Assembly (NCBI RefSeq): GCF_007833215.1
Contig: NZ_CP042239.1
Span: forward strand, 3,718,001-3,782,000
From: Sphingomonas suaedae
GTDB taxonomy: Bacteria; Pseudomonadota; Alphaproteobacteria; Sphingomonadales; Sphingomonadaceae
Direction: 5' to 3'
Length of the DNA: 64,000 nt
Shown: positions 1-64,000 of the stretch, piece after piece
Layout of the letters: every line of letters starts with the position of its first letter
Position numbering within the stretch: position 1 is the first letter of the stretch
Made by a program: the position numbers and the translations under genes
Notes under the pieces: model-generated
Told to the model about the DNA's origin: nothing
Seen by the model: only the letters and a program-made list of their open reading frames with translations
The model's database searches: none

Positions 1-538
1 CCGCGCGCTCGATCTTACCCCGCCGTCCAGCATCCGCGTCGTGATCCTGGGGCAGGATCCCTATCATGGTGAGGGGCAGGCGCATGGCCTGTGCTTCTCG
101 GTCCAGCCCGGCGTCCGCGTGCCGCCGAGCCTGGTCAATATCTACAAGGAGCTGAAGGCCGATCTCGGCATTGATCCGCCCGGCCACGGCTTCCTCGAGC
201 ATTGGGCGAAGCAGGGCGTGTTGCTGCTCAACAACGTCCTGACGGTCGAGATGGGGCTGGCGGCGTCGCACAAGGGGCGGGGGTGGGAGCGGTTCACTGA
301 CGCGGTCGTCGCGCATGTCAACGCGCTGCCCGATCCAGTGGTGTTCATGCTGTGGGGCAGCCACGCTCAGAAAAAGGCTGCGTCGGTCGATCCGCGGCAT
401 CTGGTGCTCAAATCGGTCCACCCGTCGCCGCTCTCGGCGCACGGCGGCTTTTTCGGGTGTCGGCATTTCTCGAAGGCGAACGCCTTCCTTGAAGCGAACG
501 GGCGCGGCGCGATCGACTGGGCGCTGCCCCCGGTTTGA
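1..538 (+). CDS. ung: Uracil-DNA glycosylase, family 1 (5' end outside window)
   Basis: This enzyme removes uracil from DNA, the first step of base-excision repair. The frame is open from base 2 to the stop at 536-538, giving 178 visible codons; a family 1 enzyme has about 220-230, so roughly the first 50 residues lie upstream of the window. A GTG at 41 is an internal Val and not the start, because coding similarity continues upstream of it. The water-activating motif [13 protein letters not shown] carries the catalytic Asp, [12 protein letters not shown] follows, and the C-terminal [13 protein letters not shown] holds the catalytic His and the DNA-intercalation loop. All hallmark motifs are intact. 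Confidence 0.96.
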
Positions 539-550
539 ACCCAAAGTTGC

Positions 551-647
551 GTTTGCCCTGAGCCTGTCGAAGGGCGATCCCAACAGCGCTGGGCTCGCCG
601 TCCTTCAACAGGCTCAGGACAGGCCCTTCGACAAGCTCAGGGCAAAC
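551..647. repeat. Sphingomonad-type intergenic inverted repeat
   Basis: A 25-bp arm at 551-575, starting GTTTGCCCTGAGCCTGTCGA, is repeated with one mismatch in inverted orientation at 623-647. A third, degenerate half copy (CCTTCAACAGGCTCAGG) lies at 602-618. Copies built on CCTGAGCCTGTCGAAGG are common between genes in sphingomonads. Here the element sits between two convergent genes and could fold as a transcription stop or act as a REP-like element. Confidence 0.8.
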
Positions 648-687
648 GGAGGGGTTACCCCCGGCTCGCGCCGGGGTGGGGGCATGG

Positions 688-2868
688 TCAGAAACTCACC
701 CGCGCAGCAACGCGGATGTCACGCCCGGCCAGCGGGGCGAAATCCTTGGTAAAGCTCGCATGGCGGCGCGCATCGACGTCGAAGATATTGTTCGCCGACA
801 GGATCAGCGCGGTCTCGCGCGCCTCGCCGAACGGGTGCCAGGTGATCGATGCGTTGACGAGGGTGAACGCCGCCGTCTCGCTCTCGAAGGCGGCGACGCG
901 AGTCTGGCGGGTGACATGTTCGACCTCGACCCGCCCGCCGATCTGGCCCTGGCTCGCATCGATTCCCGCAAGCACCCGCAGCGGCGGGATGCGGGGAACG
1001 GGGCTGCCATCTTCCAGTTCGGCATGGACATAATCGGCGACCAGATTGCCGCCCAAAGTGAAGCCGCCTTCCTCGCCCTCGATAAAGGTCGTCGAAACCT
1101 CACCCTCGACGCCGACATAGCGTGCGTCCGACTGGCGGAACTCGAACACCGGAAGTTCGTCTTTCTCGTCGCCGGTCGCGACCTCATAGATATAGTCGGT
1201 GAACCAGTTGGCGTATCCCGCGACCTGGAACTTCACTGGCCCCGCGCTGCCGCGCGCGTAAATCTCGCCGCCCCAGCTCTTTTCTGTGCGGAAATTGGGG
1301 TTGCCGACCTCATAGGCCTGGGTCGCGATGTGCGGACCGTTGGAGAACAACTCCTCTGCCGACGGCGCACGCACCGCACGGGAGACGTTGGCGCCGATCT
1401 TCACGCGCGGCGCGATTGCGTAGGACAGGCCGAAGGCGCCCGAAAAGGCGTCGAACTTGCGGTCGAACGCAGCGGTGGGCGAATCTTCTTCCAGCCCGAG
1501 CTTTACGGCGTTCGCGCGGGCGTTGGTGCGTTCATAGCGCAGCGCGCCCTCGATCCCCAGCTTGCCGAGATCGAGCTCCTGAAGCGTGAAGAAGCCATAT
1601 TGATCGGTGACATTCTCAGGCACGAAAGCCTCGGCGCCGACGGCCGAGAAGTCTCGTGTAAAGCCCTGGAATCCGCTGACGCCGCGCCAGCCATTGCGGT
1701 CCGCCTGGACCAGTTCCAGCCGCCCCTCGAATCCCTCGGCCGAAAACACGGTGCCGACCTCGTCGCCCTCGAACTCGGTATGTTCATAATCCGAATAACC
1801 CGCCCGGACGCGAAGTGCGTCGATGAAGCCGCCGATCTTCACTTCGCCGCGCATGTCGGCGCGGAACTGCTTGAGCGCGATCGTCACCGGCTCCTCGCCA
1901 TGTTCATGCTCGTCATGATCCTCGTCATCATGATCTTCATCCTCATGATGATGTTCCGCACCCGGGCGCGTCGGAATACCGTAGCGCGTGTCGTAATAGC
2001 CGGCCGAGAAGCCGAGGCTGCCACCGTCGTTGATCAGCGCGATGCCGCCGCCCAGCGTATAGGTGCGGGTTCCGCTATTGGGCAGGCGCCCGCGCTGGTT
2101 GGCCAGTTCCAATGCTTCGGCCGCTTCCTCGGCATGGCCTTCTTCAGCCTCTTCCTCGGCGATGTGGAGCTGTTCGTCGCGCAGGCTCGGGCTCAGCACG
2201 AATCCGCCGATCCGGACATCGTTTGTCTTGCGGTAGCTACCGTCCACATGCGCGACGATCTGTGGGCTGAGGCGAAAGTCGATCGCCGCGCCGCCGCTGC
2301 GCTCATCTGCTGCCGAGCCATAGGTGCCGACCGCATCGACATGGATCATGTTCTCCGGCACCGCGCGCGGGATGCGGCGGTCGAGCACGTTGACTGCGCC
2401 GCCAATCGCCTGACTGCCGAACAGCAACACTGCAGGGCCGCGCAGCACCTCGATCCGCTCGGCGGTCAACGGGTCGATCGACACGGCATGGTCGGTCGAG
2501 GTGTTCGACACGTCGAGCGTGCCGAGGCCGTCGGTGAGGACGCGGACCCGCTCGCCCTGGAAGCCGCGCAGCACCGGGCGCGACGCGCCGGGGCTGAACG
2601 AGGTCGCGGAGACACCCGGTACCTGGGTGAGTGAATCGCCAATCTGTCCGCGAATATTGCGGACCAGCTCGTCGCCGGTGACGACCGAGGTTCCGGCAAG
2701 AAGGTCGAGCTGTGCGATGCCCGGAGCGCTGATGACCACTTCTTCGGTCGCATCGCCATGCACGACACTGCGGCTGCTGCGGTCGCGCGCCTCATGGTCG
2801 CTGGTCTGGGCAAGCGCGGGGGCGGCAAGAATGCTGGTGGCGAGCAGGGCGGCGGCGCAATGCTTCAT
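688..2868 (-). CDS. znuD: TonB-dependent receptor with metal-binding loop, ZnuD-like
   Basis: Outer-membrane receptor of 726 residues, probably importing zinc with energy from TonB. The ATG at 2868 is chosen because it begins a clear signal peptide (MKHCAAALLATSILAAPALA) after a TAGGAA ribosome site; the upstream ATG at 2916 would overlap the operator. The plug domain carries QVPGVSATSF and VEVLRGP-like IEVLRGPAVLLFGSQ. At about residues 306-326 an extracellular loop is a run of His, Asp and Glu (HHHEDEDHDDEDHDEHEHG), the hallmark of ZnuD-type zinc receptors. The C terminus ends in an aromatic residue (RVSF), as outer-membrane barrels do. A Zur-like box lies 48 bp upstream. Nickel or copper uptake cannot be excluded. 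Confidence 0.88.
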   Translation of the reverse strand: MKHCAAALLATSILAAPALAQTSDHEARDRSSRSVVHGDATEEVVISAPGIAQLDLLAGTSVVTGDELVRNIRGQIGDSLTQVPGVSATSFSPGASRPVLRGFQGERVRVLTDGLGTLDVSNTSTDHAVSIDPLTAERIEVLRGPAVLLFGSQAIGGAVNVLDRRIPRAVPENMIHVDAVGTYGSAADERSGGAAIDFRLSPQIVAHVDGSYRKTNDVRIGGFVLSPSLRDEQLHIAEEEAEEGHAEEAAEALELANQRGRLPNSGTRTYTLGGGIALINDGGSLGFSAGYYDTRYGIPTRPGAEHHHEDEDHDDEDHDEHEHGEEPVTIALKQFRADMRGEVKIGGFIDALRVRAGYSDYEHTEFEGDEVGTVFSAEGFEGRLELVQADRNGWRGVSGFQGFTRDFSAVGAEAFVPENVTDQYGFFTLQELDLGKLGIEGALRYERTNARANAVKLGLEEDSPTAAFDRKFDAFSGAFGLSYAIAPRVKIGANVSRAVRAPSAEELFSNGPHIATQAYEVGNPNFRTEKSWGGEIYARGSAGPVKFQVAGYANWFTDYIYEVATGDEKDELPVFEFRQSDARYVGVEGEVSTTFIEGEEGGFTLGGNLVADYVHAELEDGSPVPRIPPLRVLAGIDASQGQIGGRVEVEHVTRQTRVAAFESETAAFTLVNASITWHPFGEARETALILSANNIFDVDARRHASFTKDFAPLAGRDIRVAARVSF

Positions 2869-2915
2869 GGGTACGCGATTCCTAAATTGTGATTTACGCG
2901 CACCCTTAAGTGCCA

Positions 2916-2930
2916 TGTTACATCATAACA
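2916..2930 (-). promoter_or_regulatory. Candidate Zur box upstream of the ZnuD-like receptor
   Basis: The 15-mer TGTTACATCATAACA is an almost perfect inverted repeat (TGTTA / TAACA) and matches the known Zur core TGTTATAnTATAACA at 12 of 14 defined positions. It lies 48-62 bp before the start codon of the receptor, where a zinc-bound repressor would block transcription. Confidence 0.65.
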
Positions 2931-2974
2931 AGTTCAAATTTGCTGCGGATGCGATATGTGGCGCATTCACGACG

Positions 2975-3850
2975 TCAGACTAGGGCTTCGTCCAGCGTCA
3001 CCCCGGCGCGGCGGTGCGCTGCCGTGAGCGTATTGCGCAACAGGCAGGCGATGGTCATCGGCCCGACTCCGCCCGGAACGGGGGTTATCGCGCCAGCGAC
3101 CGAAGCCGCGCTGTCGAACTCCACGTCGCCAACCAGCGCTCCGTCCACGCGATTGATGCCGACATCGATCACCGTCGCACCCGGCTTCAGCCATTCGCCC
3201 TTCACGAAGCCTGCGCGTCCCACCGCCGCGACGACGATATCCGCGCGCGCGACATGATGGGCGAGGTCGCGGGTGCGCGAATGGGCGAGGGTGACGGTGC
3301 AATTGGCCGCGGTCAGCAGCGCGGCCATCGGCTTGCCGACCAGGATCGACCGCCCGATCACGATCGCGTCCATGCCCGACAGGTCGCCGATCTGGTCCTG
3401 CAACAGCAAGAGGCAGCCGAGCGGCGTGCAGGGGACCAGCCCATCAATGCCCAGTGCCAGCCGCCCGGCGCTCACCGGGGTCAGGCCATCGACATCCTTG
3501 GCCGGATCGATCGCAGCGACCACCGCCTGCTCGTCGAGATGCTTCGGAAGCGGCAGCTGGACGAGGATCCCGTCCACGGCATCGTCGGCATTCAACTGCT
3601 CGACCAGCGCAACCAGCGTCGCCTGATCGGTATCGGCGGGCAAGCGGTGCTCGAAACTCGCCATATTGGCGGCAACGGTCGCCTTGCCCTTGCTGCGCAC
3701 ATAGACGGTGGAGGCGGGGTCGTCGCCGACCAGCACCACGGCAAGGCCCGCCTTGCGGCCCGCCGCTGCTTCGAATGCCGTCGCAGCCTCACCCACACGG
3801 GCGCGCAACGCGGCCGCGAATTCCTTGCCGTCGATGATCTCAGCGCTCAT
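2975..3850 (-). CDS. folD: Bifunctional methylene-THF dehydrogenase / methenyl-THF cyclohydrolase
   Basis: Cytoplasmic enzyme of 291 residues that interconverts 5,10-methylene-, methenyl- and 10-formyl-tetrahydrofolate. Family signatures are visible: YVRSKGKA with the catalytic Lys, [14 protein letters not shown], the NADP site [16 protein letters not shown] and the C-terminal [11 protein letters not shown]. The start ATG at 3850 overlaps the end of the DUF167 gene by 11 bp; an in-frame upstream start at 3862 is less likely. It runs last in a yggT-DUF167-folD operon. In this genome it would also supply the step between MetF and PurU in one-carbon disposal from LigM demethylation. Confidence 0.96.
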
Positions 3851-4160
3851 GGCCCGCCCCATAAAGACTCTCGGCGATTCCCGCCAGCGCCTTGGGATCG
3901 CCTGAAATCACGATCCGCTTTACCCGCGCGGTTTCTCCCGCGATGAGATTCACGTCGCGCTTCGCGACACCGAACGTTCTGGCGACCAGTTCGATCAGCG
4001 CGGTATTGGCCGCGCCCTCGACTGGAGGCGCGGCGATGCGTGCGGCGAAATGCTCAGCGGTGCCGGGCAAAAGCACGCTTTTGGACGCGCGCGGCGTTGC
4101 GCGGACCGCGATCCTCAGCCCGCCCTCGGTGCTATGCCAGGGGCGGGGGTCGGCGCTCAA
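3840..4160 (-). CDS. DUF167 (YggU-type) protein
   Basis: Small protein of 106 residues in the DUF167/YggU family, of unknown biochemical role. It shows the typical family core: [16 protein letters not shown] near the N terminus and then [16 protein letters not shown]. The likely start is the TTG at 4160, which overlaps the stop of the YggT gene in a TTGA junction and implies translational coupling; the usual pairing of yggT with yggU supports this. No longer start without overlapping YggT further is needed to contain the domain. Confidence 0.85.
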
Positions 4161-4471
4161 GCCGCTGGCGCGGCCAGCGCGACGTAGAGGTTCGGGATCA
4201 CCGCATAGTTGATGATCGCGATCAGGATCAGCACCACGAACGGTGCGAAATCCATCGGCCCGGTGTCGGGCAGGATGCGGCGGATCGGCCGATAGATCGG
4301 CTCGGTCAGCGTGTTGAGGCCGCGCCACAGCGAGCTGACGAAATCATTGTAGGTGTTGATCACGTTGAACGCGATCAGGATCGACAGGATCGCCTGGACG
4401 ACGATGATCCACCACAACACGTTCAGCAGGATCTGGACGATGTCGAAAAGGATCGCGAGCGTGGTTTCCAA
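4157..4471 (-). CDS. YggT family integral membrane protein
   Basis: Membrane protein of 104 residues with two hydrophobic hairpin segments (about 3-33 and 76-100). Between them is the conserved loop LTEPIYRPIRRILPDTGPMD, the YggT signature. The start is a TTG at 4471 preceded by GGAGGA with good spacing. Family members have been linked to osmotic or envelope functions, but no reaction is known. It is the first gene of a coupled operon with DUF167 and folD. Confidence 0.88.
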   Translation of the reverse strand: METTLAILFDIVQILLNVLWWIIVVQAILSILIAFNVINTYNDFVSSLWRGLNTLTEPIYRPIRRILPDTGPMDFAPFVVLILIAIINYAVIPNLYVALAAPAA

Positions 4472-4542
4472 GAGGGTCCTCCGGGGTTGATGCGCGCTTC
4501 TACCGGAAAGCCCGGGCAGACGGCAACATACTCAGTTGGCGG

Positions 4543-4624
4543 CGGCACCGGCCCGCTCCCCCATCCGGCCACCCAAGGACAATATATTCTCTGGGGGGCG
4601 GGGTGGGGGAGCGGGCCGGTGCCG
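4543..4624. repeat. GC-rich palindromic intergenic element, copy 1
   Basis: An inverted repeat with arms CGGCACCGGCCCGCTCCCC and its complement GGGGAGCGGGCCGGTGCCG, separated by about 45 bases with a secondary CCGGCCACCC-like stem. Two further copies occur at 7139-7222 and 10804-10885. It lies between the divergent yggT and argB ends and could form a stable hairpin in RNA from either strand. Confidence 0.8.
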
Positions 4625-4641
4625 TACTCATATAATACGCT

Positions 4642-5541
4642 TTAGCGATGGACCAAGGTGCCCGCACCCTGGGTCGTGAAGATTTCGAGGAGCATCGCAT
4701 GGGGAATGCGCCCGTCGAGGATGACCGCGGCGTCAACTCCGGCATCGACCGCCGCGACGCAGGTCTCGACCTTGGGGATCATGCCCCCGCTGATCGTTCC
4801 ATCGGCCTTCAGCGCCAGGATGCGGCCGGGATCGAGATCGGTCAGCAACTGCTTGTCCTTGTCGAGAACGCCCGGCACATCCGTCAGCAGGAAGAAGCGT
4901 GAGGCCCCCAGCGCCGCCGCGATCGCGCCTGCCATCGTATCGGCATTGATATTGTAGGTATGGCCGTCCTTGCCCAGCGCGATCGGCGCGATGACGGGGA
5001 TGAAGCCCTGTCCCGACAGAGTCGTCAGCACCGACGCATCGACCGCGACCGGCTCGCCGACAAAGCCCAGATCGACATGCCGCTCGATACCCTGCAACGG
5101 ATCGGCTTCGCTGCGCTGGACTTTCTTGGCGGTGACCAGGCCCGAATCCTTGCCCGAAATTCCGATCGCCTTGCCCCCGGCGGCGCCGATCCAGCTGACG
5201 ATCTCCTTGTTGATCGACCCCGCCAGAACCATTTCCGCGATGCGCGCGGTTTCCGCGTCGGTCACGCGAAGCCCTCCGACGAACTGCGATTCGACGCCAA
5301 GCCGTTTGAGCATCTGTCCGATCTGCGGCCCGCCGCCATGGACGACGACCGGATTGATGCCGACCGCTTTCAGCAGCACGATATCCTCGGCGAAATCGCG
5401 TGCCAGTTCGGGATCGCCCATCGCGTGGCCGCCATATTTCACGACGAAGGTTTTGCCCTTGTACCGCTGCATATAGGGCAGCGCGTCGGTCAGCGTTTCG
5501 GCTTTGGCCAGCATTGCGGGATCGGGAGCATGATCGGTCAT
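4642..5541 (-). CDS. argB: Acetylglutamate kinase
   Basis: Phosphorylates N-acetyl-L-glutamate, the second step of arginine synthesis; 299 residues, usual for the family. The amino-acid-kinase fold is shown by [12 protein letters not shown] (phosphate-binding Lys and Gly), [20 protein letters not shown] with the substrate Arg, and [12 protein letters not shown] near the nucleotide site. The C terminus has [10 protein letters not shown]. It starts at an ATG at 5541, 81 bp from the divergent ArsR-family gene, with which it shares a promoter region. Confidence 0.96.
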
Positions 5542-5595
5542 CCGGCGCCCTTAGCGGGACTTGGCCGATCGTGAAAGCACCGGTCACTTGACTCA

Positions 5596-5621
5596 ATTCG
5601 ATAATTAGCTAATTAACGAAT
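5596..5621. promoter_or_regulatory. Near-perfect palindromic operator for the ArsR-family repressor
   Basis: A 26-bp palindrome with half-sites ATTCG..TAATTAG and CTAATTA..CGAAT; only one symmetric base pair breaks the symmetry. It ends one base before the ATG at 5623, covering the ribosome-binding site and probably the promoter. This is what an autorepressor would use. Confidence 0.75.
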
Positions 5622-5622
5622 C

Positions 5623-5916
5623 ATGAGCCAGGTCTTCAAGGCATTGTCCGATCCCACCCGCCGCCGCGTGCTGCAATTGCTGCGCAAGGGGCCGATGAGT
5701 GCGGGAGACTTGAGCGACCAGTTCGACGTGTCGAAACCGACCATGTCGGCGCATTTCGCGGTGCTCAAGGACGCTGACCTGGTTCATGCGGAAAAGGCGG
5801 GGAAGTCCGTCATCTATCACCTGAAGCTCTCGGTGCTGGAAGAGGCGCTGCTGGGCTTTGTCGAGTCATTCGGAAGCAGCGGATCGCCCGCCCCCGACAA
5901 GGAGATTGCAGGATGA
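5623..5916 (+). CDS. ArsR/SdpR-type winged-helix repressor
   Basis: DNA-binding repressor of 97 residues. The winged-helix domain fills residues 1-75: FKALSDPTRRRVLQLLRKG, the recognition helix region SKPTMSAHFAVLKDADLV, then the wing KAGKSVIYHL. There is no ELCVCDL metal site, so it resembles SdpR-type autorepressors that are paired with a membrane protein, rather than ArsR metal sensors. Its stop overlaps the next ATG (ATGA), so both genes are translated together. A palindromic operator immediately precedes the start, which suggests autoregulation. Confidence 0.9.
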   Translation: MSQVFKALSDPTRRRVLQLLRKGPMSAGDLSDQFDVSKPTMSAHFAVLKDADLVHAEKAGKSVIYHLKLSVLEEALLGFVESFGSSGSPAPDKEIAG

Positions 5917-6284
5917 ACAGCGAAACCAAAGTCAGCCTCGCCTGGGGCGCGGGAATCATCGTGCTCGCGCTGGGCCTGAGCTCGGCGCGGAGCGCGGGCC
6001 AGATCGATCACGACACGGTGACGCGGATCATTCTGGGCGCCACCGGCCTGATGGTCGTGTGGTTCGGCAACATGATGCCCAAGCGTTTCGTCCCCAGCGA
6101 AGTGGCGCGCCGCGTTCACCGCGTCGGGGGCTGGTCGATGGTGATCAGCGGGCTGATCTATGCAGGGGCCTTCGCATGGCTGCCGATCCAGACCGCAGTG
6201 TTCGTGGGATGCGGTGCGATCATCGCCGGCCTGGCGATCACCCTCGGCTATTGCCAGTCGGTGCGGACCAAGGCGCGGGCGTGA
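5913..6284 (+). CDS. Small four-helix membrane protein coupled to the SdpR-type repressor
   Basis: A 123-residue integral membrane protein with four hydrophobic segments at about 9-25, 40-55, 70-90 and 95-112. The loop NMMPKRFVPSEVARRVHRVG between helices 2 and 3 is rich in basic residues. Gene overlap with the repressor shows co-regulation, as in sdpR-sdpI pairs, where the membrane protein gives toxin immunity and recruits the repressor. The sequence itself is not clearly SdpI, so that role is only inferred from the arrangement. Confidence 0.7.
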   Translation: MNSETKVSLAWGAGIIVLALGLSSARSAGQIDHDTVTRIILGATGLMVVWFGNMMPKRFVPSEVARRVHRVGGWSMVISGLIYAGAFAWLPIQTAVFVGCGAIIAGLAITLGYCQSVRTKARA

Positions 6285-6289
6285 CAGTT

Positions 6290-6425
6290 AAATCCTCCCC
6301 GGAACGGGGAGGGGGACCGCGCCCGCAGGGCGTGGTGGAGGGGGCGCGAGGCAAGCGAATTGCTTCGAGGAGGGCCCCCTCCGTCAGCGCTTCGCGCTGC
6401 CACCTCCCCGTCCCGGGGAGGATTT
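6290..6425. repeat. Long intergenic inverted repeat
   Basis: Arms AAATCCTCCCCGG..CGGGGAGG at 6290-6313 and the mirrored copy at 6403-6425 enclose a second internal inverted pair (GGTGGAGGGGGC and GCCCCCTCCGTC). The whole 136-bp element lies between two convergent genes and probably works as a bidirectional transcription stop or is a non-autonomous palindromic element. Confidence 0.75.
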
Positions 6426-6434
6426 AGCAAGCAG

Positions 6435-7070
6435 TCACACCCGGTCCAGCCGCCGCCCGAGCGCGACGAAAGCATAGATCAGCACCGGCACCAGCAGGGC
6501 GGACAGCACGATCTTCGAGATCAGCTGTCCGACCAGCAGTGGGCCGATCGGGAATTCGCCGTAAAAGGCGAGGGTGATGAAGATCAGCGTGTCGACGATC
6601 TGGCTGAGGATGCCGGCGACTCCCGCGCGCAGCCACAGCATCTTGCTGCCCTCGCCGCCGCGCATCGCGCTGAAGATGGTGACGTTCAGCGTCTGGGACA
6701 CGCCATAAGCGACGATGCCCGCGCCCCAGATCCGCCATGTCGTCCCCAGGATCAGCTGGATCGCGTCGCGATATTCCGGCCCCATCTTGTCCGATGCGGG
6801 CAGCGCCCAGACCAGCCAGGACAGCAGCATCGACATGAGCAGCGGGATGAACCCGAAGCGGACCAGCTTGTTGGCGGTCACGCGCCCGTGCAATTCCGCC
6901 ACTGCGCTCGAAACGGCGACCAGCAGCAGAAAGGCGAAGATCCCCGCTTCCACCGCCAGCGGCCCCAATGCCACCTGCTTGTTCCCCAGCACGCCCGCGA
7001 TGCAGACCATGCCGCCATAGAAGATCGAAAGGACGAAGAGCGAGCGCGTCAGCGGGGCCGGTGTGGTCAT
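6435..7070 (-). CDS. Queuosine precursor (preQ) transporter, YhhQ/VUT family
   Basis: Inner-membrane protein of about 211 residues that probably imports a 7-deazaguanine queuosine precursor. Six hydrophobic segments are visible, with the family signatures AELHGRVTANKLVRFGF, the W-RIWGAGIVAYGVSQTLNV segment and GILSQIVDTLIF. The ATG at 7070 is chosen; an in-frame TTG at 7127 would add 19 residues without hydrophobic or conserved content. It stands alone between two palindromic repeat elements. Assignment to the YhhQ family is firm; the exact precursor carried is inferred from the family. Confidence 0.85.
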   Translation of the reverse strand: MTTPAPLTRSLFVLSIFYGGMVCIAGVLGNKQVALGPLAVEAGIFAFLLLVAVSSAVAELHGRVTANKLVRFGFIPLLMSMLLSWLVWALPASDKMGPEYRDAIQLILGTTWRIWGAGIVAYGVSQTLNVTIFSAMRGGEGSKMLWLRAGVAGILSQIVDTLIFITLAFYGEFPIGPLLVGQLISKIVLSALLVPVLIYAFVALGRRLDRV

Positions 7071-7138
7071 TGCGCTGCGTAACGCGGTTTCACGCGATAC
7101 GGAAGCGTCCAGGGTTGGCTTCAGCAAAGCTGAAACGG

Positions 7139-7222
7139 CGGCGGCACCGGCCCGCTCCCCACCCGGCCGCCCATATGATGCTCGCGCTGGGTGGTCGGGC
7201 GGGGGAGCGGGCCGGTGCCGCG
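7139..7222. repeat. GC-rich palindromic intergenic element, copy 2
   Basis: Same family as 4543-4624: arms GGCACCGGCCCGCTCCCC and GGGGGAGCGGGCCGGTGCC with inner stem ACCCGGCCGCCCA / TGGGTGGTCGGGC. In this copy short TTCAGC-AGCTGAA repeats flank the palindrome on both sides (7120-7134 and 7223-7239), which may mark its insertion site. Confidence 0.8.
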
Positions 7223-7320
7223 TTCAGCGCAGCTGAATCCGCCCCTAGCCGCAACCGAAACGCGCGCTATGGTGCGACCCCGAACGCTGCGCGCAGACGC
7301 GGCACGAAGGGGTCTCCAGT

Positions 7321-8589
7321 TTGAACAATCTTCCGATCGGCATTCTCGGCATCGTCGCGATTCTCGCGATCGCCTTCCTGCTCTCCTCGAACAAGCGCGC
7401 CATCCGGCTCCGGGTCGTCGGCCCGGCCTTCGCGCTCCAGGCAGGAATCGCCTTCCTCGTTCTCTATGTCCCCGCCGGCCGCGCCGCCATCGAGGGGATG
7501 GCACGGGGCGTGTCTGCGCTGCTCGGCTATGCGCAGGCGGGGACCGACTTCATCTTCGGCCCGCTCGCCCGGCCCGAGGTCGGCGGGCAGAGTTTCGCGA
7601 TCGCCGCGCTGCCGGTCATCATCTTCTTCGCCGCGCTCGTTTCGGTGCTGTACCACCTCAAGATCATGCAATTCCTGGTCCGCTGGATTGGCGGCGCGAT
7701 CGAGAAGGTGACGGGCGTGAGCAAGGTCGAATCGCTGTGTTCGGCGGCGAATATCTTTGTCGGCCAGAGCGAATCGCCCTTGGTGATTCGCCCCTATCTC
7801 GCCAGCCTGACCCCGTCGCAGCTGTTCGCGATCATGTCGGTCGGCATGGCGGGCGTCGCGGGCACGATCCTTGCCGCCTATGCCGCGATGGGGATCAACA
7901 TCCAGTATCTGCTCGCCGCCAGCTTCATGGCCGCGCCCGGCGGGCTGTTGATGGCCAAGATCATGATGCCCGACGAACCCGTGGCGAAGCCGGAAGAACT
8001 CCCGCTCGACGACGCGCTGGTCGATGGCGAGGACGCCGTGATCCGCGCGGTTGAGAATGAGGTGGACGAGGAGCGCGCCGCCAACATCATCATGGCCGCT
8101 GCAATGGGCGCGCAGACCGGCGTCAAGATCGCGGTTGCGGTCGGCGCGATGGTACTCGCCTTCGTCGCCTTGGTCGCGCTCGCCAATGGCCTGCTCGGCG
8201 CGGTGGGCGGCATGTTCGGCTATCCCGAGCTGACCTTTCAGGGGATCATCGGCACCGCTTTTGCCCCGGTCATGTTCCTCGTTGGCATTCCGTGGAACGA
8301 GACCGCGGCGGCAGGCGGACTGTTCGGCACCAAGATGGTGCTCAACGAATTCGTCGCCTTCCTCAACCTCGGCCAGATCCAAGGTCTGTCGGAGCGGAGC
8401 ACCGCGATCATCACCTTTGCATTGTGCGGCTTCGCCAATTTCAGCTCGATCGCGATCCAGATGGCCGCGACCGGCAGCCTCGCCCCCAATCAGCGCCCGA
8501 TGATCGCCAAGCTGGGCGTCAAGGCACTGCTCGCGGGCAGCCTCGCCAACCTGCTGAGCGCCGCGCTGGCGGGGCTGATGCTGCCGTGA
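7321..8589 (+). CDS. Concentrative nucleoside transporter (NupC/CNT family)
   Basis: Inner-membrane cation-coupled nucleoside importer of 422 residues, the usual length for bacterial CNT proteins. About ten membrane segments are visible. The CNT signature FVGQSESPLVIRPYL and the later GLFGTKMVLNEFVAFLNL and CGFANFSSIAIQ motifs place it securely. A charged cytoplasmic loop (about 220-255) is rich in Asp and Glu. It starts with TTG at 7321 after an AAGGGG ribosome site. The substrate range (pyrimidine or purine nucleosides) cannot be told from sequence alone. Confidence 0.92.
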   Translation: MNNLPIGILGIVAILAIAFLLSSNKRAIRLRVVGPAFALQAGIAFLVLYVPAGRAAIEGMARGVSALLGYAQAGTDFIFGPLARPEVGGQSFAIAALPVIIFFAALVSVLYHLKIMQFLVRWIGGAIEKVTGVSKVESLCSAANIFVGQSESPLVIRPYLASLTPSQLFAIMSVGMAGVAGTILAAYAAMGINIQYLLAASFMAAPGGLLMAKIMMPDEPVAKPEELPLDDALVDGEDAVIRAVENEVDEERAANIIMAAAMGAQTGVKIAVAVGAMVLAFVALVALANGLLGAVGGMFGYPELTFQGIIGTAFAPVMFLVGIPWNETAAAGGLFGTKMVLNEFVAFLNLGQIQGLSERSTAIITFALCGFANFSSIAIQMAATGSLAPNQRPMIAKLGVKALLAGSLANLLSAALAGLMLP

Positions 8590-8866
8590 TCGAGGCGCTG
8601 GTCGCCCGAGTATCGAGAAGCAAGACAACGGGTCTGGTGCTGATCGCAGTTGGTTTTGTCGCGATCGGCATATGGGTGGTGGCAGATCCGGAGCCTAATC
8701 GTCGGCTTGGCGATGTTGCTCTGGTATGGGGCGGGCAATGGGGTTCGGCGACATCGCGTTGAGCACGCAGGGCACCGACCAGAGCTTCGAGCGACTGGTC
8801 AAGGTGGTCGATGCCCACTTAGCCTCGCGCGCTCAGCGCGTCGGCACCGGTTCCGCGCCCGAATAG
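8586..8866 (+). pseudogene. Possible decayed small membrane-protein gene
   Basis: A GTG at 8586 overlapping the transporter stop opens a 58-codon frame with one good membrane helix (TTGLVLIAVGFVAIGIWVV), ending at 8762. From an ATG at 8738 a second frame gives 42 residues with protein-like composition (STQGTDQSFERLVKVVDA), ending inside the opposite gene at 8866. The two parts look like one short membrane-anchored protein split by a frameshift near 8725-8740. I do not recognise the family, and both frames could be chance. Confidence 0.25.
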
Positions 8867-9702
8867 TCGTAGAAGCCGCGCCCGGTCTTCCGCCCGTACC
8901 AGCCGGCTTCGACATATTTGATCAGCAGCGGGGCAGGGCGGAATTTGGGGTCGCCGGTGCCCTCGAACAGCACGCGGGTGATCTCGAGACAGGTGTCGAG
9001 GCCGATGAAATCGGCCAGCGTGAACGGACCCATCGGGTGGTTGAGGCCGAGATGGATCGCCGCATCGACATCGGGGATCGTCGCCACGCCCTCGCCCACC
9101 GCGAAGCAGGCTTCGTTCAGGAAGGGCATGAGCACGCGATTGACGATGAAGCCCGGCGCGTCATTGGCGTGGACGATACGCTTGTTCAGCGTCTTGCCAT
9201 AGGCTTCGACCGCCGCGACCGTCGCGTCCGAAGTGGCAAGGCCGCGAATCAGCTCGATCAGGCCCATGACCGGCACCGGGTTGAAGAAATGCACCCCCAT
9301 GAAGCGCGCCGGATCGGGCGCGGCCTGTGCCAGCCGCGTGATCGGGATCGACGAGGTATTGCTGGCGAGGATCGCGGTGTCGCCCAGCACCTTGCCGACA
9401 TTGGTGAAGATCGTCCGCTTGATCTCCTCCCGCTCGGTCGCGGCCTCGATGACGAGGTCGCACGGCGCGAACGCATCGGTTCCGCCGACGCATTCGATGT
9501 TGCCGAGCGCGGCGTCGCGTGCATCGGCGCTGATCTTTTCCTTTTCCACGGCGCGGGCGAGTTGCCTGGCGATTCCGGCCTTGCCCTTCTCGGCGCGCTC
9601 GACGTCCATGTCGGACAGCAGCACGCGATAGCCCGCCTGCGCCGAAACCTGGGCGATTCCCGCCCCCATCTGCCCTGCGCCGATCACGCCAACCGTCTTC
9701 AT
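8833..9702 (-). CDS. 3-hydroxybutyryl-CoA dehydrogenase family
   Basis: NAD-dependent oxidation of 3-hydroxyacyl-CoA; 289 residues, the length of stand-alone bacterial 3-hydroxybutyryl-CoA dehydrogenases. The Rossmann motif [16 protein letters not shown] is at the N terminus, then [10 protein letters not shown], the catalytic His in [11 protein letters not shown], and [19 protein letters not shown] plus [13 protein letters not shown] in the C-terminal domain. The ATG at 9702 follows a GGAG site at good spacing and begins the conserved domain; three more in-frame ATGs lie just upstream. It is a single gene here. It could serve beta-oxidation, PHB turnover or phenylacetate breakdown. Confidence 0.92.
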
Positions 9703-9770
9703 CGCCATCTCCATCATCTTCGTTCGCGGCCTCCTACCGATTCGAATCGCGAACGGCTAGGATGGTGGCC

Positions 9771-10772
9771 ATGTTGATCCCGACACTGCTCGCCCTGATG
9801 CAGACCGCCCCGCAACAGGGGCCCGTGAAGACGTTCGGCGACTGGGCGGTCGCCTGCGACAATGTGAAGCGATGCGAGATGACCGCGCTCCAGCCCGAAG
9901 ACGGCGATTGGTCGGACGATGGCTGGCAGATGTCGGTCGTCCGCGAAGCCGGGCCGGGCGGCACATGGACGGTCGAGCTGGACGGCGATGGACCCGCATC
10001 GGGCGTGCGGCTGCAGGTCGAGGGTGTCCCTGCGGCGGGTGCGGCGGCGGTGTGGCGTGGAACGCGGTTCACCGGCGGCGAGGCGCTGGCGATCGTCGGA
10101 GCGATGGCGAACGGCAAGACCGCCGTGGTGCGCGACGGCGCGGGCAAGCAGCTGGGTCGCGTCTCGCTCGCCGGATCCTCGGCGTCGCTGCGGTTCATCG
10201 ATGCGGAGCAGGGGAGGGCGGGGACGGTTACCGCTGCCGTCGCGACGGGGGCGAAGCCGGCCAGCGCCGTACCCGCCGCGCCGCCGCTTCCGGTCGTCCC
10301 CGCCGTGCGCGCCGCGGGAGCGCCGACCACGCTGTCTGCCGCGCAGCTCGACCAGCTATGGTCGCAGTCGGACTGCGCCGAGAATTACGAGGATGGCAGC
10401 CGCCCCGATATCGAGCGCCACGCGCTCGGCGGCGGCGCGACGCTCGTGCTGATCCCGTGCGGCGCGGGAGCGTATAATTTCTCGTCGGTTCCCTATGTCG
10501 TGACCGGCGGCAAGGTGCAGGTCGCGACGTTCGATTCGCCGCCCGGCTGGACCGACGATGGTCCGCCAATGCTGGTCAATGCGGGGTTCGATGCCAAGAG
10601 CGGCGAACTGGCGAGCTACGCCAAGGGGCGCGGTATCGGTGACTGTGGCAGCGCCGAGCGCTATGTCTGGGACGGCACCCGCTTTCGCCTGATCGAGGCG
10701 CGCGCGATGGGCGAGTGCCGCGGATCGATCAACTGGTTGAGGATCTGGCAGGCGAAGGCGGTGCCGCGTTGA
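9771..10772 (+). CDS. DUF1176 domain protein, probably exported
   Basis: 333-residue protein of the DUF1176 family, whose role is unknown. A short hydrophobic N terminus (MLIPTLLALMQTAP) suggests export. The family pattern is visible: KTFGDWAVACDNVKRCEMTA, a central Ala/Pro-rich linker (about 165-190), and a C-terminal Cys-containing part (SDCAENYEDG, LIPCGAGAYN, GIGDCGSAERYVWDG). Paired cysteines suggest disulfides in the periplasm. AGGA lies ten bases before the ATG at 9771, so the upstream ATG at 9762 is not used here. It stands alone. Confidence 0.82.
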   Translation: MLIPTLLALMQTAPQQGPVKTFGDWAVACDNVKRCEMTALQPEDGDWSDDGWQMSVVREAGPGGTWTVELDGDGPASGVRLQVEGVPAAGAAAVWRGTRFTGGEALAIVGAMANGKTAVVRDGAGKQLGRVSLAGSSASLRFIDAEQGRAGTVTAAVATGAKPASAVPAAPPLPVVPAVRAAGAPTTLSAAQLDQLWSQSDCAENYEDGSRPDIERHALGGGATLVLIPCGAGAYNFSSVPYVVTGGKVQVATFDSPPGWTDDGPPMLVNAGFDAKSGELASYAKGRGIGDCGSAERYVWDGTRFRLIEARAMGECRGSINWLRIWQAKAVPR

Positions 10773-10803
10773 GTGCGGTTCTGTTCAGCGCGCGCTTAAC
10801 CGT

Positions 10804-10885
10804 CACCTGCCCGCTCCCCCACCCGGCCACCCATCGGCAGGATATTCTGGAATGGGTGGCCGGGTGGGGGAGCGGGCCGGTGCCG
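10804..10885. repeat. GC-rich palindromic intergenic element, copy 3
   Basis: Third copy: arms CACCTGCCCGCTCCCCC and GGGGGAGCGGGCCGGTGC, with a very long inner stem CACCCGGCCACCCAT / ATGGGTGGCCGGGTG. It lies between convergent genes. Together with copies at 4543 and 7139 it shows that the outer arm is the conserved part and the loop varies. Confidence 0.8.
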
Positions 10886-10893
10886 CACTCAAA

Positions 10894-11724
10894 CTAACGC
10901 GTCGGCAACGCGATCTCGAACAAAGAGGGCCAGTTCTTGCCGGTGACATAGAGTTTCCCGGTCTTCGAATCATAGGCGATGCCGTTCAGCACCGCCTCCG
11001 AATCGCGCACCGGCACCGACTCGGCGAGCGCGCGCAGATCGAGGATGCCGCGCACCGCACCCGTCGCGGGATCGATGCGCAGGATGAGATCCTGATGCCA
11101 GATATTCGCCAGGATCTCGCCACGGACATATTCGAGTTCATTGAGCCGCCGGATCTGGCGGCCGCGATAAGTGACGGTGATCCGCCGTTGTTCGGCGAAG
11201 GTCCTGGGGTCGAGGAAGCGCAATTCGGAACTGCCGTCGGAGAGGATCAGACTGGTCCCATCCTGTGTCAGCCCCCATCCCTCGCCGGCATAGTCGAAGC
11301 TGCCGATCTGTTTGAGCGTCTTGCGGCTCCACCGGAACGCCTTGCCATGTTTCCAGGTCAGGCTGATGATCGAATTGCCCCAGCCTGTGCTGCCCTCACC
11401 GAAATACCGGTCGGGCAACTTCGCCTCGCGCTTCACCTTGCCGGTTGCGAGATCGACCTCGCGAATCGCCGACTCGCCATGCTGGCCGGTGCTTTCGAAC
11501 AGCGCACCGTCGAGGAAGAACAGCCCCTGGGTGAAGGCGCCCGAATCATGTGGGTAGGTGGCCAGCACTCTTGCAGGCTCGACCGGGACCTCGGCCTCGG
11601 GCGAAGCTGTGACCGCCGATTGTGTCGCTAAAGAATCGACCGGGCCAGAATCGACGGGGGCTGCCGCAGCCAAAATGGCCAGGGCAGCCCCCGCGATGAT
11701 TCCAAGTCCGGCAAGCCGGATCAC
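10894..11724 (-). CDS. Glutaminyl-peptide cyclotransferase (bacterial/plant type)
   Basis: Converts N-terminal Gln to pyroglutamate in exported proteins; 276 residues. An N-terminal hydrophobic segment ([17 protein letters not shown]) serves as signal peptide or anchor. The five-bladed propeller family is shown by [73 protein letters not shown] and the C-terminal [20 protein letters not shown]. The start is a GTG at 11724. Twelve bases separate its 5' end from the stop of the cold-shock gene on the same strand, so co-transcription with that gene is possible. Confidence 0.9.
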
Positions 11725-11735
11725 GGAAATGGCCC

Positions 11736-12539
11736 TTACGAGCCGGGCGTCAGGTTCACCGCAGCATATTTGCCGCGACGGTCCACCTCGAGCTCGAACT
11801 CAAGCCGGTCGCCTTCGTTCAGCGTCGGCATACCGGCGCGCTCGACGGCGCTGATGTGCACGAACGCATCGGGTTGGCCATCGTCACGCTGGATGAAGCC
11901 AAAGCCCTTCATCGCGTTGAAGAACTTGACCGTGCCGGTCGCCTTTTCACCGGTCAGCTGACGCTGCGGGCCGCCCATGCCGCCTGCCGCGCCGCGTTCG
12001 GGACGGTCGCGCGGAGGACCGCGATCCTCGACCGGGAGCGGTTCGCCCTCGATCTTCAGGTCGGTCGCACTGATTCGGCCACCGCGATCGACCAGCGTGA
12101 AGCCGAGCGGCTGACCCTCGGCCAGACCGGTCAGGCCCGCTTGCTCGACGGCGCTGATATGGACGAACACGTCCTCACCGCCATCGTCACGCACGACGAA
12201 ACCGAAACCCTTTTGCGCGTTGAAGAACTTCACCACGCCGGTGCCTTCGCCGACAACCTGGGGGGGCATACCGCGACCACCGCCGCCACCGCCACCAAAG
12301 CCGCCGCCACCGCCGCCGCGATATCCACCGCCGCCGCCGCCGCCAAAGCCGCCACCGCCAGCACCACCGCCGCCAAAACGATCACCGCCGCCAAAGCCGC
12401 CACGACCACCGCCGCCGAAGCCGCCGCGTTCCTCGAATCCGCCGCCGCCGCCGCCGTAAAAATTATCGTCGCCGAAGCCTTCGCGCTTGTCCCTGCCACG
12501 TCCGCCGCGCTCGCCGCGGCGCCCTCGATCGAAACTCAT
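11736..12539 (-). CDS. Double cold-shock-domain protein with Gly/Arg-rich N-terminal tail
   Basis: 267-residue RNA-binding protein. Residues 1-90 are a low-complexity GGF/RGG region of almost only Gly, Phe and Arg. Two cold-shock domains follow, at about 97-165 ([30 protein letters not shown]) and 201-266 ([29 protein letters not shown]). Both RNP-1 and RNP-2 motifs are intact in each. Two-domain CSPs are common in alphaproteobacteria, but a 90-residue RGG-like extension is unusual and recalls plant glycine-rich CSD proteins. The roughly 200 bp upstream to TerC probably include a long structured leader. Confidence 0.93.
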
Positions 12540-12743
12540 TGCCCTGTTCGTCTTCCCGGTTCGCCCAACTCAAATTCGAAGACCTACGCCGGACGAAGAC
12601 GTGGGTATTCCGGCGTTTTCGACACGCCTATGGATTCGACTCATAGACCAGAACGGCACAATGCGCGAACGATTTCGTCGTATTTTCGCCACCGCTCCCG
12701 CAGATACTTGCGCGGCACCCCGTCCGGCGGCACAGAACGCGCC

Positions 12744-13538
12744 ATGGATATCGCCTCATTAATCGTCGATCCGGCCGCCTGGGCCGCCCTCGTCACCCTG
12801 ATCGTGATGGAGGTGGTGCTCGGGATCGACAATCTGATCTTCATCTCGATCCTGACGAACAAGCTGCCCGAGCACCAGCAGCAAAAGGCACGCCGAATCG
12901 GCATCGGCCTGGCGCTGGTCATGCGAATCATTCTGCTCTCGATGATCTTTGTCATCGTCTCGCTGACGACTCCGGTATTCGATCTGGGCATTCAGGGCGC
13001 GACCGGTCCGCATGGCGAACCCAGTTTCGAAACCGCATTTTCGTGGCGCGACCTGATCCTGATCGCTGGCGGCCTGTTCCTGCTGTGGAAGGCGACCAAG
13101 GAAATCCACCACACGATCGATCCGGTGCCGACCGATCATGCCGTGCTCGATAAGAAACAGGTCGCGACGATGAATTTCGGATCGGCGATCTTTCAGATCA
13201 TCCTGCTCGACATGGTGTTCTCGGTCGATTCGATCCTGACCGCGGTGGGCATGACCGACGAGATCGCGATCATGTTCGTCGCGGTGATCGTGACCGTGGG
13301 GATCATGCTGGTCGCCGCCGATCCGCTGGCGAACTTCATCAAGCGCAACCCCACCGTCGTGATGCTCGCGCTCGGCTTCCTGCTGATGATCGGCGCGGTG
13401 CTGATCGCCGACGGGTTCGGGGTGCATGTTCCCAAGGGCTATATCTACGCGGCGATGGCCTTCTCGGCGACGGTCGAGATGCTGAACATGGCGGCCCGCC
13501 GCCGGGCGGAGAAGAAGGCCGCCGCCACCGGCGAATGA
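12744..13538 (+). CDS. TerC family integral membrane protein
   Basis: 264-residue membrane protein with seven or so helices. Two TerC signatures with membrane-embedded acids are present: [15 protein letters not shown] in helix 2 and [17 protein letters not shown] in the central part. Family members are linked to manganese export or metallation of secreted enzymes and to tellurite resistance. The frame is open far upstream, but the ATG at 12744 begins the conserved domain and the upstream part is the mirror of the cold-shock gene. No accessory tellurite genes are nearby, so a metal-homeostasis role is more likely. Confidence 0.92.
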
Positions 13539-13584
13539 TCGGCACGTTATTGTGAGTTCAGGGATAAGCGGCTAGGCGCAGGCG

Positions 13585-14205
13585 ATGGCCGTTTACCTGC
13601 ACGAAGAAGACCTGCCCGCGGACGTATTCGCGCCGGGCGCCGATATCGCCGTCGATACCGAGACGATGGGCCTCATCACGCCGCGCGACCGGCTGTGCCT
13701 CGTCCAACTGTCCGATGGCGGCGCCGACGAGCATCTGGTGCGGTTCGGGCCGGGCAGCGACTATGCCGCGCCGAACCTGCGCGCGCTGCTCGCCGACCCG
13801 GAACGGGTAAAGCTCTATCATTTCGCGCGCTTCGATCTCGCCGCGATCCGCCATTATCTGGGCGTCGTCGCCGCGCCGGTCTATTGCACCAAGATCGCCT
13901 CGCGCCTCGTGCGGACCTATACCGATCGGCACGGGCTCAAGGATCTCGTCCGCGAGCTGCTGGGGCAGGAGATCAGCAAGCAGCAGCAATCGTCCGACTG
14001 GGGCGGGCCGGTGCTGTCCGACGCGCAGAAGGATTATGCTGCGTCCGACGTGCGCTATCTCCACGCGATGCGCGAGGAGCTCGACCGCCGCCTGGCGCGT
14101 GAAGGGCGGACGGCGCTGGCGCAGGCCTGTTTCGACTTTCTGCCGCACCGCGCCGATCTCGATCTCGCGGGATGGCCCGAAACCGATATCTTCGCGCATG
14201 TCTGA
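13585..14205 (+). CDS. rnd: Ribonuclease D (short, single-domain form)
   Basis: 3'-5' exoribonuclease of the DEDD family, 206 residues. Metal ligands are visible: AVDTETMGL (Exo I), KLYHFARFDLAAI (Exo II) and YAASDVRYLHAM (Exo III, DEDDy type). It lacks the HRDC domains of E. coli RNase D (about 375 residues), as is usual in alphaproteobacteria. Its end overlaps the start of lptC by 8 bp, so it heads an rnd-lptC-lptA-lptB-rpoN set. Confidence 0.93.
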   Translation: MAVYLHEEDLPADVFAPGADIAVDTETMGLITPRDRLCLVQLSDGGADEHLVRFGPGSDYAAPNLRALLADPERVKLYHFARFDLAAIRHYLGVVAAPVYCTKIASRLVRTYTDRHGLKDLVRELLGQEISKQQQSSDWGGPVLSDAQKDYAASDVRYLHAMREELDRRLAREGRTALAQACFDFLPHRADLDLAGWPETDIFAHV

Positions 14206-14839
14206 GATTGCTGTCCAGGAACGCTCGCGGCGCAAGCGCTGGGCGCGTCCGGGCAGCAGCCATGACCGGATCGTGAAGACGCTGCTCGCAATCCTTCCGG
14301 CGGGAATTGGGGTGCTGGGCGCGTTTCTGGTGATGGCGCCACTGTTTATGGGCGGCGACGTGTCATTCATGCTCGACAAGAACAAGGTCGATGTCGCGAG
14401 CGAACGGCTGCGCATCCAGTCGGCGCGCTATCGCGGCGCGGATGCCAAGGGGCAGCCCTTCGTGCTCCAGGCCGGGTCCGCCGTGCAGAAAAGCTCCGCC
14501 GAGCCGGTGGTTCAGCTCAACGACCTGACCGCGGGCATCCGCCTGCCCGAGGGCCCCGCCGAGGTGAAGGCGGAGCGCGGGCGGTACGACATGGAGACCG
14601 AGCAGGTCGCGGTCGACGGGCCGATCCAGTTCCGCACGTCGGACGGCTATCGCCTCGACACGCGCGATTCGACGCTCGATCTCAAGTCACGCAAACTCAC
14701 CGGGACCGGCGAAGTTTCGGGCAGCACACCGCTCGGCAATTTCAGCGGCGACAAGATGACCGCCGATCTCGACAAGCGGACGGTGAAGATCGAAGGCAAT
14801 GCGCGCTTGCGGATCGATCCCAAGCACGCAAATAGGTGA
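14198..14839 (+). CDS. lptC: LPS export protein LptC
   Basis: Bitopic inner-membrane protein of 213 residues that passes lipopolysaccharide from LptB2FG to LptA. One membrane helix lies at about 26-48 (VKTLLAILPAGIGVLGAFLV); the periplasmic part is a beta-jellyroll with alternating short strands ending in LTGTGEVSGSTPLGNFSGDKM and VKIEGNARLRI. The start ATG at 14198 overlaps the RNase D stop. The gene lies four bases upstream of lptA. Confidence 0.92.
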   Translation: MSEIAVQERSRRKRWARPGSSHDRIVKTLLAILPAGIGVLGAFLVMAPLFMGGDVSFMLDKNKVDVASERLRIQSARYRGADAKGQPFVLQAGSAVQKSSAEPVVQLNDLTAGIRLPEGPAEVKAERGRYDMETEQVAVDGPIQFRTSDGYRLDTRDSTLDLKSRKLTGTGEVSGSTPLGNFSGDKMTADLDKRTVKIEGNARLRIDPKHANR

Positions 14840-14843
14840 CATC

Positions 14844-15401
14844 ATGCCCGCTGCGCCCAACCGCCCCCTTCTGATCGCCGCGACCGCCGCGCTCGCCACG
14901 ACCATCGCGATCGGGGGCGCCGCGCTCGGCCAGTCGCGCCATGATTCCAACGCGCCGATCGATTTCGACGCGCAGAGCATCGAGCTCCAGGACCGGGCGA
15001 ATCGCGCGATCCTGTCGGGCGGGGTGACGATCAAGCAGGCGAACATGACGCTCACCGCATCGCGCGTGACGGTCAGCTACACGGGGCAGGTGATCGACGG
15101 CTCGCCCTCGGTCTCGCGATTCGACGCGTCGGGCGGGGTCACCGTATCGCGCCCGGACCAGACCGCGCGCGCGCAATATGGCGTGTACGACATCAACCGC
15201 CGGGTCATCACGATGCTGGGTGCGGTGACGCTGACCCAGGGCAGCAATACGGTGAGCGGCGGGCGGCTGACGCTCGACCTCGACACCGGTCGCGCGTCGA
15301 TCGACGGATCGGGCGTCGGCACGACCAGGGCGCCGGATGGCAGTGTCGTCAAATCCGGCGGGCGGGTCACCGGGCGCTTCACGGTTCCCGAACGCGACTG
15401 A
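14844..15401 (+). CDS. lptA: Periplasmic LPS-transport protein LptA
   Basis: 185-residue periplasmic bridge protein of the Lpt machine. A signal peptide (LIAATAALATTIAIGGAALG, ending near residue 31) precedes the OstA-type domain: PIDFDAQSIELQDRANRAIL, GGVTIKQANMTLTASRV and the later repeats GAVTLTQGSNTVSGGRLTLD. The ATG at 14844 is favoured over an upstream in-frame ATG at 14799 because the latter lies inside lptC and precedes no signal sequence. Confidence 0.92.
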   Translation: MPAAPNRPLLIAATAALATTIAIGGAALGQSRHDSNAPIDFDAQSIELQDRANRAILSGGVTIKQANMTLTASRVTVSYTGQVIDGSPSVSRFDASGGVTVSRPDQTARAQYGVYDINRRVITMLGAVTLTQGSNTVSGGRLTLDLDTGRASIDGSGVGTTRAPDGSVVKSGGRVTGRFTVPERD

Positions 15402-15523
15402 TCCCGCGATCGAACGGCCCGCGATCCTTGCGGGTCGCCGCATTCGTCATACATGCACGAAACTTGCCAAGTGACGGGCGGCCACGGATTCGCTAGACAG
15501 GGCGCGCCAACGGAAAGGGTATC

Positions 15524-16300
15524 ATGGCTGACGTCGAAACGCTGGAACCGGCCGCTGCGGATCTGGGCAATGTGCCTGCTTCGGGCCTGGCCGTGGTCTC
15601 GATTGCCAAATCCTATGACAAGCGTGTCGTGCTTTCGGACGTGTCGCTCTCGGTCGGGCGGGGCGAGGTGGTCGGGCTGCTGGGCCCCAATGGTGCTGGC
15701 AAGACGACCTGCTTCTATTCGGTGATGGGGTTGGTGAAGCCGGACGCCGGCCGGATCATGCTCGACGGGCAGGATATCACCCCACTGCCCATGTATCGCC
15801 GTGCGATCCTGGGCCTTGGCTATCTGCCGCAGGAGACGTCGATCTTTCGCGGGCTGACCGTCGCCAAGAATATTTCCGCCGTGCTCGAACTTGCCGAACC
15901 GGACAAGGCGGCGCGCGCGCGGCGGCTGGAGCAGCTGCTGGAGGAATTCGGGCTGACGCGGCTCCGCGATGCGCCCGCAATGGCGCTGTCGGGCGGCGAG
16001 CGGCGGCGCGCCGAGATCGCCCGTGCGCTGGCCGCCGATCCGTCGATCATGCTGCTCGACGAACCATTTGCGGGCATCGACCCGATCTCGATCGCGGATA
16101 TCCGCGACCTGGTGAAGGAGCTGAAGACGCGCAATATCGGCGTGCTCATCACCGACCATAATGTCCGCGAGACGCTCGACATCGTCGATCGTGCCTCGAT
16201 CATCTATGACGGCCGCGTGTTGTTCGCGGGTTCGCCCGCCGATCTGGTCGCCGACGCCAATGTCCGCCGCCTGTATCTGGGCGAAGGATTCTCGCTCTAG
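15524..16300 (+). CDS. lptB: LPS-export ATPase LptB
   Basis: ATPase of the LptB2FG transporter, 258 residues. Walker A is LLGPNGAGKTT, the Q-loop LGYLPQETSIFRGLTVAKN, the signature LSGGERRRAEIARAL, Walker B SIMLLDEPFAGIDP, and the H-switch in TDHNVRETLDIVD. These are typical of LptB. An extra 25-residue N-terminal stretch precedes the ABC core. The gap of 122 bp from lptA carries no gene and may hold a promoter. Confidence 0.95.
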   Translation: MADVETLEPAAADLGNVPASGLAVVSIAKSYDKRVVLSDVSLSVGRGEVVGLLGPNGAGKTTCFYSVMGLVKPDAGRIMLDGQDITPLPMYRRAILGLGYLPQETSIFRGLTVAKNISAVLELAEPDKAARARRLEQLLEEFGLTRLRDAPAMALSGGERRRAEIARALAADPSIMLLDEPFAGIDPISIADIRDLVKELKTRNIGVLITDHNVRETLDIVDRASIIYDGRVLFAGSPADLVADANVRRLYLGEGFSL

Positions 16301-16327
16301 CTTATGTGCCCGCGCGCCCATCCCCTC

Positions 16328-16409
16328 CGTCACCCCAGCGAAAGCTGGGGTCCTGTGGTTTCGGAGCGTGCGCTTGCACCATCAGACCCCAGCTTTCGCT
16401 GGGGTGACG
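16328..16409. repeat. Inverted repeat CACCCCAGCGAAAGCTGGGG
   Basis: Arms at 16328-16352 and 16385-16409 are exact inverted copies over 25 bp (CGTCACCCCAGCGAAAGCTG and its complement), and each arm is itself a small hairpin (CCCCAGC-GAAA-GCTGGGG). This element type is widespread in sphingomonads. It ends 10 bp before the rpoN start and could affect its transcription or ribosome access. Confidence 0.8.
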
Positions 16410-16419
16410 AACCGCTGAC

Positions 16420-17925
16420 ATGAGCCTCGCCCCCCGCCTCGATCTGCGCCAGTCGCAATCGCTGGTGATGACGCCGCAGCTTCAGCAGGCGATCAAGCTG
16501 CTGGCGCTCTCAAATCTCGAAATCGAAACCTTCATCGCCGAGGAGCTGGAAAAGAATCCGCTGCTCGACGCGACCCGGAGCGACGATGAGCGCGGCGATA
16601 TCGATACGCCCGAACCGACCGATCCGGTCGTCGAACGCGACGGCCCGGCGGATTCGAGCGAACTGATCGCGGCGGGCGACGCCACCGGCGAGGCCGCGCT
16701 GGATGTCGATCTGACCGCCGAGACGTTTCACCATGACAGCCCCTCCGATTCGGTCGGCGGTCTCGATGGCGGGCTGGGGATGAGTGGTACCGGCGCTGGC
16801 GGAGCGGAGGACGGGGCCGATTTCGACAGTTTTTCCGCGCCCGATCTCAACCTTGCCGATCATCTGACGGCCCAGATCGGCGCGGTTATCGACGGTGCCG
16901 ATCTGTTCATCGCGCAGCATCTGATCGACCAGATCGACGAGTGCGGCTATCTCACCGCCTCGTTGCTCGACATCGCCACGCGGCTGGGCGTCCCGCTCGC
17001 GCGGGTGGAGGCGGTGCTGGCGGTGATTCAGACGCTCGATCCCACCGGCGTGGGCGCGCGCGACCTGGCCGAATGCCTGGCGCTTCAGGCGAAGGAGGCG
17101 GACCGCTACGATCCCTGCATGGCGGCGCTGATCGCCAATCTCGACCTGCTCGCGCGCGGCGAGCTCGGGCGGCTCAAGCGCATTTGCGGCGTCGACGACG
17201 AGGATATGGCGGACATGATCCGCGAGCTGCGCAGCTACGATCCCAAGCCCGGCTGTCGCTATGGCGGCGATCCGATGCAGGCGGTGACTCCGGACATCTT
17301 CGTCGCGCAGCGCGGAACCGGCTGGGCGGTCGAGCTGAACAGCGCGACGCTGCCCCGCGTCCTCGTCAACCGCGCATATTATGCCGAGGTGTCGACCGGG
17401 CCGCAGGACAAGTCGAGCAAGGCCTGGCTGTCCGACATGCTCGCCAGTGCCAATTGGCTGGTCAAGGCGCTCGACCAGCGCCAGCGCACGATCATCAAGG
17501 TGGCGGGCGAGATCGTGAAGCAGCAGGAGGCGTTCTTTCGCCACGGCGTCAGCCATTTGAAGCCACTCACGCTGCGCCAGATCGCCGATGCGATCGAGAT
17601 GCACGAGTCCACCGTCAGCCGCGTGACGAGCAACAAATATCTCTCCTGCGCGCGCGGGCTGTTCGAGCTCAAATATTTCTTCACCTCGGCGATCCAGTCG
17701 TCCGAAGGCGGCGATGCGGTGTCGGCCGAAGCGGTGAAGAGCGCGATCCGCGCGCTGATCCAGGCGGAGGATCCGAAGAAGATCCTGTCCGACGACACGC
17801 TGGTCGAACTGCTCAACGCCAAGGGCTTCGACATCGCCCGGCGTACCGTCGCCAAATATCGCGAATCGATGGGGATCGGCAGCTCGGTCCAACGGCGCCG
17901 GCAAAAGGCGTTGCAGGGCGCCTGA
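16420..17925 (+). CDS. rpoN: RNA polymerase sigma-54 factor
   Basis: Alternative sigma factor of 501 residues that needs an AAA+ activator. Region I is Gln/Leu-rich (LRQSQSLVMTPQLQQAIKLL, then ELEKNPLL); region II is acidic (about 50-145); the core-binding region follows; the HTH is LTLRQIADAIEMHESTVSRV; the RpoN box ARRTVAKYRESMGI lies near the C terminus. Its position after lptB is the usual alphaproteobacterial order, but the hpf and ptsN genes that often follow are absent here. Confidence 0.95.
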   Translation: MSLAPRLDLRQSQSLVMTPQLQQAIKLLALSNLEIETFIAEELEKNPLLDATRSDDERGDIDTPEPTDPVVERDGPADSSELIAAGDATGEAALDVDLTAETFHHDSPSDSVGGLDGGLGMSGTGAGGAEDGADFDSFSAPDLNLADHLTAQIGAVIDGADLFIAQHLIDQIDECGYLTASLLDIATRLGVPLARVEAVLAVIQTLDPTGVGARDLAECLALQAKEADRYDPCMAALIANLDLLARGELGRLKRICGVDDEDMADMIRELRSYDPKPGCRYGGDPMQAVTPDIFVAQRGTGWAVELNSATLPRVLVNRAYYAEVSTGPQDKSSKAWLSDMLASANWLVKALDQRQRTIIKVAGEIVKQQEAFFRHGVSHLKPLTLRQIADAIEMHESTVSRVTSNKYLSCARGLFELKYFFTSAIQSSEGGDAVSAEAVKSAIRALIQAEDPKKILSDDTLVELLNAKGFDIARRTVAKYRESMGIGSSVQRRRQKALQGA

Positions 17926-17967
17926 GGCGGAGCCGGCCAGCCCTTCAGGACCGACCGGATTCAACCG

Positions 17968-19998
17968 CTACCGTTTCGTCGATGCGTGCAGGCAGGGGAC
18001 GTCGTCTGCCGTCCAGTCGATTTCGAACGTCGCCGGCACCCGCGTGCGCTTGGCGATCTCGCCCTCCTGAGCCGGGTCGAAATAGATCCAGGCCATACTG
18101 TTGTCGAACTTGGGCAACCGGGCATTGTCCGCACGTGCGCGCGCCGCGTCGATTTCGGGCGTTTCGACACGGCTTCCCCGAACCATCCGGATGGCGCCGT
18201 CGCGCAATTCGAATGCGCGGTAATAATTGCGCCCGAAGAACCGCGTGTCGAAATCGCTCTTGAAGGACCATTGGCTGCTCTTGGTGGTGCGCGGCACCCG
18301 CACCGTGGTGACATGGCAGCTGAAGCCGGGTTCGGTGTAAAAGGGAATGGACGCGTCCTGCTCGGCGGCGCGGACACGCTTGTCCGGCGGATTGAACCCG
18401 CCGCCGGGCAATGACAGCGAGCGATTTCCGCCGCCGTCATTGTCCCAATCCACCGTACCTGTGCCGCTAATGGTCATGACGCTCGCCTGGCTTTTTTCAT
18501 CATAGTGCCAGCGCACGTCGTCGATGCTTTGCCAGGTGTCGCCGACCATTTGCTGGCGCAGGCCGTCGAGCAGCTGGCGCGAGGTCACCCCGGATAGCTG
18601 GGCATGCTCTCCCAGACCCTTCAGCCCGCGGCTGATGTTCGTGGTGGTGATGCGCGCCGGTTTGTCGAACCCCTCCCGCGCGTCGATCTCGTACAGCACG
18701 ATCTCATCGGGACGTGCGGCGGGGCGCCATGCAATTCGTTCGATCGAGGTTCCGGCGCTCGATAGCGGAAGAACCCATCGATAGGGCAGCACGGGCTCGA
18801 TCGAGGGGGCCGCCACCGGTGGGAGCGTGCCGTCCAGATAATGCGGCACGCCGCCGATCCGCGCGCGAATGAGAACATGGTCGAACATGCCGGGGTTCGG
18901 CAGCCGTTGATCCAGCCCGTCATCCATCCCGCTATTGTTCGCGAGGACGACCTCCGCCTCGATGCCCAGTTCGGTGAGCAGGGCGAGCAGCATTGCTGTC
19001 TTGCCCTTGCAATCGCCATAGCGGCGTTGCCATGTTTCCTCCGCGGACGCCGGTTTCAGATTCCCGCCGTTCAAGCCGACATAGATGTAGCGCACATCCT
19101 GCTGCACCAGCTTGAGCGCCGCGCGCGCGCGTTCCGCGGGGTCGCTGTGCGCGGCGGCGATCCGGGCGGCTTCCTGCGTGAGCGCCGAGCCTTTCGCGAG
19201 CTTGGCCGCTGTGGCGTAGAGCGGCGCGAAATGCCGGGAAATCGCGGCCCAATCGGCGAAGTCGGAATATTCGACAATGCGCTGCCACTGATAGCGGGGC
19301 GGGGAATCCTTGGGTGGGGTCAGGTATTCCGGATTGTCGAACCGGAAGTCGACGGCCCCGGTCGCCTGTTGCACGATGGCCGACATGTCCGGCGTCATCT
19401 TGATCGCCGGGCGTGCCTTTTCGGTCCAGTTCAGTCCCAGCCGATAGCGTCCCGCCGCCGGCTGCGGGCCGAGGAGCAGCAGTCCGGCATTCGCATTCCC
19501 CAGCGTCGGGTCGTTTCCGGGAAGCGTGAGGCTGACTTCCAGCTCGTCGCCGACGCGCAAATCGGGCACGCGCAGCACTGCGGTCAGGATGCCGTTGAGC
19601 TGGGCAGCTTCGAGCTGATCCTCCCGGCGCAGAATATCGAACGACGCGGTCTCCAGCACATCGATGACGGTGTCGCCGCGATAGACCTTGATCAGATGGA
19701 CGACCGGGGTGCCGGACGCCGGGCTCCATGACAGGGCAATATTGCCGACCCGAAGCGCATTGGCGTGAAGGATTTTGATCCGATAGGCATTGTGCTGGAA
19801 CTGGCCGGCATCGTCGAGATGGATGATCGTGTCCTGACGCCGGACGAAGATCTGGCCCTCAGGTTCGGCGGGAACGGGGATCAGGTCGGAGGGGCGGGCC
19901 CAGTCCGGTACCGGACCCCGGCCCACCTTGTCGGTTTGTGCCAGCGCGGGCGCTGCCCAGATTGCGCCGATGGCGAGCACGCCAAGCCAATGTCCCAC
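17968..19998 (-). CDS. DUF3857 and transglutaminase-like domain protein, exported
   Basis: 676-residue periplasmic or outer-membrane-facing protein. A signal peptide (GVLAIGAIWAAPALA) is followed by a DUF3857 beta domain (about 55-260) and a transglutaminase-like domain with the catalytic Cys in RRYGDCKGKTAMLLALL, His in GMFDHVLIRA and Asp in YLDGTLPP. The C-terminal third is another beta domain. A GTG start at 19998 follows AGGGGGAA. The family is common in sphingomonads; it may hydrolyse or crosslink peptides, but no substrate is known. It stands alone on this strand. Confidence 0.87.
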   Translation of the reverse strand: MGHWLGVLAIGAIWAAPALAQTDKVGRGPVPDWARPSDLIPVPAEPEGQIFVRRQDTIIHLDDAGQFQHNAYRIKILHANALRVGNIALSWSPASGTPVVHLIKVYRGDTVIDVLETASFDILRREDQLEAAQLNGILTAVLRVPDLRVGDELEVSLTLPGNDPTLGNANAGLLLLGPQPAAGRYRLGLNWTEKARPAIKMTPDMSAIVQQATGAVDFRFDNPEYLTPPKDSPPRYQWQRIVEYSDFADWAAISRHFAPLYATAAKLAKGSALTQEAARIAAAHSDPAERARAALKLVQQDVRYIYVGLNGGNLKPASAEETWQRRYGDCKGKTAMLLALLTELGIEAEVVLANNSGMDDGLDQRLPNPGMFDHVLIRARIGGVPHYLDGTLPPVAAPSIEPVLPYRWVLPLSSAGTSIERIAWRPAARPDEIVLYEIDAREGFDKPARITTTNISRGLKGLGEHAQLSGVTSRQLLDGLRQQMVGDTWQSIDDVRWHYDEKSQASVMTISGTGTVDWDNDGGGNRSLSLPGGGFNPPDKRVRAAEQDASIPFYTEPGFSCHVTTVRVPRTTKSSQWSFKSDFDTRFFGRNYYRAFELRDGAIRMVRGSRVETPEIDAARARADNARLPKFDNSMAWIYFDPAQEGEIAKRTRVPATFEIDWTADDVPCLHASTKR

Positions 19999-20091
19999 AC
20001 ATTCCCCCTATAGCCCTGATTTGTATAGTGATCGCAGCGGCCGCGATCTTGCAAGGGTTTTGCAGCGCGGCGTGGCCGGACGCGGGTGCAG

Positions 20092-21018
20092 TTACTCGGT
20101 TCGTCCCGAATCGCGCGCGATCGCGTCCAGTTCGCGGTCGAACAGCCGCGCCGCCTGCAGCGCGGTAAAGGCGGAGCGGGCGAAGAAGTCCTTCGGGATT
20201 GCCGCGTAATCGTCCCCCGGCTGGTGATAATCGGCATAATCCTCGACCCCGAAATAGGCGAAGGGGATGCCCTTACGGTGGAAGACCGCATGGTCCGAGC
20301 CGTCGGTCCAGTCGTCGACGCCCGTCCACGGTGGGCCGTCATGCCCAAGCTTGAGTGTCACCGTCGCCTGCGCGACGAGCCGTTCGAAGCGCGCGCGCAG
20401 GAACGGATAGTGGTGTGCGCCGGCCAGCCAGAGTTCGTTCCGGTCGCTGCGGCTCATCATGTCGAGATTGAGGTTCAGCGCGATGCGCGAGAGCGGGATC
20501 GGCGGGGCGGCGGTGAACGCCTTCGCGCCGTAAAGCCCCTGTTCCTCGGCATCCCATAGCGCGAAGATCACGTCATGCGCGGGCCGCTCGTGCGCGAACG
20601 CCTCGGCGATCGACAGCAGCACCGCGACGCCCGACGCATTGTCGTCGGCGCCGTTGAACACCTTGCCGTCGCGGATGCCGAAATGGTCGTAATGCGCGCC
20701 GATCAGCAGCACCCGGTCGCTCTTGCCCGAGCCGCGAATCCCGCCGATCAAATTGACGCCGTTCAGCGTCGCGCCGTCATGCTCGGCCGCGAACGGCTGT
20801 TCGAAGGTCGCGATCACAGGTTCGAGGCCGATCGCCCGCATCCGTTCGAGCAGATAGGCGCGCGCCTTTGCCGATCCTGCCGTGCCGACCAGTCGCCCCT
20901 CCATATCGTCGGCCGCGAGGATTCGGACATCCTCATACAACTGCGGCCAGGGTGGGGAATCGCTGGCGGCAATGGTCAGGCAGGCGGCGGCGACCGGCGC
21001 CAGGAGACGGAGAAACAT
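20092..21018 (-). CDS. M28 family zinc aminopeptidase, exported
   Basis: 308-residue peptidase. The ATG at 21018 starts a signal peptide (FLRLLAPVAAACLTIAAS); a longer in-frame extension to 21153 covers the dapB promoter and is rejected. The co-catalytic zinc site is seen in order: LIGAHYDHFG (His), NGADDNASGVAVLL (Asp), LWDAEEQGLYGAKAF (Glu-Glu), LNLDMMSRSD (Asp) and DYADYHQPGDDY (His). It would trim peptides in the periplasm. It is divergent from dapB. Confidence 0.9.
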   Translation of the reverse strand: MFLRLLAPVAAACLTIAASDSPPWPQLYEDVRILAADDMEGRLVGTAGSAKARAYLLERMRAIGLEPVIATFEQPFAAEHDGATLNGVNLIGGIRGSGKSDRVLLIGAHYDHFGIRDGKVFNGADDNASGVAVLLSIAEAFAHERPAHDVIFALWDAEEQGLYGAKAFTAAPPIPLSRIALNLNLDMMSRSDRNELWLAGAHHYPFLRARFERLVAQATVTLKLGHDGPPWTGVDDWTDGSDHAVFHRKGIPFAYFGVEDYADYHQPGDDYAAIPKDFFARSAFTALQAARLFDRELDAIARDSGRTE

Positions 21019-21142
21019 CGCCAATGTGTCGCTGCCAACCGCCTGCCTCGCAAGCGAAAAGCACCGCGATTCGACCCGGTGGACGCTTCGGAACGCCAAA
21101 TCCGCTGTTGCAGTCCGCGCCGTCCCCGGCCAAGCACCGGGC

Positions 21143-21871
21143 ATGACCAGCATCGGTATCTATGGCAGCCTTGGCCGGATGGGCGCGGCGATCCGGGACA
21201 TCATGGCCGCACAGGGCGTCCGCTATGCAGGCGGGGCTGATGCCGGGGACGATCCCGCCAATCTGGCGCGACAGGCTGATGCGCTGGTCGATTTCTCGAC
21301 GCCCGTGGCGCTCGCCGCGCATCTGGCGGCCGCGCGGGATGCAGGGACGCCGATGGTGATCGGCACCACTGGGCTGAGCGCGGCGGACCACGAACTGATC
21401 GACGCCGCCGCGCGCGACATTGCGGTGCTCCAGACCGGCAATACGTCGCTGGGCGTCGTACTGCTGACGCGGCTGGTCCGCGAGGCTGCGGCGCGGCTCG
21501 GCCCCGACTGGGATATCGAGATTGTCGAGGCGCACCACCGGCACAAGCTCGACGCGCCGTCCGGCACCGCGCTGATGCTGGGCGAGGCGGCGGCTGCGGG
21601 ACGCGGCGTATCGCTGGGCGAGGTGCGTGTCGCTGACCGCGCCGGCCTGTCGGGTGCGCGGGCCGAGGGGACGATCGGCTTCGCCTCGCTGCGCGGCGGC
21701 AGCATCGTCGGCGATCACAGCGTGATGCTGGCGACCGAGGGCGAGCGGATCGAGCTGTCGCATCGCGCGGAGGATCGCGCGATCTTCGCCCGCGGTGCCG
21801 TGCGGGCGGCGTTGTGGCTCGCCGACCAGCCAGCCGGGCGCTACACGATGGATGCGGTACTCGGGCTTTGA
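21143..21871 (+). CDS. dapB: 4-hydroxy-tetrahydrodipicolinate reductase
   Basis: NAD(P)H-dependent step of lysine and diaminopimelate synthesis; 242 residues. The N-terminal nucleotide motif IYGSLGRMGAAI, VIGTTGLSAADHELI, and the catalytic EAHHRHKLDAPSGTALMLGE are all present, with GDHSVML and FARGAVRAALW near the end. The ATG at 21143 is preferred; the open frame reaches far upstream into the opposite peptidase gene. Its stop overlaps the TTG start of nth. Confidence 0.95.
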   Translation: MTSIGIYGSLGRMGAAIRDIMAAQGVRYAGGADAGDDPANLARQADALVDFSTPVALAAHLAAARDAGTPMVIGTTGLSAADHELIDAAARDIAVLQTGNTSLGVVLLTRLVREAAARLGPDWDIEIVEAHHRHKLDAPSGTALMLGEAAAAGRGVSLGEVRVADRAGLSGARAEGTIGFASLRGGSIVGDHSVMLATEGERIELSHRAEDRAIFARGAVRAALWLADQPAGRYTMDAVLGL

Positions 21872-22530
21872 AGAAGGCGGATATATTCGCTTTTTTCGAG
21901 CGGTTGGCTGCCGCCAATCCGCACCCCGAAACCGAACTCGAATCGGTCAACGACTATACGTTGCTCGTCGCCGTGGTGCTGTCGGCCCAGGCGACCGATG
22001 CCGGGGTGAACAAGGCGACCAGGCGCCTGTTCGCCGCAGTCGATACGCCCGAAAAGATGGTCGCGCTGGGCGAGGATGGGCTGAAGGAACACATCAACAC
22101 GATCGGCCTGTTCAACAGCAAGGCGAAGAACGTCATCGCCCTGAGCGAGACGCTGATCGCCGAGCATGGCAGCCAGGTACCCGAGGATCGCGATGCGCTG
22201 GAGAAGCTCCCCGGCGTCGGACGCAAGACCGCGAACGTCGTGATGAACGTTGCGTTCGGGCATGAGACCTTCGCGGTCGACACGCATCTGTTCCGCGTCG
22301 GCAACCGCACCGGCCTTGCACGCGGCAAGACCCCGCTGGCGGTCGAGAAAAAGCTGGAGGCAAGCGTGCCGCAGCCGTTTCGCCTTCACGCCCATCACTG
22401 GCTGATCCTGCACGGCCGCTATATCTGCAAGGCGCGCACCCCCGAATGCTGGCGCTGCCCCGTTATGGACCTGTGCGCCTACAAGCCAAAAACGCCCGCG
22501 CCCAGGGCCGGGAAAACAGCGATCATTTAG
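21868..22530 (+). CDS. nth: Endonuclease III
   Basis: Bifunctional DNA glycosylase/AP lyase for oxidised pyrimidines, 220 residues. The helix-hairpin-helix LPGVGRKTANVV carries the catalytic Lys, the catalytic Asp is in FAVDTHLFRVGNRTG, and the 4Fe-4S cluster is C-X6-C-X2-C-X5-C in CKARTPECWRCPVMDLC. Translation probably starts at the TTG at 21868, overlapping the dapB stop (TTGA), so the two genes are coupled. Confidence 0.94.
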   Translation: MKKADIFAFFERLAAANPHPETELESVNDYTLLVAVVLSAQATDAGVNKATRRLFAAVDTPEKMVALGEDGLKEHINTIGLFNSKAKNVIALSETLIAEHGSQVPEDRDALEKLPGVGRKTANVVMNVAFGHETFAVDTHLFRVGNRTGLARGKTPLAVEKKLEASVPQPFRLHAHHWLILHGRYICKARTPECWRCPVMDLCAYKPKTPAPRAGKTAII

Positions 22531-22583
22531 GCTGGCGTTTAGGCTGGCGTCGCGCATCGCGCTTTGCTAGGCGCGTTCACCAC

Positions 22584-22660
<77 letters not shown>

Positions 22661-22713
22661 GTCCTCAACGCCGTCCCGAGCGCCGCAATGACGACGCGCC
22701 CCCTCGTGTCGGC

Positions 22714-23553
22714 TCAGACGTTCTCGAGCACCAGATGCCCGACCGCGGTATTGGAAGCGGGAACGTGGTAGAAACGGTGCCGCTCGACCGCGCCCTCGCC
22801 CAGCGCGCCGCGCATGATGAGCCAGGTGATCAGTTCGATTCCCTCGCTGCCCGCCTCGCGCAGATAGTCGAGATGGGTGATCCCGCGCAGCGATTGCGGA
22901 TCGCCAACCATGCGGTCGAGAAAGTCAGTGTCGAACGCGCGGTTGATGAGGCCCGCGCGCGGTCCCTGGATCTGGTGGCTCATCCCGCCCGTGCCCCAAA
23001 CCTGAACCCGCAGATCCTGCGGGAAGCTGGCAACGGCGCGGGCCAGCGCTTCGCCGAGCCGCCAGCACCGGTCGCCAGAGGGCGGCGGGAATTGCGTGAC
23101 GTTGACCATGATCGGCACCACGCGCACCGGCCAGCGGTCCACCGCGCCGAACATCAGCGACAGCGGCACGGTCAGGCCGTGATCGACATCCATCGCGTTG
23201 ATGAGGGTCATGTCGAATTCGTCGAGAATCAGGCTCTGCGCGATATGCGCCGACAGTTCCGCATGTCCTTCGACGACCGGCACGGGGCGCGGCCCCCAGC
23301 CTTCGTCGGCAGGGGTGTAGGCGTCGGCGCACCCGATCGCAAAGGTCGGCACGACGTCGAGCATCAGGCTGGTCGCGTGATCGTTGAACACCAGAATGAC
23401 GACCTCGGGTGCCGCCTCGGCCATCCAGGCGCGGCTGGGCGCGTAGCCATCGAAAATCGGTGCCCAATAGGGTTCCGCCGTCTTGCCATTGTCCAGTGCC
23501 GCGCCGATTGCGGGTACGTGGCTGGTGGTGACGCCTGCGGTAATCCGGGCCAT
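22714..23553 (-). CDS. ligB: Protocatechuate 4,5-dioxygenase, beta (catalytic) subunit
   Basis: Type II extradiol dioxygenase subunit that opens protocatechuate between carbons 4 and 5 to give 4-carboxy-2-hydroxymuconate semialdehyde; 279 residues. The iron ligands of the LigB family are visible: His in TTSHVPAIGAAL, His in VFNDHATSLMLD, Glu in GSEGIELITWLIM. The catalytic His lies in WGTGGMSHQIQG. It follows the alpha-subunit gene by one base. It is the last gene of metF-purU-ligA-ligB. A related substrate such as gallate or 3-O-methylgallate is possible, but the split LigA/LigB form favours protocatechuate. Confidence 0.92.
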   Translation of the reverse strand: MARITAGVTTSHVPAIGAALDNGKTAEPYWAPIFDGYAPSRAWMAEAAPEVVILVFNDHATSLMLDVVPTFAIGCADAYTPADEGWGPRPVPVVEGHAELSAHIAQSLILDEFDMTLINAMDVDHGLTVPLSLMFGAVDRWPVRVVPIMVNVTQFPPPSGDRCWRLGEALARAVASFPQDLRVQVWGTGGMSHQIQGPRAGLINRAFDTDFLDRMVGDPQSLRGITHLDYLREAGSEGIELITWLIMRGALGEGAVERHRFYHVPASNTAVGHLVLENV

Positions 23554-23554
23554 C

Positions 23555-23956
23555 TTACCAGCCTCCCTTGATCGAACGATTGCCCTGCGGTGTGCGCCCG
23601 CCCGCGATCATCATCGCGGTATAGTCCGCGACGTCGAGGTCGGTCATGGTGCTGACCGCCTGTGCGACGCTGATGCCGTCGGTGCTGGCGATCTTGACGA
23701 GGAAATAGATGTTTCCGCCCAGCGCGATCATGCGGTTGTAATCGCGCGCCAGCACCGCATCGCGCTGCTCTGCTGTCATCGCAAAGGTCGCGAGCCAGCC
23801 TGCTTCGTCCGCGCGGAAGCGCTGGCGGTTTTCCTCCTTCATCAGCGACATGCAGAACCGGTGGAGGTGATAGGCACGCCGGGCGCTGTCGGCGGTGAAG
23901 ATGGTGGTGCCCGGAATGTCGTGCAGATCGGCAAGATCGTAGGGGAGGTCGGGCAT
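23555..23956 (-). CDS. ligA: Protocatechuate 4,5-dioxygenase, alpha subunit
   Basis: Small helical subunit (133 residues) that closes the active site of LigB. It shows the LigA-family pattern: DIPGTTIFTADSARRAYHLH, the LMKEENRQRFRADEAGWL helix, and RNRMIALGGN-like YNRMIALGGNIYFLVKIA. It starts three bases after purU, and ligB follows one base later; the four genes are clearly one transcript. Confidence 0.93.
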   Translation of the reverse strand: MPDLPYDLADLHDIPGTTIFTADSARRAYHLHRFCMSLMKEENRQRFRADEAGWLATFAMTAEQRDAVLARDYNRMIALGGNIYFLVKIASTDGISVAQAVSTMTDLDVADYTAMMIAGGRTPQGNRSIKGGW

Positions 23957-23959
23957 CGC

Positions 23960-24814
23960 TTATGCCTTGAAAATGACGGTGCGTGCGCCGTTGAGCAGTA
24001 CGCGATCGTCGAGATGATAATGAACCGCGGTCGCCAGCACGCGGCGTTCGATGTCGCGGCCCTTGCGCACCAGATCGTCGGGGATGTCGGCGTGCGAGAT
24101 CGCCTCGACATCCTGATGGATGATCGGACCTTCATCGAGGTCGGCGGTCACATAATGCGCGGTCGCGCCGATCATTTTCACCCCGCGCCGATAGGCTTGA
24201 TGATAGGGTTTTGCGCCTTTGAAGCCGGGCAGGAAGCTGTGGTGGATGTTGATGCACCGGCCCGAGAGGAATGCGGCGAGATCGTCGGACAGGATCTGCA
24301 TATAGCGCGCCAGCACGACGAGTTCGGCGCCGGTCTGTGTGACGATCGCCTTGATCGCTGCCTCCTGCTCGGGCTTGGTGTCCGGGGTGATCGGGAGATG
24401 GTGATAGGGAATATCGCCGATCATCGACGTCGCCAGCGCGGCGCGCGGATGGTTGGAGACAATGCCCACGACGTCCATCTTCAACTCGCCAATGCGGCGG
24501 CGATAGAGAAGGTCGCCCAGGCAATGATCGAACTTCGACACCATCAGCAGCACGCGGGTCGGGCGCGAATTGACCCGGAACTTCCACTCCATGGCCCAAT
24601 TTGCGGCAAGCTCGGCAAAGCGACCCTCGATCGCGGCGACATCAGCCGCCGGGGCGTCGAACACGGTGCGCATGAAGAAGCCGCCGGTGATCGCGTCATT
24701 ATATTGCTGCGATTCGACGATGTTGCACTCCGACTGGGTGAGGAACCCTGCCACTGCGGCGACGATGCCCTGCCGGTCGGTGCAGTGGAGCGTGATGGTG
24801 CAGGTCTCGGTCAT
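23960..24814 (-). CDS. purU: Formyltetrahydrofolate deformylase
   Basis: Hydrolyses 10-formyl-THF to formate and THF; 284 residues. An N-terminal ACT domain (about 1-85; [20 protein letters not shown]) is followed by the formyltransferase fold with GIVSNHPRA, the catalytic Asn-His in [35 protein letters not shown] with the catalytic Asp, and HxDxxxxLVRKG. Its ATG overlaps the metF stop (ATGA). Placement between metF and ligAB shows that it regenerates THF from the methyl groups taken by LigM, a role filled in Sphingobium SYK-6 by the formate-THF ligase LigH. Confidence 0.93.
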
Positions 24815-25698
24815 GCGCTCGGGTCCAGTCCTGTCGCCCGCGCATAGCCGTCGATCCAGTCGAGCGTGCGCGCGAGCCCGCCAAAGGGGTAGAAATGCAG
24901 CCGCACCGGTCCATGGTCTGGCGTCAACCCGGCCTCCAGGGTGGCGACGAGCCGGTCCGGCCCGGCCGTGCCGATCAGATTGCCGAGCGACAGGCCATAT
25001 TTGCGCAGCACCGCGGTCGATGCACCGATCCCGCACAGCGCGGCATAGCGCATCAGTGTCTTGATCCCGGCTGGCCCGGGAACACCGAGCCGCACCGGCG
25101 CGTCGATCCCGCGGCGGCGCAGTTCGCCGAGCCAGCGGACCACCGCGTCGGCGTCGAAGCCGAATTGCGTGACGATCAGCGGCGCCATGCCGCGCCGTTC
25201 GATCTCATGGCATTTGCCGTCGAGCACCGCGAAACACTCGGCCTCGGTCATGTTGGGGTGCCCCTCGGGATGCCCGCCGACGCCGATCGCGCGGATGCCG
25301 CTGCGCTCGAACGCGCCGGTCGCGATCAGCGACGCGCTGTCCGCGAACGGCCCGGCTGGAGTGGACGGGTCGCCCGCGACGACGAAGCAACGCTGCACCC
25401 CGGCCTGTTCGACCGCGGCGCCCAGATATGCCTCGAACGCATCGCGCGATTCGATCCGCCGCGCCGAAAAATGCGGCATCGGCTCAAACCCCAGCGCGCG
25501 GATCGTCTGGGCAGCACGCACCCGTGCGTCGAGGCTTTCGCCGGGCAGATAGGCGATGGCGATCGGTGTCGCCGCGGGGATACGCGAGGCGACGGCGCGC
25601 AGGGCGTCGGCATCCTTGGCGGTGATCTCGAGCGAATAGCCGTCGATCGCCGAGGTGGCGGGGCGCGACCAGTTGGGATGGATGAGGGGAGGGGGCAC
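24811..25698 (-). CDS. metF: Methylenetetrahydrofolate reductase (LigM-associated type)
   Basis: FAD-dependent TIM-barrel enzyme of 295 residues; in this setting it would run from 5-methyl-THF to 5,10-methylene-THF. Family features are [13 protein letters not shown] (catalytic Glu region), [34 protein letters not shown] and [14 protein letters not shown]. It starts with GTG at 25698 and is the first gene of metF-purU-ligA-ligB, reading away from the ligM operon through a shared control region. The sequence diverges from housekeeping MetF, as catabolic copies do. Confidence 0.9.
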
Positions 25699-25771
25699 CG
25701 GGGTCCTCGTCCTGAGTGGAGCATCGCCCGGCGACGCGTCCGGACATTTCCAGTCTAGCGTGGGGACTCAA

Positions 25772-25787
25772 ATTCGCATAGACGAAT
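25772..25787. promoter_or_regulatory. Candidate IclR operator between metF and the ligM operon
   Basis: The 16-mer ATTCGCATAGACGAAT has ATTCG/CGAAT half-sites. It lies 10 bp before the hydrolase start and 74 bp before metF. A sister site (ATTCATATTCGCGAAT) lies upstream of the IclR gene at 28971. Half-sites of the same sort (GTTCG..CGAA) are used by IclR-type aromatic regulators such as PcaR. Confidence 0.55.
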
Positions 25788-25796
25788 AATTCATGT

Positions 25797-26528
25797 ATGT
25801 GGATTGAGGCGAGCTTGCGCGAAGACCTGCTGATCCTGCCAGGATTGATGTGCGACGCGGGCATGTTTGCGGCGACGCTCGCGGCGTTGCCGCAGGCGCG
25901 CGCGATCGACGACCATTATGGCGGTGCGGACGCTATCGGGGTGATGGCGGAGCATGTCTTGGCCTCAGCGCCGGACTGCTTCGCACTGATCGGACATTCG
26001 ATGGGCGCGCGCGTCGCACTGGAGGTGATCGCGCGCGCACCCGATCGCGTCACCCGGCTGATGATCGCCGACACCGGCGTGCATGGCGTGCGTGAGGGCG
26101 AAGCTGAAAGCCGCTATGCGCTGCGCGACCTCGGTCGCCGCGAGGGGTTCGACCGGCTTGTCGATGCCTGGCTACCGCCGATGGTCGGGGAAGGCGCGCG
26201 CGCCGATGCGGCGCTGATGGCGGCGCTGCGGGCAATGTGCCTGCGCGCTGGGCAAGCGGTGTTCGAGGCGCAGACTGAGGCGCTGTTGCACCGCCCCGAC
26301 ACCGACGCCGTGCTACAGGCAGTCGCCTGTCCCGTGACCGTGGTGGTCGGTGACGAGGATCAATGGTCCAGCGTCGCCCAGCACGAAGCGATCGCGGCGC
26401 GGATCGCAGGCGCCGTGCTCCATGTCATTCCCGGGGCCGGGCATATGGCACCCGCCGAGAAGCCCGAAGCCTTCAACGCCCTGATCCGGGAATGGCTGGA
26501 TGTCCCTGCCATCCCTTCCACGACCTGA
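25797..26528 (+). CDS. Alpha/beta hydrolase in the ligM operon
   Basis: 243-residue alpha/beta hydrolase. The nucleophile elbow is LIGHSMGARVAL, the acidic residue is in VVVGDEDQWS, and the catalytic His is in GAGHMAPAEKPEAF. It has a small cap (about 115-165). It lies 19 bp before ligM on the same strand, so it probably acts on an ester or ring-fission intermediate of methoxyaromatic breakdown, or frees aromatics from esters. The exact substrate is not visible. Confidence 0.85.
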   Translation: MWIEASLREDLLILPGLMCDAGMFAATLAALPQARAIDDHYGGADAIGVMAEHVLASAPDCFALIGHSMGARVALEVIARAPDRVTRLMIADTGVHGVREGEAESRYALRDLGRREGFDRLVDAWLPPMVGEGARADAALMAALRAMCLRAGQAVFEAQTEALLHRPDTDAVLQAVACPVTVVVGDEDQWSSVAQHEAIAARIAGAVLHVIPGAGHMAPAEKPEAFNALIREWLDVPAIPSTT

Positions 26529-26547
26529 CCTTAGGAGAGGCACGACC

Positions 26548-27939
26548 ATGACCGACAAGACGCTTCAGCAACTGCTCGACGAACAGGGCAATATCGTCGA
26601 CTTCCTGCGCAACCAGCAGGTCGGCCCCAATGCCTATCCCGGCGTTCCGGCGGAATATTCCAACTGGCGCGACGAGCAATTGTCCTGGGCGAACACGGCG
26701 GTGCTGTTCAACCAGAGCTTCCACATGGTCGACCTCCTCGTCACCGGGCCGGACGCGTTCGAGATGCTGCACTATCTCGCGCCCAACAGCTTCAAGGGCT
26801 TCGTCCCCAACCGCGCCAAGCAGTTCGCGCCAGTCACCCCCGATGGCTATGTGATCGGCGACGTGATCCTGTTCTACCTTGAGGAGAACACATTCGAGCT
26901 GGTCGGCCGCGCGCCGTCGATCGAGTGGGTCGAATATCACGCTTCATCGGGCAAATGGGACGTGAAGGTCGAGCGCGACGAACGCACCGCCGCGCGGCCC
27001 GACAAGGACAGTCGCCGCAACTATCGCTTCCAGCTGCAGGGCCCGAACGCGATGAAGGTGCTCGAAAAGGCAATGGGAACGACCCCGCCCGAGCTCAAAT
27101 TCTTCCACATGGCCCCGGTTCAGATCGCCGGGGTCGAAGTGCGCGCGCTGCGCCACGGCATGGTCGGCCAGCCGGGCTATGAGCTGTTCGGCCCGTGGAA
27201 GGATTATGACACGGTCCGCAACGCACTGATCGAAGCCGGCAAGGACTTTGGCCTGACGCTGTGCGGTGGGCGGACCTATGCGTCGAACACGCTCGAATCC
27301 GGCTGGATCCCCTCACCACTGCCGGCGATCTACACCGGCGAAGCGCTGGCCGAGTATCGCGCCTGGCTGTCGGCCAAATCCTATGAGGCGGGCGCGTCGG
27401 TCGGCGGCAGCTTTGTGTCGGAGCGGATCGAGGATTATTACCTGACGCCGTGGGACCTCGGTTACGGCCACATGGTTAAGTTCGACCATGATTTTATCGG
27501 CCGCGAGGCGCTCGAGCGGATGAAGGACCAGCCGCACCGCCGCAAGGTGACGCTGGCGCTCAATACGCAGGATATGGTGCGGGTAATGAGCTCGATGCTG
27601 CAAAAGGGCGATCGCGCCAAGTTCCTCGATTTCCCCAGCGCGGTCTATGCGATGCACCCCTATGACGCAGTGCTCAAGGATGGCCGCCCGGTCGGCATCT
27701 CGACCTGGATCGGCTACACCGCCAATGAAGGCCGCTTCCTGACGCTGGCGATGGTCGATGCCGATGTTGCCGAGCCCGGCACCGAAGTGACCTTCGTGTG
27801 GGGCGAGCCCGATGGCGGCACGCGCAAGCCGACGGTGGAGCGGCATGTGCAGGTCGAGATCAAGGCGACCGTCGCGCCCGCACCCTATTCGGAAGTCGCG
27901 CGGGATTCCTATGCCGAGGGCTGGCGCACGCGCGGGTGA
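26548..27939 (+). CDS. ligM: THF-dependent aromatic O-demethylase LigM
   Basis: Transfers the methyl group of vanillate or 3-O-methylgallate to tetrahydrofolate, yielding protocatechuate or gallate and 5-methyl-THF; 463 residues, close to SYK-6 LigM (about 470). It has the GcvT/aminomethyltransferase fold: FHMVDLLVTGPDAFEMLHY, FVPNRAKQFAPVTPDGYVIG, FQLQGPNAMKVLEKAMG and the C-terminal barrel (ISTWIGYTANEGRFLTLAMV). The fragment LRHGMVGQPGYELFGPW is characteristic of the demethylase branch. A strong AGGAGAGG site precedes the ATG at 26548. metF, purU and ligAB sit on the opposite side of the same control region. Confidence 0.95.
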   Translation: MTDKTLQQLLDEQGNIVDFLRNQQVGPNAYPGVPAEYSNWRDEQLSWANTAVLFNQSFHMVDLLVTGPDAFEMLHYLAPNSFKGFVPNRAKQFAPVTPDGYVIGDVILFYLEENTFELVGRAPSIEWVEYHASSGKWDVKVERDERTAARPDKDSRRNYRFQLQGPNAMKVLEKAMGTTPPELKFFHMAPVQIAGVEVRALRHGMVGQPGYELFGPWKDYDTVRNALIEAGKDFGLTLCGGRTYASNTLESGWIPSPLPAIYTGEALAEYRAWLSAKSYEAGASVGGSFVSERIEDYYLTPWDLGYGHMVKFDHDFIGREALERMKDQPHRRKVTLALNTQDMVRVMSSMLQKGDRAKFLDFPSAVYAMHPYDAVLKDGRPVGISTWIGYTANEGRFLTLAMVDADVAEPGTEVTFVWGEPDGGTRKPTVERHVQVEIKATVAPAPYSEVARDSYAEGWRTRG

Positions 27940-27949
27940 CGGGACGCAA

Positions 27950-27981
27950 ATTCCTCCCCTGAGCTCGCTCAGGGGAGGAAT
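27950..27981. terminator. Hairpin terminator between ligM and the IclR gene
   Basis: A perfect 15-bp stem with a two-base loop: ATTCCTCCCCTGAGC and its complement. It lies between two convergent genes and has no long T-run, so it may act as a bidirectional barrier; the GAGCTCGCTC core also recalls dispersed sphingomonad repeats. Confidence 0.6.
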
Positions 27982-27995
27982 GGTTGCTCGTCCCG

Positions 27996-28745
27996 CTACG
28001 CCCCTGCGTCGATTGCGGCGCAGGCGGCGGTCAGGCGGTCCATGATCTGCGCGCGCGCATCAGGCGTCTGGCGCAGCTTCGGCAGCGCCACCGCCAACGC
28101 GCCGACCGCGACGCCGCCGATCCATACAGGCCGCGCGATGCCGCAGACGCCGAGCGTATATTCCTCATCGGTAAAGGCGAAGCCGGTGTCGCGCACCGCT
28201 GCGATCTGGTCGCGCAACGTCGCTTCGTCGGAAACGGTGCGCGGGGTGAACAGCGGGCGGGGCGCTTCGGCGAAATAGCGCGCGAACATGGTATCGCCGA
28301 AGGTCGACAGGATCGCCTTGCCCGCCGCCATACAATGCAGCGGCGCGCGCGCGCCGACGCTGACCGCATAACGCAACGCCTGTTCGGCCGTCTCCGTCAC
28401 CCGCGCTTCGATCTCCCAGTCGATCGCGGTGAAGAAAGAACTGGTCTCGTTGACCGCCCGGCGCAGTGCGCGGACATGCGGGGCGATACGGTCCTCCACC
28501 GAGATGGCGCTGGCGGGCAGCCGCAGCCGATCCAGTCCTGTCCCGGCACTGTAGCGGCGACCCTCGCGGCGCAGATAGTTGCGCTCGCACAGGGTGGCGA
28601 GCAGGTAGGAAAGGCTGCTGACCGGGATTTGCAGCGCGGCGGCAATGTCCTGCGCGGCGACGCCGCCGGGGTTGCCGACGACATATTCGATGATGTCGAG
28701 CGTCCGCATCGCGGATTTGACCGTGGGTTGCGAAGATTTGGTCAT
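27996..28745 (-). CDS. IclR family transcriptional regulator
   Basis: 249 residues: an N-terminal winged HTH (about 8-70; VKSAMRTLDIIEYVVGNPGG, QDIAAALQIPVSSLSYLLAT) and a C-terminal IclR effector domain (GARAPLHCMAAGKAILSTF, GFAFTDEEYTLGVCGIARPV). Such regulators commonly sense aromatic acids. It is convergent with ligM and is preceded by a small ORF. A half-site pair at 28971 matches one in the metF-ligM control region, so it is the best candidate for the local regulator. A wider set of similar sites occurs at 47-63 kb. Confidence 0.92.
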   Translation of the reverse strand: MTKSSQPTVKSAMRTLDIIEYVVGNPGGVAAQDIAAALQIPVSSLSYLLATLCERNYLRREGRRYSAGTGLDRLRLPASAISVEDRIAPHVRALRRAVNETSSFFTAIDWEIEARVTETAEQALRYAVSVGARAPLHCMAAGKAILSTFGDTMFARYFAEAPRPLFTPRTVSDEATLRDQIAAVRDTGFAFTDEEYTLGVCGIARPVWIGGVAVGALAVALPKLRQTPDARAQIMDRLTAACAAIDAGA

Positions 28746-28759
28746 CGGGATTCCGCTGT

Positions 28760-28915
28760 TCAGAAAGTCAGACTATCCCGGCGTTCGGCAAACCGCCATC
28801 CGGCGTCGGTGGGGAACAGCGCCGCGTCATGGGATTCGCTCTTGTCGCGGGGGCGCAGCAGCGGCGTGCGTTCATCGCCGCGCGGGAGACCGCCCATATG
28901 CGTTGTCGCGATCAT
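28760..28915 (-). CDS. Small ORF resembling the N terminus of a MetE-type methyltransferase
   Basis: 51 codons with a good AGGGAG ribosome site before the ATG at 28915, ending 14 bp before the IclR start. The beginning, IATTHMGGLPRGDERTPLL, recalls the N-terminal strand of cobalamin-independent methionine synthase-like proteins (consensus TTHxGSLPRP..L), of which a full-length member occurs at 54740. The remainder is polar and of unknown kind. It may be a small protein co-transcribed with the IclR gene or the stub of a deleted methyltransferase gene. Recognition is weak. Confidence 0.4.
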   Translation of the reverse strand: MIATTHMGGLPRGDERTPLLRPRDKSESHDAALFPTDAGWRFAERRDSLTF

Positions 28916-28970
28916 CACCGACTCCCTGATTGAGAAGCCCGTGATGCGCATCGCTTCATGGATGCGCAAG

Positions 28971-28986
28971 ATTCATATTCGCGAAT
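28971..28986. promoter_or_regulatory. Candidate IclR operator upstream of the small ORF-IclR operon
   Basis: ATTCATATTCGCGAAT contains the palindrome ATTCGCGAAT and matches the outer half-sites and spacing of the site at 25772-25787. It lies 56 bp before the first start codon of the IclR transcript and just touches the LysR stop codon, fitting autoregulation. Confidence 0.5.
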
Positions 28987-29885
28987 TAACTAGCGGAGCT
29001 GCGGATCAGGTCGATCAGCCAGCGCAGCCCCGGATCGTTGCTGCGCGTTACATGATATTGCGCCATTTCCACGAGCGGCGGGATCGGTAGCGGCGGGGCG
29101 ACTGCGACGAGCGGAAAGTTGCGTGCCATTTGTGCCGCCAGCCGCCCCTGGATCAGCGCAAGCCAGTCGGTGTCCTGCAACAGCCAAGGCAGCATCCCGA
29201 AATTGGGGGCAATCATCGCGATGCGGCGCTGGATTCCCATCCGGTCGAGATAGGCGTCGCCGAAACTGGGCAGCCGCTCGTCGCCGATCGCGACATGGAC
29301 ATGGTCATAGTCCAGCATCGCTGCCAGTGTCGGCGCGCCGTTCAGCGCCGGATGTCCCGCGCGGCCGACAAGGGCGTAGGCATCCTCGAACAGCCGTTCC
29401 GACGGCAGTTCGGGCGTCACATATTCCTGCAGCGTGATCAGCAGGTCGATCCCGCCGCTTTCGAGCAGCTCGATCCGGCGCGGGCTGGGCAGCAGCAACT
29501 CGATCCGCACGCCCGGCGCGGTCGTGGCGAGGCGGGTGATGATCGGGAACAGGATCGAGGTCGCGATATAGTCCGACGTCATGATCCGGAAGGTGCGGTT
29601 GGTCGTCGCGGGATCGAAATGGCGCGAGGTCGCGATCACCCCCTCCATCGTCTCCAGTGCCTGGCGCACCTGCGGCAGCAGCGTTTCGGCAAAGGGAGTC
29701 GGATACATCCGCTTGTTGCGCGCGATCAGCAACTCGTCGCCGAAATAACTGCGCAACCGGGCGAGCGCGTTGCTCATCGCCGGCTGGCTGAGGTTGAGGC
29801 GCTCCGCCGCACGCGACACGCTGCGGTCGCTCATCAGCGCTTCGAACGCGACGATCAGGTTGAGGTCCAGTCCCTTGAAGCGCAT
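28986..29885 (-). CDS. LysR family regulator of the extradiol cassette (NodD/LinR branch)
   Basis: 299 residues. The N-terminal HTH (about 1-62; LDLNLIVAFEALMSDRSVSR, AERLNLSQPAMSNALARLR) is of the NodD/LinR/NahR branch, which regulates aromatic and nodulation genes. The C-terminal periplasmic-binding-like domain starts at about residue 93 (RTFRIMTSDYIATSILFP). The ATG at 29885 is preferred over a TTG at 29912. It is divergent from the VOC dioxygenase gene with an inverted repeat between them, the usual control layout for its target operon. Confidence 0.92.
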   Translation of the reverse strand: MRFKGLDLNLIVAFEALMSDRSVSRAAERLNLSQPAMSNALARLRSYFGDELLIARNKRMYPTPFAETLLPQVRQALETMEGVIATSRHFDPATTNRTFRIMTSDYIATSILFPIITRLATTAPGVRIELLLPSPRRIELLESGGIDLLITLQEYVTPELPSERLFEDAYALVGRAGHPALNGAPTLAAMLDYDHVHVAIGDERLPSFGDAYLDRMGIQRRIAMIAPNFGMLPWLLQDTDWLALIQGRLAAQMARNFPLVAVAPPLPIPPLVEMAQYHVTRSNDPGLRWLIDLIRSSAS

Positions 29886-29889
29886 CGCC

Positions 29890-29920
29890 GATCCATCATT
29901 CAGATCAATCAAAATGGATC
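29890..29920. promoter_or_regulatory. Inverted repeat in the LysR/VOC control region
   Basis: Half-sites GATCCAT (29890-29896) and ATGGATC (29914-29920) are exact complements separated by 17 bases, directly before the LysR start. It is a plausible LysR binding or autoregulatory site, but the spacing is wider than the classic T-N11-A box. Confidence 0.35.
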
Positions 29921-29989
29921 AGAACTATAAGTTTTTCAATGCTCCCGGTTGGCGGTAGGTCAGGCGCAATCAATTTCGGAGCAGGATGT

Positions 29990-30892
29990 ATGAGCAGGGT
30001 AAGCGAAATCCGCTATGTCGGATATGCCGTCACGGCGCTTGAGGAAGAGCGCGCCTTCTACGCCGATGTCTGGGGGCTGGAGCCGGTTCCGTCGGATGAC
30101 GACATGGTCTATTTCAAGGCGCAGGGGCATGACGAGCATCATGTCGTCCGGCTGCGCGCAGCGGACTCCAAGCGGATCGACGTGATCGCGCTGGCGGCGG
30201 ACAGCCGCGCCGATGTCGACGCGCTCCATGCGAAGGTGCAGGCGGCAAGGTGCCAGATCATCCACGCCCCGCGCGACCTGACGGCGCCCGGCGGCGGCTA
30301 TGGCTTTCGCTTCTTCTCGCCCGACGGTCTGCCGTTCGAGATTTCGAGCGATGTCGCGCGTGGATCGAGCCGCGAGATGCAGCGCTGGGACGGCGTGCCG
30401 CAGAAGATCAGTCACATCGTGCTGCACTCGCCCGATCATCAGGCGATGGTGAAATTCTTCGTGGATGTGCTCGGCTTCCGTGTCAGCGACTGGCTGGGCG
30501 ATTTCATGTGCTTCCTGCGCTGCAACAGCGCGCATCACCGCATCGCGATCCTGCCCGGGCCGGCGTGCCTCAACCATGTCGCCTATGACATGCTGACGGT
30601 GGACGACATGATGCGCGGGATCAGCCGGCTGCGGAAGAAGGGCACCGACATCCGTTGGGGTCCGGGGCGGCACACGGCGGGCAACAATACCTTCAGCTAT
30701 TTCACCACGCCGAGCGGCTTTGCCGTCGAATATACCTCGGAGCTGGAGGAGGTCGATTTCGACAATCATGTCGACCAGGTGCACGTCCCCGGTCCGCAAG
30801 TGATGGACCAGTGGGGCGTCGGTGTCGGCGGCCCGCAGACCATGCCGCATCCCGAGCCCGATGCGGGCCTGTTCCAGGCGGCGGAGGCCTGA
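29990..30892 (+). CDS. Type I extradiol (VOC) ring-cleavage dioxygenase
   Basis: 300-residue two-domain VOC protein. Each half has the beta-alpha-beta-beta-beta fold (about 5-135 and 140-270). The three iron ligands of type I extradiol enzymes are in place in the second domain: His in ISHIVLHSPDH, His in CLNHVAYDMLT and Glu in FAVEYTSELEE. It would open a catechol next to the hydroxyl pair. Next come a C-C hydrolase four bases downstream and a FAH-family gene, giving a complete meta-cleavage cassette. The aromatic substrate is unknown; the protein resembles dihydroxybiphenyl/2,3-dihydroxy-p-cumate enzymes in layout. Confidence 0.88.
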   Translation: MSRVSEIRYVGYAVTALEEERAFYADVWGLEPVPSDDDMVYFKAQGHDEHHVVRLRAADSKRIDVIALAADSRADVDALHAKVQAARCQIIHAPRDLTAPGGGYGFRFFSPDGLPFEISSDVARGSSREMQRWDGVPQKISHIVLHSPDHQAMVKFFVDVLGFRVSDWLGDFMCFLRCNSAHHRIAILPGPACLNHVAYDMLTVDDMMRGISRLRKKGTDIRWGPGRHTAGNNTFSYFTTPSGFAVEYTSELEEVDFDNHVDQVHVPGPQVMDQWGVGVGGPQTMPHPEPDAGLFQAAEA

Positions 30893-30895
30893 ACC

Positions 30896-32053
30896 ATGGC
30901 ATTGTTCGAATATTTCCCGAATTACATCTGGAACCTGTCGGTCGCGATCGCGCTGGAGAGCGGTGGGCGGATCGGCGAGATCGTCGACATGTGCCAGCCG
31001 ATCAAGGACGCCGCCGCATCGGGATCGGACGCGGGCACGCCGCAGTTCATGGCCAAATGGGTCGAGATGGGCGACAAGCTGATCGGCCTCGCGGACGAGG
31101 ACGAGGCCGCCGGGCGCGGCTTCTCCGCCTCCGACAAGCTCGAACGTGCTTCGCTCTACCTGCTGGTGGCCGAGCGGATGCAGGGCCATGGTCACCCCGG
31201 CCGCGCCGAGACCTATGCCCGCGCGCTCGACGCCTTCGCGCGCTCGACCCGGCTGGGATCGATCAACCGCGAGCGCGTCGAAATCCCGCTGGCCACCGGC
31301 ACCATGCCCGCACTCTACACCCGCGCCGAAGGGCCGGGACCGCATCCGGTGGTGGTTTATTGCAACGGCCTCGATAGCTGCAAGGAGCTGCTCTACTGGT
31401 CGCGCCTGCCCGAGGCGCTGGCGAAGCGCGGCATCTCGACCCTGTGCGTCGACCAGCCGGGCACCGGCGAGGCGCTGCGCCTGCAGAACTTGCCCGTCGA
31501 TCCGCACAGCGAGACCTGGGCGAGCAAGGCGGTCGACTGGCTGGAAACCCAGAGCGATGTCGATCCCAAGCGGATCGGCATGACCGGCATCTCGCTCGGC
31601 GGTCATTTCGCCCCGCGTGCAGTCGCCTACGAACCCCGCTTCTCCAGCGGCGCGTGCTGGGGCGCCAACCATAATTGGGCCGAGGTGCAGCAGAAGCGGC
31701 TGAAGCGCGAAGGCGAGAATCCCGTTCCGCATTATTGGGCGCACGTCATCTGGGCGTTTGGTGCCAAGGACATGGACGACTTCCTCGCCAAGGCACAGGA
31801 GATGAACCTCAACGGCCATATGGGCGGGGTGAAGGTTCCCTTCCTCGTCACCCATGGCGCGAAGGACCGGCAGATCAGCGTCGATTATGCGCAGGATTGC
31901 TACGACCAGCTGATCAACTCGCCGCGTCGTGAGCTCAAGCTGTTCACCGACCGCGAGGGCGGGGTCGAGCATGTCGGCGCGGACAATATGAGCTTTGGTC
32001 GCGACTATATCGCCGACTGGTTCGCCGACACGCTCGGCGGGAAGCTGTCCTGA
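30896..32053 (+). CDS. Alpha/beta hydrolase, probable C-C bond hydrolase (DHPON-hydrolase/FrsA type)
   Basis: 385 residues: a helical N-terminal domain (about 1-135) and an alpha/beta core with nucleophile Ser in GMTGISLGGHFAPRA, Asp in VTHGAKDRQI and His in GGVEHVGADN. The HGAKD and extra helical domain match the family of 2,6-dihydroxypseudooxynicotine hydrolase, which breaks a C-C bond next to a ketone. It lies between a ring-cleavage dioxygenase and a FAH-family gene with tight spacing (TGATG junction with the next gene), so it probably cleaves the ring-opened diketone. Confidence 0.84.
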   Translation: MALFEYFPNYIWNLSVAIALESGGRIGEIVDMCQPIKDAAASGSDAGTPQFMAKWVEMGDKLIGLADEDEAAGRGFSASDKLERASLYLLVAERMQGHGHPGRAETYARALDAFARSTRLGSINRERVEIPLATGTMPALYTRAEGPGPHPVVVYCNGLDSCKELLYWSRLPEALAKRGISTLCVDQPGTGEALRLQNLPVDPHSETWASKAVDWLETQSDVDPKRIGMTGISLGGHFAPRAVAYEPRFSSGACWGANHNWAEVQQKRLKREGENPVPHYWAHVIWAFGAKDMDDFLAKAQEMNLNGHMGGVKVPFLVTHGAKDRQISVDYAQDCYDQLINSPRRELKLFTDREGGVEHVGADNMSFGRDYIADWFADTLGGKLS

Positions 32054-33003
32054 TGCGCCTCGCAACGCTGCGGCGCGGCGGGCGCGACGGGACGCTGGTA
32101 GCGGTCAGCCGCGACGGCGCGCGGGTTGCGCCAGTCGCGGGCTATGCGAGGCTTCAGGTCGCGCTCGACGATTGGGATGCGGCACAGGGCGCGCTGACCG
32201 CCGCGGCGCAGGCAGCGGAGAGCGGCGAGGCGGTCCAGCCGGACGACTTCGCCGCCCCGCTCCCGCGCGCGTGGCAATGGCTCGACGGATCGGCCTTCGC
32301 CAATCACGGCGCGCTGATGCAGCTCGCTTTCGGCCACGCGCCGATCGAGACCGACCTGCCGCTGATGTATCAGGGGATGAGCCACGCATTCATCGCCCCG
32401 ACCGCCGACGTGCCGCTGCCCAGCGAAGCCGATGGGATCGATTTCGAGGGCGAGTTCGGCGTCATCACCGGCGATGTGCCGATGGGGTGTTCGGCCGATG
32501 AGGCGCTGGCCCATGTCCGGCTGGTGGTGCTGATCAACGACTGGTCGCTGCGCGCGATTGCGATCCCCGAGATGAAGACCGGCTTTGGCTGGGTGCAGGC
32601 CAAGCCGGCCTGCAGCGTCGCACCGTTCGCGGTGACGCCCGATGCGCTTGGCGATGCCTGGCGCGACGGGCGCGTCCATCTGCCGCTGACGGTCGAGGTC
32701 GATGGGAAGTGGTTCGGCAGCCCCAATGGCGCGGCAATGGGCTATGGCTTTCACGAGTTGATCGCCCATGCCGCACGCACCCGGTCGCTGCCCGCCGGCA
32801 CCATCATCGGTTCGGGCACGGTGTCGAATGCGGAACATGAAACGGTCGGATCGACCTGCCTGTCCGAACGCCGCGCGATCGAGATGATCGCCCATGGCGC
32901 GCCCAAGACGCCGTTCCTGTCCTTCGGCAGCCGCGTCGCGATGCGGGCAGGGGAGGGTGCGTCGCCCTTCGGCGCGATCGATCAGCTTGTGGTGAAGGGT
33001 TAA
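32053..33003 (+). CDS. Fumarylacetoacetate hydrolase (FAH) family protein
   Basis: 316-residue enzyme. The metal-binding triad of the family is visible: Glu-x-Glu in DFEGEFGVITG and Asp in VLINDWSLRAI. Later motifs are GFGWVQAKPACSVAPFAVT, GTIIGSGTVSN and the final FGAIDQLV. FAH proteins hydrolyse acylpyruvates or hydrate 2-oxo-pent-4-enoate. Its ATG overlaps the hydrolase stop. It is the last gene of the plus-strand cassette and meets the SDR gene tail to tail with a 4-bp overlap. Confidence 0.88.
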   Translation: MRLATLRRGGRDGTLVAVSRDGARVAPVAGYARLQVALDDWDAAQGALTAAAQAAESGEAVQPDDFAAPLPRAWQWLDGSAFANHGALMQLAFGHAPIETDLPLMYQGMSHAFIAPTADVPLPSEADGIDFEGEFGVITGDVPMGCSADEALAHVRLVVLINDWSLRAIAIPEMKTGFGWVQAKPACSVAPFAVTPDALGDAWRDGRVHLPLTVEVDGKWFGSPNGAAMGYGFHELIAHAARTRSLPAGTIIGSGTVSNAEHETVGSTCLSERRAIEMIAHGAPKTPFLSFGSRVAMRAGEGASPFGAIDQLVVKG

Positions 33004-33773
33004 CTCCCGTCCGAGATCAGCGTCCCGCCATCGACCACGATGGTCTGGCCGGTGGTGAAGCCGCCCGCATCGCTGGCGAGGTAGAGCGCGGTCGCTGCAA
33101 CCTCGTCCGGCGATCCGGCGCGGCGCAACGGGGTCATGCCCAGCCGTCGCGCGGCGCGCTCCGGGCTCGACAGGATCGCGCCCGCCCAGTCGGTTTCGAT
33201 CAGTCCCGGCGCGATCGCATTGGCGCGCACCCCGGACGGCCCCCATTCGACCGCAAGGTTGCGCGCCAGCTGTGCCAGCGCCGCCTTGGTCATTCCATAA
33301 TGGCCCAGCATCGCATTGCCGCGCAGCCCGGCGATGCTCGACAGCAGCACGATGCTGCCCCGGCCGCGCGCCGCCATCGCCGGGGCGATATGGCCCGTCA
33401 GGCGGAGCGGGTGGAGCAGATTGATCGCATAGAGCCGCTCGCGTTCCGCCTCGTCCATCGTGTGCAGCGGCGACGCCTGTCCCGCGATCCCGGCATTGCA
33501 GACGAGGATGTCGACGCCGCCCGCCTGCGTCTCAGCCTGTTCCGCGAGGCGCGCGATCGCCGCCGCATCGCCGACATCGGTCGGGATCGAAATGCCGCCC
33601 AGCTCTTCGGCCAGCGCATCGCACGCCGCCACATCGATGTCGGCCAGGACCAGCCGCGCCCCGGCTCCCGCAAACAAGTGCGCTATCGCCAGCCCGATCC
33701 CGCGCACCGGCCCGGTGATCAGCGCGGTGCGCCCGTCGAGGCGGAAGGCAGCGAGGGGGTCAGAGGTCGGCAA
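33000..33773 (-). CDS. Short-chain dehydrogenase/reductase
   Basis: 257-residue classical SDR. Cofactor motif TGPVRGIGLAIA, then NAG in VCNAGIAGQASP, catalytic Ser in VLLSSIAGLRG, Tyr-x3-Lys in YGMTKAALAQ, and PLRRAGSPDEVAATALYLAS with GQTIVVDGG at the end. The TTG at 33773 is the most likely start; it lies within the end of the epimerase gene (14 bp overlap). It is the last gene of the seven-gene operon. Its substrate is probably an alcohol or ketone of the same pathway. Confidence 0.85.
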   Translation of the reverse strand: MPTSDPLAAFRLDGRTALITGPVRGIGLAIAHLFAGAGARLVLADIDVAACDALAEELGGISIPTDVGDAAAIARLAEQAETQAGGVDILVCNAGIAGQASPLHTMDEAERERLYAINLLHPLRLTGHIAPAMAARGRGSIVLLSSIAGLRGNAMLGHYGMTKAALAQLARNLAVEWGPSGVRANAIAPGLIETDWAGAILSSPERAARRLGMTPLRRAGSPDEVAATALYLASDAGGFTTGQTIVVDGGTLISDGS

Positions 33774-34653
33774 GCACCGCCTCGACCAGCTCCGCCAGGC
33801 TGACATCATGCCGGAAGCCAAGCGTATCGGCGCGCGGGGTGGCCAGGTCGGGATAGCTGCCGAACATTGCGCGCGTCGCCGGAATCTCCTCGAACCGGAT
33901 GCCCGAGACATCGCCATGGCGCGCCAGTTCAGCAACCAGATCGCCGATGGTCACGCGCAGCGCGGGAAGCGTCACCGCGTCTTGCGCCGTCCGTTCGCCG
34001 AGCGCTGCGACAATCAGATTGGTCGCGCAGCAGCGGACCGACATCAGCCAGCTGGTGGCGTCCGCCGCCACCGGCACACGCAGCGGCGTCCCGGCCAGTG
34101 CCGAGTGAAAAATGTCGCTGAGAAACGCCGAGCCGAACCCGCCCGCCGCTGCAGGGCGCGCGACGATGCCGGGCAGGCGCAGCGCAAGGCCGCTCACCGC
34201 GCCGCGCCGTACCGCGTCGGCAAAGGCCAGCTCGACCATGCGCTTGTGCGTGCCATAAACGCTGGCCGGGGTCGGCACCGTGGCATCATCCATCTGGTCG
34301 GGCAGCGCGCCGCCGAACACCGCGATCGACCCGGCGATCACCAACCGCCGACCCCGCATCGCCTCGATCAACGCGAGCGGCACGCCGAGATTGATCGCGC
34401 GCGACGTTGCGGGTTCGCGCTCTGTTGCGCCGCCAGGCAGCGCGGCAAGGTGCAGCACCGCGTCGATGCGTGGCGCCGTCAGCGCTGCGATTATTGCCGG
34501 GTCGGACAGATCGCCTTCAAGCGTTTCGTGCGCATCGAACCCCGCCAGCTCCCGATCCGCCAGCAGCAAATCGACCCCCGGTTGCTGCGCCTCAATGTGG
34601 CGCACGACCGCCCGGCCGACGAACCCCGCCGCGCCGGTGATCGCCAGCAACAT
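33760..34653 (-). CDS. NAD-dependent epimerase/dehydratase (DenD-like)
   Basis: 297-residue extended SDR. N-terminal NAD motif AITGAAGFVGRAVVRHIE, then LHLAALPGG, VIAGSIAVFGG and the YxxxK pair in YGTHKRMVELAF. The layout resembles D-erythronate dehydrogenase (DenD) and related sugar-acid oxidoreductases. Its ATG overlaps the cupin stop (TAATG). In an aromatic operon it may act on a sugar or aliphatic side-chain part of the substrate; that is inference. Confidence 0.83.
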   Translation of the reverse strand: MLLAITGAAGFVGRAVVRHIEAQQPGVDLLLADRELAGFDAHETLEGDLSDPAIIAALTAPRIDAVLHLAALPGGATEREPATSRAINLGVPLALIEAMRGRRLVIAGSIAVFGGALPDQMDDATVPTPASVYGTHKRMVELAFADAVRRGAVSGLALRLPGIVARPAAAGGFGSAFLSDIFHSALAGTPLRVPVAADATSWLMSVRCCATNLIVAALGERTAQDAVTLPALRVTIGDLVAELARHGDVSGIRFEEIPATRAMFGSYPDLATPRADTLGFRHDVSLAELVEAVLADL

Positions 34654-35219
34654 TACCGCTTCAGTTCCGGCGCGAATTCGCCGTCGATCAGGATGAAGGC
34701 GATGCGGCAATTGGCGTCCGACCGGTTCGACCAGCCATGGTTGGTGCCGCGCTGGATCACGATGTCGCCCGCGCGCACGGTCGTCTCGCCCTCGTCCATG
34801 ATCAGGACCAGCTCGCCCTCCAGCACGATGCCATAGTCGATCGTCTCGGTGCGGTGCATCAGCGCATGGCGGCTACCCGTGCCAGAATGCGCCGACGCGT
34901 CACCCGCGCCGACCTCGGCGAAATGCGCCTGCGCCTCTTCGGGCGACATGGTGCGGATCTCGTCGCTCTCGGGCGGGATGTCGAGCACGCGGATGCGCGT
35001 GCCGCCCTTGGGCGGAGCGAGCTTGATGCCGTCCTCATGCGGCTCGCCCGATGCAGCGTCGAGCAGTGCCGGGGTTTGCTGCGTATTCCAGATCTCGTGG
35101 AACAGCGGACCCGACGGCCCGCCAATCTGCTGGACGCGCGGGGCGGCGCCATCCTCCTGGATGATCGCGCGGCCGCTGGCGTCATGGCCGGTGACGACGC
35201 GGCGGACTGGCTTGGTCAT
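34653..35219 (-). CDS. Cupin domain protein
   Basis: 188-residue protein with one cupin barrel at about 105-180. Cupin motif 1 is HRTETIDYGIVLEGE and motif 2 is GDIVIQRGTNHGW, so a metal site with His and Glu is plausible. The ATG at 35219 follows AAGGAG at seven bases and is better placed than the one at 35225. Single-cupin proteins in such operons often act as isomerases, decarboxylases or dioxygenases on ring-fission products. It is too short for gentisate dioxygenase. Confidence 0.82.
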   Translation of the reverse strand: MTKPVRRVVTGHDASGRAIIQEDGAAPRVQQIGGPSGPLFHEIWNTQQTPALLDAASGEPHEDGIKLAPPKGGTRIRVLDIPPESDEIRTMSPEEAQAHFAEVGAGDASAHSGTGSRHALMHRTETIDYGIVLEGELVLIMDEGETTVRAGDIVIQRGTNHGWSNRSDANCRIAFILIDGEFAPELKR

Positions 35220-35221
35220 GT

Positions 35222-36382
35222 TCATGCTCCTTGAGGTACAGGGTGGCGGCGCAGCAGCGCGATGCCCGCGCCGATTGATGCCGCCGCTGCGTAGAAAAGG
35301 AAGACGCCCGACAGGCCGCCGAGCACGCCCGACAGCGCGACTGCGACAATGGGGGCAACAAACTGCGCGAGGAAGAACGACCCGGTCCACACACCCGTCC
35401 CGCGCCCGCGCGTCTCGGGCGGCAGGCGACGCAGCACCCAGGCGAGCATCGTCGGGAGCATCAGGCCATTGCCGATCGAGATCACCACCGCACAGGCGGC
35501 GGTCAGCGCAAAGCTCGTCGACAGCGCGATCCCGACATAGCCCAGCGCAACCAGCGGCAGCCCGATCGACAGTAGGATCTCGCCCGACCAGCCCTTGAGC
35601 CGCCCGAACAGCATCGATCCGGCCATCACGCCGAGATTGGCCGCGGCGCCCGCCAGACCGATGGTGGCGGGGGAGGTAATACCCGTAGCTTCGATCACCG
35701 GCCCGAGCTGGACGATCAGCGTGTAGAACAGCATCCCGACGCCAAAGGTGATCGCGACCAGCATCGCGATACCCTGCGCCTTGCCCGCAGCTGCGGGCGC
35801 GCTCGCGGCAGTCTTGGTCGGCTCGAACAGGATCAGCGTGGCGGCAAGCGCCACGGGGAGCGCCAGCAGATAGAGCCAGAACGGCCCGCGCGACCCCAAA
35901 GCCTCGCCCAGCGCGCCGCCCGCCGCGATCAGCACGATCGCGCTGACGCTCGCCGTCGCGATCTGGATCGACACCCAGCGCTCGCGCCGCTCGCCGGTGA
36001 AATAGTCGCCCACCAGCGCCGTCGCGACGGTCATGATGATCGCCTCGGTCACCCCCAGCGCGATGCGCGCGGCAAGGATCAGGCGGAGATCGTCGAGCAG
36101 CAGCGGCAACAGGCCGAACCCGGCATAGCCGACCAATGCGGCAATCAGCAGCCGCTTGCGCCCCAGTCTGTCCGACAGCCAGCCTGCGACCGGCGAAAAC
36201 AGCGCCACGCACAGCGCAGGGATGGTCAGCGCCATCGGCACCAGCACCGCCGCGCCCGGTACCCCCGAAAATTCGCGCAGCAACAACGGCAGCACCGGGA
36301 CCAGTGCGATGATCGCCATGGTCGGCATCACCGCGGTGAGCATCAGGATCACGCCATGGCGGGTCGTCGCGTGCTGGGTCAT
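35222..36382 (-). CDS. MFS transporter of the aromatic operon
   Basis: 386-residue twelve-helix major-facilitator protein. The loop 2-3 motif is GWLSDRLGRKRLLIAALVG, and the motif C-like stretch follows in helix 5. It starts with ATG at 36382 after GAGGGA. Two bases separate its stop from the cupin start. Lying in one operon with an outer-membrane receptor and catabolic enzymes, it is likely to be the inner-membrane importer for the same compound, or an exporter of a toxic product. Confidence 0.87.
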   Translation of the reverse strand: MTQHATTRHGVILMLTAVMPTMAIIALVPVLPLLLREFSGVPGAAVLVPMALTIPALCVALFSPVAGWLSDRLGRKRLLIAALVGYAGFGLLPLLLDDLRLILAARIALGVTEAIIMTVATALVGDYFTGERRERWVSIQIATASVSAIVLIAAGGALGEALGSRGPFWLYLLALPVALAATLILFEPTKTAASAPAAAGKAQGIAMLVAITFGVGMLFYTLIVQLGPVIEATGITSPATIGLAGAAANLGVMAGSMLFGRLKGWSGEILLSIGLPLVALGYVGIALSTSFALTAACAVVISIGNGLMLPTMLAWVLRRLPPETRGRGTGVWTGSFFLAQFVAPIVAVALSGVLGGLSGVFLFYAAAASIGAGIALLRRHPVPQGA

Positions 36383-36392
36383 GTCATTTCCC

Positions 36393-37508
36393 TCAGATCG
36401 GTTCCGCGACGACCTGGAACATCTCGTGGGTCGCCTTGGCATTATCGACCGGTGGGCCCTTGCCGATCTGGCCCATGCAGATCGCCAGGCTGGAGCGGAC
36501 GATATAGGCGCAGCGGTCGAAGCGGCGGTTGCGATAAGCGGTCAGCGCGGTCTCGACATTGTCGTGCTGCGTCAGTTCCTCGGCCAGCACCAGGCTGTCC
36601 TCGATCGCCATTCCCGCGCCCTGACCCAGATGCGGGGTGGTGGCGTGCACGGCGTCGCCGAGCAGCGCGATCCGCCCGCGATGCCAGTCCCCCTCGGCCA
36701 GCATTCCTTCGAGCGGGCGATAGACCACGCCATCGTCATCGGTGACCAGTGCCGACAGCTCGCGGATATAGGGCGCGCAATTCGCCATCTTCGACCGCAT
36801 CACCGCGGCCAATCCTTCGCGTGGATAACGCGGATTGTCGGGCTCGGGCGTCGTCACATAGATGTACATGAGATCTTCGGAGATGGGCACCAGCCCAACC
36901 CCGGTCGGCCCGTTATAGGCTTGCAGCGCGTCGAGATCGGCCGGGCGCGGCAGGTTGTAGCGCCACACGGCCTGTCCGGTGAACTGCGGCCCGGGGAGCT
37001 CCGGGAACAGCATCGCACGCGTCTGAGAATAGACGCCGTCCGCACCGATCACGAGGTCGAAACGCGCGCTCTCGCCATTGGACAGGGTAACATCGACGCC
37101 GTCGCCATCATCGTTCAGCTGTGTCGCGGTCACACCCAGCAGCACCTTGGCCCCGCTGGCGATCGTGCGGTCGCCCAGAATCTTGTGCAGCGCCGGGCGG
37201 GCAATCCCCATATTCGCCGGATAGCCATCGACCAGTCGCGGGGTCGGCACGCGCGCGACCTTCTGCCCGGTGGGCGTGAAAATCTCGACCGCGTCAAAGC
37301 CGACGCCGGACGCGACATATTCGTCGATCAGCCCAAGCTGCGCCATTGCGCGGATCACGTTCGACTGCTGGATGATGCCGACGCCATAGACCGACCAGTC
37401 GGGATCGCGCTCGATCACCGTGACGGTAAAGCCCTTGGCGCGCAGCGCGATGGCGGCGGTCAGGCCGCCAATGCCGCCGCCGATGACGAGAATAGTGCCG
37501 GAATTCAT
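36393..37508 (-). CDS. FAD-dependent aromatic monooxygenase (PHBH fold)
   Basis: 371-residue flavoprotein hydroxylase. The FAD motif VIGGGIGGLTAAIALRAKGF is at the N terminus, the DG motif in FDLVIGADGVYSQTR at about 160, and the GD motif in IALLGDAVHATTPHLGQGAG at about 285. It would insert oxygen into a phenolic ring using NAD(P)H, preparing a catechol or hydroquinone for the facing extradiol enzyme. It resembles salicylate and 3-hydroxybenzoate hydroxylases in length and motifs. Confidence 0.9.
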   Translation of the reverse strand: MNSGTILVIGGGIGGLTAAIALRAKGFTVTVIERDPDWSVYGVGIIQQSNVIRAMAQLGLIDEYVASGVGFDAVEIFTPTGQKVARVPTPRLVDGYPANMGIARPALHKILGDRTIASGAKVLLGVTATQLNDDGDGVDVTLSNGESARFDLVIGADGVYSQTRAMLFPELPGPQFTGQAVWRYNLPRPADLDALQAYNGPTGVGLVPISEDLMYIYVTTPEPDNPRYPREGLAAVMRSKMANCAPYIRELSALVTDDDGVVYRPLEGMLAEGDWHRGRIALLGDAVHATTPHLGQGAGMAIEDSLVLAEELTQHDNVETALTAYRNRRFDRCAYIVRSSLAICMGQIGKGPPVDNAKATHEMFQVVAEPI

Positions 37509-37518
37509 GTCTGCTCTC

Positions 37519-38490
37519 TCAGAAACGGTCGAGATCGTTGGCGAGGGTGATCGGCCCGGCAAAGCGCGCGCGGACCTGGGCGATATAGCCCTGGGTGCGG
37601 ACCGGATCGGGCGTTCCGCCCGCAAAGTGGGTGATGACCACCGCCTTCACCCCGGCGCGCGCGGCAAGGTCGCCGACCGCTTCGGGGGTGAGGTGATGGG
37701 TCGACAGATGCTGTTCCAGCTTCTGCTTGGCCGGGGCCGGCATGTTCGGCGAATTGCGCGCGACCGCCGCCATCGTCGCGGCCATGTCGATCATCTCGCT
37801 GACCAGCAGGTCCGCGCCCTTGGCAAGCCTCTCGACCGCCGCGCTCGGCCCCGTGTCGCCGGTATAAACGATCGACCGGCCGGGCAGGTCGAACCGCAGC
37901 GACAGCGACTTGTAGTTGCGATCCTCGACGCTGCCGGGTGCGAAATCATAGTGCGTGTTCTGCGCGGCGGTGACGGTCATGCCGTCCACCACCATCTTGT
38001 CGCCATCGGTCAGCTCGATGACGGTCACCGTATCGGCGGGCGGCGCCCAGGGCTGACCCGGAATGCCATAGCCGACCTTCGCCGCCGGCTGCATCGACGC
38101 GACCATGCCCGCGACCAGCTCCCGCGTGCCCGGTGGTCCATAGACGGTGATCTTCTCCGCCACATTGGTCTGGTTGCGCAGCCCCAGCACCGCCGACAGG
38201 CCGCCGGTATGGTCGGTGTGGAGGTGGCTCAGGAACACCGCGTGCACGCGGGGCAGCTGGTATCCTGCCCGGGTCAGCTGCTGGACCGCGCCGTCGCCGG
38301 CATCGACCAGATAGACGCGCCCGTCATGCACCAGCGCATTGGCGGGCTGCGACCGGTCGCGGCTCGCCACCGGTCCGCCCATTGTGCCCAGCGTGATGAA
38401 CGCGTCGCCCTGGGGCGGTACTTGCTGAGCGGTGGCGGGCGATGCCGCGAGTGCCGCCGCAGCCGCCAGCCCCAGAAGCGACGCGCGCAT
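37519..38490 (-). CDS. Exported metallo-beta-lactamase-fold hydrolase
   Basis: 323 residues with a clear signal peptide (LLGLAAAAALAASPATAQ), so it works in the periplasm. The metal site is complete: HLHTDHTGG, His in NTHYDFAPG, Asp in VYTGDTGPS and His in VITHFAGG, in the RNase Z/arylsulfatase-like branch. Its ATG overlaps the stop of the upstream TonB receptor (ATGA). This coupling suggests that a compound is taken in through the receptor and then hydrolysed (ester, lactone or sulfate) before inner-membrane import. Confidence 0.88.
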   Translation of the reverse strand: MRASLLGLAAAAALAASPATAQQVPPQGDAFITLGTMGGPVASRDRSQPANALVHDGRVYLVDAGDGAVQQLTRAGYQLPRVHAVFLSHLHTDHTGGLSAVLGLRNQTNVAEKITVYGPPGTRELVAGMVASMQPAAKVGYGIPGQPWAPPADTVTVIELTDGDKMVVDGMTVTAAQNTHYDFAPGSVEDRNYKSLSLRFDLPGRSIVYTGDTGPSAAVERLAKGADLLVSEMIDMAATMAAVARNSPNMPAPAKQKLEQHLSTHHLTPEAVGDLAARAGVKAVVITHFAGGTPDPVRTQGYIAQVRARFAGPITLANDLDRF

Positions 38491-40811
38491 CAGAAGTCGA
38501 ACCCGACGCGGACGCCATAGGTGCGCGGCGGGCGTAGCGTGCCGACCGGGAAGTCGAGGATCGGTCGGGTGCCGGCACGCGCCAGCACTTCCTCATCGGT
38601 GATGTTGTTGACGAAGCCGGTGATGCTCCACCCCTGCCGACTGCGCAGCGTGACAAAGGCGTCGGCCATCACGAACCCGTCCTGCACCTCTTCGGGGCGG
38701 TAGTTGGAGTTCATGAACCGGCTGCTCTCGATATTCGCCCGCGCACCCGCGATGAAATCGAGGTCGCCGGTCAGTTCGAACGTCCGCTCGTATCCGACAT
38801 TGATCGCCCATTCGGGCGAGTTGACCGTCGGCTTGCCCGAACAGTCGATGTCGTAGAAGCGGGCATTATTGACCCCCGGATTGGCCGCGCGGCTGCCCAA
38901 TGTGGTGCAGCCCGTGGTCACCGGTGCTCCGGTAGGCGAGAAATTCGCCGTGAGCAGGGTGTCGTACTCGCCCTTGAGATACTGGACATTGAGGTTGAAC
39001 AGGTCGTTGCGGCTGGGTGCGAAGCGCGCCTCGAACTCGGCGCCATAGATGTGCGACTTGCCCGCATTGACGGTGATCGACCCTTGCGCGAACAACCCGT
39101 TGCCGGTCGGCACGCCGCCGACATAGGTGATCTGCTGGTCCTTATAATCCCAATAGAACGCCTCGAAATTCAGCTGGAGCTTGTTGTCGAAGAACCGGTT
39201 CTTGGCACCAACCGTGTAAGCCGTCAGCGATTCGGGGGCGAAGGTGTTGTTCGGTGGCTGGGCGACGAAGAAACCGCCCGATTTGAAGCCGGTCGCGACG
39301 TTCGCATAGACCAGCGATGCCGGACCCGCGTCGAACTCCACGCCAGCCTTCCAGGTGAACTTCTCAAAGCTCAGGCTACCGGTGAACGGGGCGCTGAGCG
39401 GCGGCTCGACCGGGCCGGGAAGGCCGCCCGCTGCGGTCGAGGTCAGCTGCTTCTTGTCCTCGCGCGTGTAACGACCGCCGGCCACCAGACGGAAGGTGTC
39501 GCTGAGATCGAAGGTCAACTGGCCGAATGCGGCGACGCTCTCGGTATTGAGGCGCGGGGTGAAGCGGGTGGTCGAGATGTTACCCTGGCGGAAATAGTTC
39601 TCCGTCGCCTGATTTTCGCCGAAATAGAAACCGCCGATGACGTAACGCAGCCGCCCGTCCTCGTTCGACGCCAGCCGCACCTCGACCGAGGTCTGCTCGG
39701 CGAGATCGGTGATATCGCCCGCAAAGCCCGGCAGATAGGTGCGGAACTTCACGTCCGACCGACGCCAGGCAGGGATCACGGTCAGCGTACCGAAGCCGAG
39801 ATCGCCGACCACGGTCGCGCTGACGCCATAGAATTGATTGTCGAGAAAGCCGTCGGTGCCAGCCAGCGCAACGCAGCCGCTGGTGACGAAGCCGCCCGCG
39901 CCACCGCAAAAGGGCGGCGCGAAGATTGTCGAGGCGAGCTGACGGATCGCGGCATGTGCGCGCGGATCGGATACGCTGACGCGGTCCTCCAGCGCGGGAA
40001 CGCTGTAGCGTGCCTCGGGCAACAGGACGGCGCCGCCCCCCTTGCCATGCTGGTTGTAGTAGTCGGCGACCAGGGTCATCGACCAGCGGTCCGACGGCTC
40101 GATCAGCAACGACGCGCGGACTGCTTCACCCTTGTCGTCGTCATAGCCATCGGAGATATAGCCGTCGCGATCGACGATCTGGCCCGCGACGCGCAGCGCG
40201 ACTGTGTCACCCAGCGGCACGTTCAGCGCCAGGAAACCCTTCTTGCTGTCGTAATTGCCATATTCCAGCAGCGCTTCGCCGCCGAACTTGCCGAGGATCG
40301 GTTTCTTGGGCAGCACGTTGATCGCGCCGCCGGTGGCGTTGCGGCCATAGAGCGTGCCCTGCGGCCCCTTGACCACTTCGACGCGCTCCAGGTCATAAAA
40401 GACGCCGGCGGGCGCGGTCGGGCGGCCGACATAGACGCCGTTGAAGTTGAAGGCGACGGCGTTTTCCGAGAAGGAGTTTTGCGAGTTGGTGCCGACCCCG
40501 CGCAGGAAGAAGCTGGTCGTGCCGCCGGTCGGCTGGACCACCAGCGAGGGGACCAGCTTGCCGAGATTGGCGGTTTCGGTGATGCCCGACTGGGCAAGGT
40601 CGTCGCCGGTGACGGCGGTCACGGCAACTGCGGCGCGCTGGAGCGATTCCGAACGGCGCTGCGCGGTGATGACGATGTCCTGAAGCCCGTCGGTCTCCTC
40701 GCCCGCCTGAGTCTGAGTCGACGTCTCGGGCGTTTCAGGCGCTTCCTGCGCCATCGCGGCGGAAGCATGGGCGACGAGGATCGCAGTCCCCGCAAGAAGC
40801 AATTTTTTCAT
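38490..40811 (-). CDS. TonB-dependent receptor heading the aromatic operon
   Basis: 773-residue outer-membrane receptor. A signal peptide (KKLLLAGTAILVAHASAAMA) is followed by a TonB-box-like IVITAQRR segment, a plug (TANLGKLVPSLVVQPTGGTT, VEVVKGPQGTLYGRNATGGA) and a 22-strand barrel that ends in an aromatic residue (RVGFDF). It is of the iron-complex class, but its neighbours are catabolic enzymes rather than siderophore genes, and in Sphingobium such receptors are known to import lignin-derived aromatics. It is divergent from a LysR gene with an operator between them. Confidence 0.9.
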   Translation of the reverse strand: MKKLLLAGTAILVAHASAAMAQEAPETPETSTQTQAGEETDGLQDIVITAQRRSESLQRAAVAVTAVTGDDLAQSGITETANLGKLVPSLVVQPTGGTTSFFLRGVGTNSQNSFSENAVAFNFNGVYVGRPTAPAGVFYDLERVEVVKGPQGTLYGRNATGGAINVLPKKPILGKFGGEALLEYGNYDSKKGFLALNVPLGDTVALRVAGQIVDRDGYISDGYDDDKGEAVRASLLIEPSDRWSMTLVADYYNQHGKGGGAVLLPEARYSVPALEDRVSVSDPRAHAAIRQLASTIFAPPFCGGAGGFVTSGCVALAGTDGFLDNQFYGVSATVVGDLGFGTLTVIPAWRRSDVKFRTYLPGFAGDITDLAEQTSVEVRLASNEDGRLRYVIGGFYFGENQATENYFRQGNISTTRFTPRLNTESVAAFGQLTFDLSDTFRLVAGGRYTREDKKQLTSTAAGGLPGPVEPPLSAPFTGSLSFEKFTWKAGVEFDAGPASLVYANVATGFKSGGFFVAQPPNNTFAPESLTAYTVGAKNRFFDNKLQLNFEAFYWDYKDQQITYVGGVPTGNGLFAQGSITVNAGKSHIYGAEFEARFAPSRNDLFNLNVQYLKGEYDTLLTANFSPTGAPVTTGCTTLGSRAANPGVNNARFYDIDCSGKPTVNSPEWAINVGYERTFELTGDLDFIAGARANIESSRFMNSNYRPEEVQDGFVMADAFVTLRSRQGWSITGFVNNITDEEVLARAGTRPILDFPVGTLRPPRTYGVRVGFDF

Positions 40812-40888
40812 CAGACAACCCTCCCATGGGCGCCGCTTCGGTGAGCGCGCCTCGTCATTGAGGATGGTCAAAGCCGATCATTTATCAT

Positions 40889-40908
40889 AACGATTTGTTT
40901 CTATCGTT
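40889..40908. promoter_or_regulatory. Candidate LysR operator between receptor and regulator genes
   Basis: AACGAT and ATCGTT half-sites, exact complements separated by eight bases, lie 21 bp before the LysR start and 78 bp before the receptor start. Position and dyad fit the binding site of the adjacent LysR protein. Confidence 0.6.
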
Positions 40909-40929
40909 TAGCACAAATGGAATTGATGG

Positions 40930-41850
40930 ATGCGGCTCGATCAATTCGATCTCAACCTGTTGATCGCGTTCGATGTTCTGATCGAGGAGCGCAGCGTCAC
41001 CCGCGCCGCCCAGCGGCTGAATCTCACCCAATCGGCGATGAGCGCGGCTTTAAAGCGGCTGCGTGAGTCGTTTTCGGACGAGATTCTGGTGCAGCATGGC
41101 AAGCGTATGGTACCCACCGCCGCCGCGCTTTCGTTGGCCCCTGACGTCTCCGCCGCGCTGCTCAATATGCGTGCTATCCTCGCGAGCGGGATGCGGTTCG
41201 ACCCGGCCCATTCCCAGCGAAGGTTCCGCGTGGTCGCGTCGGATTACATCACCACCGTGCTGCTCGGCCCGGCATTGCGGCTGCTGCACAAGGAAGCGCC
41301 GCACATTCAGATCGAGATCACCCTGCCGCGCTCGGACATTCTCGAAATGCTCGACGATGGCGAGATCGACCTGCTGATCTCGCCCGAACAGTTTCTCAGC
41401 CCCGATCATCCGCGCGAATTGCTGTTTGAGGAACGGCATGTCGTCGTCGGCTGTGCGACGAACCCGGCGATGCAGCGCCCGTTGGATGCCAAAACCTATT
41501 TCGCGAGCGGACATGTCGCGACCAGCGTCTCACGTGACGGGACATTCATCGACAATTTCCTGCGCGGGCAGGGGGAGCAGCGCCGGGTCGAAGTCGTCTG
41601 TGCCGCTTTTTCGCAAGTTCCCTGGGTCCTGCCCGGCACGACAAGGCTGGCACTGATGCACGAGCGGCTGGCCCGCGAACTCGCGCCGCCGCTCGGCCTC
41701 GTCATCCAGGAGCCACCCTTTCCGCTCCCCCTGATGCGGGAGATGATGCAGTTTCACAGCGCACGCGCCATGGACCGGGGACTGTCCTGGTTCTGCGAGC
41801 GGTTGAAGATGGCGACAAAGAGCAATTTTCGGGCTGGCCGGGCTAAGTGA
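40930..41850 (+). CDS. LysR family regulator (NodD/LinR branch)
   Basis: 306 residues. The HTH occupies about 1-62 (FDLNLLIAFDVLIEERSVTR, QRLNLTQSAMSAALKRLRES), followed by a co-inducer domain beginning near residue 93 (RRFRVVASDYITTVLLGP). It is similar in architecture to the LysR protein at 28986, and the two genes bracket the aromatic cassette. Divergence from the receptor operon and the dyad in between point to control of that operon. Confidence 0.92.
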   Translation: MRLDQFDLNLLIAFDVLIEERSVTRAAQRLNLTQSAMSAALKRLRESFSDEILVQHGKRMVPTAAALSLAPDVSAALLNMRAILASGMRFDPAHSQRRFRVVASDYITTVLLGPALRLLHKEAPHIQIEITLPRSDILEMLDDGEIDLLISPEQFLSPDHPRELLFEERHVVVGCATNPAMQRPLDAKTYFASGHVATSVSRDGTFIDNFLRGQGEQRRVEVVCAAFSQVPWVLPGTTRLALMHERLARELAPPLGLVIQEPPFPLPLMREMMQFHSARAMDRGLSWFCERLKMATKSNFRAGRAK

Positions 41851-41909
41851 CGGGCGGATAGATACCGGGCGAATAGATGCCTGACGAATAGATGCCTGAC
41901 GAATAGATG
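41849..41909. repeat. 15-bp tandem repeat downstream of the LysR gene
   Basis: Four tandem units of 15-16 bp, the last two identical (CCTGACGAATAGATG at 41880-41894 and 41895-41909), the first two degenerate (CCGGGCGAATAGATG). The array fills most of the gap before the RiPP operon. It may have arisen by slippage; no role is evident. Confidence 0.85.
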
Positions 41910-41944
41910 TTTGTCGCGACACGGTTCGCGTTTAAGCACGCGGG

Positions 41945-42862
41945 ATGAACGCTGCCCCGGAAAACTACAAGCTATTCGGCTTGCGAATGTCTAGCGATAT
42001 CCAGTTGCCTGGGCTTTCGTCCGACCGAGAGGACATACCGGCCGACGTTGAAATCCGCCATGGGCCGGTTCCCGTCGACGGCGCGGCGATAGGGCCGAAG
42101 GTGGGGCCGTTCTGCCACGCGGCCGAACATGCGCTCTGGCTTCATGTTCCTGGCGTTGCCCGGTACCTGATCCGCGACGGACGGGAGTTGACCTATGCGC
42201 CGGAAACGGGCGCCGACGAGGGGAGCGTGCGGGTCTTCATGCTCGGCAGCTGCATCGGCGCCCTGTTGTTGCAGCGCCAACAGATGGTGCTGCACGGCAA
42301 TGCGTTCGAGGTCGGGGACCGATGCGTGATCTGCGTCGGTTCTTCGGGCGCAGGCAAGTCCACGCTGGCGGCGCGGATGCTGCAACGGGGCCACCGGATC
42401 ATTGCCGACGATGTGTGTGCCATCGATCCACAGGGCCGCGCCGTGCCGGGTATGCCGCGCTTGAAACTCTGGCAGGAGACTGCGCGCCGGTTGGGGATCG
42501 ACATTGCGGGATTGCAACGCATTCGCCCCAGCATCGCCAAGTTCGACCTGCCGATCGGCGACGCATTCCGGACCGACCCGGCGTCGATCGCGGCAATCTA
42601 TATATTGAAGCCCTGGAATCGCGATCACTTTGCGATCGATGAGATCAAGGGAATCGAGAAGTTCCAGGCATTGCGCGCCAACAGCTATCGCTACCGCTTC
42701 CTGAAGGGCATGGATCTGGGGCCGTGGCATTTGCAGCAATGCAGCGCATTGGCCGGGACCGTTCCCCTGGCCCAGATATCCCGGCCGCGCGTCGGGTTCG
42801 ATATCGATGGACTCGCGGACTTCATCCTCACCGATCTGTCGGGCCGTGGGGGAGCGGGATGA
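41945..42862 (+). CDS. HPr-kinase-like peptide kinase of a RiPP operon
   Basis: 305-residue protein with an HPrK-type kinase domain. The Walker A motif GSSGAGKSTLAARML lies at about 133-147, preceded by MVLHGNAFEV and followed by RIIADDVCAI with the catalytic acids. It lacks the N-terminal domain of true HPr kinase/phosphorylase. Kinases of this branch next to lasso-peptide genes (ThcoK, PadeK type) phosphorylate the C-terminal serine of the precursor. Here the precursor encoded at 45905 ends in Ser. The stop overlaps the sulfotransferase start (ATGA). It heads a five-gene operon. Confidence 0.85.
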   Translation: MNAAPENYKLFGLRMSSDIQLPGLSSDREDIPADVEIRHGPVPVDGAAIGPKVGPFCHAAEHALWLHVPGVARYLIRDGRELTYAPETGADEGSVRVFMLGSCIGALLLQRQQMVLHGNAFEVGDRCVICVGSSGAGKSTLAARMLQRGHRIIADDVCAIDPQGRAVPGMPRLKLWQETARRLGIDIAGLQRIRPSIAKFDLPIGDAFRTDPASIAAIYILKPWNRDHFAIDEIKGIEKFQALRANSYRYRFLKGMDLGPWHLQQCSALAGTVPLAQISRPRVGFDIDGLADFILTDLSGRGGAG

Positions 42863-43728
42863 CGGCACGGTTGTTCTGGCTCGCTTCCTATCCCAAATCG
42901 GGCAACACCTGGTTCCGCGCCTTCATTCGCAATCTGAATGGTGAAGCCGACGCTCCCGCGTCGATCAACGATCTAAGCAGCACCGGCATCGCGAGTTCGC
43001 GCGCCTGGATGGACGAGATGCTCGGGTTCGACACCGCCGACCTGGACCGTGATGAAATCGCACGGCTGCGTCCCGCTGTTTACGGCTTTACGTCGGCGCA
43101 GTTGCGCACATTCAGCTATCACAAGATTCACGATGCCTGCCATCGGGTGGATGACGACCAGTGGATCGTCAATGCCGACGCGACGGCCGGGGCGCTCTAT
43201 CTGATCCGCAATCCGCTCGACGTTGCAATCTCCTACGCCCATCATGACGATTGCTCGATCGACGAGTCCATCGCGAAGATGGAGGATCCCGACCATCACA
43301 TGGCGCCCCATGACAGTGAAAAACCGAAGCCGCAGATCGAGCAGCGAATGCTGACCTGGTCCGACCATGTGCGCAGCTGGGTCGATAATCCCGACATCCG
43401 AACCCATGTGCTTCGCTACGAGGACATGAAGACGGATACGCACCGGGTCTTTTCGCTGGCGGCCCGTTTCCTGAACCTGTCGACCGATCCCGAGGCGATT
43501 GCGAGGGCGCTTGAATTCTCGACCTTCGAACGCCTGAGGGCGCAGGAGGACGAGGAGCCGTTCCGCGAGCGAAATCCGCGAAGTTCTCGCTTTTTTCGCA
43601 AAGGCTTGGTCGGCGATTGGCAAACAACGCTGACCCGTGCACAGATTGACCGGATCGTCGCCGCGCACGGCGCGGTGATGGAGCGTTTTGGCTATCTCGA
43701 CCAAACGGGATCGCCGAGAACCATGTGA
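42859..43728 (+). CDS. PAPS-dependent sulfotransferase of the RiPP operon
   Basis: 289-residue sulfotransferase (PF00685 type). The 5'-phosphosulfate loop ASYPKSGNTWFRAF is at about 9-22 and the 3'-phosphate motif LIRNPLDVAISYAH at about 114-127; the C-terminal FRKGLVGDWQTTLT matches the RKGxxGDWK element. All cofactor contacts seem intact. It is translationally coupled to the kinase and followed by the PqqD-like gene after 13 bp. A peptide substrate is inferred from context: sulfation of a Tyr, Ser or Thr in the precursor (which has YY near its end) is the obvious possibility. Confidence 0.87.
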   Translation: MTARLFWLASYPKSGNTWFRAFIRNLNGEADAPASINDLSSTGIASSRAWMDEMLGFDTADLDRDEIARLRPAVYGFTSAQLRTFSYHKIHDACHRVDDDQWIVNADATAGALYLIRNPLDVAISYAHHDDCSIDESIAKMEDPDHHMAPHDSEKPKPQIEQRMLTWSDHVRSWVDNPDIRTHVLRYEDMKTDTHRVFSLAARFLNLSTDPEAIARALEFSTFERLRAQEDEEPFRERNPRSSRFFRKGLVGDWQTTLTRAQIDRIVAAHGAVMERFGYLDQTGSPRTM

Positions 43729-43741
43729 GGGGCAAGACGGC

Positions 43742-44023
43742 GTGTTGAGGACGGATACGATATTGCGGCGCAGGCCGAGACTGTTGGCATCGATGATGGA
43801 TGGCGAAACGGTGATGCTCGATGTGGAAAGCGGCCATTATTTCGGACTTTCCGGTATCGGCCCGCACATCTGGACCATGCTCGAACAGGATCGCAGCGTC
43901 GGGGAGATCATCGCGGACGTCAAAGCCGAGTTTGCGATCGGCGCCGGTGACATGGTTGACCAGGATGTCACGCATTTTGTCCAGGAGCTGGTCGACAAGG
44001 GACTGGTGACGATCGTCGGTTAG
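43742..44023 (+). CDS. PqqD-like RiPP recognition element (lasso B1 type)
   Basis: 93-residue winged-helix protein of the PqqD family: ASMMDGETVMLDVESGHYFG, then GPHIWTMLEQDRSVGEIIAD and VTHFVQELVDKGLVTIV. These proteins bind the leader of RiPP precursors through the YxxPxL region. The GTG at 43742 follows GAGGGG. It is separate from any leader peptidase (B2) domain, and no such gene is found next to it. Three bases separate it from the asparagine-synthetase-like gene. Confidence 0.88.
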   Translation: MLRTDTILRRRPRLLASMMDGETVMLDVESGHYFGLSGIGPHIWTMLEQDRSVGEIIADVKAEFAIGAGDMVDQDVTHFVQELVDKGLVTIVG

Positions 44024-44026
44024 GCC

Positions 44027-45901
44027 ATGTTCGCGGGGATCATCATGCGCGACAGCCGCGCCGACCCGCGGGACCATGCGGGGGCGGAGACGCTGCTGGC
44101 GGCGCTCACGCCCTACGACCAGGCCGACCGGACGGGCGCGTGGCAGAGCGATGGAGCGCTGCTGGTGCAGGCGCTGACCTGGAACACCCCGGAATCGAAG
44201 CATGAAACCGTACCGGAAGTTTGTGCCGACACCGGGCGCGTAATCGTCGGCTGGATCCGGCTGGACAATCGCGCGGAACTTTGCGTGCAGCTGGGCCTGG
44301 AACTTCGCGCAGATCTGACCGATCCGCAACTCGTGCTTGCCGCGCACCGGGCCTGGGGCGAGGTTTGCCCCGATCGAATCGAGGGGGATTTCAGCTTTCT
44401 GATTTACGACCCCGCCCGGCACACCGCCTTTTGCGCGCGCGACGCGCTGGGGGTCAGACCCTTTTTCTATCATCTCAGTCGCGAGCTGTTCGTTTTCGCG
44501 AGTACGGCGGCGGTTTATCCCGTGTTACGCCGTTTCGACGCCGCACCGTCGCGGGAATGGATGGCGCGCTTCCTGATCGGCGAGTCCGCGGACGGGATGA
44601 ACACCGCTTATGCGCAGGTCAAAAAATTGCCTCCCGCGCACATCCTTTCGGTAGCCCGTGAAGGCGCTGCGGAACCCGTGCGATATTTCGGGTTCGAGGA
44701 CAGCGCGCCCCAGATCTGGCGGCGCGATGCACGCCGGGTCGACGCCTATCGCGACGCCTTTCACCGCGCCGTCGAGGCCCGGCTTCGCAGCGCATGGCGG
44801 ATCGGCGCGGAGAATTCCGGCGGCATCGACAGTGCGACGATCATCGCCCATGCGGTTGGCCAGTTGCCCGGTGGGGGTGCGAATCTGCCGTGCTTCAGCC
44901 TGTGTCACATGGAGCGGGAACCGGGCTATATCCTTGATCTCGCCATGCACTGCGGCATCAAGGACAACTATGTCCTGGCCCGCCCGGCGTACCAGCCTGA
45001 AACCGAGATATATGAACGGGCGAACCGTGTTCTCGGCTACCCGCCCGAGCATAATCATGCCCTGCTTCATGTGCCGTTCTTCGAACGGTGTCAGGCGGCC
45101 GGCATCCGAACCTTGCTGTCCGGATTTGGCGGCGATGAGATTGTGACGAGCCAGGCGGAATTTCTGACTCGCGAACTCTTTCTCGCCGGTCGATATGCGC
45201 AGCTCCTCAACGAATTGCCCGGCAATATGGCGACGCGCGCTGCCCGTGCCGTCGCGATGTTCGGCACGGGCTTGCCGAAGACGCGGAGAACCGTGCCGGG
45301 GGGCGGCACGCCCAGGCTTGCCCGGACCATCCTGCGTCGCGAGGTCATCGAAGACTATGGCCTGACCGGTCATCATGAAGCCAATGTGGCGGCCTATCGT
45401 CAGGCGCGCACGCTCAACGGCCATCTCCTGGCGAAGCCCGCGATCCGGACGGCGCTGATCGGACGGCTTGAGGGCTGCAGTCTGATGGCGGGGAGCTATC
45501 GGATCGACTATCGCTGGCCGATGCTCGATCGTGCGTTGATCGCCCGGTTTCTCGCCACGCCATCCATCGAAAAGCGCCACCGGCAATGGGGCCGATATCT
45601 CCACCGTCGCGCCTGTAACGGTACCGTTCCGGATCAAATCCTGTGGAAGGAGCGCAAAGAAATGGGGCGTATCCGCTACTTCGGGCGCGACAGGCGACTC
45701 CCTGCGATCGATGTCGATGCGATCCCCGCTGCGCTGGACGACATCGTCGATCGCGGTGCCGTTCTGGCACAAGTTGAAATGTTGAACTCTATATTCGACG
45801 ACGGCGATCTATGGTTAGCTAAGGCACCGGAAAGAAACAATTTGCGTGCGTTGACCACTCTGGATATCTGGTTGAACAACCACTGGCATAGGGGAATCTA
45901 A
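44027..45901 (+). CDS. Asparagine-synthetase-like enzyme, lasso cyclase (C protein) type
   Basis: 624 residues: an N-terminal glutaminase-like domain (1 to about 215) and an ATP-PPase domain with the pyrophosphate loop ENSGGIDSATIIAHA at about 262-276 and FGGDEIVTS further on. The catalytic Cys of amidotransferases (normally Met-Cys) is replaced: the protein begins MFAGI, so glutamine cannot be hydrolysed in the usual way. This is typical of lasso-peptide cyclases, which adenylate a side-chain acid. It lies between the recognition-element gene and the precursor gene, three bases from each. Confidence 0.88.
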   Translation: MFAGIIMRDSRADPRDHAGAETLLAALTPYDQADRTGAWQSDGALLVQALTWNTPESKHETVPEVCADTGRVIVGWIRLDNRAELCVQLGLELRADLTDPQLVLAAHRAWGEVCPDRIEGDFSFLIYDPARHTAFCARDALGVRPFFYHLSRELFVFASTAAVYPVLRRFDAAPSREWMARFLIGESADGMNTAYAQVKKLPPAHILSVAREGAAEPVRYFGFEDSAPQIWRRDARRVDAYRDAFHRAVEARLRSAWRIGAENSGGIDSATIIAHAVGQLPGGGANLPCFSLCHMEREPGYILDLAMHCGIKDNYVLARPAYQPETEIYERANRVLGYPPEHNHALLHVPFFERCQAAGIRTLLSGFGGDEIVTSQAEFLTRELFLAGRYAQLLNELPGNMATRAARAVAMFGTGLPKTRRTVPGGGTPRLARTILRREVIEDYGLTGHHEANVAAYRQARTLNGHLLAKPAIRTALIGRLEGCSLMAGSYRIDYRWPMLDRALIARFLATPSIEKRHRQWGRYLHRRACNGTVPDQILWKERKEMGRIRYFGRDRRLPAIDVDAIPAALDDIVDRGAVLAQVEMLNSIFDDGDLWLAKAPERNNLRALTTLDIWLNNHWHRGI

Positions 45902-45904
45902 GCG

Positions 45905-46066
45905 ATGGCGAGCGAAATCAAACTGGAAGCGGCGCAGGACGCTATTCGGGACACCAAGCCGAACTATCAGCGCCCGCTGCTGATCGAACTGGATGCGAAA
46001 GAGACTGCGGGTGGGCAATTCATCCCCAGCCCGACGCTTGAAAATACCACCTATTATCTCAGCTGA
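45905..46066 (+). CDS. RiPP precursor peptide with lasso-type leader
   Basis: A 53-residue peptide, three bases after the cyclase gene, with AGGGGA nine bases before its ATG. The leader holds YQRPLLIELD (residues 21-30), a match to the YxxPxL...LD lasso leader, and a Thr at 34 in the penultimate-leader position (KETAGG). The presumed core begins at Gly36 or Gly37 and ends YYLS. No Asp or Glu stands at core positions 7-9, where a lasso ring would close; the only acid is Glu46. The C-terminal Ser fits the kinase and the YY pair or Thr residues could fit the sulfotransferase. Confidence 0.75.
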   Translation: MASEIKLEAAQDAIRDTKPNYQRPLLIELDAKETAGGQFIPSPTLENTTYYLS

Positions 46067-46170
46067 TGATTCGATCCGGGCGATGATCTGACCCTGCGGA
46101 CAGGAGAGCTGCGCGCAGGGGATCATATTTCATGATCGCTGCCGGGATTTGCTTGAATTCAAACGCTTTG

Positions 46171-46203
46171 CCGCCCGGTCGTGATCGACCGGGCGGTTTG
46201 CGT
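46171..46203. terminator. Rho-independent terminator between the RiPP operon and the tail-collar gene
   Basis: Stem CCGCCCGGTCG with loop TGAT and complement CGACCGGGCGG, followed by TTTGCGTT. The opposite strand continues as CAAAGCG. It lies between two convergent genes and can serve both. Confidence 0.8.
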
Positions 46204-46209
46204 TGTTCG

Positions 46210-46731
46210 TCAGTTCCGCGAGGGGAAAACGCCAAACAGTGCGATGATGAAGTTCACGGCCAGATAGGGGCTGTGCAGATCGAAAGGCTGGCTGCCGCCG
46301 GCCATTCCGATCGAGGTCGGCGCCATGGTCCGGTCGTCGGCAGGGACCGGCGCAGCGTAGATCGGAGTGCCCGGGGTCAAGGCCAGCATGTTGCCCTGCG
46401 GCGTCTGCTTGTCTGCGTTCGCCAATTCGCCATGGAAGCTGTGATTGTGGATCGGCATTTCGAGTGTCGTCAAGGTATGCGTGGGCGATCCAGCCATTTG
46501 CCCGAGCGCGACAGGGGGCAGGCCGGGTCCCGTCCCCGGATGGACCGGCGAGCGACCGCGAAGGTCCGGCAATGCGAACGTTGTCTGGCCGTTCCCGCCA
46601 TAGGTGGTGCCGAGAATCGAGAACAGCGCTGTGTTCGACGCGATCGACATTATCTGTCCGTCGCAGAACGCCCAGCCACGTGGTGCGAAATTGCCGCCGA
46701 ACATGATGATCTGGCCAATAAATGGGTCCAT
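46210..46731 (-). CDS. Phage tail-collar / MdpB-like protein
   Basis: 173-residue protein with the tail-collar fold of microcystin-dependent (Mdp) proteins: IGQIIMFGGNFAPRGWAFCD, SIASNTALFSILGTTYGGNG, FALPDLRGRSPVH and later IHNHSFHGEL and the C-terminal AVNFIIALFGVFPSRN. Stand-alone copies occur in many bacteria without any prophage; no other phage gene is present here. A GGGGAG site precedes the ATG at 46731. It faces the RiPP operon across a terminator. Its role is unknown; it may be an extracellular fibre-like protein. Confidence 0.85.
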   Translation of the reverse strand: MDPFIGQIIMFGGNFAPRGWAFCDGQIMSIASNTALFSILGTTYGGNGQTTFALPDLRGRSPVHPGTGPGLPPVALGQMAGSPTHTLTTLEMPIHNHSFHGELANADKQTPQGNMLALTPGTPIYAAPVPADDRTMAPTSIGMAGGSQPFDLHSPYLAVNFIIALFGVFPSRN

Positions 46732-47082
46732 AATCGCTCCCCTTTTGGACTTGATGTTGAAACTGAGGTCGTAACGCGCGCTGACCAGATCAGCTGAACT
46801 GCGAATCGTCTGGTTCGCGCGTTATACGGTCGCGACGAAGCAATTTTCAAATAGTTCACCACCCTTTTTTGTTAAATCGCCATAGATGGTTTGTCCCATT
46901 TTGCTGGTTGAAACATCGACCCGTCCTGGTGGCGTGGACCCTATTTCCGCTGCGCAAAAAGGCCGCGCGCGCAAGACGGCCAGTTGTCGGCACTCCCGAT
47001 CGCTCGCGCCCTCAAATTGGCTATTAACGAACAACATATGCTATAAACACAAACTGCGATTGGGACATGGAGTGTTTGGGGC
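46732..47082. other. 351-bp intergenic region with lower GC
   Basis: The stretch between the divergent tail-collar and binding-protein genes has a clearly lower GC content than its surroundings. It includes a T-run (46863-46871), GTTCGC/CGAAC-like motifs and an operator-like site at 47016-47032. A 71-codon frame on the minus strand (46822-47037) has no recognisable features and is not called. I see promoters here but no gene. Confidence 0.5.
47016..47032. promoter_or_regulatory. 17-bp regulon motif, site upstream of the first binding protein
   Basis: Reads GTTCGTTAATAGCCAAT on the minus strand, 51 bp before the binding-protein start. It fits the consensus GTTCGTYATTRGCGAAT shared by sites at 51013, 54559, 54657, 56910 and 63415. 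Confidence 0.5.
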
Positions 47083-48108
47083 ATGGCGATTGTGGACCCG
47101 CGACCGAATTTGTGGACACGAAGGGCGCTGACAGGTGCGGCACTCGCCACGGGGGCAACGCTTGCCACTGGCTGCGCGTCGCGACCAGTGGCTCCGCATG
47201 GTGTCGCGAGCGGTCCTCTTCGGATTGCCGCACGGCCCGATGTGCTCGAAGTCGGTCCGATCCTTCATGCGGCCGGGGCGATGGGCGCGGGACGGGTCGT
47301 CGTTTCCGGCGGAGGTGTGCCGAATTTGATCGACGGGCCGGTCGCCGGGGCGATCGACAGCTTCCCCGGTCGCGCGGACGCGGCGGGGCAGGCGGAGACG
47401 CAGTTGCTGCGCCTGTCGGTCGCCAATCCGGACCTGCGCATCGTCATGACGGTGACCGAGGGCGTCTATCGCATCGTCGCGCGGCGCTCAGCCGGGATCA
47501 CCCGCGTCGCCGATCTGGCGGGCAAGCGCGTCGGTATTTTCGAACGGACGTCCGCCGCATTCTTCCTGCACCGAATGCTCGATCATGTGGGCCTGGGCGA
47601 CGCCGATATCGTCCGCGTCGCGCTGCGCCCCGGGGACATGGCGAAGGCGATGATCGAGCAACGCGTGGATGCGATCGCGATCTGGGAGCCGGAAAGCGAG
47701 CGGGCGGTTCGCGCGCTTGGCGCAGATGCCGTCACCTTCGCCGATCCGGACGTGTATCGCGAGTTCTACAATCTCAACACCACCGCCGCCGCGCTGGCGG
47801 ACCCGGTGCGTCGCGCCGCGCTGGTCGCGTTGATGCGCGCGCTCGTCCTGTCATGCCGGATCAGCGCGGAGCGCCCTGGCGAGGTGTGGCCGCTGGTCGC
47901 TGCCAGCAGCGGGTTTCCCGCAGAGCTGGTCGCGGCGGGCTGGCCGCACCACCGTTTTCCCGCGACGCTCGCTCCGGCCCTGCTCGATACGATGGTGGCG
48001 GAGGAGCGCTGGCTGGCGGCTCAGGACGGGCGCGCACCGCGCACCCGTCCCGAACTGGATCGCCTGATCGATCGCACGCTCCTCGCCGAGGCGGGGATCA
48101 GAAGCTGA
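47083..48108 (+). CDS. ABC-type substrate-binding lipoprotein without permease (SsuA/NMT1-like), copy 1
   Basis: 341 residues. A twin-arginine signal (LWTRRALTGAALATGATLATGC) ends in a Cys that could be lipidated. The mature part is an NMT1/SsuA-type periplasmic-binding fold: VVSGGGVPNLIDGPVAG, RIVMTVTEGVYRIVARRSAG, DLAGKRVGIF and AIAIWEPESERAV. No ATPase or permease gene is near. It meets a large TonB receptor tail to tail (11-bp overlap). A second copy at 55830 has the same partner arrangement, so these proteins probably work with TonB receptors, perhaps in taking sulfonated or aromatic compounds; the ligand is unknown. Confidence 0.85.
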   Translation: MAIVDPRPNLWTRRALTGAALATGATLATGCASRPVAPHGVASGPLRIAARPDVLEVGPILHAAGAMGAGRVVVSGGGVPNLIDGPVAGAIDSFPGRADAAGQAETQLLRLSVANPDLRIVMTVTEGVYRIVARRSAGITRVADLAGKRVGIFERTSAAFFLHRMLDHVGLGDADIVRVALRPGDMAKAMIEQRVDAIAIWEPESERAVRALGADAVTFADPDVYREFYNLNTTAAALADPVRRAALVALMRALVLSCRISAERPGEVWPLVAASSGFPAELVAAGWPHHRFPATLAPALLDTMVAEERWLAAQDGRAPRTRPELDRLIDRTLLAEAGIRS

Positions 48109-50920
48109 ACCGCGCGCCCACGGTCATGAACCGCCCGACGCGATCGTAGAAGACCGATGAGGCATAGCTGGGCGCGGTAATCGCGTTCGGCGTCAGCGGC
48201 GGTTTCTGGTTCAGAAGATTGTCGATGCTGCCGAAGATCTGGACGTTGGGGGTGATGCGATAGGAGGCGTTCAAATCGACATAGGCGCGTGCCGGAACGT
48301 CATTGTCGTCGATATCGACGCCTTCCTCGAAGCTGACGTTGAGCAAGCCGCCGCCGACATAACGCACCGCGACGCCAACCGATGCGCGATCGTCGCGATA
48401 AGTGGTGGAGAGGATGCCGCGCCATTTCGGGATGCCGCCCGCCGGACCGATCGTGCCGGTGGTACCGGTCTGGCCCGCATAGTCGGTCGTCTCGCCGTTC
48501 ACGGTGATCGACAGTTCCTCCACATAATTGACCAGCGCGCGTGTTTCGAGCCGCCCCCCGCCAACGGGCATCGAATAGCTGGCCTCGATATCCACACCGC
48601 TGCTCTTGGCACCCGCGGCGTTGATCAGCGTCGCCTCGACCGCTTCGATGACATTGCCGTTGAAGGTGATCGCTGAGCAAAGATCGGCCTGGTCGCGGAT
48701 GAGGCAGCCATCGACGATCTGCTGGCCGGTCAGCGACGTGATCGCGTTGTTGAGATCGATCGAATAATAATCGACCGCAAGCCGCAGCCCCGGCGCCCAG
48801 GACGGCTGATAGACTGCACCCGCCGTCAGCGCCTTGGCGCGTTCGGGCGTGAGGTTGGGGTTGCCGCCGGTCAGTTGCAGCGTGTTTCGGACGAGATTGG
48901 TGTCGGGATTGGTGATGTTGTTGAAGAATTGCGACTGGCCGGAGAACAGCTCGTTGATGTTCGCCGCACGAATGTCGCGCGAATAGGTGGCGCGCAGCCG
49001 CAGATCGTCGAACGGCGTGTAGTTCGCACCGATCTTCCACGTCGTCACGCTGCCGCTGGTCGAATAGTCGGTGACGCGAACCGCGCCGTTGATGTCGAGA
49101 TGCTTGCCCAGACCGGAGTCGCGCAACAACGGGACGACCACCTCGGCAAAGGCCTCCTTGACGTCGAGCTCTCCGCTCAGCGGCTGCGGGTTGACGGTCT
49201 TCCAGCGGCGACGCACCGACACGTCGTCGACATCGGCGCGCACCGTTTCGGAGCGATATTCGGCGCCCACCGCCAGCGACACGGTACCGGCCCAGGTGTC
49301 GAACACCGACCCTTCGAGGCTGACCGCATAGACGTCCTGCCGCTGGCGGGCCATCATCACGGCCGTGCCCTTATAGTAATCGAGCGCAGCCTGGCTGATC
49401 GATCCCGCGCCGAACGGATTGATCGGGATACACGCGCGAATATTCCCATAGGGATCCTGCGCCGCCGTCGGATTGGGGTTGTTCAGCAGCGCGCGACAGA
49501 TCGGCTGGCCGGTCGCCGGGTTGATGACGCTGTCGATCCCGAGCAGCCAGCGATCCTCGTTCCGGTTGTTGCCGTCCTCGCGATAATAATCGTTGCGGCT
49601 GAGCTGGACGAAGGCGTTCCATTTCCAGCTCGCGCCGATCTTTCCATCGATGCCGAAGCCATAGCGCTGGACCGTATTGTCGACGCTGTTGGTGAACGCC
49701 CCGTCCTCGCCCGCGACGCGTCCGATGCGGAAATCGTTCAGATTGTTGGCGATCAGAATGTCGCGGATTGGGGAGGGCAGGAAGGCATTGTCGCGGCGGA
49801 TGACGAGGTTGCCATTGTCGGTCGCAGTGGTGCCGTCCGAGAAGATGTCAGCGCGCGAAACCAGCGCATCGGCATAGATGCTGATAGTGTCGCTGACATC
49901 GAAGGTGATGCGGCCATAACCCGACATGCGCTCGAGCACCGGCAGGATGTTCGAGGTCGCCGCGAGCGATGCGCCGTCGCCGCCGGACATATAGACGTTG
50001 CCCACGGTCGTGCCGTAGTTGAACGGGAGTACCGTGCCGCCCGGTCCGAACTGGATGCCGCGCAGCGCGGCGATGCTGTTGCGCGCGGTGACGCCGCTAA
50101 ACGTCATCTGCGAAAAGCGCGCGTTGGGCAGAATCAGCTGGCGCGGCGCCCCGGGCGTGCCCGGATAAGCGGGGTTGGTGAGGACGGCATAATCGCCCCG
50201 CGCCCAGGGACGGCTTTCCTGCGCGAGTTGCCCTCCATTGCGAAAATAGTCCGCAGAGGCGACGATATGGAGCCGTCCGTCGACAAAGGCGCGGCCTGCG
50301 GTCAGCGAGGCGCCGGGCGTTTCGACATCGCCATAGGTGGAGACGCCGTACTGGACATCGCCCTTGAACCCCTCAAACCGATCGTCGAGCACCACGTTGA
50401 CGACACCCGACACGGCGTCCGAACCATAGGCCGCCGACGCGCCGCCGGTGACGATGTCGATCCGGCGGATCAGGCCGACCGGAATGACGTTGATGTCCAC
50501 GCCGCCCGACGGGTCGGTTGCCGCAAAGCGCCGCCCATCGACCAGCAGCAGCGTGCGGTTGGGGCCGAGGCCGCGCAGATCGAGATTGCTGGCGCCGATC
50601 GGCTGGCTCGACGTCCCGGTGTTCTGATTGGCCTTGAGCGCGGGGATATCGGAGATCAGGTCGGCGAGGTTGCGCACGCCCTTGTCCTGCAGTTCCAGCT
50701 TGCTGACGGTGGTTACCGGGGTTGGCGCGGTGAATCCGGAGATGCGCGTGCCGGTAATGGTGATCTCGCCCGGTGCCTCAGCCTCGTTTGCCGCCTCGAC
50801 CGGTACGTCCGCTTCCTGCGCGAAAGCCGGGGTGCCGAACGCGAGCGCGACGGCCAGCGATGCTGTGGACGTCAGGCCGCTTATGGCACGACGATATGAA
50901 TTCGGACGTGGCTTGGTCAT
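48098..50920 (-). CDS. Large TonB-dependent receptor, paralogue 1
   Basis: 940-residue outer-membrane receptor. The ATG at 50920 follows GGGAGG and begins a signal peptide (ISGLTSTASLAVALAFGTPA); a longer frame to 51031 covers the operator and is rejected. The TonB-box-like EITITGTRISGFTAPTPVTT, plug motifs (ALKANQNTGTSSQPIGASN, DIVTGGASAAYGSDAVSGVV) and a C-terminal RFSF barrel end are visible. It is closely similar to the receptor at 51580 (for example NPNPTAAQDPYG in both). The class is that of sphingomonad/Caulobacter receptors for organic nutrients, not classic siderophores. Confidence 0.92.
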   Translation of the reverse strand: MTKPRPNSYRRAISGLTSTASLAVALAFGTPAFAQEADVPVEAANEAEAPGEITITGTRISGFTAPTPVTTVSKLELQDKGVRNLADLISDIPALKANQNTGTSSQPIGASNLDLRGLGPNRTLLLVDGRRFAATDPSGGVDINVIPVGLIRRIDIVTGGASAAYGSDAVSGVVNVVLDDRFEGFKGDVQYGVSTYGDVETPGASLTAGRAFVDGRLHIVASADYFRNGGQLAQESRPWARGDYAVLTNPAYPGTPGAPRQLILPNARFSQMTFSGVTARNSIAALRGIQFGPGGTVLPFNYGTTVGNVYMSGGDGASLAATSNILPVLERMSGYGRITFDVSDTISIYADALVSRADIFSDGTTATDNGNLVIRRDNAFLPSPIRDILIANNLNDFRIGRVAGEDGAFTNSVDNTVQRYGFGIDGKIGASWKWNAFVQLSRNDYYREDGNNRNEDRWLLGIDSVINPATGQPICRALLNNPNPTAAQDPYGNIRACIPINPFGAGSISQAALDYYKGTAVMMARQRQDVYAVSLEGSVFDTWAGTVSLAVGAEYRSETVRADVDDVSVRRRWKTVNPQPLSGELDVKEAFAEVVVPLLRDSGLGKHLDINGAVRVTDYSTSGSVTTWKIGANYTPFDDLRLRATYSRDIRAANINELFSGQSQFFNNITNPDTNLVRNTLQLTGGNPNLTPERAKALTAGAVYQPSWAPGLRLAVDYYSIDLNNAITSLTGQQIVDGCLIRDQADLCSAITFNGNVIEAVEATLINAAGAKSSGVDIEASYSMPVGGGRLETRALVNYVEELSITVNGETTDYAGQTGTTGTIGPAGGIPKWRGILSTTYRDDRASVGVAVRYVGGGLLNVSFEEGVDIDDNDVPARAYVDLNASYRITPNVQIFGSIDNLLNQKPPLTPNAITAPSYASSVFYDRVGRFMTVGARFSF

Positions 50921-51012
50921 GGTTCCTCCCCTCAATCGGCTTTCGCCGCTGGCGCACGTTTTCTTGTCGAAACGCTTCTGATGCGCGATGCTATTAGCTA
51001 TCAACAAACTAT

Positions 51013-51029
51013 ATTCGCCAATAGCGAAC
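51013..51029. promoter_or_regulatory. 17-bp regulon motif upstream of receptor 1
   Basis: GTTCGCTATTGGCGAAT on the minus strand: TTCGC and GCGAA half-sites around five bases form a perfect dyad. It lies 93 bp before the receptor start and 71 bp before the YkgJ gene on the other strand. Confidence 0.6.
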
Positions 51030-51099
51030 AATCTAATGCCGATTGTGAGGGCTATGGATAGCGAGCGGGCATGGATGCGCGCGGGACCGGAGCAAGAGG

Positions 51100-51573
51100 A
51101 TGACCGACGAAAAGCCCGATCAGAATGCGATCCCCTGCGGCGGGTGCACCGAATGCTGCAAGACCGACCAGGTGATCCTGCGGCCCGAGGCCGGGGACGA
51201 TCTGGAATTCTACGATCTCGAATATATTGAAAGCGCGCTGTATCCGGGGCAGCGGGTACCGGCGCTCAAGCGCGATTCCCGTACCGGTCATTGCGTGTAT
51301 CTGCGCGACAGCGGTTGCGCGATCCATGGCCGCGCACCCTGGACCTGCCGGCGGTTTCACTGCGCGCGCATGTTCAAGGCGCTTGGCAGACTCTCCCGTG
51401 CGAAGCGGGACATTCTGTGGGCGCGCGGGGATGTGCTGGAGGAAGCGATCGTCGAGCGCGGGCGGGATCGATACGGCTACGCCGTCGAGCATGGGCTCGA
51501 CGGCGTGCTGGATACCGACATGCAGGTCGCGGCGTTCGAGCGCATCATTGCCGCGACGCCACGACGCAGATGA
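51100..51573 (+). CDS. YkgJ family cysteine-cluster protein
   Basis: 157-residue cytoplasmic protein of the YkgJ type (zinc/iron-chelating CxxCxxCC cluster). The signature is at the N terminus: IPCGGCTECCKTDQVILRPE, with more Cys in GHCVYLRDSGCAIHGRAPWTC and RRFHCARMF. The function is not known; family members may bind Fe-S clusters or zinc. It starts with ATG at 51100 after GGAG. It lies between two TonB receptor genes that point leftward and shares the control region of receptor 1. Confidence 0.88.
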   Translation: MTDEKPDQNAIPCGGCTECCKTDQVILRPEAGDDLEFYDLEYIESALYPGQRVPALKRDSRTGHCVYLRDSGCAIHGRAPWTCRRFHCARMFKALGRLSRAKRDILWARGDVLEEAIVERGRDRYGYAVEHGLDGVLDTDMQVAAFERIIAATPRRR

Positions 51574-51579
51574 CGCGGG

Positions 51580-54516
51580 TCAGAGCCGCAGGCGCCCCCC
51601 GACCACGAAGAAGGTACCGCGCCGGTCGAAGAATTGCGAGTTGGCGATCGTCGGCTGGGTGATGCCGTTCGGCGTCACGGGCGGATAGGTGTTGAACAGG
51701 TTCTCGACCCGGCCATAGATTTCGACCGCCGAGGTCAGCTTGTAGGCCGCCGAAAGATCGACATAGCTGCGTCCGGCGACCGTGTTGTCGGCGATATCGA
51801 GCACGCGCGTGTTGAACCGCGTGTCGAACTTGCCGCCATCGACATAGCGATAGCTGGCGCCCAGCTTGAATCCGCCGATCGAATAATTGGCGTCGATATT
51901 GACGCGCCACTCGGGCAACCCCTGCGGCGGCGGCGAGATGCCGGCGAGGCCGACATAGTCATTGGTGACGCCGTTCGAGGTGGTCGAGATTTCCGCGACA
52001 TAGTTGGCGAGGCCGCGCAGGTTGAGCCGCCCGCCGCCCAGATCGAAGCGATATTGCAGCTCGACGTCGACCCCGCTGGTCTTGAGCGAATCCGCGTTGA
52101 ACGGGGTCACATTGACCTGGGTGATGATGTCGCTGACCGGATCGCGGATCACGCCCGCGCAGAATTCGGTCCGCCCTTCCTCACAGAAATTGACGATATT
52201 CTGTGGCGCCACGGTCGCGATCGCGCCGTTGATCTTGATGCGGTAATAATCGATCGAGGCGCTGAAGCCCGGAAGGAAGCCTGGCTGGAACACCACGCCG
52301 CCGGTGAAGGTATCGGCCTTTTCGGGCTCCAGAGCGGGATTGCCGCTGGTGATCTGAACCGTCTGGCGCGAGATGTTGGTGCGCGGGTCAACGATCGCGT
52401 TGATGACCTGATTGCCGCGCGAGAACAGCTCCCAATTGTTCGGCGCGCGGATGTCGCGAGACAAAGTTGCGCGGAACCGGACATCGGGGATCGGCGAATA
52501 ATTGACGCCGACCTTCCAGGTTGTCACGCCGCCGCTCAGCTCGTAATCGGTGTAACGGATCGCGCCGTTGACATCGAGATTGTCGGCGAAGGGTGCGTCC
52601 TTTGCCAGCGGCACGACGATCTCGGCATAGCCTTCCTTGACGTCGAACTCGCCGCTGAACGGCTGGGAATTGACCGAGCGCCAGCGCCGCGCCGCCGAGT
52701 CGGCGTCCGAGGTGAGCGTGGTCTTCTCCCGCCGATATTCGGCGCCGACTGCGATCTTCACCTCGCCCGCCCAGGTCGAGAAGGGGCTGCCCGAGAGGTT
52801 TGCGGCGAACACGTCCTGATGCTGGCTGGCGCGCGTGAACGAGGTTCCGCGATAATAAGCCAGCGCGGCGTCGCTGACCGCCCCGGCGCCGAAGGGATCG
52901 ATCGGCACGCAGGAGCGGATATCGCCATAGGGATCCTGCGCAGCGGTGGGGTTCGGGTTGTTGAGCAGCGCGCGACAGATCGGCTGGTTGGTCGCCGGGT
53001 TGATCACGCTGTCCAGCCCCAGGAACCAGCGGGCGTTGATCCGGTTGTTATGGCTCAGCTGCTCATAATCGTTGCGGCTGATCTGCCCCGAAACGTCCCA
53101 CGTCCAGCCATTGCCGAACCGGCCCTCGACCCCGAAGGTGAAGCGGCGGCTTTCGGTGCGGCTGTCGAACAGCGAATAGCCATCCTCATAGTTCATCCGG
53201 CCCATGGTGAAGCTGGTGATGCCCGCGGCCGCCATCGCGTTGCGCATCGAGGTTGCCAGATACGCATTGTCGCTTTGGATCGTGATGCCGCCATTGTCCG
53301 GATTGGGGGTCAGATCGGACAGGGTGTCGACGCGCGAATAGAGGAAGTCGGTGAAGAAGGTCACGCTGTCGCTGATGTCGAAGCGCAGCCCGCCATAGCC
53401 GGTGATCCGCTCGATCTGCGGCATGATGTTGCCGCCATCGGTGACCTGTGCGCCATCGCCGCCGGTCATGAAGGTGCCGCCGATATTGGTGCCGTAGGTG
53501 AAGGGGATCGGGTTGCCATTGGCGTCGAACTGGACCCCGCTGCCCGCCGCAAAGCCGAGCCGCTGGGCGAGCGAGGGGCCGGTGGCATTGGGATTGCCGT
53601 TGCTGCGGGTGATGACGCCGCCTGCGGTCATCTGGGTGAAGCGGGCATTGTCCGAGATGATCAGGCGCGGCTGGCCGTTGGTCGGGGTGTAGGCCGGGTT
53701 CGTCAGCAACGCGGTCTGGTTGTCGCCCCAGGGGCGTTCCGCCTGCGACGTCTGGCCGCTGTTGCGCAGATAGTCGCCCGCGAAGGTCAGTTGCAGCCGG
53801 TCGTCCAGCAGCTTGGTGCCATAGGCCGCGCTGACCGAGGGGCGGCGATGGTCGTCATAGATGGTCTGGCCGTACGAGACGTCGAGCTTCAACCCCTGAA
53901 GATTCTTGTCGAGCACGAAATTGACCACGCCCGCCACCGCATCCGAACCATAGGCGGCCGAGGCGCCGCCGGTTACGATCTCGGCGCTGCTGATCAGCGA
54001 TACCGGGATGATATTGGTATCGATCGTGCCGGCGGGGTCGGTGAAGGCGACGCGGCGCCCGTCGATCAGCACCAGCGTGCGCTGGCTGCCCAGGCCGCGA
54101 AGGTCGGCGTTGGAGGCGCCGATCGGCTCGCTCGACTTGCCGATATTCTGGTTCACGCGCAGCTGCGGCACGTCGTCGAGCAGGTCGGCGACCGTGCTCG
54201 CCGCCTTGAGCTCGATATCCTCGCTGCGCAGCGTGGTGAGGGGGGTGGGGGCGGTGAAGCCGCTGATGCGGGTGCCGGTGACGGTGATCGCCTCGACGGC
54301 GTCGTCAGCCGGTTCGGCGGGTTCGGCAGCAGGAGGTGCCTCCTGTGCGTGCGCGACGCCGGGCAGTGACAACATTGGACCCGCGGCGAGCAGCGCGAAC
54401 AGCGCGGTCGCGTGAAGGGGCTTGATATGTGTGCGGGTGCGGCGCGACAGCGCCTCCAGCGGATCGGTCGCACCTTGCGCTCGCAACACGGTGCCCTGCC
54501 GGATCGAATCCTTCAT
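51580..54516 (-). CDS. Large TonB-dependent receptor, paralogue 2
   Basis: 978-residue outer-membrane receptor. The N terminus has a long charged stretch before the hydrophobic signal core (ATALFALLAAGPMLSLPGVA). The TonB-box-like region AITVTGTRISGFTAPTPLTT, plug (DDVPQLRVNQNIGKSSEPIG, EIVTGGASAAYGSDAVAGVV) and barrel end (GGRLRL) are clear. It shares long blocks with receptor 1, so the two arose by duplication. A GGAGGGGA site precedes the ATG at 54516. It is divergent from the MetE-type gene. Confidence 0.92.
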   Translation of the reverse strand: MKDSIRQGTVLRAQGATDPLEALSRRTRTHIKPLHATALFALLAAGPMLSLPGVAHAQEAPPAAEPAEPADDAVEAITVTGTRISGFTAPTPLTTLRSEDIELKAASTVADLLDDVPQLRVNQNIGKSSEPIGASNADLRGLGSQRTLVLIDGRRVAFTDPAGTIDTNIIPVSLISSAEIVTGGASAAYGSDAVAGVVNFVLDKNLQGLKLDVSYGQTIYDDHRRPSVSAAYGTKLLDDRLQLTFAGDYLRNSGQTSQAERPWGDNQTALLTNPAYTPTNGQPRLIISDNARFTQMTAGGVITRSNGNPNATGPSLAQRLGFAAGSGVQFDANGNPIPFTYGTNIGGTFMTGGDGAQVTDGGNIMPQIERITGYGGLRFDISDSVTFFTDFLYSRVDTLSDLTPNPDNGGITIQSDNAYLATSMRNAMAAAGITSFTMGRMNYEDGYSLFDSRTESRRFTFGVEGRFGNGWTWDVSGQISRNDYEQLSHNNRINARWFLGLDSVINPATNQPICRALLNNPNPTAAQDPYGDIRSCVPIDPFGAGAVSDAALAYYRGTSFTRASQHQDVFAANLSGSPFSTWAGEVKIAVGAEYRREKTTLTSDADSAARRWRSVNSQPFSGEFDVKEGYAEIVVPLAKDAPFADNLDVNGAIRYTDYELSGGVTTWKVGVNYSPIPDVRFRATLSRDIRAPNNWELFSRGNQVINAIVDPRTNISRQTVQITSGNPALEPEKADTFTGGVVFQPGFLPGFSASIDYYRIKINGAIATVAPQNIVNFCEEGRTEFCAGVIRDPVSDIITQVNVTPFNADSLKTSGVDVELQYRFDLGGGRLNLRGLANYVAEISTTSNGVTNDYVGLAGISPPPQGLPEWRVNIDANYSIGGFKLGASYRYVDGGKFDTRFNTRVLDIADNTVAGRSYVDLSAAYKLTSAVEIYGRVENLFNTYPPVTPNGITQPTIANSQFFDRRGTFFVVGGRLRL

Positions 54517-54558
54517 TACTCCCCTCCATCATTTTCGTTTTTGTATTTATCATACTTC

Positions 54559-54575
54559 GTTCGCTCATGACGAAC
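54559..54575. promoter_or_regulatory. 17-bp regulon motif upstream of receptor 2
   Basis: GTTCGCTCATGACGAAC: perfect GTTCG/CGAAC half-sites with seven bases between, 43 bp before the receptor start, fitting a repressor or activator site. Confidence 0.6.
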
Positions 54576-54656
54576 AGTCCAATTCTTTATCAGCCTGCTT
54601 CCGATAGCGACGGGGTATGCGACGGTTTCCGAATCTGCCTTCCCACCCTCCTATTC

Positions 54657-54673
54657 GTTCGTCATTATATAAA
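54657..54673. promoter_or_regulatory. 17-bp regulon motif (degenerate) upstream of the MetE-type gene
   Basis: GTTCGTCATTATATAAA keeps the left half of the consensus only. It lies 67 bp before the MetE-type start; a further GTTCG follows at 54677. Confidence 0.35.
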
Positions 54674-54739
54674 TGCGTTCGTATCTGTGCAGGGGTGAGA
54701 CCCTGTCGCGGCGATGGGTTCCGATGGAGAGGAATGGAC

Positions 54740-55768
54740 ATGGACAAGCTGCTTCCCACGACGCTGGTGGGTTCCTATGCAATGCCCGAATGGCTGATCG
54801 ATCGCGCGCGGCTGGCCGGGCGGTTTCCGCCCCGGGTGCGCGCGCGGGAATTGTGGCGCCCGGCTGCGGAGTTTCTCGACGAGGCGCAGGACGATGCGAC
54901 GATCGTCGCGATCCATATGCAGGAGCGCGCGGGGATCGACATCCTGACCGATGGCGAGATGCGGCGCGAAAGCTATTCCAACCGCTTCGCCACCGCGTTG
55001 GAGGGGGTCGATCTCGACAATCCCGGCACCGCGCTCGATCGCAGCGGCCATCCCAATCCGGTCCCGCGCATCACCGGCAAGATCCGCCGCAAGCATGCGG
55101 TGCAGGTGCGCGATGTCGAATTCCTGCGCCGCCATACCGACCGCAAGATCAAGATCACCGTGCCCGGCCCGTTCACCATGACCCAACAGGCGCAGAATGA
55201 TTTCTATGAGAGCGAGGAGGAGCTGGCGCTCGACTATGCCGCTGCGGTCAACGAGGAGATTCGCGACCTGTTCGCCGCGGGCGCCGATATCGTCCAGATC
55301 GACGAGCCCTATCTTCAGGCGCGTCCCGAAAAGGCGCGCGCCTATGGCCCCAGGGCGATCGACCGGGCGCTGCGCGATGTCGAGGGCGTGACTGCGCTGC
55401 ATCTGTGCTTCGGCTATGCCGCGATCATCCACGGCGACCGGCCTCATGGCTATGACTATCTGGGCGAGCTGGCGGGCACGCGGGTCGATCAGGTCTCGGT
55501 CGAAACGGCGCAGCCCAATCTCGACCCTGCCGAGCTGCGGCCGTTGCGCGACAAATACATCATGGTCGGGACGATCGACCTCAACGACCCCAGCGTCGAA
55601 ACGCCGGAGAAGGTCGCCGAGCGAATCCGTCGCGCGATGACCGAGGTGCCGGTCGACAAGATCATCGTCGCCCCCGATTGCGGCTTCAAATATGTGCCGC
55701 GTGACATCGCCTATGCAAAGATGGAAGCGATGGTGGCGGGCGCCGCACTGGTGCGCGACACGCTCTGA
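54740..55768 (+). CDS. Cobalamin-independent methionine-synthase-like methyltransferase (MetE C-terminal domain type)
   Basis: 342-residue single-domain protein with the MetE C-terminal barrel. It begins LLPTTLVGSYAMPEWL, and the zinc ligands of the family are in place: His-x-Cys in TALHLCFGYAA, Glu in VSVETAQPNL and Cys in IVAPDCGFKYVP. The ATG at 54740 follows GGAGAGGA. Short MetE-like proteins transfer methyl groups to thiols, not always to homocysteine. In a genome that makes methyl-THF from methoxyaromatics (LigM), it could drain that methyl group; this is inference. A binding-protein gene follows 61 bp downstream. Confidence 0.87.
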   Translation: MDKLLPTTLVGSYAMPEWLIDRARLAGRFPPRVRARELWRPAAEFLDEAQDDATIVAIHMQERAGIDILTDGEMRRESYSNRFATALEGVDLDNPGTALDRSGHPNPVPRITGKIRRKHAVQVRDVEFLRRHTDRKIKITVPGPFTMTQQAQNDFYESEEELALDYAAAVNEEIRDLFAAGADIVQIDEPYLQARPEKARAYGPRAIDRALRDVEGVTALHLCFGYAAIIHGDRPHGYDYLGELAGTRVDQVSVETAQPNLDPAELRPLRDKYIMVGTIDLNDPSVETPEKVAERIRRAMTEVPVDKIIVAPDCGFKYVPRDIAYAKMEAMVAGAALVRDTL

Positions 55769-55829
55769 TCAGGTGACGGTTGCAACGCCGGTTGTGGAAT
55801 AGGCCGGCGGATATTGACGGGAGGATGTG

Positions 55830-56822
55830 ATGGCGAACAGGCGGGACGCGGTCGCCGCGCTGCTGGGGCTGCCCGCTTTATGCGTCGGCGGATGCGCGCG
55901 GAGCGGAAAACCTGCCGGGGGCGGGGCGGGGCCGCTGGCGGTGCGCGGCAGCACCGCGACGCTGGAGATCGCCCCGGTCCTTCTCGCAGCGCGCGACCAT
56001 TATCCGGGGCGTGCGATCGTGCGTAACGGGGGTATCGGCAATCTGGTTGGCGCTGCGCGGGTGGCGGGGCTGGGGGACGAAGGACCTGCCGATGTCGCCA
56101 CCCATGCGGAGACACAGGCACTGCGCTATTCGGTCGCCAATCCCGAAATCCGCATCATCCTGACGGTGACCGAAGGGCGTTATCGCATCATCGCGCGGCG
56201 CTCCGCCGGGATCGCCAGCCTCACCGACCTCAAGGGCAAGCGGATCGCAACGATCGCGACGACATCTGCCGGATTCTTCCTGGCCCGGATGCTGGCGCAG
56301 GTGCGGCTCGACTTCACGGATATCGTCCCGGTCCGCATCTCGCCGATCGAGGGGATGGCGGAGGCGCTGGCGCGACGCGAGGTCGATGCGGTGGCGATCT
56401 GGGAGCCGCATGGCGGCAATGCGGCGCTGGCCCTGGGGGAGGACCGCGTCGAATTTCCGGGCGACGGCGTCTATCGTGAGCTGTTCAACCTCAATACCAC
56501 GACCGCCAACCTCGCCGATCCGGACAAGCGGCGCCGTATCGTCGCCTTTGTCCGCGCGATCATCGATGCGTCACAGGCGATCGGGCGCGATTCCGAACGC
56601 GCGCGAAAGCTGGTCGCCGCGACTGCGGGGTTTTCGCTCGACGAGGTTGCGCGCGCCTGGCCGACACTCACCTTCCCGGCCGCGCTTCCGCCCGACCTGC
56701 TCGACACGCTGGAGTCTGAAGAACAATGGCTTGCGGCGCAGGAGGGCAGGGCGGTGCGGCCTCGCGCGGTGCTGGCCGGATTGATTGACCCCAGCGTCCT
56801 GGCGGAGGCACGCGCACGATAG
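55830..56822 (+). CDS. ABC-type substrate-binding lipoprotein without permease, copy 2
   Basis: 330 residues, paralogous to the protein at 47083. A twin-arginine signal (ANRRDAVAALLGLPALCVGG) ends in VGGC, a usable lipobox. The binding fold shows IVRNGGIGNLVGAARVAGLG, NPEIRIILTVTEGRYRIIAR, LKGKRIATIATTSAGFFL and AVAIWEPHGG. No permease or ATPase is nearby. It lies between the MetE-type gene and TonB receptor 3 on the same strand. Both copies share a receptor as neighbour, which strengthens a functional link. Confidence 0.86.
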   Translation: MANRRDAVAALLGLPALCVGGCARSGKPAGGGAGPLAVRGSTATLEIAPVLLAARDHYPGRAIVRNGGIGNLVGAARVAGLGDEGPADVATHAETQALRYSVANPEIRIILTVTEGRYRIIARRSAGIASLTDLKGKRIATIATTSAGFFLARMLAQVRLDFTDIVPVRISPIEGMAEALARREVDAVAIWEPHGGNAALALGEDRVEFPGDGVYRELFNLNTTTANLADPDKRRRIVAFVRAIIDASQAIGRDSERARKLVAATAGFSLDEVARAWPTLTFPAALPPDLLDTLESEEQWLAAQEGRAVRPRAVLAGLIDPSVLAEARAR

Positions 56823-56909
56823 AAGACGGATATTGTATCAAAGCGAACGGCATTCGGTATTATGATATTGGGGGTTGTCAGCCTGGCTTATCTGTCATAA
56901 ACAATCATC

Positions 56910-56926
56910 GTTCGTTTATTTAGAAT
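56910..56926. promoter_or_regulatory. 17-bp regulon motif upstream of receptor 3
   Basis: GTTCGTTTATTTAGAAT, matching the left half fully and the right AGAAT half partly, 124 bp before the receptor start. Confidence 0.45.
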
Positions 56927-57049
56927 ATCGTCCCGGGCTCTTTCCTGCCGCGAATCGCGCGACAGGAACTGCGCAACAGGCGGCGAAGCGAAACTAACCG
57001 GTGGGAGAGCGGCGTTAAGCCGACCCCATCTGCTGGAGGGGAGGCTAAT

Positions 57050-59938
57050 ATGACACGCTCAATCGATCGTCGTGCTGCGTCGTGGTTCCATCGGATGCTG
57101 GCGACCACCGCGCTGACCGCAACCGCCGTTGCCGCGCACACTGCCGTTGCGCAGGAGGCGTCGTCTGCGCAGGAGGATGAGGCCGAGACCGCCGCGCCCG
57201 CCGCGGATGAGGTCATCATCACTGCATCCCGTACCGCGACCAACGGCCTCCAGGCGCCGACCCCCACCCAGGTCGTCGGTGTCGAGGTGCTGGAGCGGCA
57301 GGCGGTCACCACCGTCATGGAAGTGCTCAACCAGAACCCGGCTTTCAAGGCGACCCGCTCGCCGGGCGCGAACGCCACCAACACCTCCAGCCCCGCACAG
57401 GCGACCGCCGATCTGCGCGCACTGGGCGGACAGCGCACACTGGTGCTGGTCAACCAATCGCGCGTCGTGCCCTTCGCTCCGGCCAGCAATCTGGGCGTTC
57501 CGACGACGACCGACCTCAATCTGTTTCCGACCAACATGATCGAGCGCGTCGATGTGGTGACCGGCGGCGCATCCGCGCTCTACGGCTCCGATGCCGTGTC
57601 CGGCGTCGTCAACATCATCATGAAGAAGAAATATGAGGGCGTCGAAGTGACCGGTCAGGCCGGCATTTCGCAGCGCGGCGACTATGCGACGCAGCGGTTG
57701 GGCTTCATCGCGGGTACCAGCTTTGCCGACGGCCGTGGCGATGTCGTCATCAGCGCGGACTATTCGAACAACAACGGCATGGAGGACATCTATTCGCGCG
57801 ACTGGGGTCGCGAGGAATGGATGATCGTCAGCAATTCGCAGCGGACGACGCCGGGCACGCCGGGCTTTGGCCAGCCCGCCTTCATCCTTTCGCCCAACGT
57901 CCATGCGTCGCTGGGTTCGGGTGGCGTCATCACCAGCAATATCCCCGGCCTCAACAACATGACGTTCAACCCCGACGGGTCGATCCGTCCGTTCGACAAG
58001 GGGGATATCTTCGGTGGCCAGGTGATGATTGGCGGCGAGGGCCAATCGATCATCAAGGGCGTCGCGCAGATGCCCGATGTCGAGCGCTTCACCACCTATG
58101 GCAGCATCTATTTCGAATTTTCGGATTCGCTGACCGGCTATATCGAGGGTGGCTATTCGCGATCGGTCGGGTTCCTTGACGGCATCGCGATCCGCCTGCC
58201 GACGATCACCATCCAGCGCGACAACCCCTATATCCCCGCATCGGTGGCGGCGCTGCTGCCTGCAACGACCCAGTCGTTCAACATCAGCCGCATTGCCTAT
58301 GACATCGGCCAGAATTTCTACGAGGTCACCAACGAAACGCCGCACGCCGTTGTCGGGTTCGAGGGGCGTCTGGGCGGATCCTGGAAATGGGACGCGCACG
58401 CATCCTATGGCGTGAACAACTATGCATCGCGTACCTTCAGCAATCCGGTGCGCGCCAATCTGAACTTCGCGATCGATGCCGTGCGCGATCCGGTGAGCGG
58501 AGATATCGTCTGTCGCGCGGTGTTGCAGGGCAATCCGGCCGCAGCCGGGTGCCAGCCGCTCAACCTGTTCGGCGAGAATAATTTCACCGAAGCCGCGCGC
58601 CAATATATCTGGGGCTCCGGCCTGTCGGAGGTCAAATATGATCAGTTGGCATTTGGCGCCAACATGGTCGGCGAGCCCTTCTCGACCTGGGCCGGGCCGG
58701 TATCGGTGGCATTCGGTGGCGAATACCGCCGCGAAACCCAGGAACTGACCGCGGACGAGATCGGTGCGAACAACGGATTCCTGACGGCTGGCAATGCGGT
58801 TCCCTATAGCGGGGCGTTCAACGTCAAGGAGGCCTATATCGAGGCGACCGTTCCGCTGGCGCGCGACATGCCGTTCCTGCAGGGGCTGAACCTCAACGGC
58901 GCCTTCCGCTATGCCGATTACAGCACGGTGGGCGGGCAGACGGCGTGGAAGCTCGGCGGTACCTGGGAGCCGGTGGACGGGCTCAACATCCGTGTCGCCC
59001 GCTCGCGTGACATTCGCGCGCCCGCGATCAACGAATTGTTCAGTCCGGGAAGCAACGTCACCAACACCGTCACCCTGGTGGTCGATGGCGTGACCAAGAG
59101 TGCGTCGATCCCCCAGAATACCAGCCGGGGCAATCCGGATGTCGGGCCGGAATTTGCCGATACGCTGACCATCGGCGCGGCCTATCGTGGAACGGGCGCC
59201 TTGCGGGGGTTCGGTCTGTCGGTCGATTACTATAATATCAAGATCAGCGACGCGATCACAAACCTCTCCACGGTGAACATCGCCAATCTGTGCAGCAATG
59301 GCGACGATTATTTCTGCGGCCTGTTCTCATACGGCCCCGATACCAACACCGCCGATCCCAATGACCGCATCCACACCGGTCTCATCACCGGGTCGCTGAA
59401 TGTGGGCGCGTTCGAGCAGAAGGGCATCGACGTGACGCTGAGCTATGCCAGCAATGTCGGCTTCCTGGGCGAGGGCGGGCGTTACAGCATGTCGGCCAGC
59501 GGAACCTATATCTTCAACGCCTTTGTCGACTCGGGAACCGGCGCAGCGCCGGTCGACCGGGCCGGCGAAAATGGCTGGTCGAACCTCGGTGCGATCCCGC
59601 GCTTCCGCGGCAATCTGTCGCAGACGATTGGCAACCGGGCGTGGGAGTTGACCCTGCAAACGATCTTCATCAGCAGTGGCGTGCAGGACGTGACGTACAA
59701 CACGCTGCCCACGAACACGATCAACGACAATGACGTTCCCGCTGTCGCCTATTTCAACCTGTTCGGGAAAGTTTTCGTCGGCGACAACAAGAAGTTCGAA
59801 ATGTTCTGGGCGATCAACAATCTGCTGGACAAGGATCCGCCACCAATCCCCTATACAATTCTGAACTTCCCGACGAATGGTCAATATTATGACAAGGTCG
59901 GCCGCAATTTCACGATCGGCGCCCGCGTGCGCTTCTGA
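57050..59938 (+). CDS. Large TonB-dependent receptor, paralogue 3
   Basis: 962-residue receptor. A GGAGGGGAGG site precedes the ATG at 57050. The signal region is MLATTALTATAVAAHTAVAQ; then EVIITASRTATNGLQAPTPT (TonB box and plug start), DVVTGGASALYGSDAVSGVV and the barrel, ending GARVRF. It belongs to the same broad class as receptors 1 and 2 but is more distant. Genes before it on the same strand encode the MetE-type enzyme and a binding lipoprotein; a terminator closes the unit. Confidence 0.92.
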   Translation: MTRSIDRRAASWFHRMLATTALTATAVAAHTAVAQEASSAQEDEAETAAPAADEVIITASRTATNGLQAPTPTQVVGVEVLERQAVTTVMEVLNQNPAFKATRSPGANATNTSSPAQATADLRALGGQRTLVLVNQSRVVPFAPASNLGVPTTTDLNLFPTNMIERVDVVTGGASALYGSDAVSGVVNIIMKKKYEGVEVTGQAGISQRGDYATQRLGFIAGTSFADGRGDVVISADYSNNNGMEDIYSRDWGREEWMIVSNSQRTTPGTPGFGQPAFILSPNVHASLGSGGVITSNIPGLNNMTFNPDGSIRPFDKGDIFGGQVMIGGEGQSIIKGVAQMPDVERFTTYGSIYFEFSDSLTGYIEGGYSRSVGFLDGIAIRLPTITIQRDNPYIPASVAALLPATTQSFNISRIAYDIGQNFYEVTNETPHAVVGFEGRLGGSWKWDAHASYGVNNYASRTFSNPVRANLNFAIDAVRDPVSGDIVCRAVLQGNPAAAGCQPLNLFGENNFTEAARQYIWGSGLSEVKYDQLAFGANMVGEPFSTWAGPVSVAFGGEYRRETQELTADEIGANNGFLTAGNAVPYSGAFNVKEAYIEATVPLARDMPFLQGLNLNGAFRYADYSTVGGQTAWKLGGTWEPVDGLNIRVARSRDIRAPAINELFSPGSNVTNTVTLVVDGVTKSASIPQNTSRGNPDVGPEFADTLTIGAAYRGTGALRGFGLSVDYYNIKISDAITNLSTVNIANLCSNGDDYFCGLFSYGPDTNTADPNDRIHTGLITGSLNVGAFEQKGIDVTLSYASNVGFLGEGGRYSMSASGTYIFNAFVDSGTGAAPVDRAGENGWSNLGAIPRFRGNLSQTIGNRAWELTLQTIFISSGVQDVTYNTLPTNTINDNDVPAVAYFNLFGKVFVGDNKKFEMFWAINNLLDKDPPPIPYTILNFPTNGQYYDKVGRNFTIGARVRF

Positions 59939-59958
59939 GCAAGGGCAACGCAATAGGG

Positions 59959-59988
59959 GAAAGGGGCGCCCGTGCGGTGCCCCTTTTT
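59959..59988 (+). terminator. Rho-independent terminator after receptor 3
   Basis: Stem AAAGGGGC and GCCCCTTT with an 11-base loop, followed by a run of T (59984-59988). A classic intrinsic terminator 21 bp after the stop codon. Confidence 0.88.
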
Positions 59989-60020
59989 CATCCCGGCAAT
60001 GTCGATTTTTGCGAGCGGGC

Positions 60021-60482
60021 CTAACCGCTGAAGTTCAGTTGCGCGCCGCCCTTGAACAGGTTGACCAGTTCGCGCCGGGTGCAGAGCCAGCGTTGTTCGC
60101 CTTCGTCCCAGCGAAAGGTCTCGGTGGCGCGGCTGATGCGGGTGGGGGCGGTGCTTTCCTGCGGCGCGGCGCCGTCGGCGGCCCAGAGCAGCATATACCA
60201 GTTGGCGGTCGCCCCGCCCGCATCGTCGAACTCGGCGCGAAAGTTGCTGTAGGCATGGACCGCCACCCGTTCGCCGCGATCCTCGCGCCAGCTGTAGAAG
60301 CCCTGAATCGCCTCTCGGCCTTCGAGATGAAGCTTGCCGGAGCTGTAGACTCCTTCGGGCGCATAATAATCGCCCGCGTTGCGACCCCAGTTGGTGTCCA
60401 CGTCATGCCAGAAATCGGCGAGACCCATTTCGAGTTCGGCGGTGGCGGCGGCGCGCTCGCGGCGGGTCATCGGACGGGTCAT
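60021..60482 (-). CDS. NTF2-like (SnoaL/ring-hydroxylase beta-like) protein
   Basis: 153-residue protein of the NTF2-like alpha-beta cone fold: LADFWHDVDTNWGRNAGDYY, YAPEGVYSSGKLHLEGREAI, YSNFRAEFDDAGGATANW and the final RRELVNLFKG. Such proteins act as small hydrolases, isomerases or beta subunits; no alpha-subunit dioxygenase is nearby. The ATG overlaps the amidohydrolase stop (ATGA). It is the last gene of an MFS-amidohydrolase-NTF2 operon, probably acting on the compound imported by the transporter. Confidence 0.8.
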   Translation of the reverse strand: MTRPMTRRERAAATAELEMGLADFWHDVDTNWGRNAGDYYAPEGVYSSGKLHLEGREAIQGFYSWREDRGERVAVHAYSNFRAEFDDAGGATANWYMLLWAADGAAPQESTAPTRISRATETFRWDEGEQRWLCTRRELVNLFKGGAQLNFSG

Positions 60483-61300
60483 GCGGGGCTTTCCTCATTG
60501 AAGAACAGGGCGAGCGCCGTCCGGTCGATCGCGGCGCGGATGGCGGGATCGGGGACGAGGCGGCGGTAGAGATCGATCGTGTCGCCGAAACGGGTGCTGC
60601 CTTCATGGTTCACAAAGGGGGCGTCGCTGCCCCAAAGCAGACGATTCGGACCGACATGCGCGAGCAGTCGATCCGTGACTTCCGCAGCGATGTCGAACGA
60701 CATGCGAAACCCGGCGGACAGCTTTACCCAGACACGGCCGGTGTCGAGGGCGCGGCATAGCGCATCGGTGCCCACGTGCCGTTCGGCGTTGTCGCGTGAG
60801 GGGACGCCGAAATGATCGATCACGATCCGTACCCCCGCTTTGTCCAGCGCGGGAAGCAGATGCGGCAGGCTGGCGCTGCGGCTGAGCAGTTCGACATGCA
60901 GCCCGCTATCGGCGATGCGGCGCAGGAATGCGCGCCACGGGTCGCTGTCGAGATCGGGCAATTCGTCGATCCGTCGCCAGGTCAGGCGCACGCCCACGAC
61001 GCCGAGATCGGCCATCTGCCGCAACGTCGCCACATCGGTTTCGGGCGGAACGATCACCGTCCCGCGCAGCCGACGGGGATGCGCGGCCAAGGCGGCGAGC
61101 GTATAGGCGTTGCCGTCGTTGAACAGGCTCGCCGCCGCGATCACGCCATGGGCGATGCCGTGGCGGTCGAGATCGGCGAGCCAGGCGTCGACGCCATAGT
61201 CGTAATCGGGCCGCGAATGCGCGTCCGCCGCGAACGGCATGGCGCGGGTGAAGACATGTGCGTGCGCGTCGACCGCAGGCGCCTGTCCCTCAGTGGCCAT
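60479..61300 (-). CDS. Amidohydrolase-superfamily lactonase (LigI-like)
   Basis: 273-residue TIM-barrel hydrolase of the amidohydrolase_2/LigI group. The metal or active-site His pair is in AVDAHAHVFTRA; other active residues are in VGVRLTWRR, VIDHFGVPS and the Asp of LLWGSDAPFVNHEG. LigI opens 2-pyrone-4,6-dicarboxylate in the protocatechuate 4,5-cleavage route whose first enzyme (LigAB) is at 22.7 kb, so a lactonase role is reasonable but not proven. Its ATG lies within the end of the MFS gene (11-bp overlap). Confidence 0.8.
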   Translation of the reverse strand: MATEGQAPAVDAHAHVFTRAMPFAADAHSRPDYDYGVDAWLADLDRHGIAHGVIAAASLFNDGNAYTLAALAAHPRRLRGTVIVPPETDVATLRQMADLGVVGVRLTWRRIDELPDLDSDPWRAFLRRIADSGLHVELLSRSASLPHLLPALDKAGVRIVIDHFGVPSRDNAERHVGTDALCRALDTGRVWVKLSAGFRMSFDIAAEVTDRLLAHVGPNRLLWGSDAPFVNHEGSTRFGDTIDLYRRLVPDPAIRAAIDRTALALFFNEESPA

Positions 61301-62642
61301 GACCGGCGCGCACCGGCTTGGGTGCGCCCTTGAGGCTCATCAGCCAGAAGGTGAAGATGCCCGCCGAGGCCAGGGGGACGCCGAGCAGCGCGAAGATGGT
61401 GATCGCGCCGAACCCTTCGCCCAGCACGAAGGCGCCGAACAAAGGCGCGAAGATCGACGCGACACGCGCCGCGCCATAGGCCCAGCCGATGCCCGTCGCG
61501 CGGCTGCGCGGGGGATAGAGGGCAGCGGCGAGCGCGGGTATGCTCGCCTGTCCGCCATGCTGGAACATCGCCATGAATGCGACCGCGACGAACATGCCGA
61601 TCGTCGGCGCGGTGAGCCCGATCAGCACCGAGAAAGCCGCCGCGAGCAGGAAGGTGGAGACCATCACCCGCTTGAACCCGAACCGGTCGATGAAGAAACC
61701 GATCGTCAACATGCCGATGAATCCGGCCACGGTGTTGACGCCGTTGATGAGCGCCACCTGCGACCAGGGAAGTCCGACGACATCCTTGAAGATCGTCGTC
61801 TTCCACACGCCCGCGGTGATGAACACAAAGCTGGAGATGGTGATCGCCCACATCAGGAAGGTCTTCATCCGCTGATCCGGGCCGAGCACGTCGCCGAACA
61901 GCACCGCCCCGGCGGCGCGTTCGGGCTTGGGCGGGGCGACCAGCAGCACCGGCTCCTCGCGCGTTGGATCCATCTTGCGCGCCAGCGTCTGGATCTTGGG
62001 GTCGCCCGGATTGCGTGCCGCGAGCGAACGCAGCGATTCGGGCAGCAGGAAATAGATGAAGGGCAGCATGATCGTGGGCAGAGCGACCGCGATCCAGAAC
62101 CCCCCGCGCCAGCCGAACGGTTCCAGCACGAACCCCTGCATCAGCGCGCCGAGCAGTGCCCCGATCATCGTACCGCTGACGGTGATCGTGCTCATCGTCG
62201 ATCGCAGGCGTTGCGGTGCGGTCTCCGAAGCGAGCGAGACGAGGATCGGGATCATCGCGGTTCCACAGAATCCGGCGATAAAGCGACAGATGGCGAAGGG
62301 GAGCAGCGACGAGGTGAACAGGATCGCGAACGCGCTTAGCGCCATGCCGGTATAACAGAAGAACAACAGGCGGGGGCGCCCAATCCGGTCGGCCAAGGGC
62401 GGGATGACGAAGGCGCCGAGCAGCATCCCCACCTGCTGGGCGACCATCGCCGAGGTGATCGCGGTGCGCGACACGCCGAAATCGCGCGCGAGATCGGGCA
62501 GCACCCAGCCGACGATGTACAGTTCATAGCCGTCGATCGCGGTGAGGATCGTGCAAAGGATCAGGACGGTGAGGTGAAACCGGTTGAACTTGAGCCCGTC
62601 GAGGAAGCTGTCCACGTCGATCGCTCGGCCTGTTGTCGCCAT
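61290..62642 (-). CDS. Aromatic-acid:H+ symporter (AAHS) type MFS transporter
   Basis: 450-residue twelve-helix transporter. The AAHS hallmark in helix 1 is AIDGYELYIVGWVLPDLA, with LADRIGRPRLLFF in loop 2-3 and FIDRFGFKRVMVS in loop 8-9. The ATG at 62642 is better spaced from GGGAGG than the one at 62648. It heads the operon with the amidohydrolase and NTF2 genes and is divergent from a MarR gene. It probably brings in an aromatic or pyrone carboxylate. Confidence 0.9.
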   Translation of the reverse strand: MATTGRAIDVDSFLDGLKFNRFHLTVLILCTILTAIDGYELYIVGWVLPDLARDFGVSRTAITSAMVAQQVGMLLGAFVIPPLADRIGRPRLLFFCYTGMALSAFAILFTSSLLPFAICRFIAGFCGTAMIPILVSLASETAPQRLRSTMSTITVSGTMIGALLGALMQGFVLEPFGWRGGFWIAVALPTIMLPFIYFLLPESLRSLAARNPGDPKIQTLARKMDPTREEPVLLVAPPKPERAAGAVLFGDVLGPDQRMKTFLMWAITISSFVFITAGVWKTTIFKDVVGLPWSQVALINGVNTVAGFIGMLTIGFFIDRFGFKRVMVSTFLLAAAFSVLIGLTAPTIGMFVAVAFMAMFQHGGQASIPALAAALYPPRSRATGIGWAYGAARVASIFAPLFGAFVLGEGFGAITIFALLGVPLASAGIFTFWLMSLKGAPKPVRAGHGH

Positions 62643-62692
62643 CTGCATTCCCCTCCCGTGTCAGGGCATCGCATCGTCGCGCGTCGCCTGCC

Positions 62693-62735
62693 TTCGATAA
62701 GCGAATATCATATGCCATTTGATATATGCAAACGA
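62693..62735. promoter_or_regulatory. Operator-like sites in the MFS/MarR control region
   Basis: TTCGATAAGCGAAT at 62693-62706 has TTCG/CGAA half-sites and resembles the IclR-type motifs elsewhere. Next to it, two GCATAT repeats on the minus strand, at 62708-62713 and 62725-62730 and separated by 11 bases (one helical turn), could be a MarR site. Confidence 0.4.
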
Positions 62736-62862
62736 CAATCGAAATTCATTGTCAGCTTGGCTTAGAAATAAACAAGCGTCCAGAGCAGATTTCCAGATGT
62801 GCCGCCGTCCCCCGGAGCAGCGGTGCTGGACAGGCGGATGGGGATCGGACAGTAAGTGGCAT

Positions 62863-63390
62863 ATGGGGAAAACGGTTCGCCCGGCATCCGGGACCAATGC
62901 ACATTCGATCCTCCACCTGGTCAAGCAGGTGCAGTATAAGGCCTATGTCCGGCTGGAGGCGGTGCTCAATCCGTTCGACGTGACGGCGGTCCAGTTTCGT
63001 ATCCTGACGACATTGTCGACGCGGCCCGACATGTCCTCGGCCGAACTGGCGCGGCTGTACGACGTCAAGCCGCAGACGATGATCAAGCAGATCGCGTTGC
63101 TTGAAACCAAGGGGTTGATCGAGCGGCGGGTGAGCGATGCCAACAAGCGGTTGCTGGAGGTGCGGCTGACCGACACCGGCGCCGCCACGCTGAAGCAACT
63201 GCAAAAGGATTCGCGCGCGCTCGAAAAGCAGCTGCTGAGCCCTCTGGACGGCGACGAACAGGCGGCGTTGCGCGGTTATCTGGTCCGTCTGCTCGATTCG
63301 CTGAATGCCGGCGGCGACGAACCTGCCGATGGCGACGATATCGAGGAGCTGACTCCCGAATATCGCCGCGCAGGAGTGCAGCGGCTCTAG
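62863..63390 (+). CDS. MarR family transcriptional regulator
   Basis: 175 residues. The winged HTH spans about 30-105 (VTAVQFRILTTLSTRPDMSS, AELARLYDVKPQTMIKQIAL, wing RRVSDANKRLLEVRLTDTG). The ATG at 62863 is chosen to start just before the first helix; an in-frame ATG at 62719 would cover the promoter. It is divergent from the AAHS transporter operon. MarR proteins of this kind sense aromatic acids. The extra acidic C-terminal tail (about 150-170) is less common. Confidence 0.9.
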   Translation: MGKTVRPASGTNAHSILHLVKQVQYKAYVRLEAVLNPFDVTAVQFRILTTLSTRPDMSSAELARLYDVKPQTMIKQIALLETKGLIERRVSDANKRLLEVRLTDTGAATLKQLQKDSRALEKQLLSPLDGDEQAALRGYLVRLLDSLNAGGDEPADGDDIEELTPEYRRAGVQRL

Positions 63391-63414
63391 ACCCTGGCTG
63401 ACAAGCCTCCAATC

Positions 63415-63431
63415 GTTCGTTATTGTCGAGT
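63415..63431. promoter_or_regulatory. 17-bp regulon motif upstream of the second extradiol gene
   Basis: GTTCGTTATTGTCGAGT, 28 bp before the VOC start and close to the site at 51013 (GTTCGCTATTGGCGAAT). It probably overlaps the promoter. Confidence 0.55.
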
Positions 63432-63458
63432 GCAATTCGATTTTGTGGAATTGCGCCC

Positions 63459-64000
63459 ATGCTGCTCCGTTCGCTCGGCTATATCGCGGTCGCCACGCGC
63501 GACGACGCAGGCTGGGCGGAGTTCGCCCCCGGACTGCTCGGCATGGAGGTCGCGGATCGCGACTCCCGCGGCTTTGCGCTGCGTACCGATGCGCGGGCAG
63601 GGCGCGTGTTCGTCGAGCGTGGCGAGGCCGATCGGGTCGCCGCGATGGGATGGGAAGTCGCCGACGTCGCTGCGCTTGGCATCGTCGCGGCCCGGCTCTC
63701 AAACGCGGGCTACCCGGTGCGGGCGGGCACCGCGCTGGAGGCAGAGCAGCGGCGCGTTGCCGCGCTGCTGATTGCGCAGGACCCGGTGGGAAACCGGGTG
63801 GAATTCTTCCACGGCGCGGCGGAAGGGGCCGCGCCCTTCTTACCCGGTCGGGCGATCAGTGGCTTTCGAACCGGATCACTGGGGCTGGGCCATGTGGTGC
63901 TGACCGCGCGGTCGCTCGATACGCTGCTGCCCTTCTATACCGACCTTCTCGGCTTCCGGCTCAGCGACTATGCACTGCGGCCGTTCAAGGCGTATTTTTT
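63459..64000 (+). CDS. Second type I extradiol (VOC) dioxygenase, 3' end outside window
   Basis: 180 codons are visible before the window ends. The ATG at 63459 starts a first VOC domain (about 1-125; LGYIAVATRDDAGWAEFAPG, ALLIAQDPVGNRVEFFHG). The second domain begins at about 140 with the first iron ligand, His in LGLGHVVLTARSL, followed by LPFYTDLLGFRLSDY. The pattern is that of BphC-type 2,3-dihydroxybiphenyl dioxygenases. The other two ligands lie beyond the edge. Its neighbours (MarR, AAHS transporter, amidohydrolase) suggest an aromatic pathway unit. Confidence 0.86.
   Translation, partial: MLLRSLGYIAVATRDDAGWAEFAPGLLGMEVADRDSRGFALRTDARAGRVFVERGEADRVAAMGWEVADVAALGIVAARLSNAGYPVRAGTALEAEQRRVAALLIAQDPVGNRVEFFHGAAEGAAPFLPGRAISGFRTGSLGLGHVVLTARSLDTLLPFYTDLLGFRLSDYALRPFKAYF

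Follow-up and report, generated by a model that had tools for sequence, protein, structure and literature searches.

What would be made by an operon that sets a kinase-like and a sulfotransferase gene beside lasso-peptide-type genes and one small precursor, with no leader peptidase of its own? We addressed this for a 64,000-nucleotide stretch of DNA from Sphingomonas suaedae (the window), in which five open reading frames on the plus strand, at 41945-46066, lie in the order K-ST-B1-C-A (Table 1). K and ST overlap by 4 bp (42859-42862), the gap between ST and B1 is 13 bp with the B1 start set at GTG 43742, and the B1-C and C-A gaps are 3 bp each; the ORF calls and the junctions thus agree with a preliminary description of five genes with overlaps or gaps of at most 13 bp. 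A longer B1 is possible from an alternative start at TTG 43688. An Rfam search of 36000-52000 gave no matches, and a promoter/terminator scan returned a site count not above that of shuffled sequences. Our reading, to which we assign a probability of roughly 60%, is a lasso-type RiPP cluster in which K and ST provide anionic tailoring and the leader is cut by a B2 peptidase encoded elsewhere. The predicted product is a lasso-type macrolactam with a phosphorylated C-terminal Ser and a nearby Tyr that is probably sulfated.

Table 1. Features of the operon and its flank (window coordinates).
Feature	Position	Strand	Basis or content
K, HPr-kinase-like	41945..42862	+	PF07475 2e-10, HprK models, P-loop GSSGAGKS
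ST, PAPS-type sulfotransferase	42859..43728	+	PF00685 9.7e-26; YPKSGNTW, RKGLVGDW
B1, PqqD-like RiPP recognition element	43742..44023	+	PF05402 6e-16
C, asparagine-synthetase-like macrolactam cyclase	44027..45901	+	NF033535 268 bits; SGGIDS
A, 53-residue precursor	45905..46066	+	leader motif YQRPLL; alignment A4
Predicted core GQFIPSPTLENTTYYLS	G37-S53 of A		contains Tyr50/Tyr51, C-terminal Ser53
Perfect 11-bp GC-rich hairpin	46171..46196	n/a	by eye; between operon and collar gene
Tail-collar protein	46210..46731	-	PF07484 6.1e-30; phage tail PHROGs

The earlier assignment to the lasso type, with K and ST as predicted tailoring enzymes, is backed by family matches and by related operons. In the PDB, the top match of B1 was the lasso element TbiB1. 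Its best NCBIfam model was lasso_PqqD_Bac (64.7 bits, cut-off 80), and C matched the lasso cyclase model NF033535 below its cut-off of 525 bits; that both fall short of the curated lasso cut-offs is a point against the assignment. C retains an intact SGGxDS motif, and its position 2 is not Cys. The loss of the glutaminase Cys, to which the preliminary description had drawn attention, is real, but we dropped it as a special trait since absence is usual among these cyclases: CG[ILVMF] near the N terminus occurs in just 16 of the 125 C proteins adjoining such kinases. Precursor A had no family match in searches with Pfam/NCBIfam-type models. Its proposed lasso-type leader nevertheless held up: the reading frame is present, YQRPLL at residues 21-26 fits YxxPxL, and small ORFs related to A lie directly 3' of C in six related operons. 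Y21 and P24 are unchanged across seven related precursors, and the invariant positions of alignment A4 are K18, Y21, P24, D30, T34 and G37. B1 would bind this YxxPxL leader.

The gene order is also kept in relatives. A search with matches in 84 genomes, with gene context read in three, recovered in another bacterial family a locus (L303) with the same B2-less five-gene order and a convergent collar gene. Identities to the window are 70.5% (K), 77.5% (ST), 71.0% (B1), 73.6% (C) and 44% (precursor). Because the same order recurs in another family, the operon is more than a chance arrangement.

For the kinase, G137, K138 and D155 are invariant in an alignment of 31 members (A1), and the top PDB matches of the A1 profile were HprK structures. 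PADLOC gave nothing beyond a weak P-loop match of K to mads_8 (1e-4), which we regarded as generic. Ser is the last residue in 97/113 candidate precursors, compared with 6/24 control ORFs outside clusters. The operon thus has the two features of a kinase-tailored lasso cluster, an HprK-like kinase and a precursor with a C-terminal Ser, and we predict that K phosphorylates Ser53, the last residue of A. Related kinases place phosphate on a C-terminal Ser, according to the available parts of PMC8498205 and PMC9266682. Another related kinase, BsfK, targets Ser3 rather than the C terminus in the accessible text of PMC10368454, a point against C-terminal Ser as the target of K. By analogy with the published paeninodin case, K would act before folding.

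ST carries both motifs of the PAPS sulfotransferase family, which we take to be the 5'-PSB loop (YPKSGNTW) and the C-terminal GDW motif (RKGLVGDW). Its top PDB sequence matches were the glycopeptide sulfotransferases Teg12 and Teg14, followed by animal phenol/oestrogen sulfotransferases, with StaL weaker. Four plasmid records carry ST relatives (34-41% identity). Teg12, Teg14 and StaL sulfate phenols on peptide scaffolds, their substrate being a non-ribosomal glycopeptide, unlike the ribosomal A. A Tyr lies within the last eight precursor residues at 36/68 loci with ST but at only 1/17 loci without it, the latter having been selected from among the kinase matches listed, with 60 regions sampled and not all listed kinases included. 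Two rounds of collapsing by kinase identity preserved the difference (19/36 versus 1/14 groups, p 0.0035; 8/12 versus 1/9 groups, p 0.024), and neither Phe nor Thr differed in this way between loci with and without ST. The precursor filter behind 97/113 and 36/68 misses some candidates, e.g. those of L011, L059, L073 and L075; with these and others added by hand, the comparison is 30/51 versus 1/17. Tyr is absent from the last eight residues at 32/68 loci with ST and at L044, within the window's own clade, so ST may act on Ser/Thr or on a different target; in view of the 32 loci we dropped the idea of strict Tyr specificity. In the window, ST is predicted to sulfate Tyr50 and/or Tyr51, another hydroxyl near the C terminus being possible.

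Glu46, the sole acidic residue of the window's core, falls at position 10 counted from Gly37 and 11 from Gly36; only with Gln38 as residue 1 does it reach 9. Known lasso peptides carry the ring Asp/Glu at position 7-9. C would close the ring between Glu46 and the newly exposed N terminus, with Gly37 the most likely first residue. The off-position acid favours a product that is modified without being a threaded lasso, either a linear polyphosphorylated peptide or one with a branched ring, an unusual macrolactam of 10-11 residues, and linear polyphosphorylated RiPPs with HprK and an RRE are known from Bacillota (available part of PMC13381572). We nonetheless consider such a product somewhat unlikely: counted from the same Gly, the acid sits at position 8 in L303 and L042 and 7 in L239, relatives of the same clade; the cyclase has an intact SGGxDS motif and is conserved along with the operon; and the Bacillota linear clusters, in the part of that source at hand, are without the cyclase that the window operon carries.

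PF13471, the B2 family, had no match at the operon, and a B2 hidden inside it was dropped as an idea, the B1-C gap being just 3 bp. Elsewhere in the S. suaedae genome PF13471 occurs at three places: a stand-alone B2 (L007) about 136 kb from the operon, with its Cys and His motifs retained, and two genes in other clusters, each next to the C of its own cluster (L008, L009). B2 is missing from three clusters of this genome that contain K, B1 and C (the window operon, L010 and L011); L071, where K stands with a C bearing SAGLDS and neither B1 nor a precursor was recognised, may be a fourth but was left out of the count. In five relatives (L042, L044, L045, L046 and L239), B2 sits between B1 and C. 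Together with the three B2-less clusters and the single stand-alone B2, this indicates that the window operon probably lost its B2 and that the peptidase is probably supplied in trans. In the same genus, genome G406 has 12 kinases at E <= 1e-25 and two PF13471 genes, with eight strong K clusters lacking B2 in the stretch read, and every other ST genome checked (24 and 19 in two sets) has at least one PF13471 gene. The absence reported in the preliminary description therefore stands for the operon but not as a sign of a new route: with a B2-family peptidase encoded elsewhere in the genome, it looks like sharing. The B2-type cysteine peptidase of L007, recruited via B1, would cut off the leader.

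The L007 protein shares only 33-34% identity with the B2s encoded within the L042 and L239 operons, so it is not simply a relocated operon copy. In PDB searches it had no match on its own, and a B2 alignment gave one irrelevant match (E 0.32). Its divergence from the B2s that the nearest operons encode would also fit leader cleavage by some host protease unrelated to B2, or ring closure that needs no dedicated peptidase, with L007 serving other clusters only. Precedents point the same way: by its title, Zyubko et al. 2019 describes pseudomycoidin as a lasso formed without leader and leader peptidase, and the available text of PMC13381572 pairs a signal-peptidase-like enzyme with an RRE in Bacillota. 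We think this unlikely, given a PF13471 gene in each ST genome checked and the retention of B1 in B2-less operons.

The tail-collar gene converges on the operon and accompanies it in its closest relatives, the copies beside L303, L042 and L239 being 72%, 68% and 63% (120 aa) identical. The hairpin between them is possibly a terminator; it is absent from the pattern-scan output and has a weak T run. Collar genes flank 31/98 clusters with K, ST, B1 and C but 0/22 without ST, a comparison restricted to loci with B1 and C because 21/49 kinase loci without ST lack these two genes and are probably not lasso clusters. This neighbourhood raises the prospect that K and/or ST act elsewhere, e.g. on the collar protein or a glycan, with the small peptide secondary, and 16 of the 80 best ST-relative loci (of at least 581) have no strong kinase match nearby. 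That is quite improbable, however: wherever both are present (122/122 loci), no more than 300 bp separates K from ST, and in the precursors the occurrence of C-terminal Ser and of Tyr follows K and ST. That the operon is instead a decaying, productless remnant of B2 loss, as the presence of B2 in five relatives and its absence here might hint, is very improbable with five intact reading frames, retained catalytic motifs and a B2-less gene set conserved in another family.

If the lasso-type reading with a shared peptidase is correct, the operon offers a route to a ribosomal peptide with phosphate and sulfate on one tail, an enzyme (ST) that could sulfate Tyr in designed peptides, and lasso clusters that have given up a leader peptidase of their own in favour of a shared one, which would explain why cluster-by-cluster genome searches score such operons as incomplete. 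The collar link would be a first clue to the role of these peptides. More speculatively, and with considerable doubt, the K-ST lasso cassette could be a module that moves horizontally, across phyla, and makes a doubly anionic peptide acting together with a tail-collar-like protein (e.g. bound to it or displayed on it), with one genome's peptidase serving many clusters and the window member closing a 10-residue ring.

K and ST, a pairing first thought new to lasso systems, have a precedent: a 2014 paper (PMC4289311) noted HPr kinase and sulfotransferase genes in a subset of lasso clusters, and some Firmicutes lasso clusters begin with a sulfotransferase gene (PMC8498205), the role being left open in the available parts of both papers. 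The window operon is to that extent less novel than first thought. Those genome-mined clusters share both gene types with it but come from Gram-positive hosts, and the K-ST unit, Tyr association, shared B2 and collar genes are not stated for them in the same portions of text. An ordinary Sphingomonas lasso (PMC11006600) has its own B2, with neither kinase nor sulfotransferase mentioned. The Bacillota linear polyphosphorylated peptides (PMC13381572, in part) share the HprK kinase, a discrete RRE and the leader motif but have a signal-peptidase-like leader peptidase and, unlike the window operon, lack a macrolactam cyclase. The Bradymonas BsfA system, for which Sphingomonadales relatives are mentioned, has a kinase, a [YW]xxPx[L] leader and B1 separate from B2; it differs in the Ser3 target of BsfK and in Ile(-2), and the accessible text mentions no sulfotransferase (PMC10368454). 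The paeninodin/SyanA systems (PadeK, ThcoK and SyanK, the last from a sphingomonad) have their own B2 and, in the sections available, no sulfotransferase described as acting, whereas the window has ST, no B2 and an off-position ring acid; they resemble it in an HprK-like kinase beside A, B1 and C and in a C-terminal Ser as the conserved target (PMC8498205, PMC9266682).

The window operon (Table below) is a genuine, conserved, lasso-like RiPP operon. It lies within positions 3718001-3782000 of a 4.15 Mb, one-contig genome, and its genes are separated by gaps of -4, 13, 3 and 3 bp, in order; all five genes of the compact operon in the preliminary description are present, intact and tightly spaced. 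Short near-repeats (GAATAGATG units) lie at window 41850-41945, between a LysR-type gene and the operon start.

The window operon and the gene facing it (window positions)
Feature	Assignment	Position	Strand	Remark
Operon	K-ST-B1-C-A	41945-46066	+	five intact genes
K	HPr-kinase-like		+	first gene
ST	PAPS-type sulfotransferase		+	second gene
B1	PqqD-like recognition element		+	third gene
C	asparagine-synthetase-like cyclase		+	fourth gene
A	53-residue precursor		+	fifth gene
Collar	tail-collar (PF07484)	46210-46731	-	faces operon

Within the family, ST homologues (E <= 1e-15) number 31 loci, spread over 25 of 298 genomes; within the genus, 22 of the 151 genomes have one. K adjoins ST at all 31 family loci, and the two lie <=300 bp apart in 122/122 loci having strong matches to both. 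Among the best 80 of at least 581 ST loci in named genomes, 64 have K and ST together, in hosts that include Methylobacter, Zetaproteobacteria, Acidobacteria, Chloroflexi, Bacteroidales and a cyanobacterium. In the remaining 16 of these best 80 a strong K match was not seen, so ST relatives occur elsewhere too, or sit on cut contigs. The same five-gene order, which the preliminary description had proposed to look for in relatives, was found in the nearest operon, L303, from a different family of the same class: K is 70.5%, ST 77.5%, B1 71.0% and C 73.6% identical to the window's, the precursor 44% over 50 residues and the convergent collar gene 72%. The same-genus locus L239 is more distant (K 58%, ST 63%, C 60%), which suggests that the operon may have been transferred between families.

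The operon was also said to lack the usual leader peptidase B2, and indeed no PF13471 gene is found there; three lie elsewhere in the genome. L303 likewise lacks B2. In the relatives L042, L044, L045, L046 and L239, B2 is placed between B1 and C, whereas the window has only 3 bp at that point; The lineage that gave rise to the window and L303 has therefore most likely lost B2. More widely, B2 is within the stretch read at 18 of the 31 family ST loci and at none of the other 13, four of which (L056, L062, L063 and L068) have it about 10-21 kb off. It is in the stretch at 60/98 K+ST+B1+C loci, where many stretches stop at a contig end. Each of the 24 other family ST genomes, and each of 19 genus ST genomes, has at least one PF13471 gene.

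The leader peptidase is probably borrowed in trans. Three clusters in the genome that holds the window (the window's own, L010 and L011) combine K, B1 and C but lack B2, and L071 has K and C only. Two of the PF13471 genes are in clusters, each beside its own C; the third, at L007, stands alone with the Cys, His and Trp positions conserved. Simple relocation of the operon's own B2 to L007 is disfavoured by the low identity of the L007 B2 to the B2 of L042/L239 (33-34%) and to that of L304/L305 (38-40%). Three genus genomes have a relative of the L007 B2 (55-57% identity). In two of them (L240 and L242) its neighbours include two collar genes and a weak K/B1/C-like cluster; in the third (L241), the 18.5 kb read showed no lasso gene. 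One of these three genomes, G406, has 12 kinases (E <= 1e-25) and two PF13471 genes, one beside a C gene (L265); B2 was not seen in the stretches read of eight strong and three weaker kinase clusters. The lasso-type kinase/peptidase loci of G406 are L240, L243-L246 and L259-L265.

We predict that phosphate and sulfate are probably both carried on the tail of the peptide. Candidate precursors were picked by leader motif, spacing and acidic residue, Ser not being required; 97/113 end in Ser, compared with 6/24 ORFs passing the same filter outside clusters. According to excerpts of PMC8498205 and PMC9266682, lasso kinases act on a C-terminal Ser, though excerpts of PMC10368454 give Ser3 as the target of BsfK. 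Tyr is found among the last eight residues at 36/68 ST+ loci versus 1/17 ST- loci, and the difference persists when loci are grouped by kinase identity at 50% (19/36 versus 1/14 groups, p 0.0035) or 40% (8/12 versus 1/9, p 0.024). Phe and Thr gave no difference. Among PDB sequences, ST is matched best by Teg12 and Teg14, both peptide-phenol sulfotransferases. Against Tyr as the ST target, 32 of the 68 ST+ loci have none in the last eight residues, L044 of the window's clade among them.

Alignment of seven related precursors showed Tyr21, Pro24, Thr34 and Gly37 to be invariant. Counted from this Gly, L239 has its ring acid at position 7, and L303 and L042 have theirs at position 8; the window's ring acid, Glu46, falls at position 10, or 11 by the usual Thr(-2) rule. 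By that rule the L010, L057, L065, L066 and L067 precursors have the acid at 10, or at 9 if Thr is -3. Known lasso rings are 7-9 (PMC11006600, excerpt). Either the cleavage site would be shifted, or some rings would be larger.

ST-bearing kinase clusters are linked to tail-collar genes. Collar genes occur at 13/31 family ST+ loci and at 11 of the best 80 of at least 581 named-genome ST loci. They accompany 31/98 K+ST+B1+C loci versus 0/22 K+B1+C loci without ST, and, in stretches >=15 kb having B1 or C, 30/93 ST+ versus 0/22 ST-; all ST-less clusters examined lacked them. Per genome, 22/25 ST genomes have a collar gene versus 31/273 others. They lie beside ST+ kinase clusters of several phyla, either as one gene or as a tandem array of at most three (window, L010, L042, L044-L048, L052, L054, L058, L059 and L061).

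The window's genome has a second ST+ cluster, L010 (G000:C1:662000-680000, 3171-13536). Its precursor terminates in SYSLS and is accompanied by C, another sulfotransferase-like gene, K, ST and B1; the cluster also has three collar genes, additional tailoring-like genes and, judged by eye, a radical-SAM/B12-like protein. A third kinase cluster, L011 (G000:C1:1587000-1603000, 7816-11635), has neither ST nor B2; its two tandem precursors end GVLS and GIFS, with Tyr absent near the C terminus. Elsewhere, four similar tandem precursors, differing mainly in the core, lie by one ST+ cluster (L055 2909-4796). Many ST+ clusters (L056, L057, L062, L063, L065-L069, L047, L052, L059, L249, L250, L252 and L258) have an aspartyl/asparaginyl-hydroxylase-like gene next to K or B2, and so has L007 next to its stand-alone B2; these genes, some of them weak matches, possibly encode further tailoring enzymes.

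In the open-access papers searched, neither a shared B2 nor a sulfated lasso peptide nor a collar link was found to be reported, and the main text of a review of lasso modification (PMC9266682) has no word beginning 'sulf'. Among genes co-occurring with halotolerance, excerpts of PMC10040529 give lasso B2, sulfotransferases, aspartyl hydroxylase, PqqD and asparagine synthase as adjacent entries, not recognised there as a cluster; its Table 2 names genes of such a cluster, along with a 2OG oxygenase and a tail fiber protein, as co-occurring with halotolerance in Pontixanthobacter relatives. As to known lasso systems, PMC4289311, in excerpt, describes an HPr kinase and sulfotransferase, of unclear role, in some clusters of Gram-positive anaerobes, and excerpts of PMC8498205 mention a sulfotransferase gene in Firmicutes lasso clusters.
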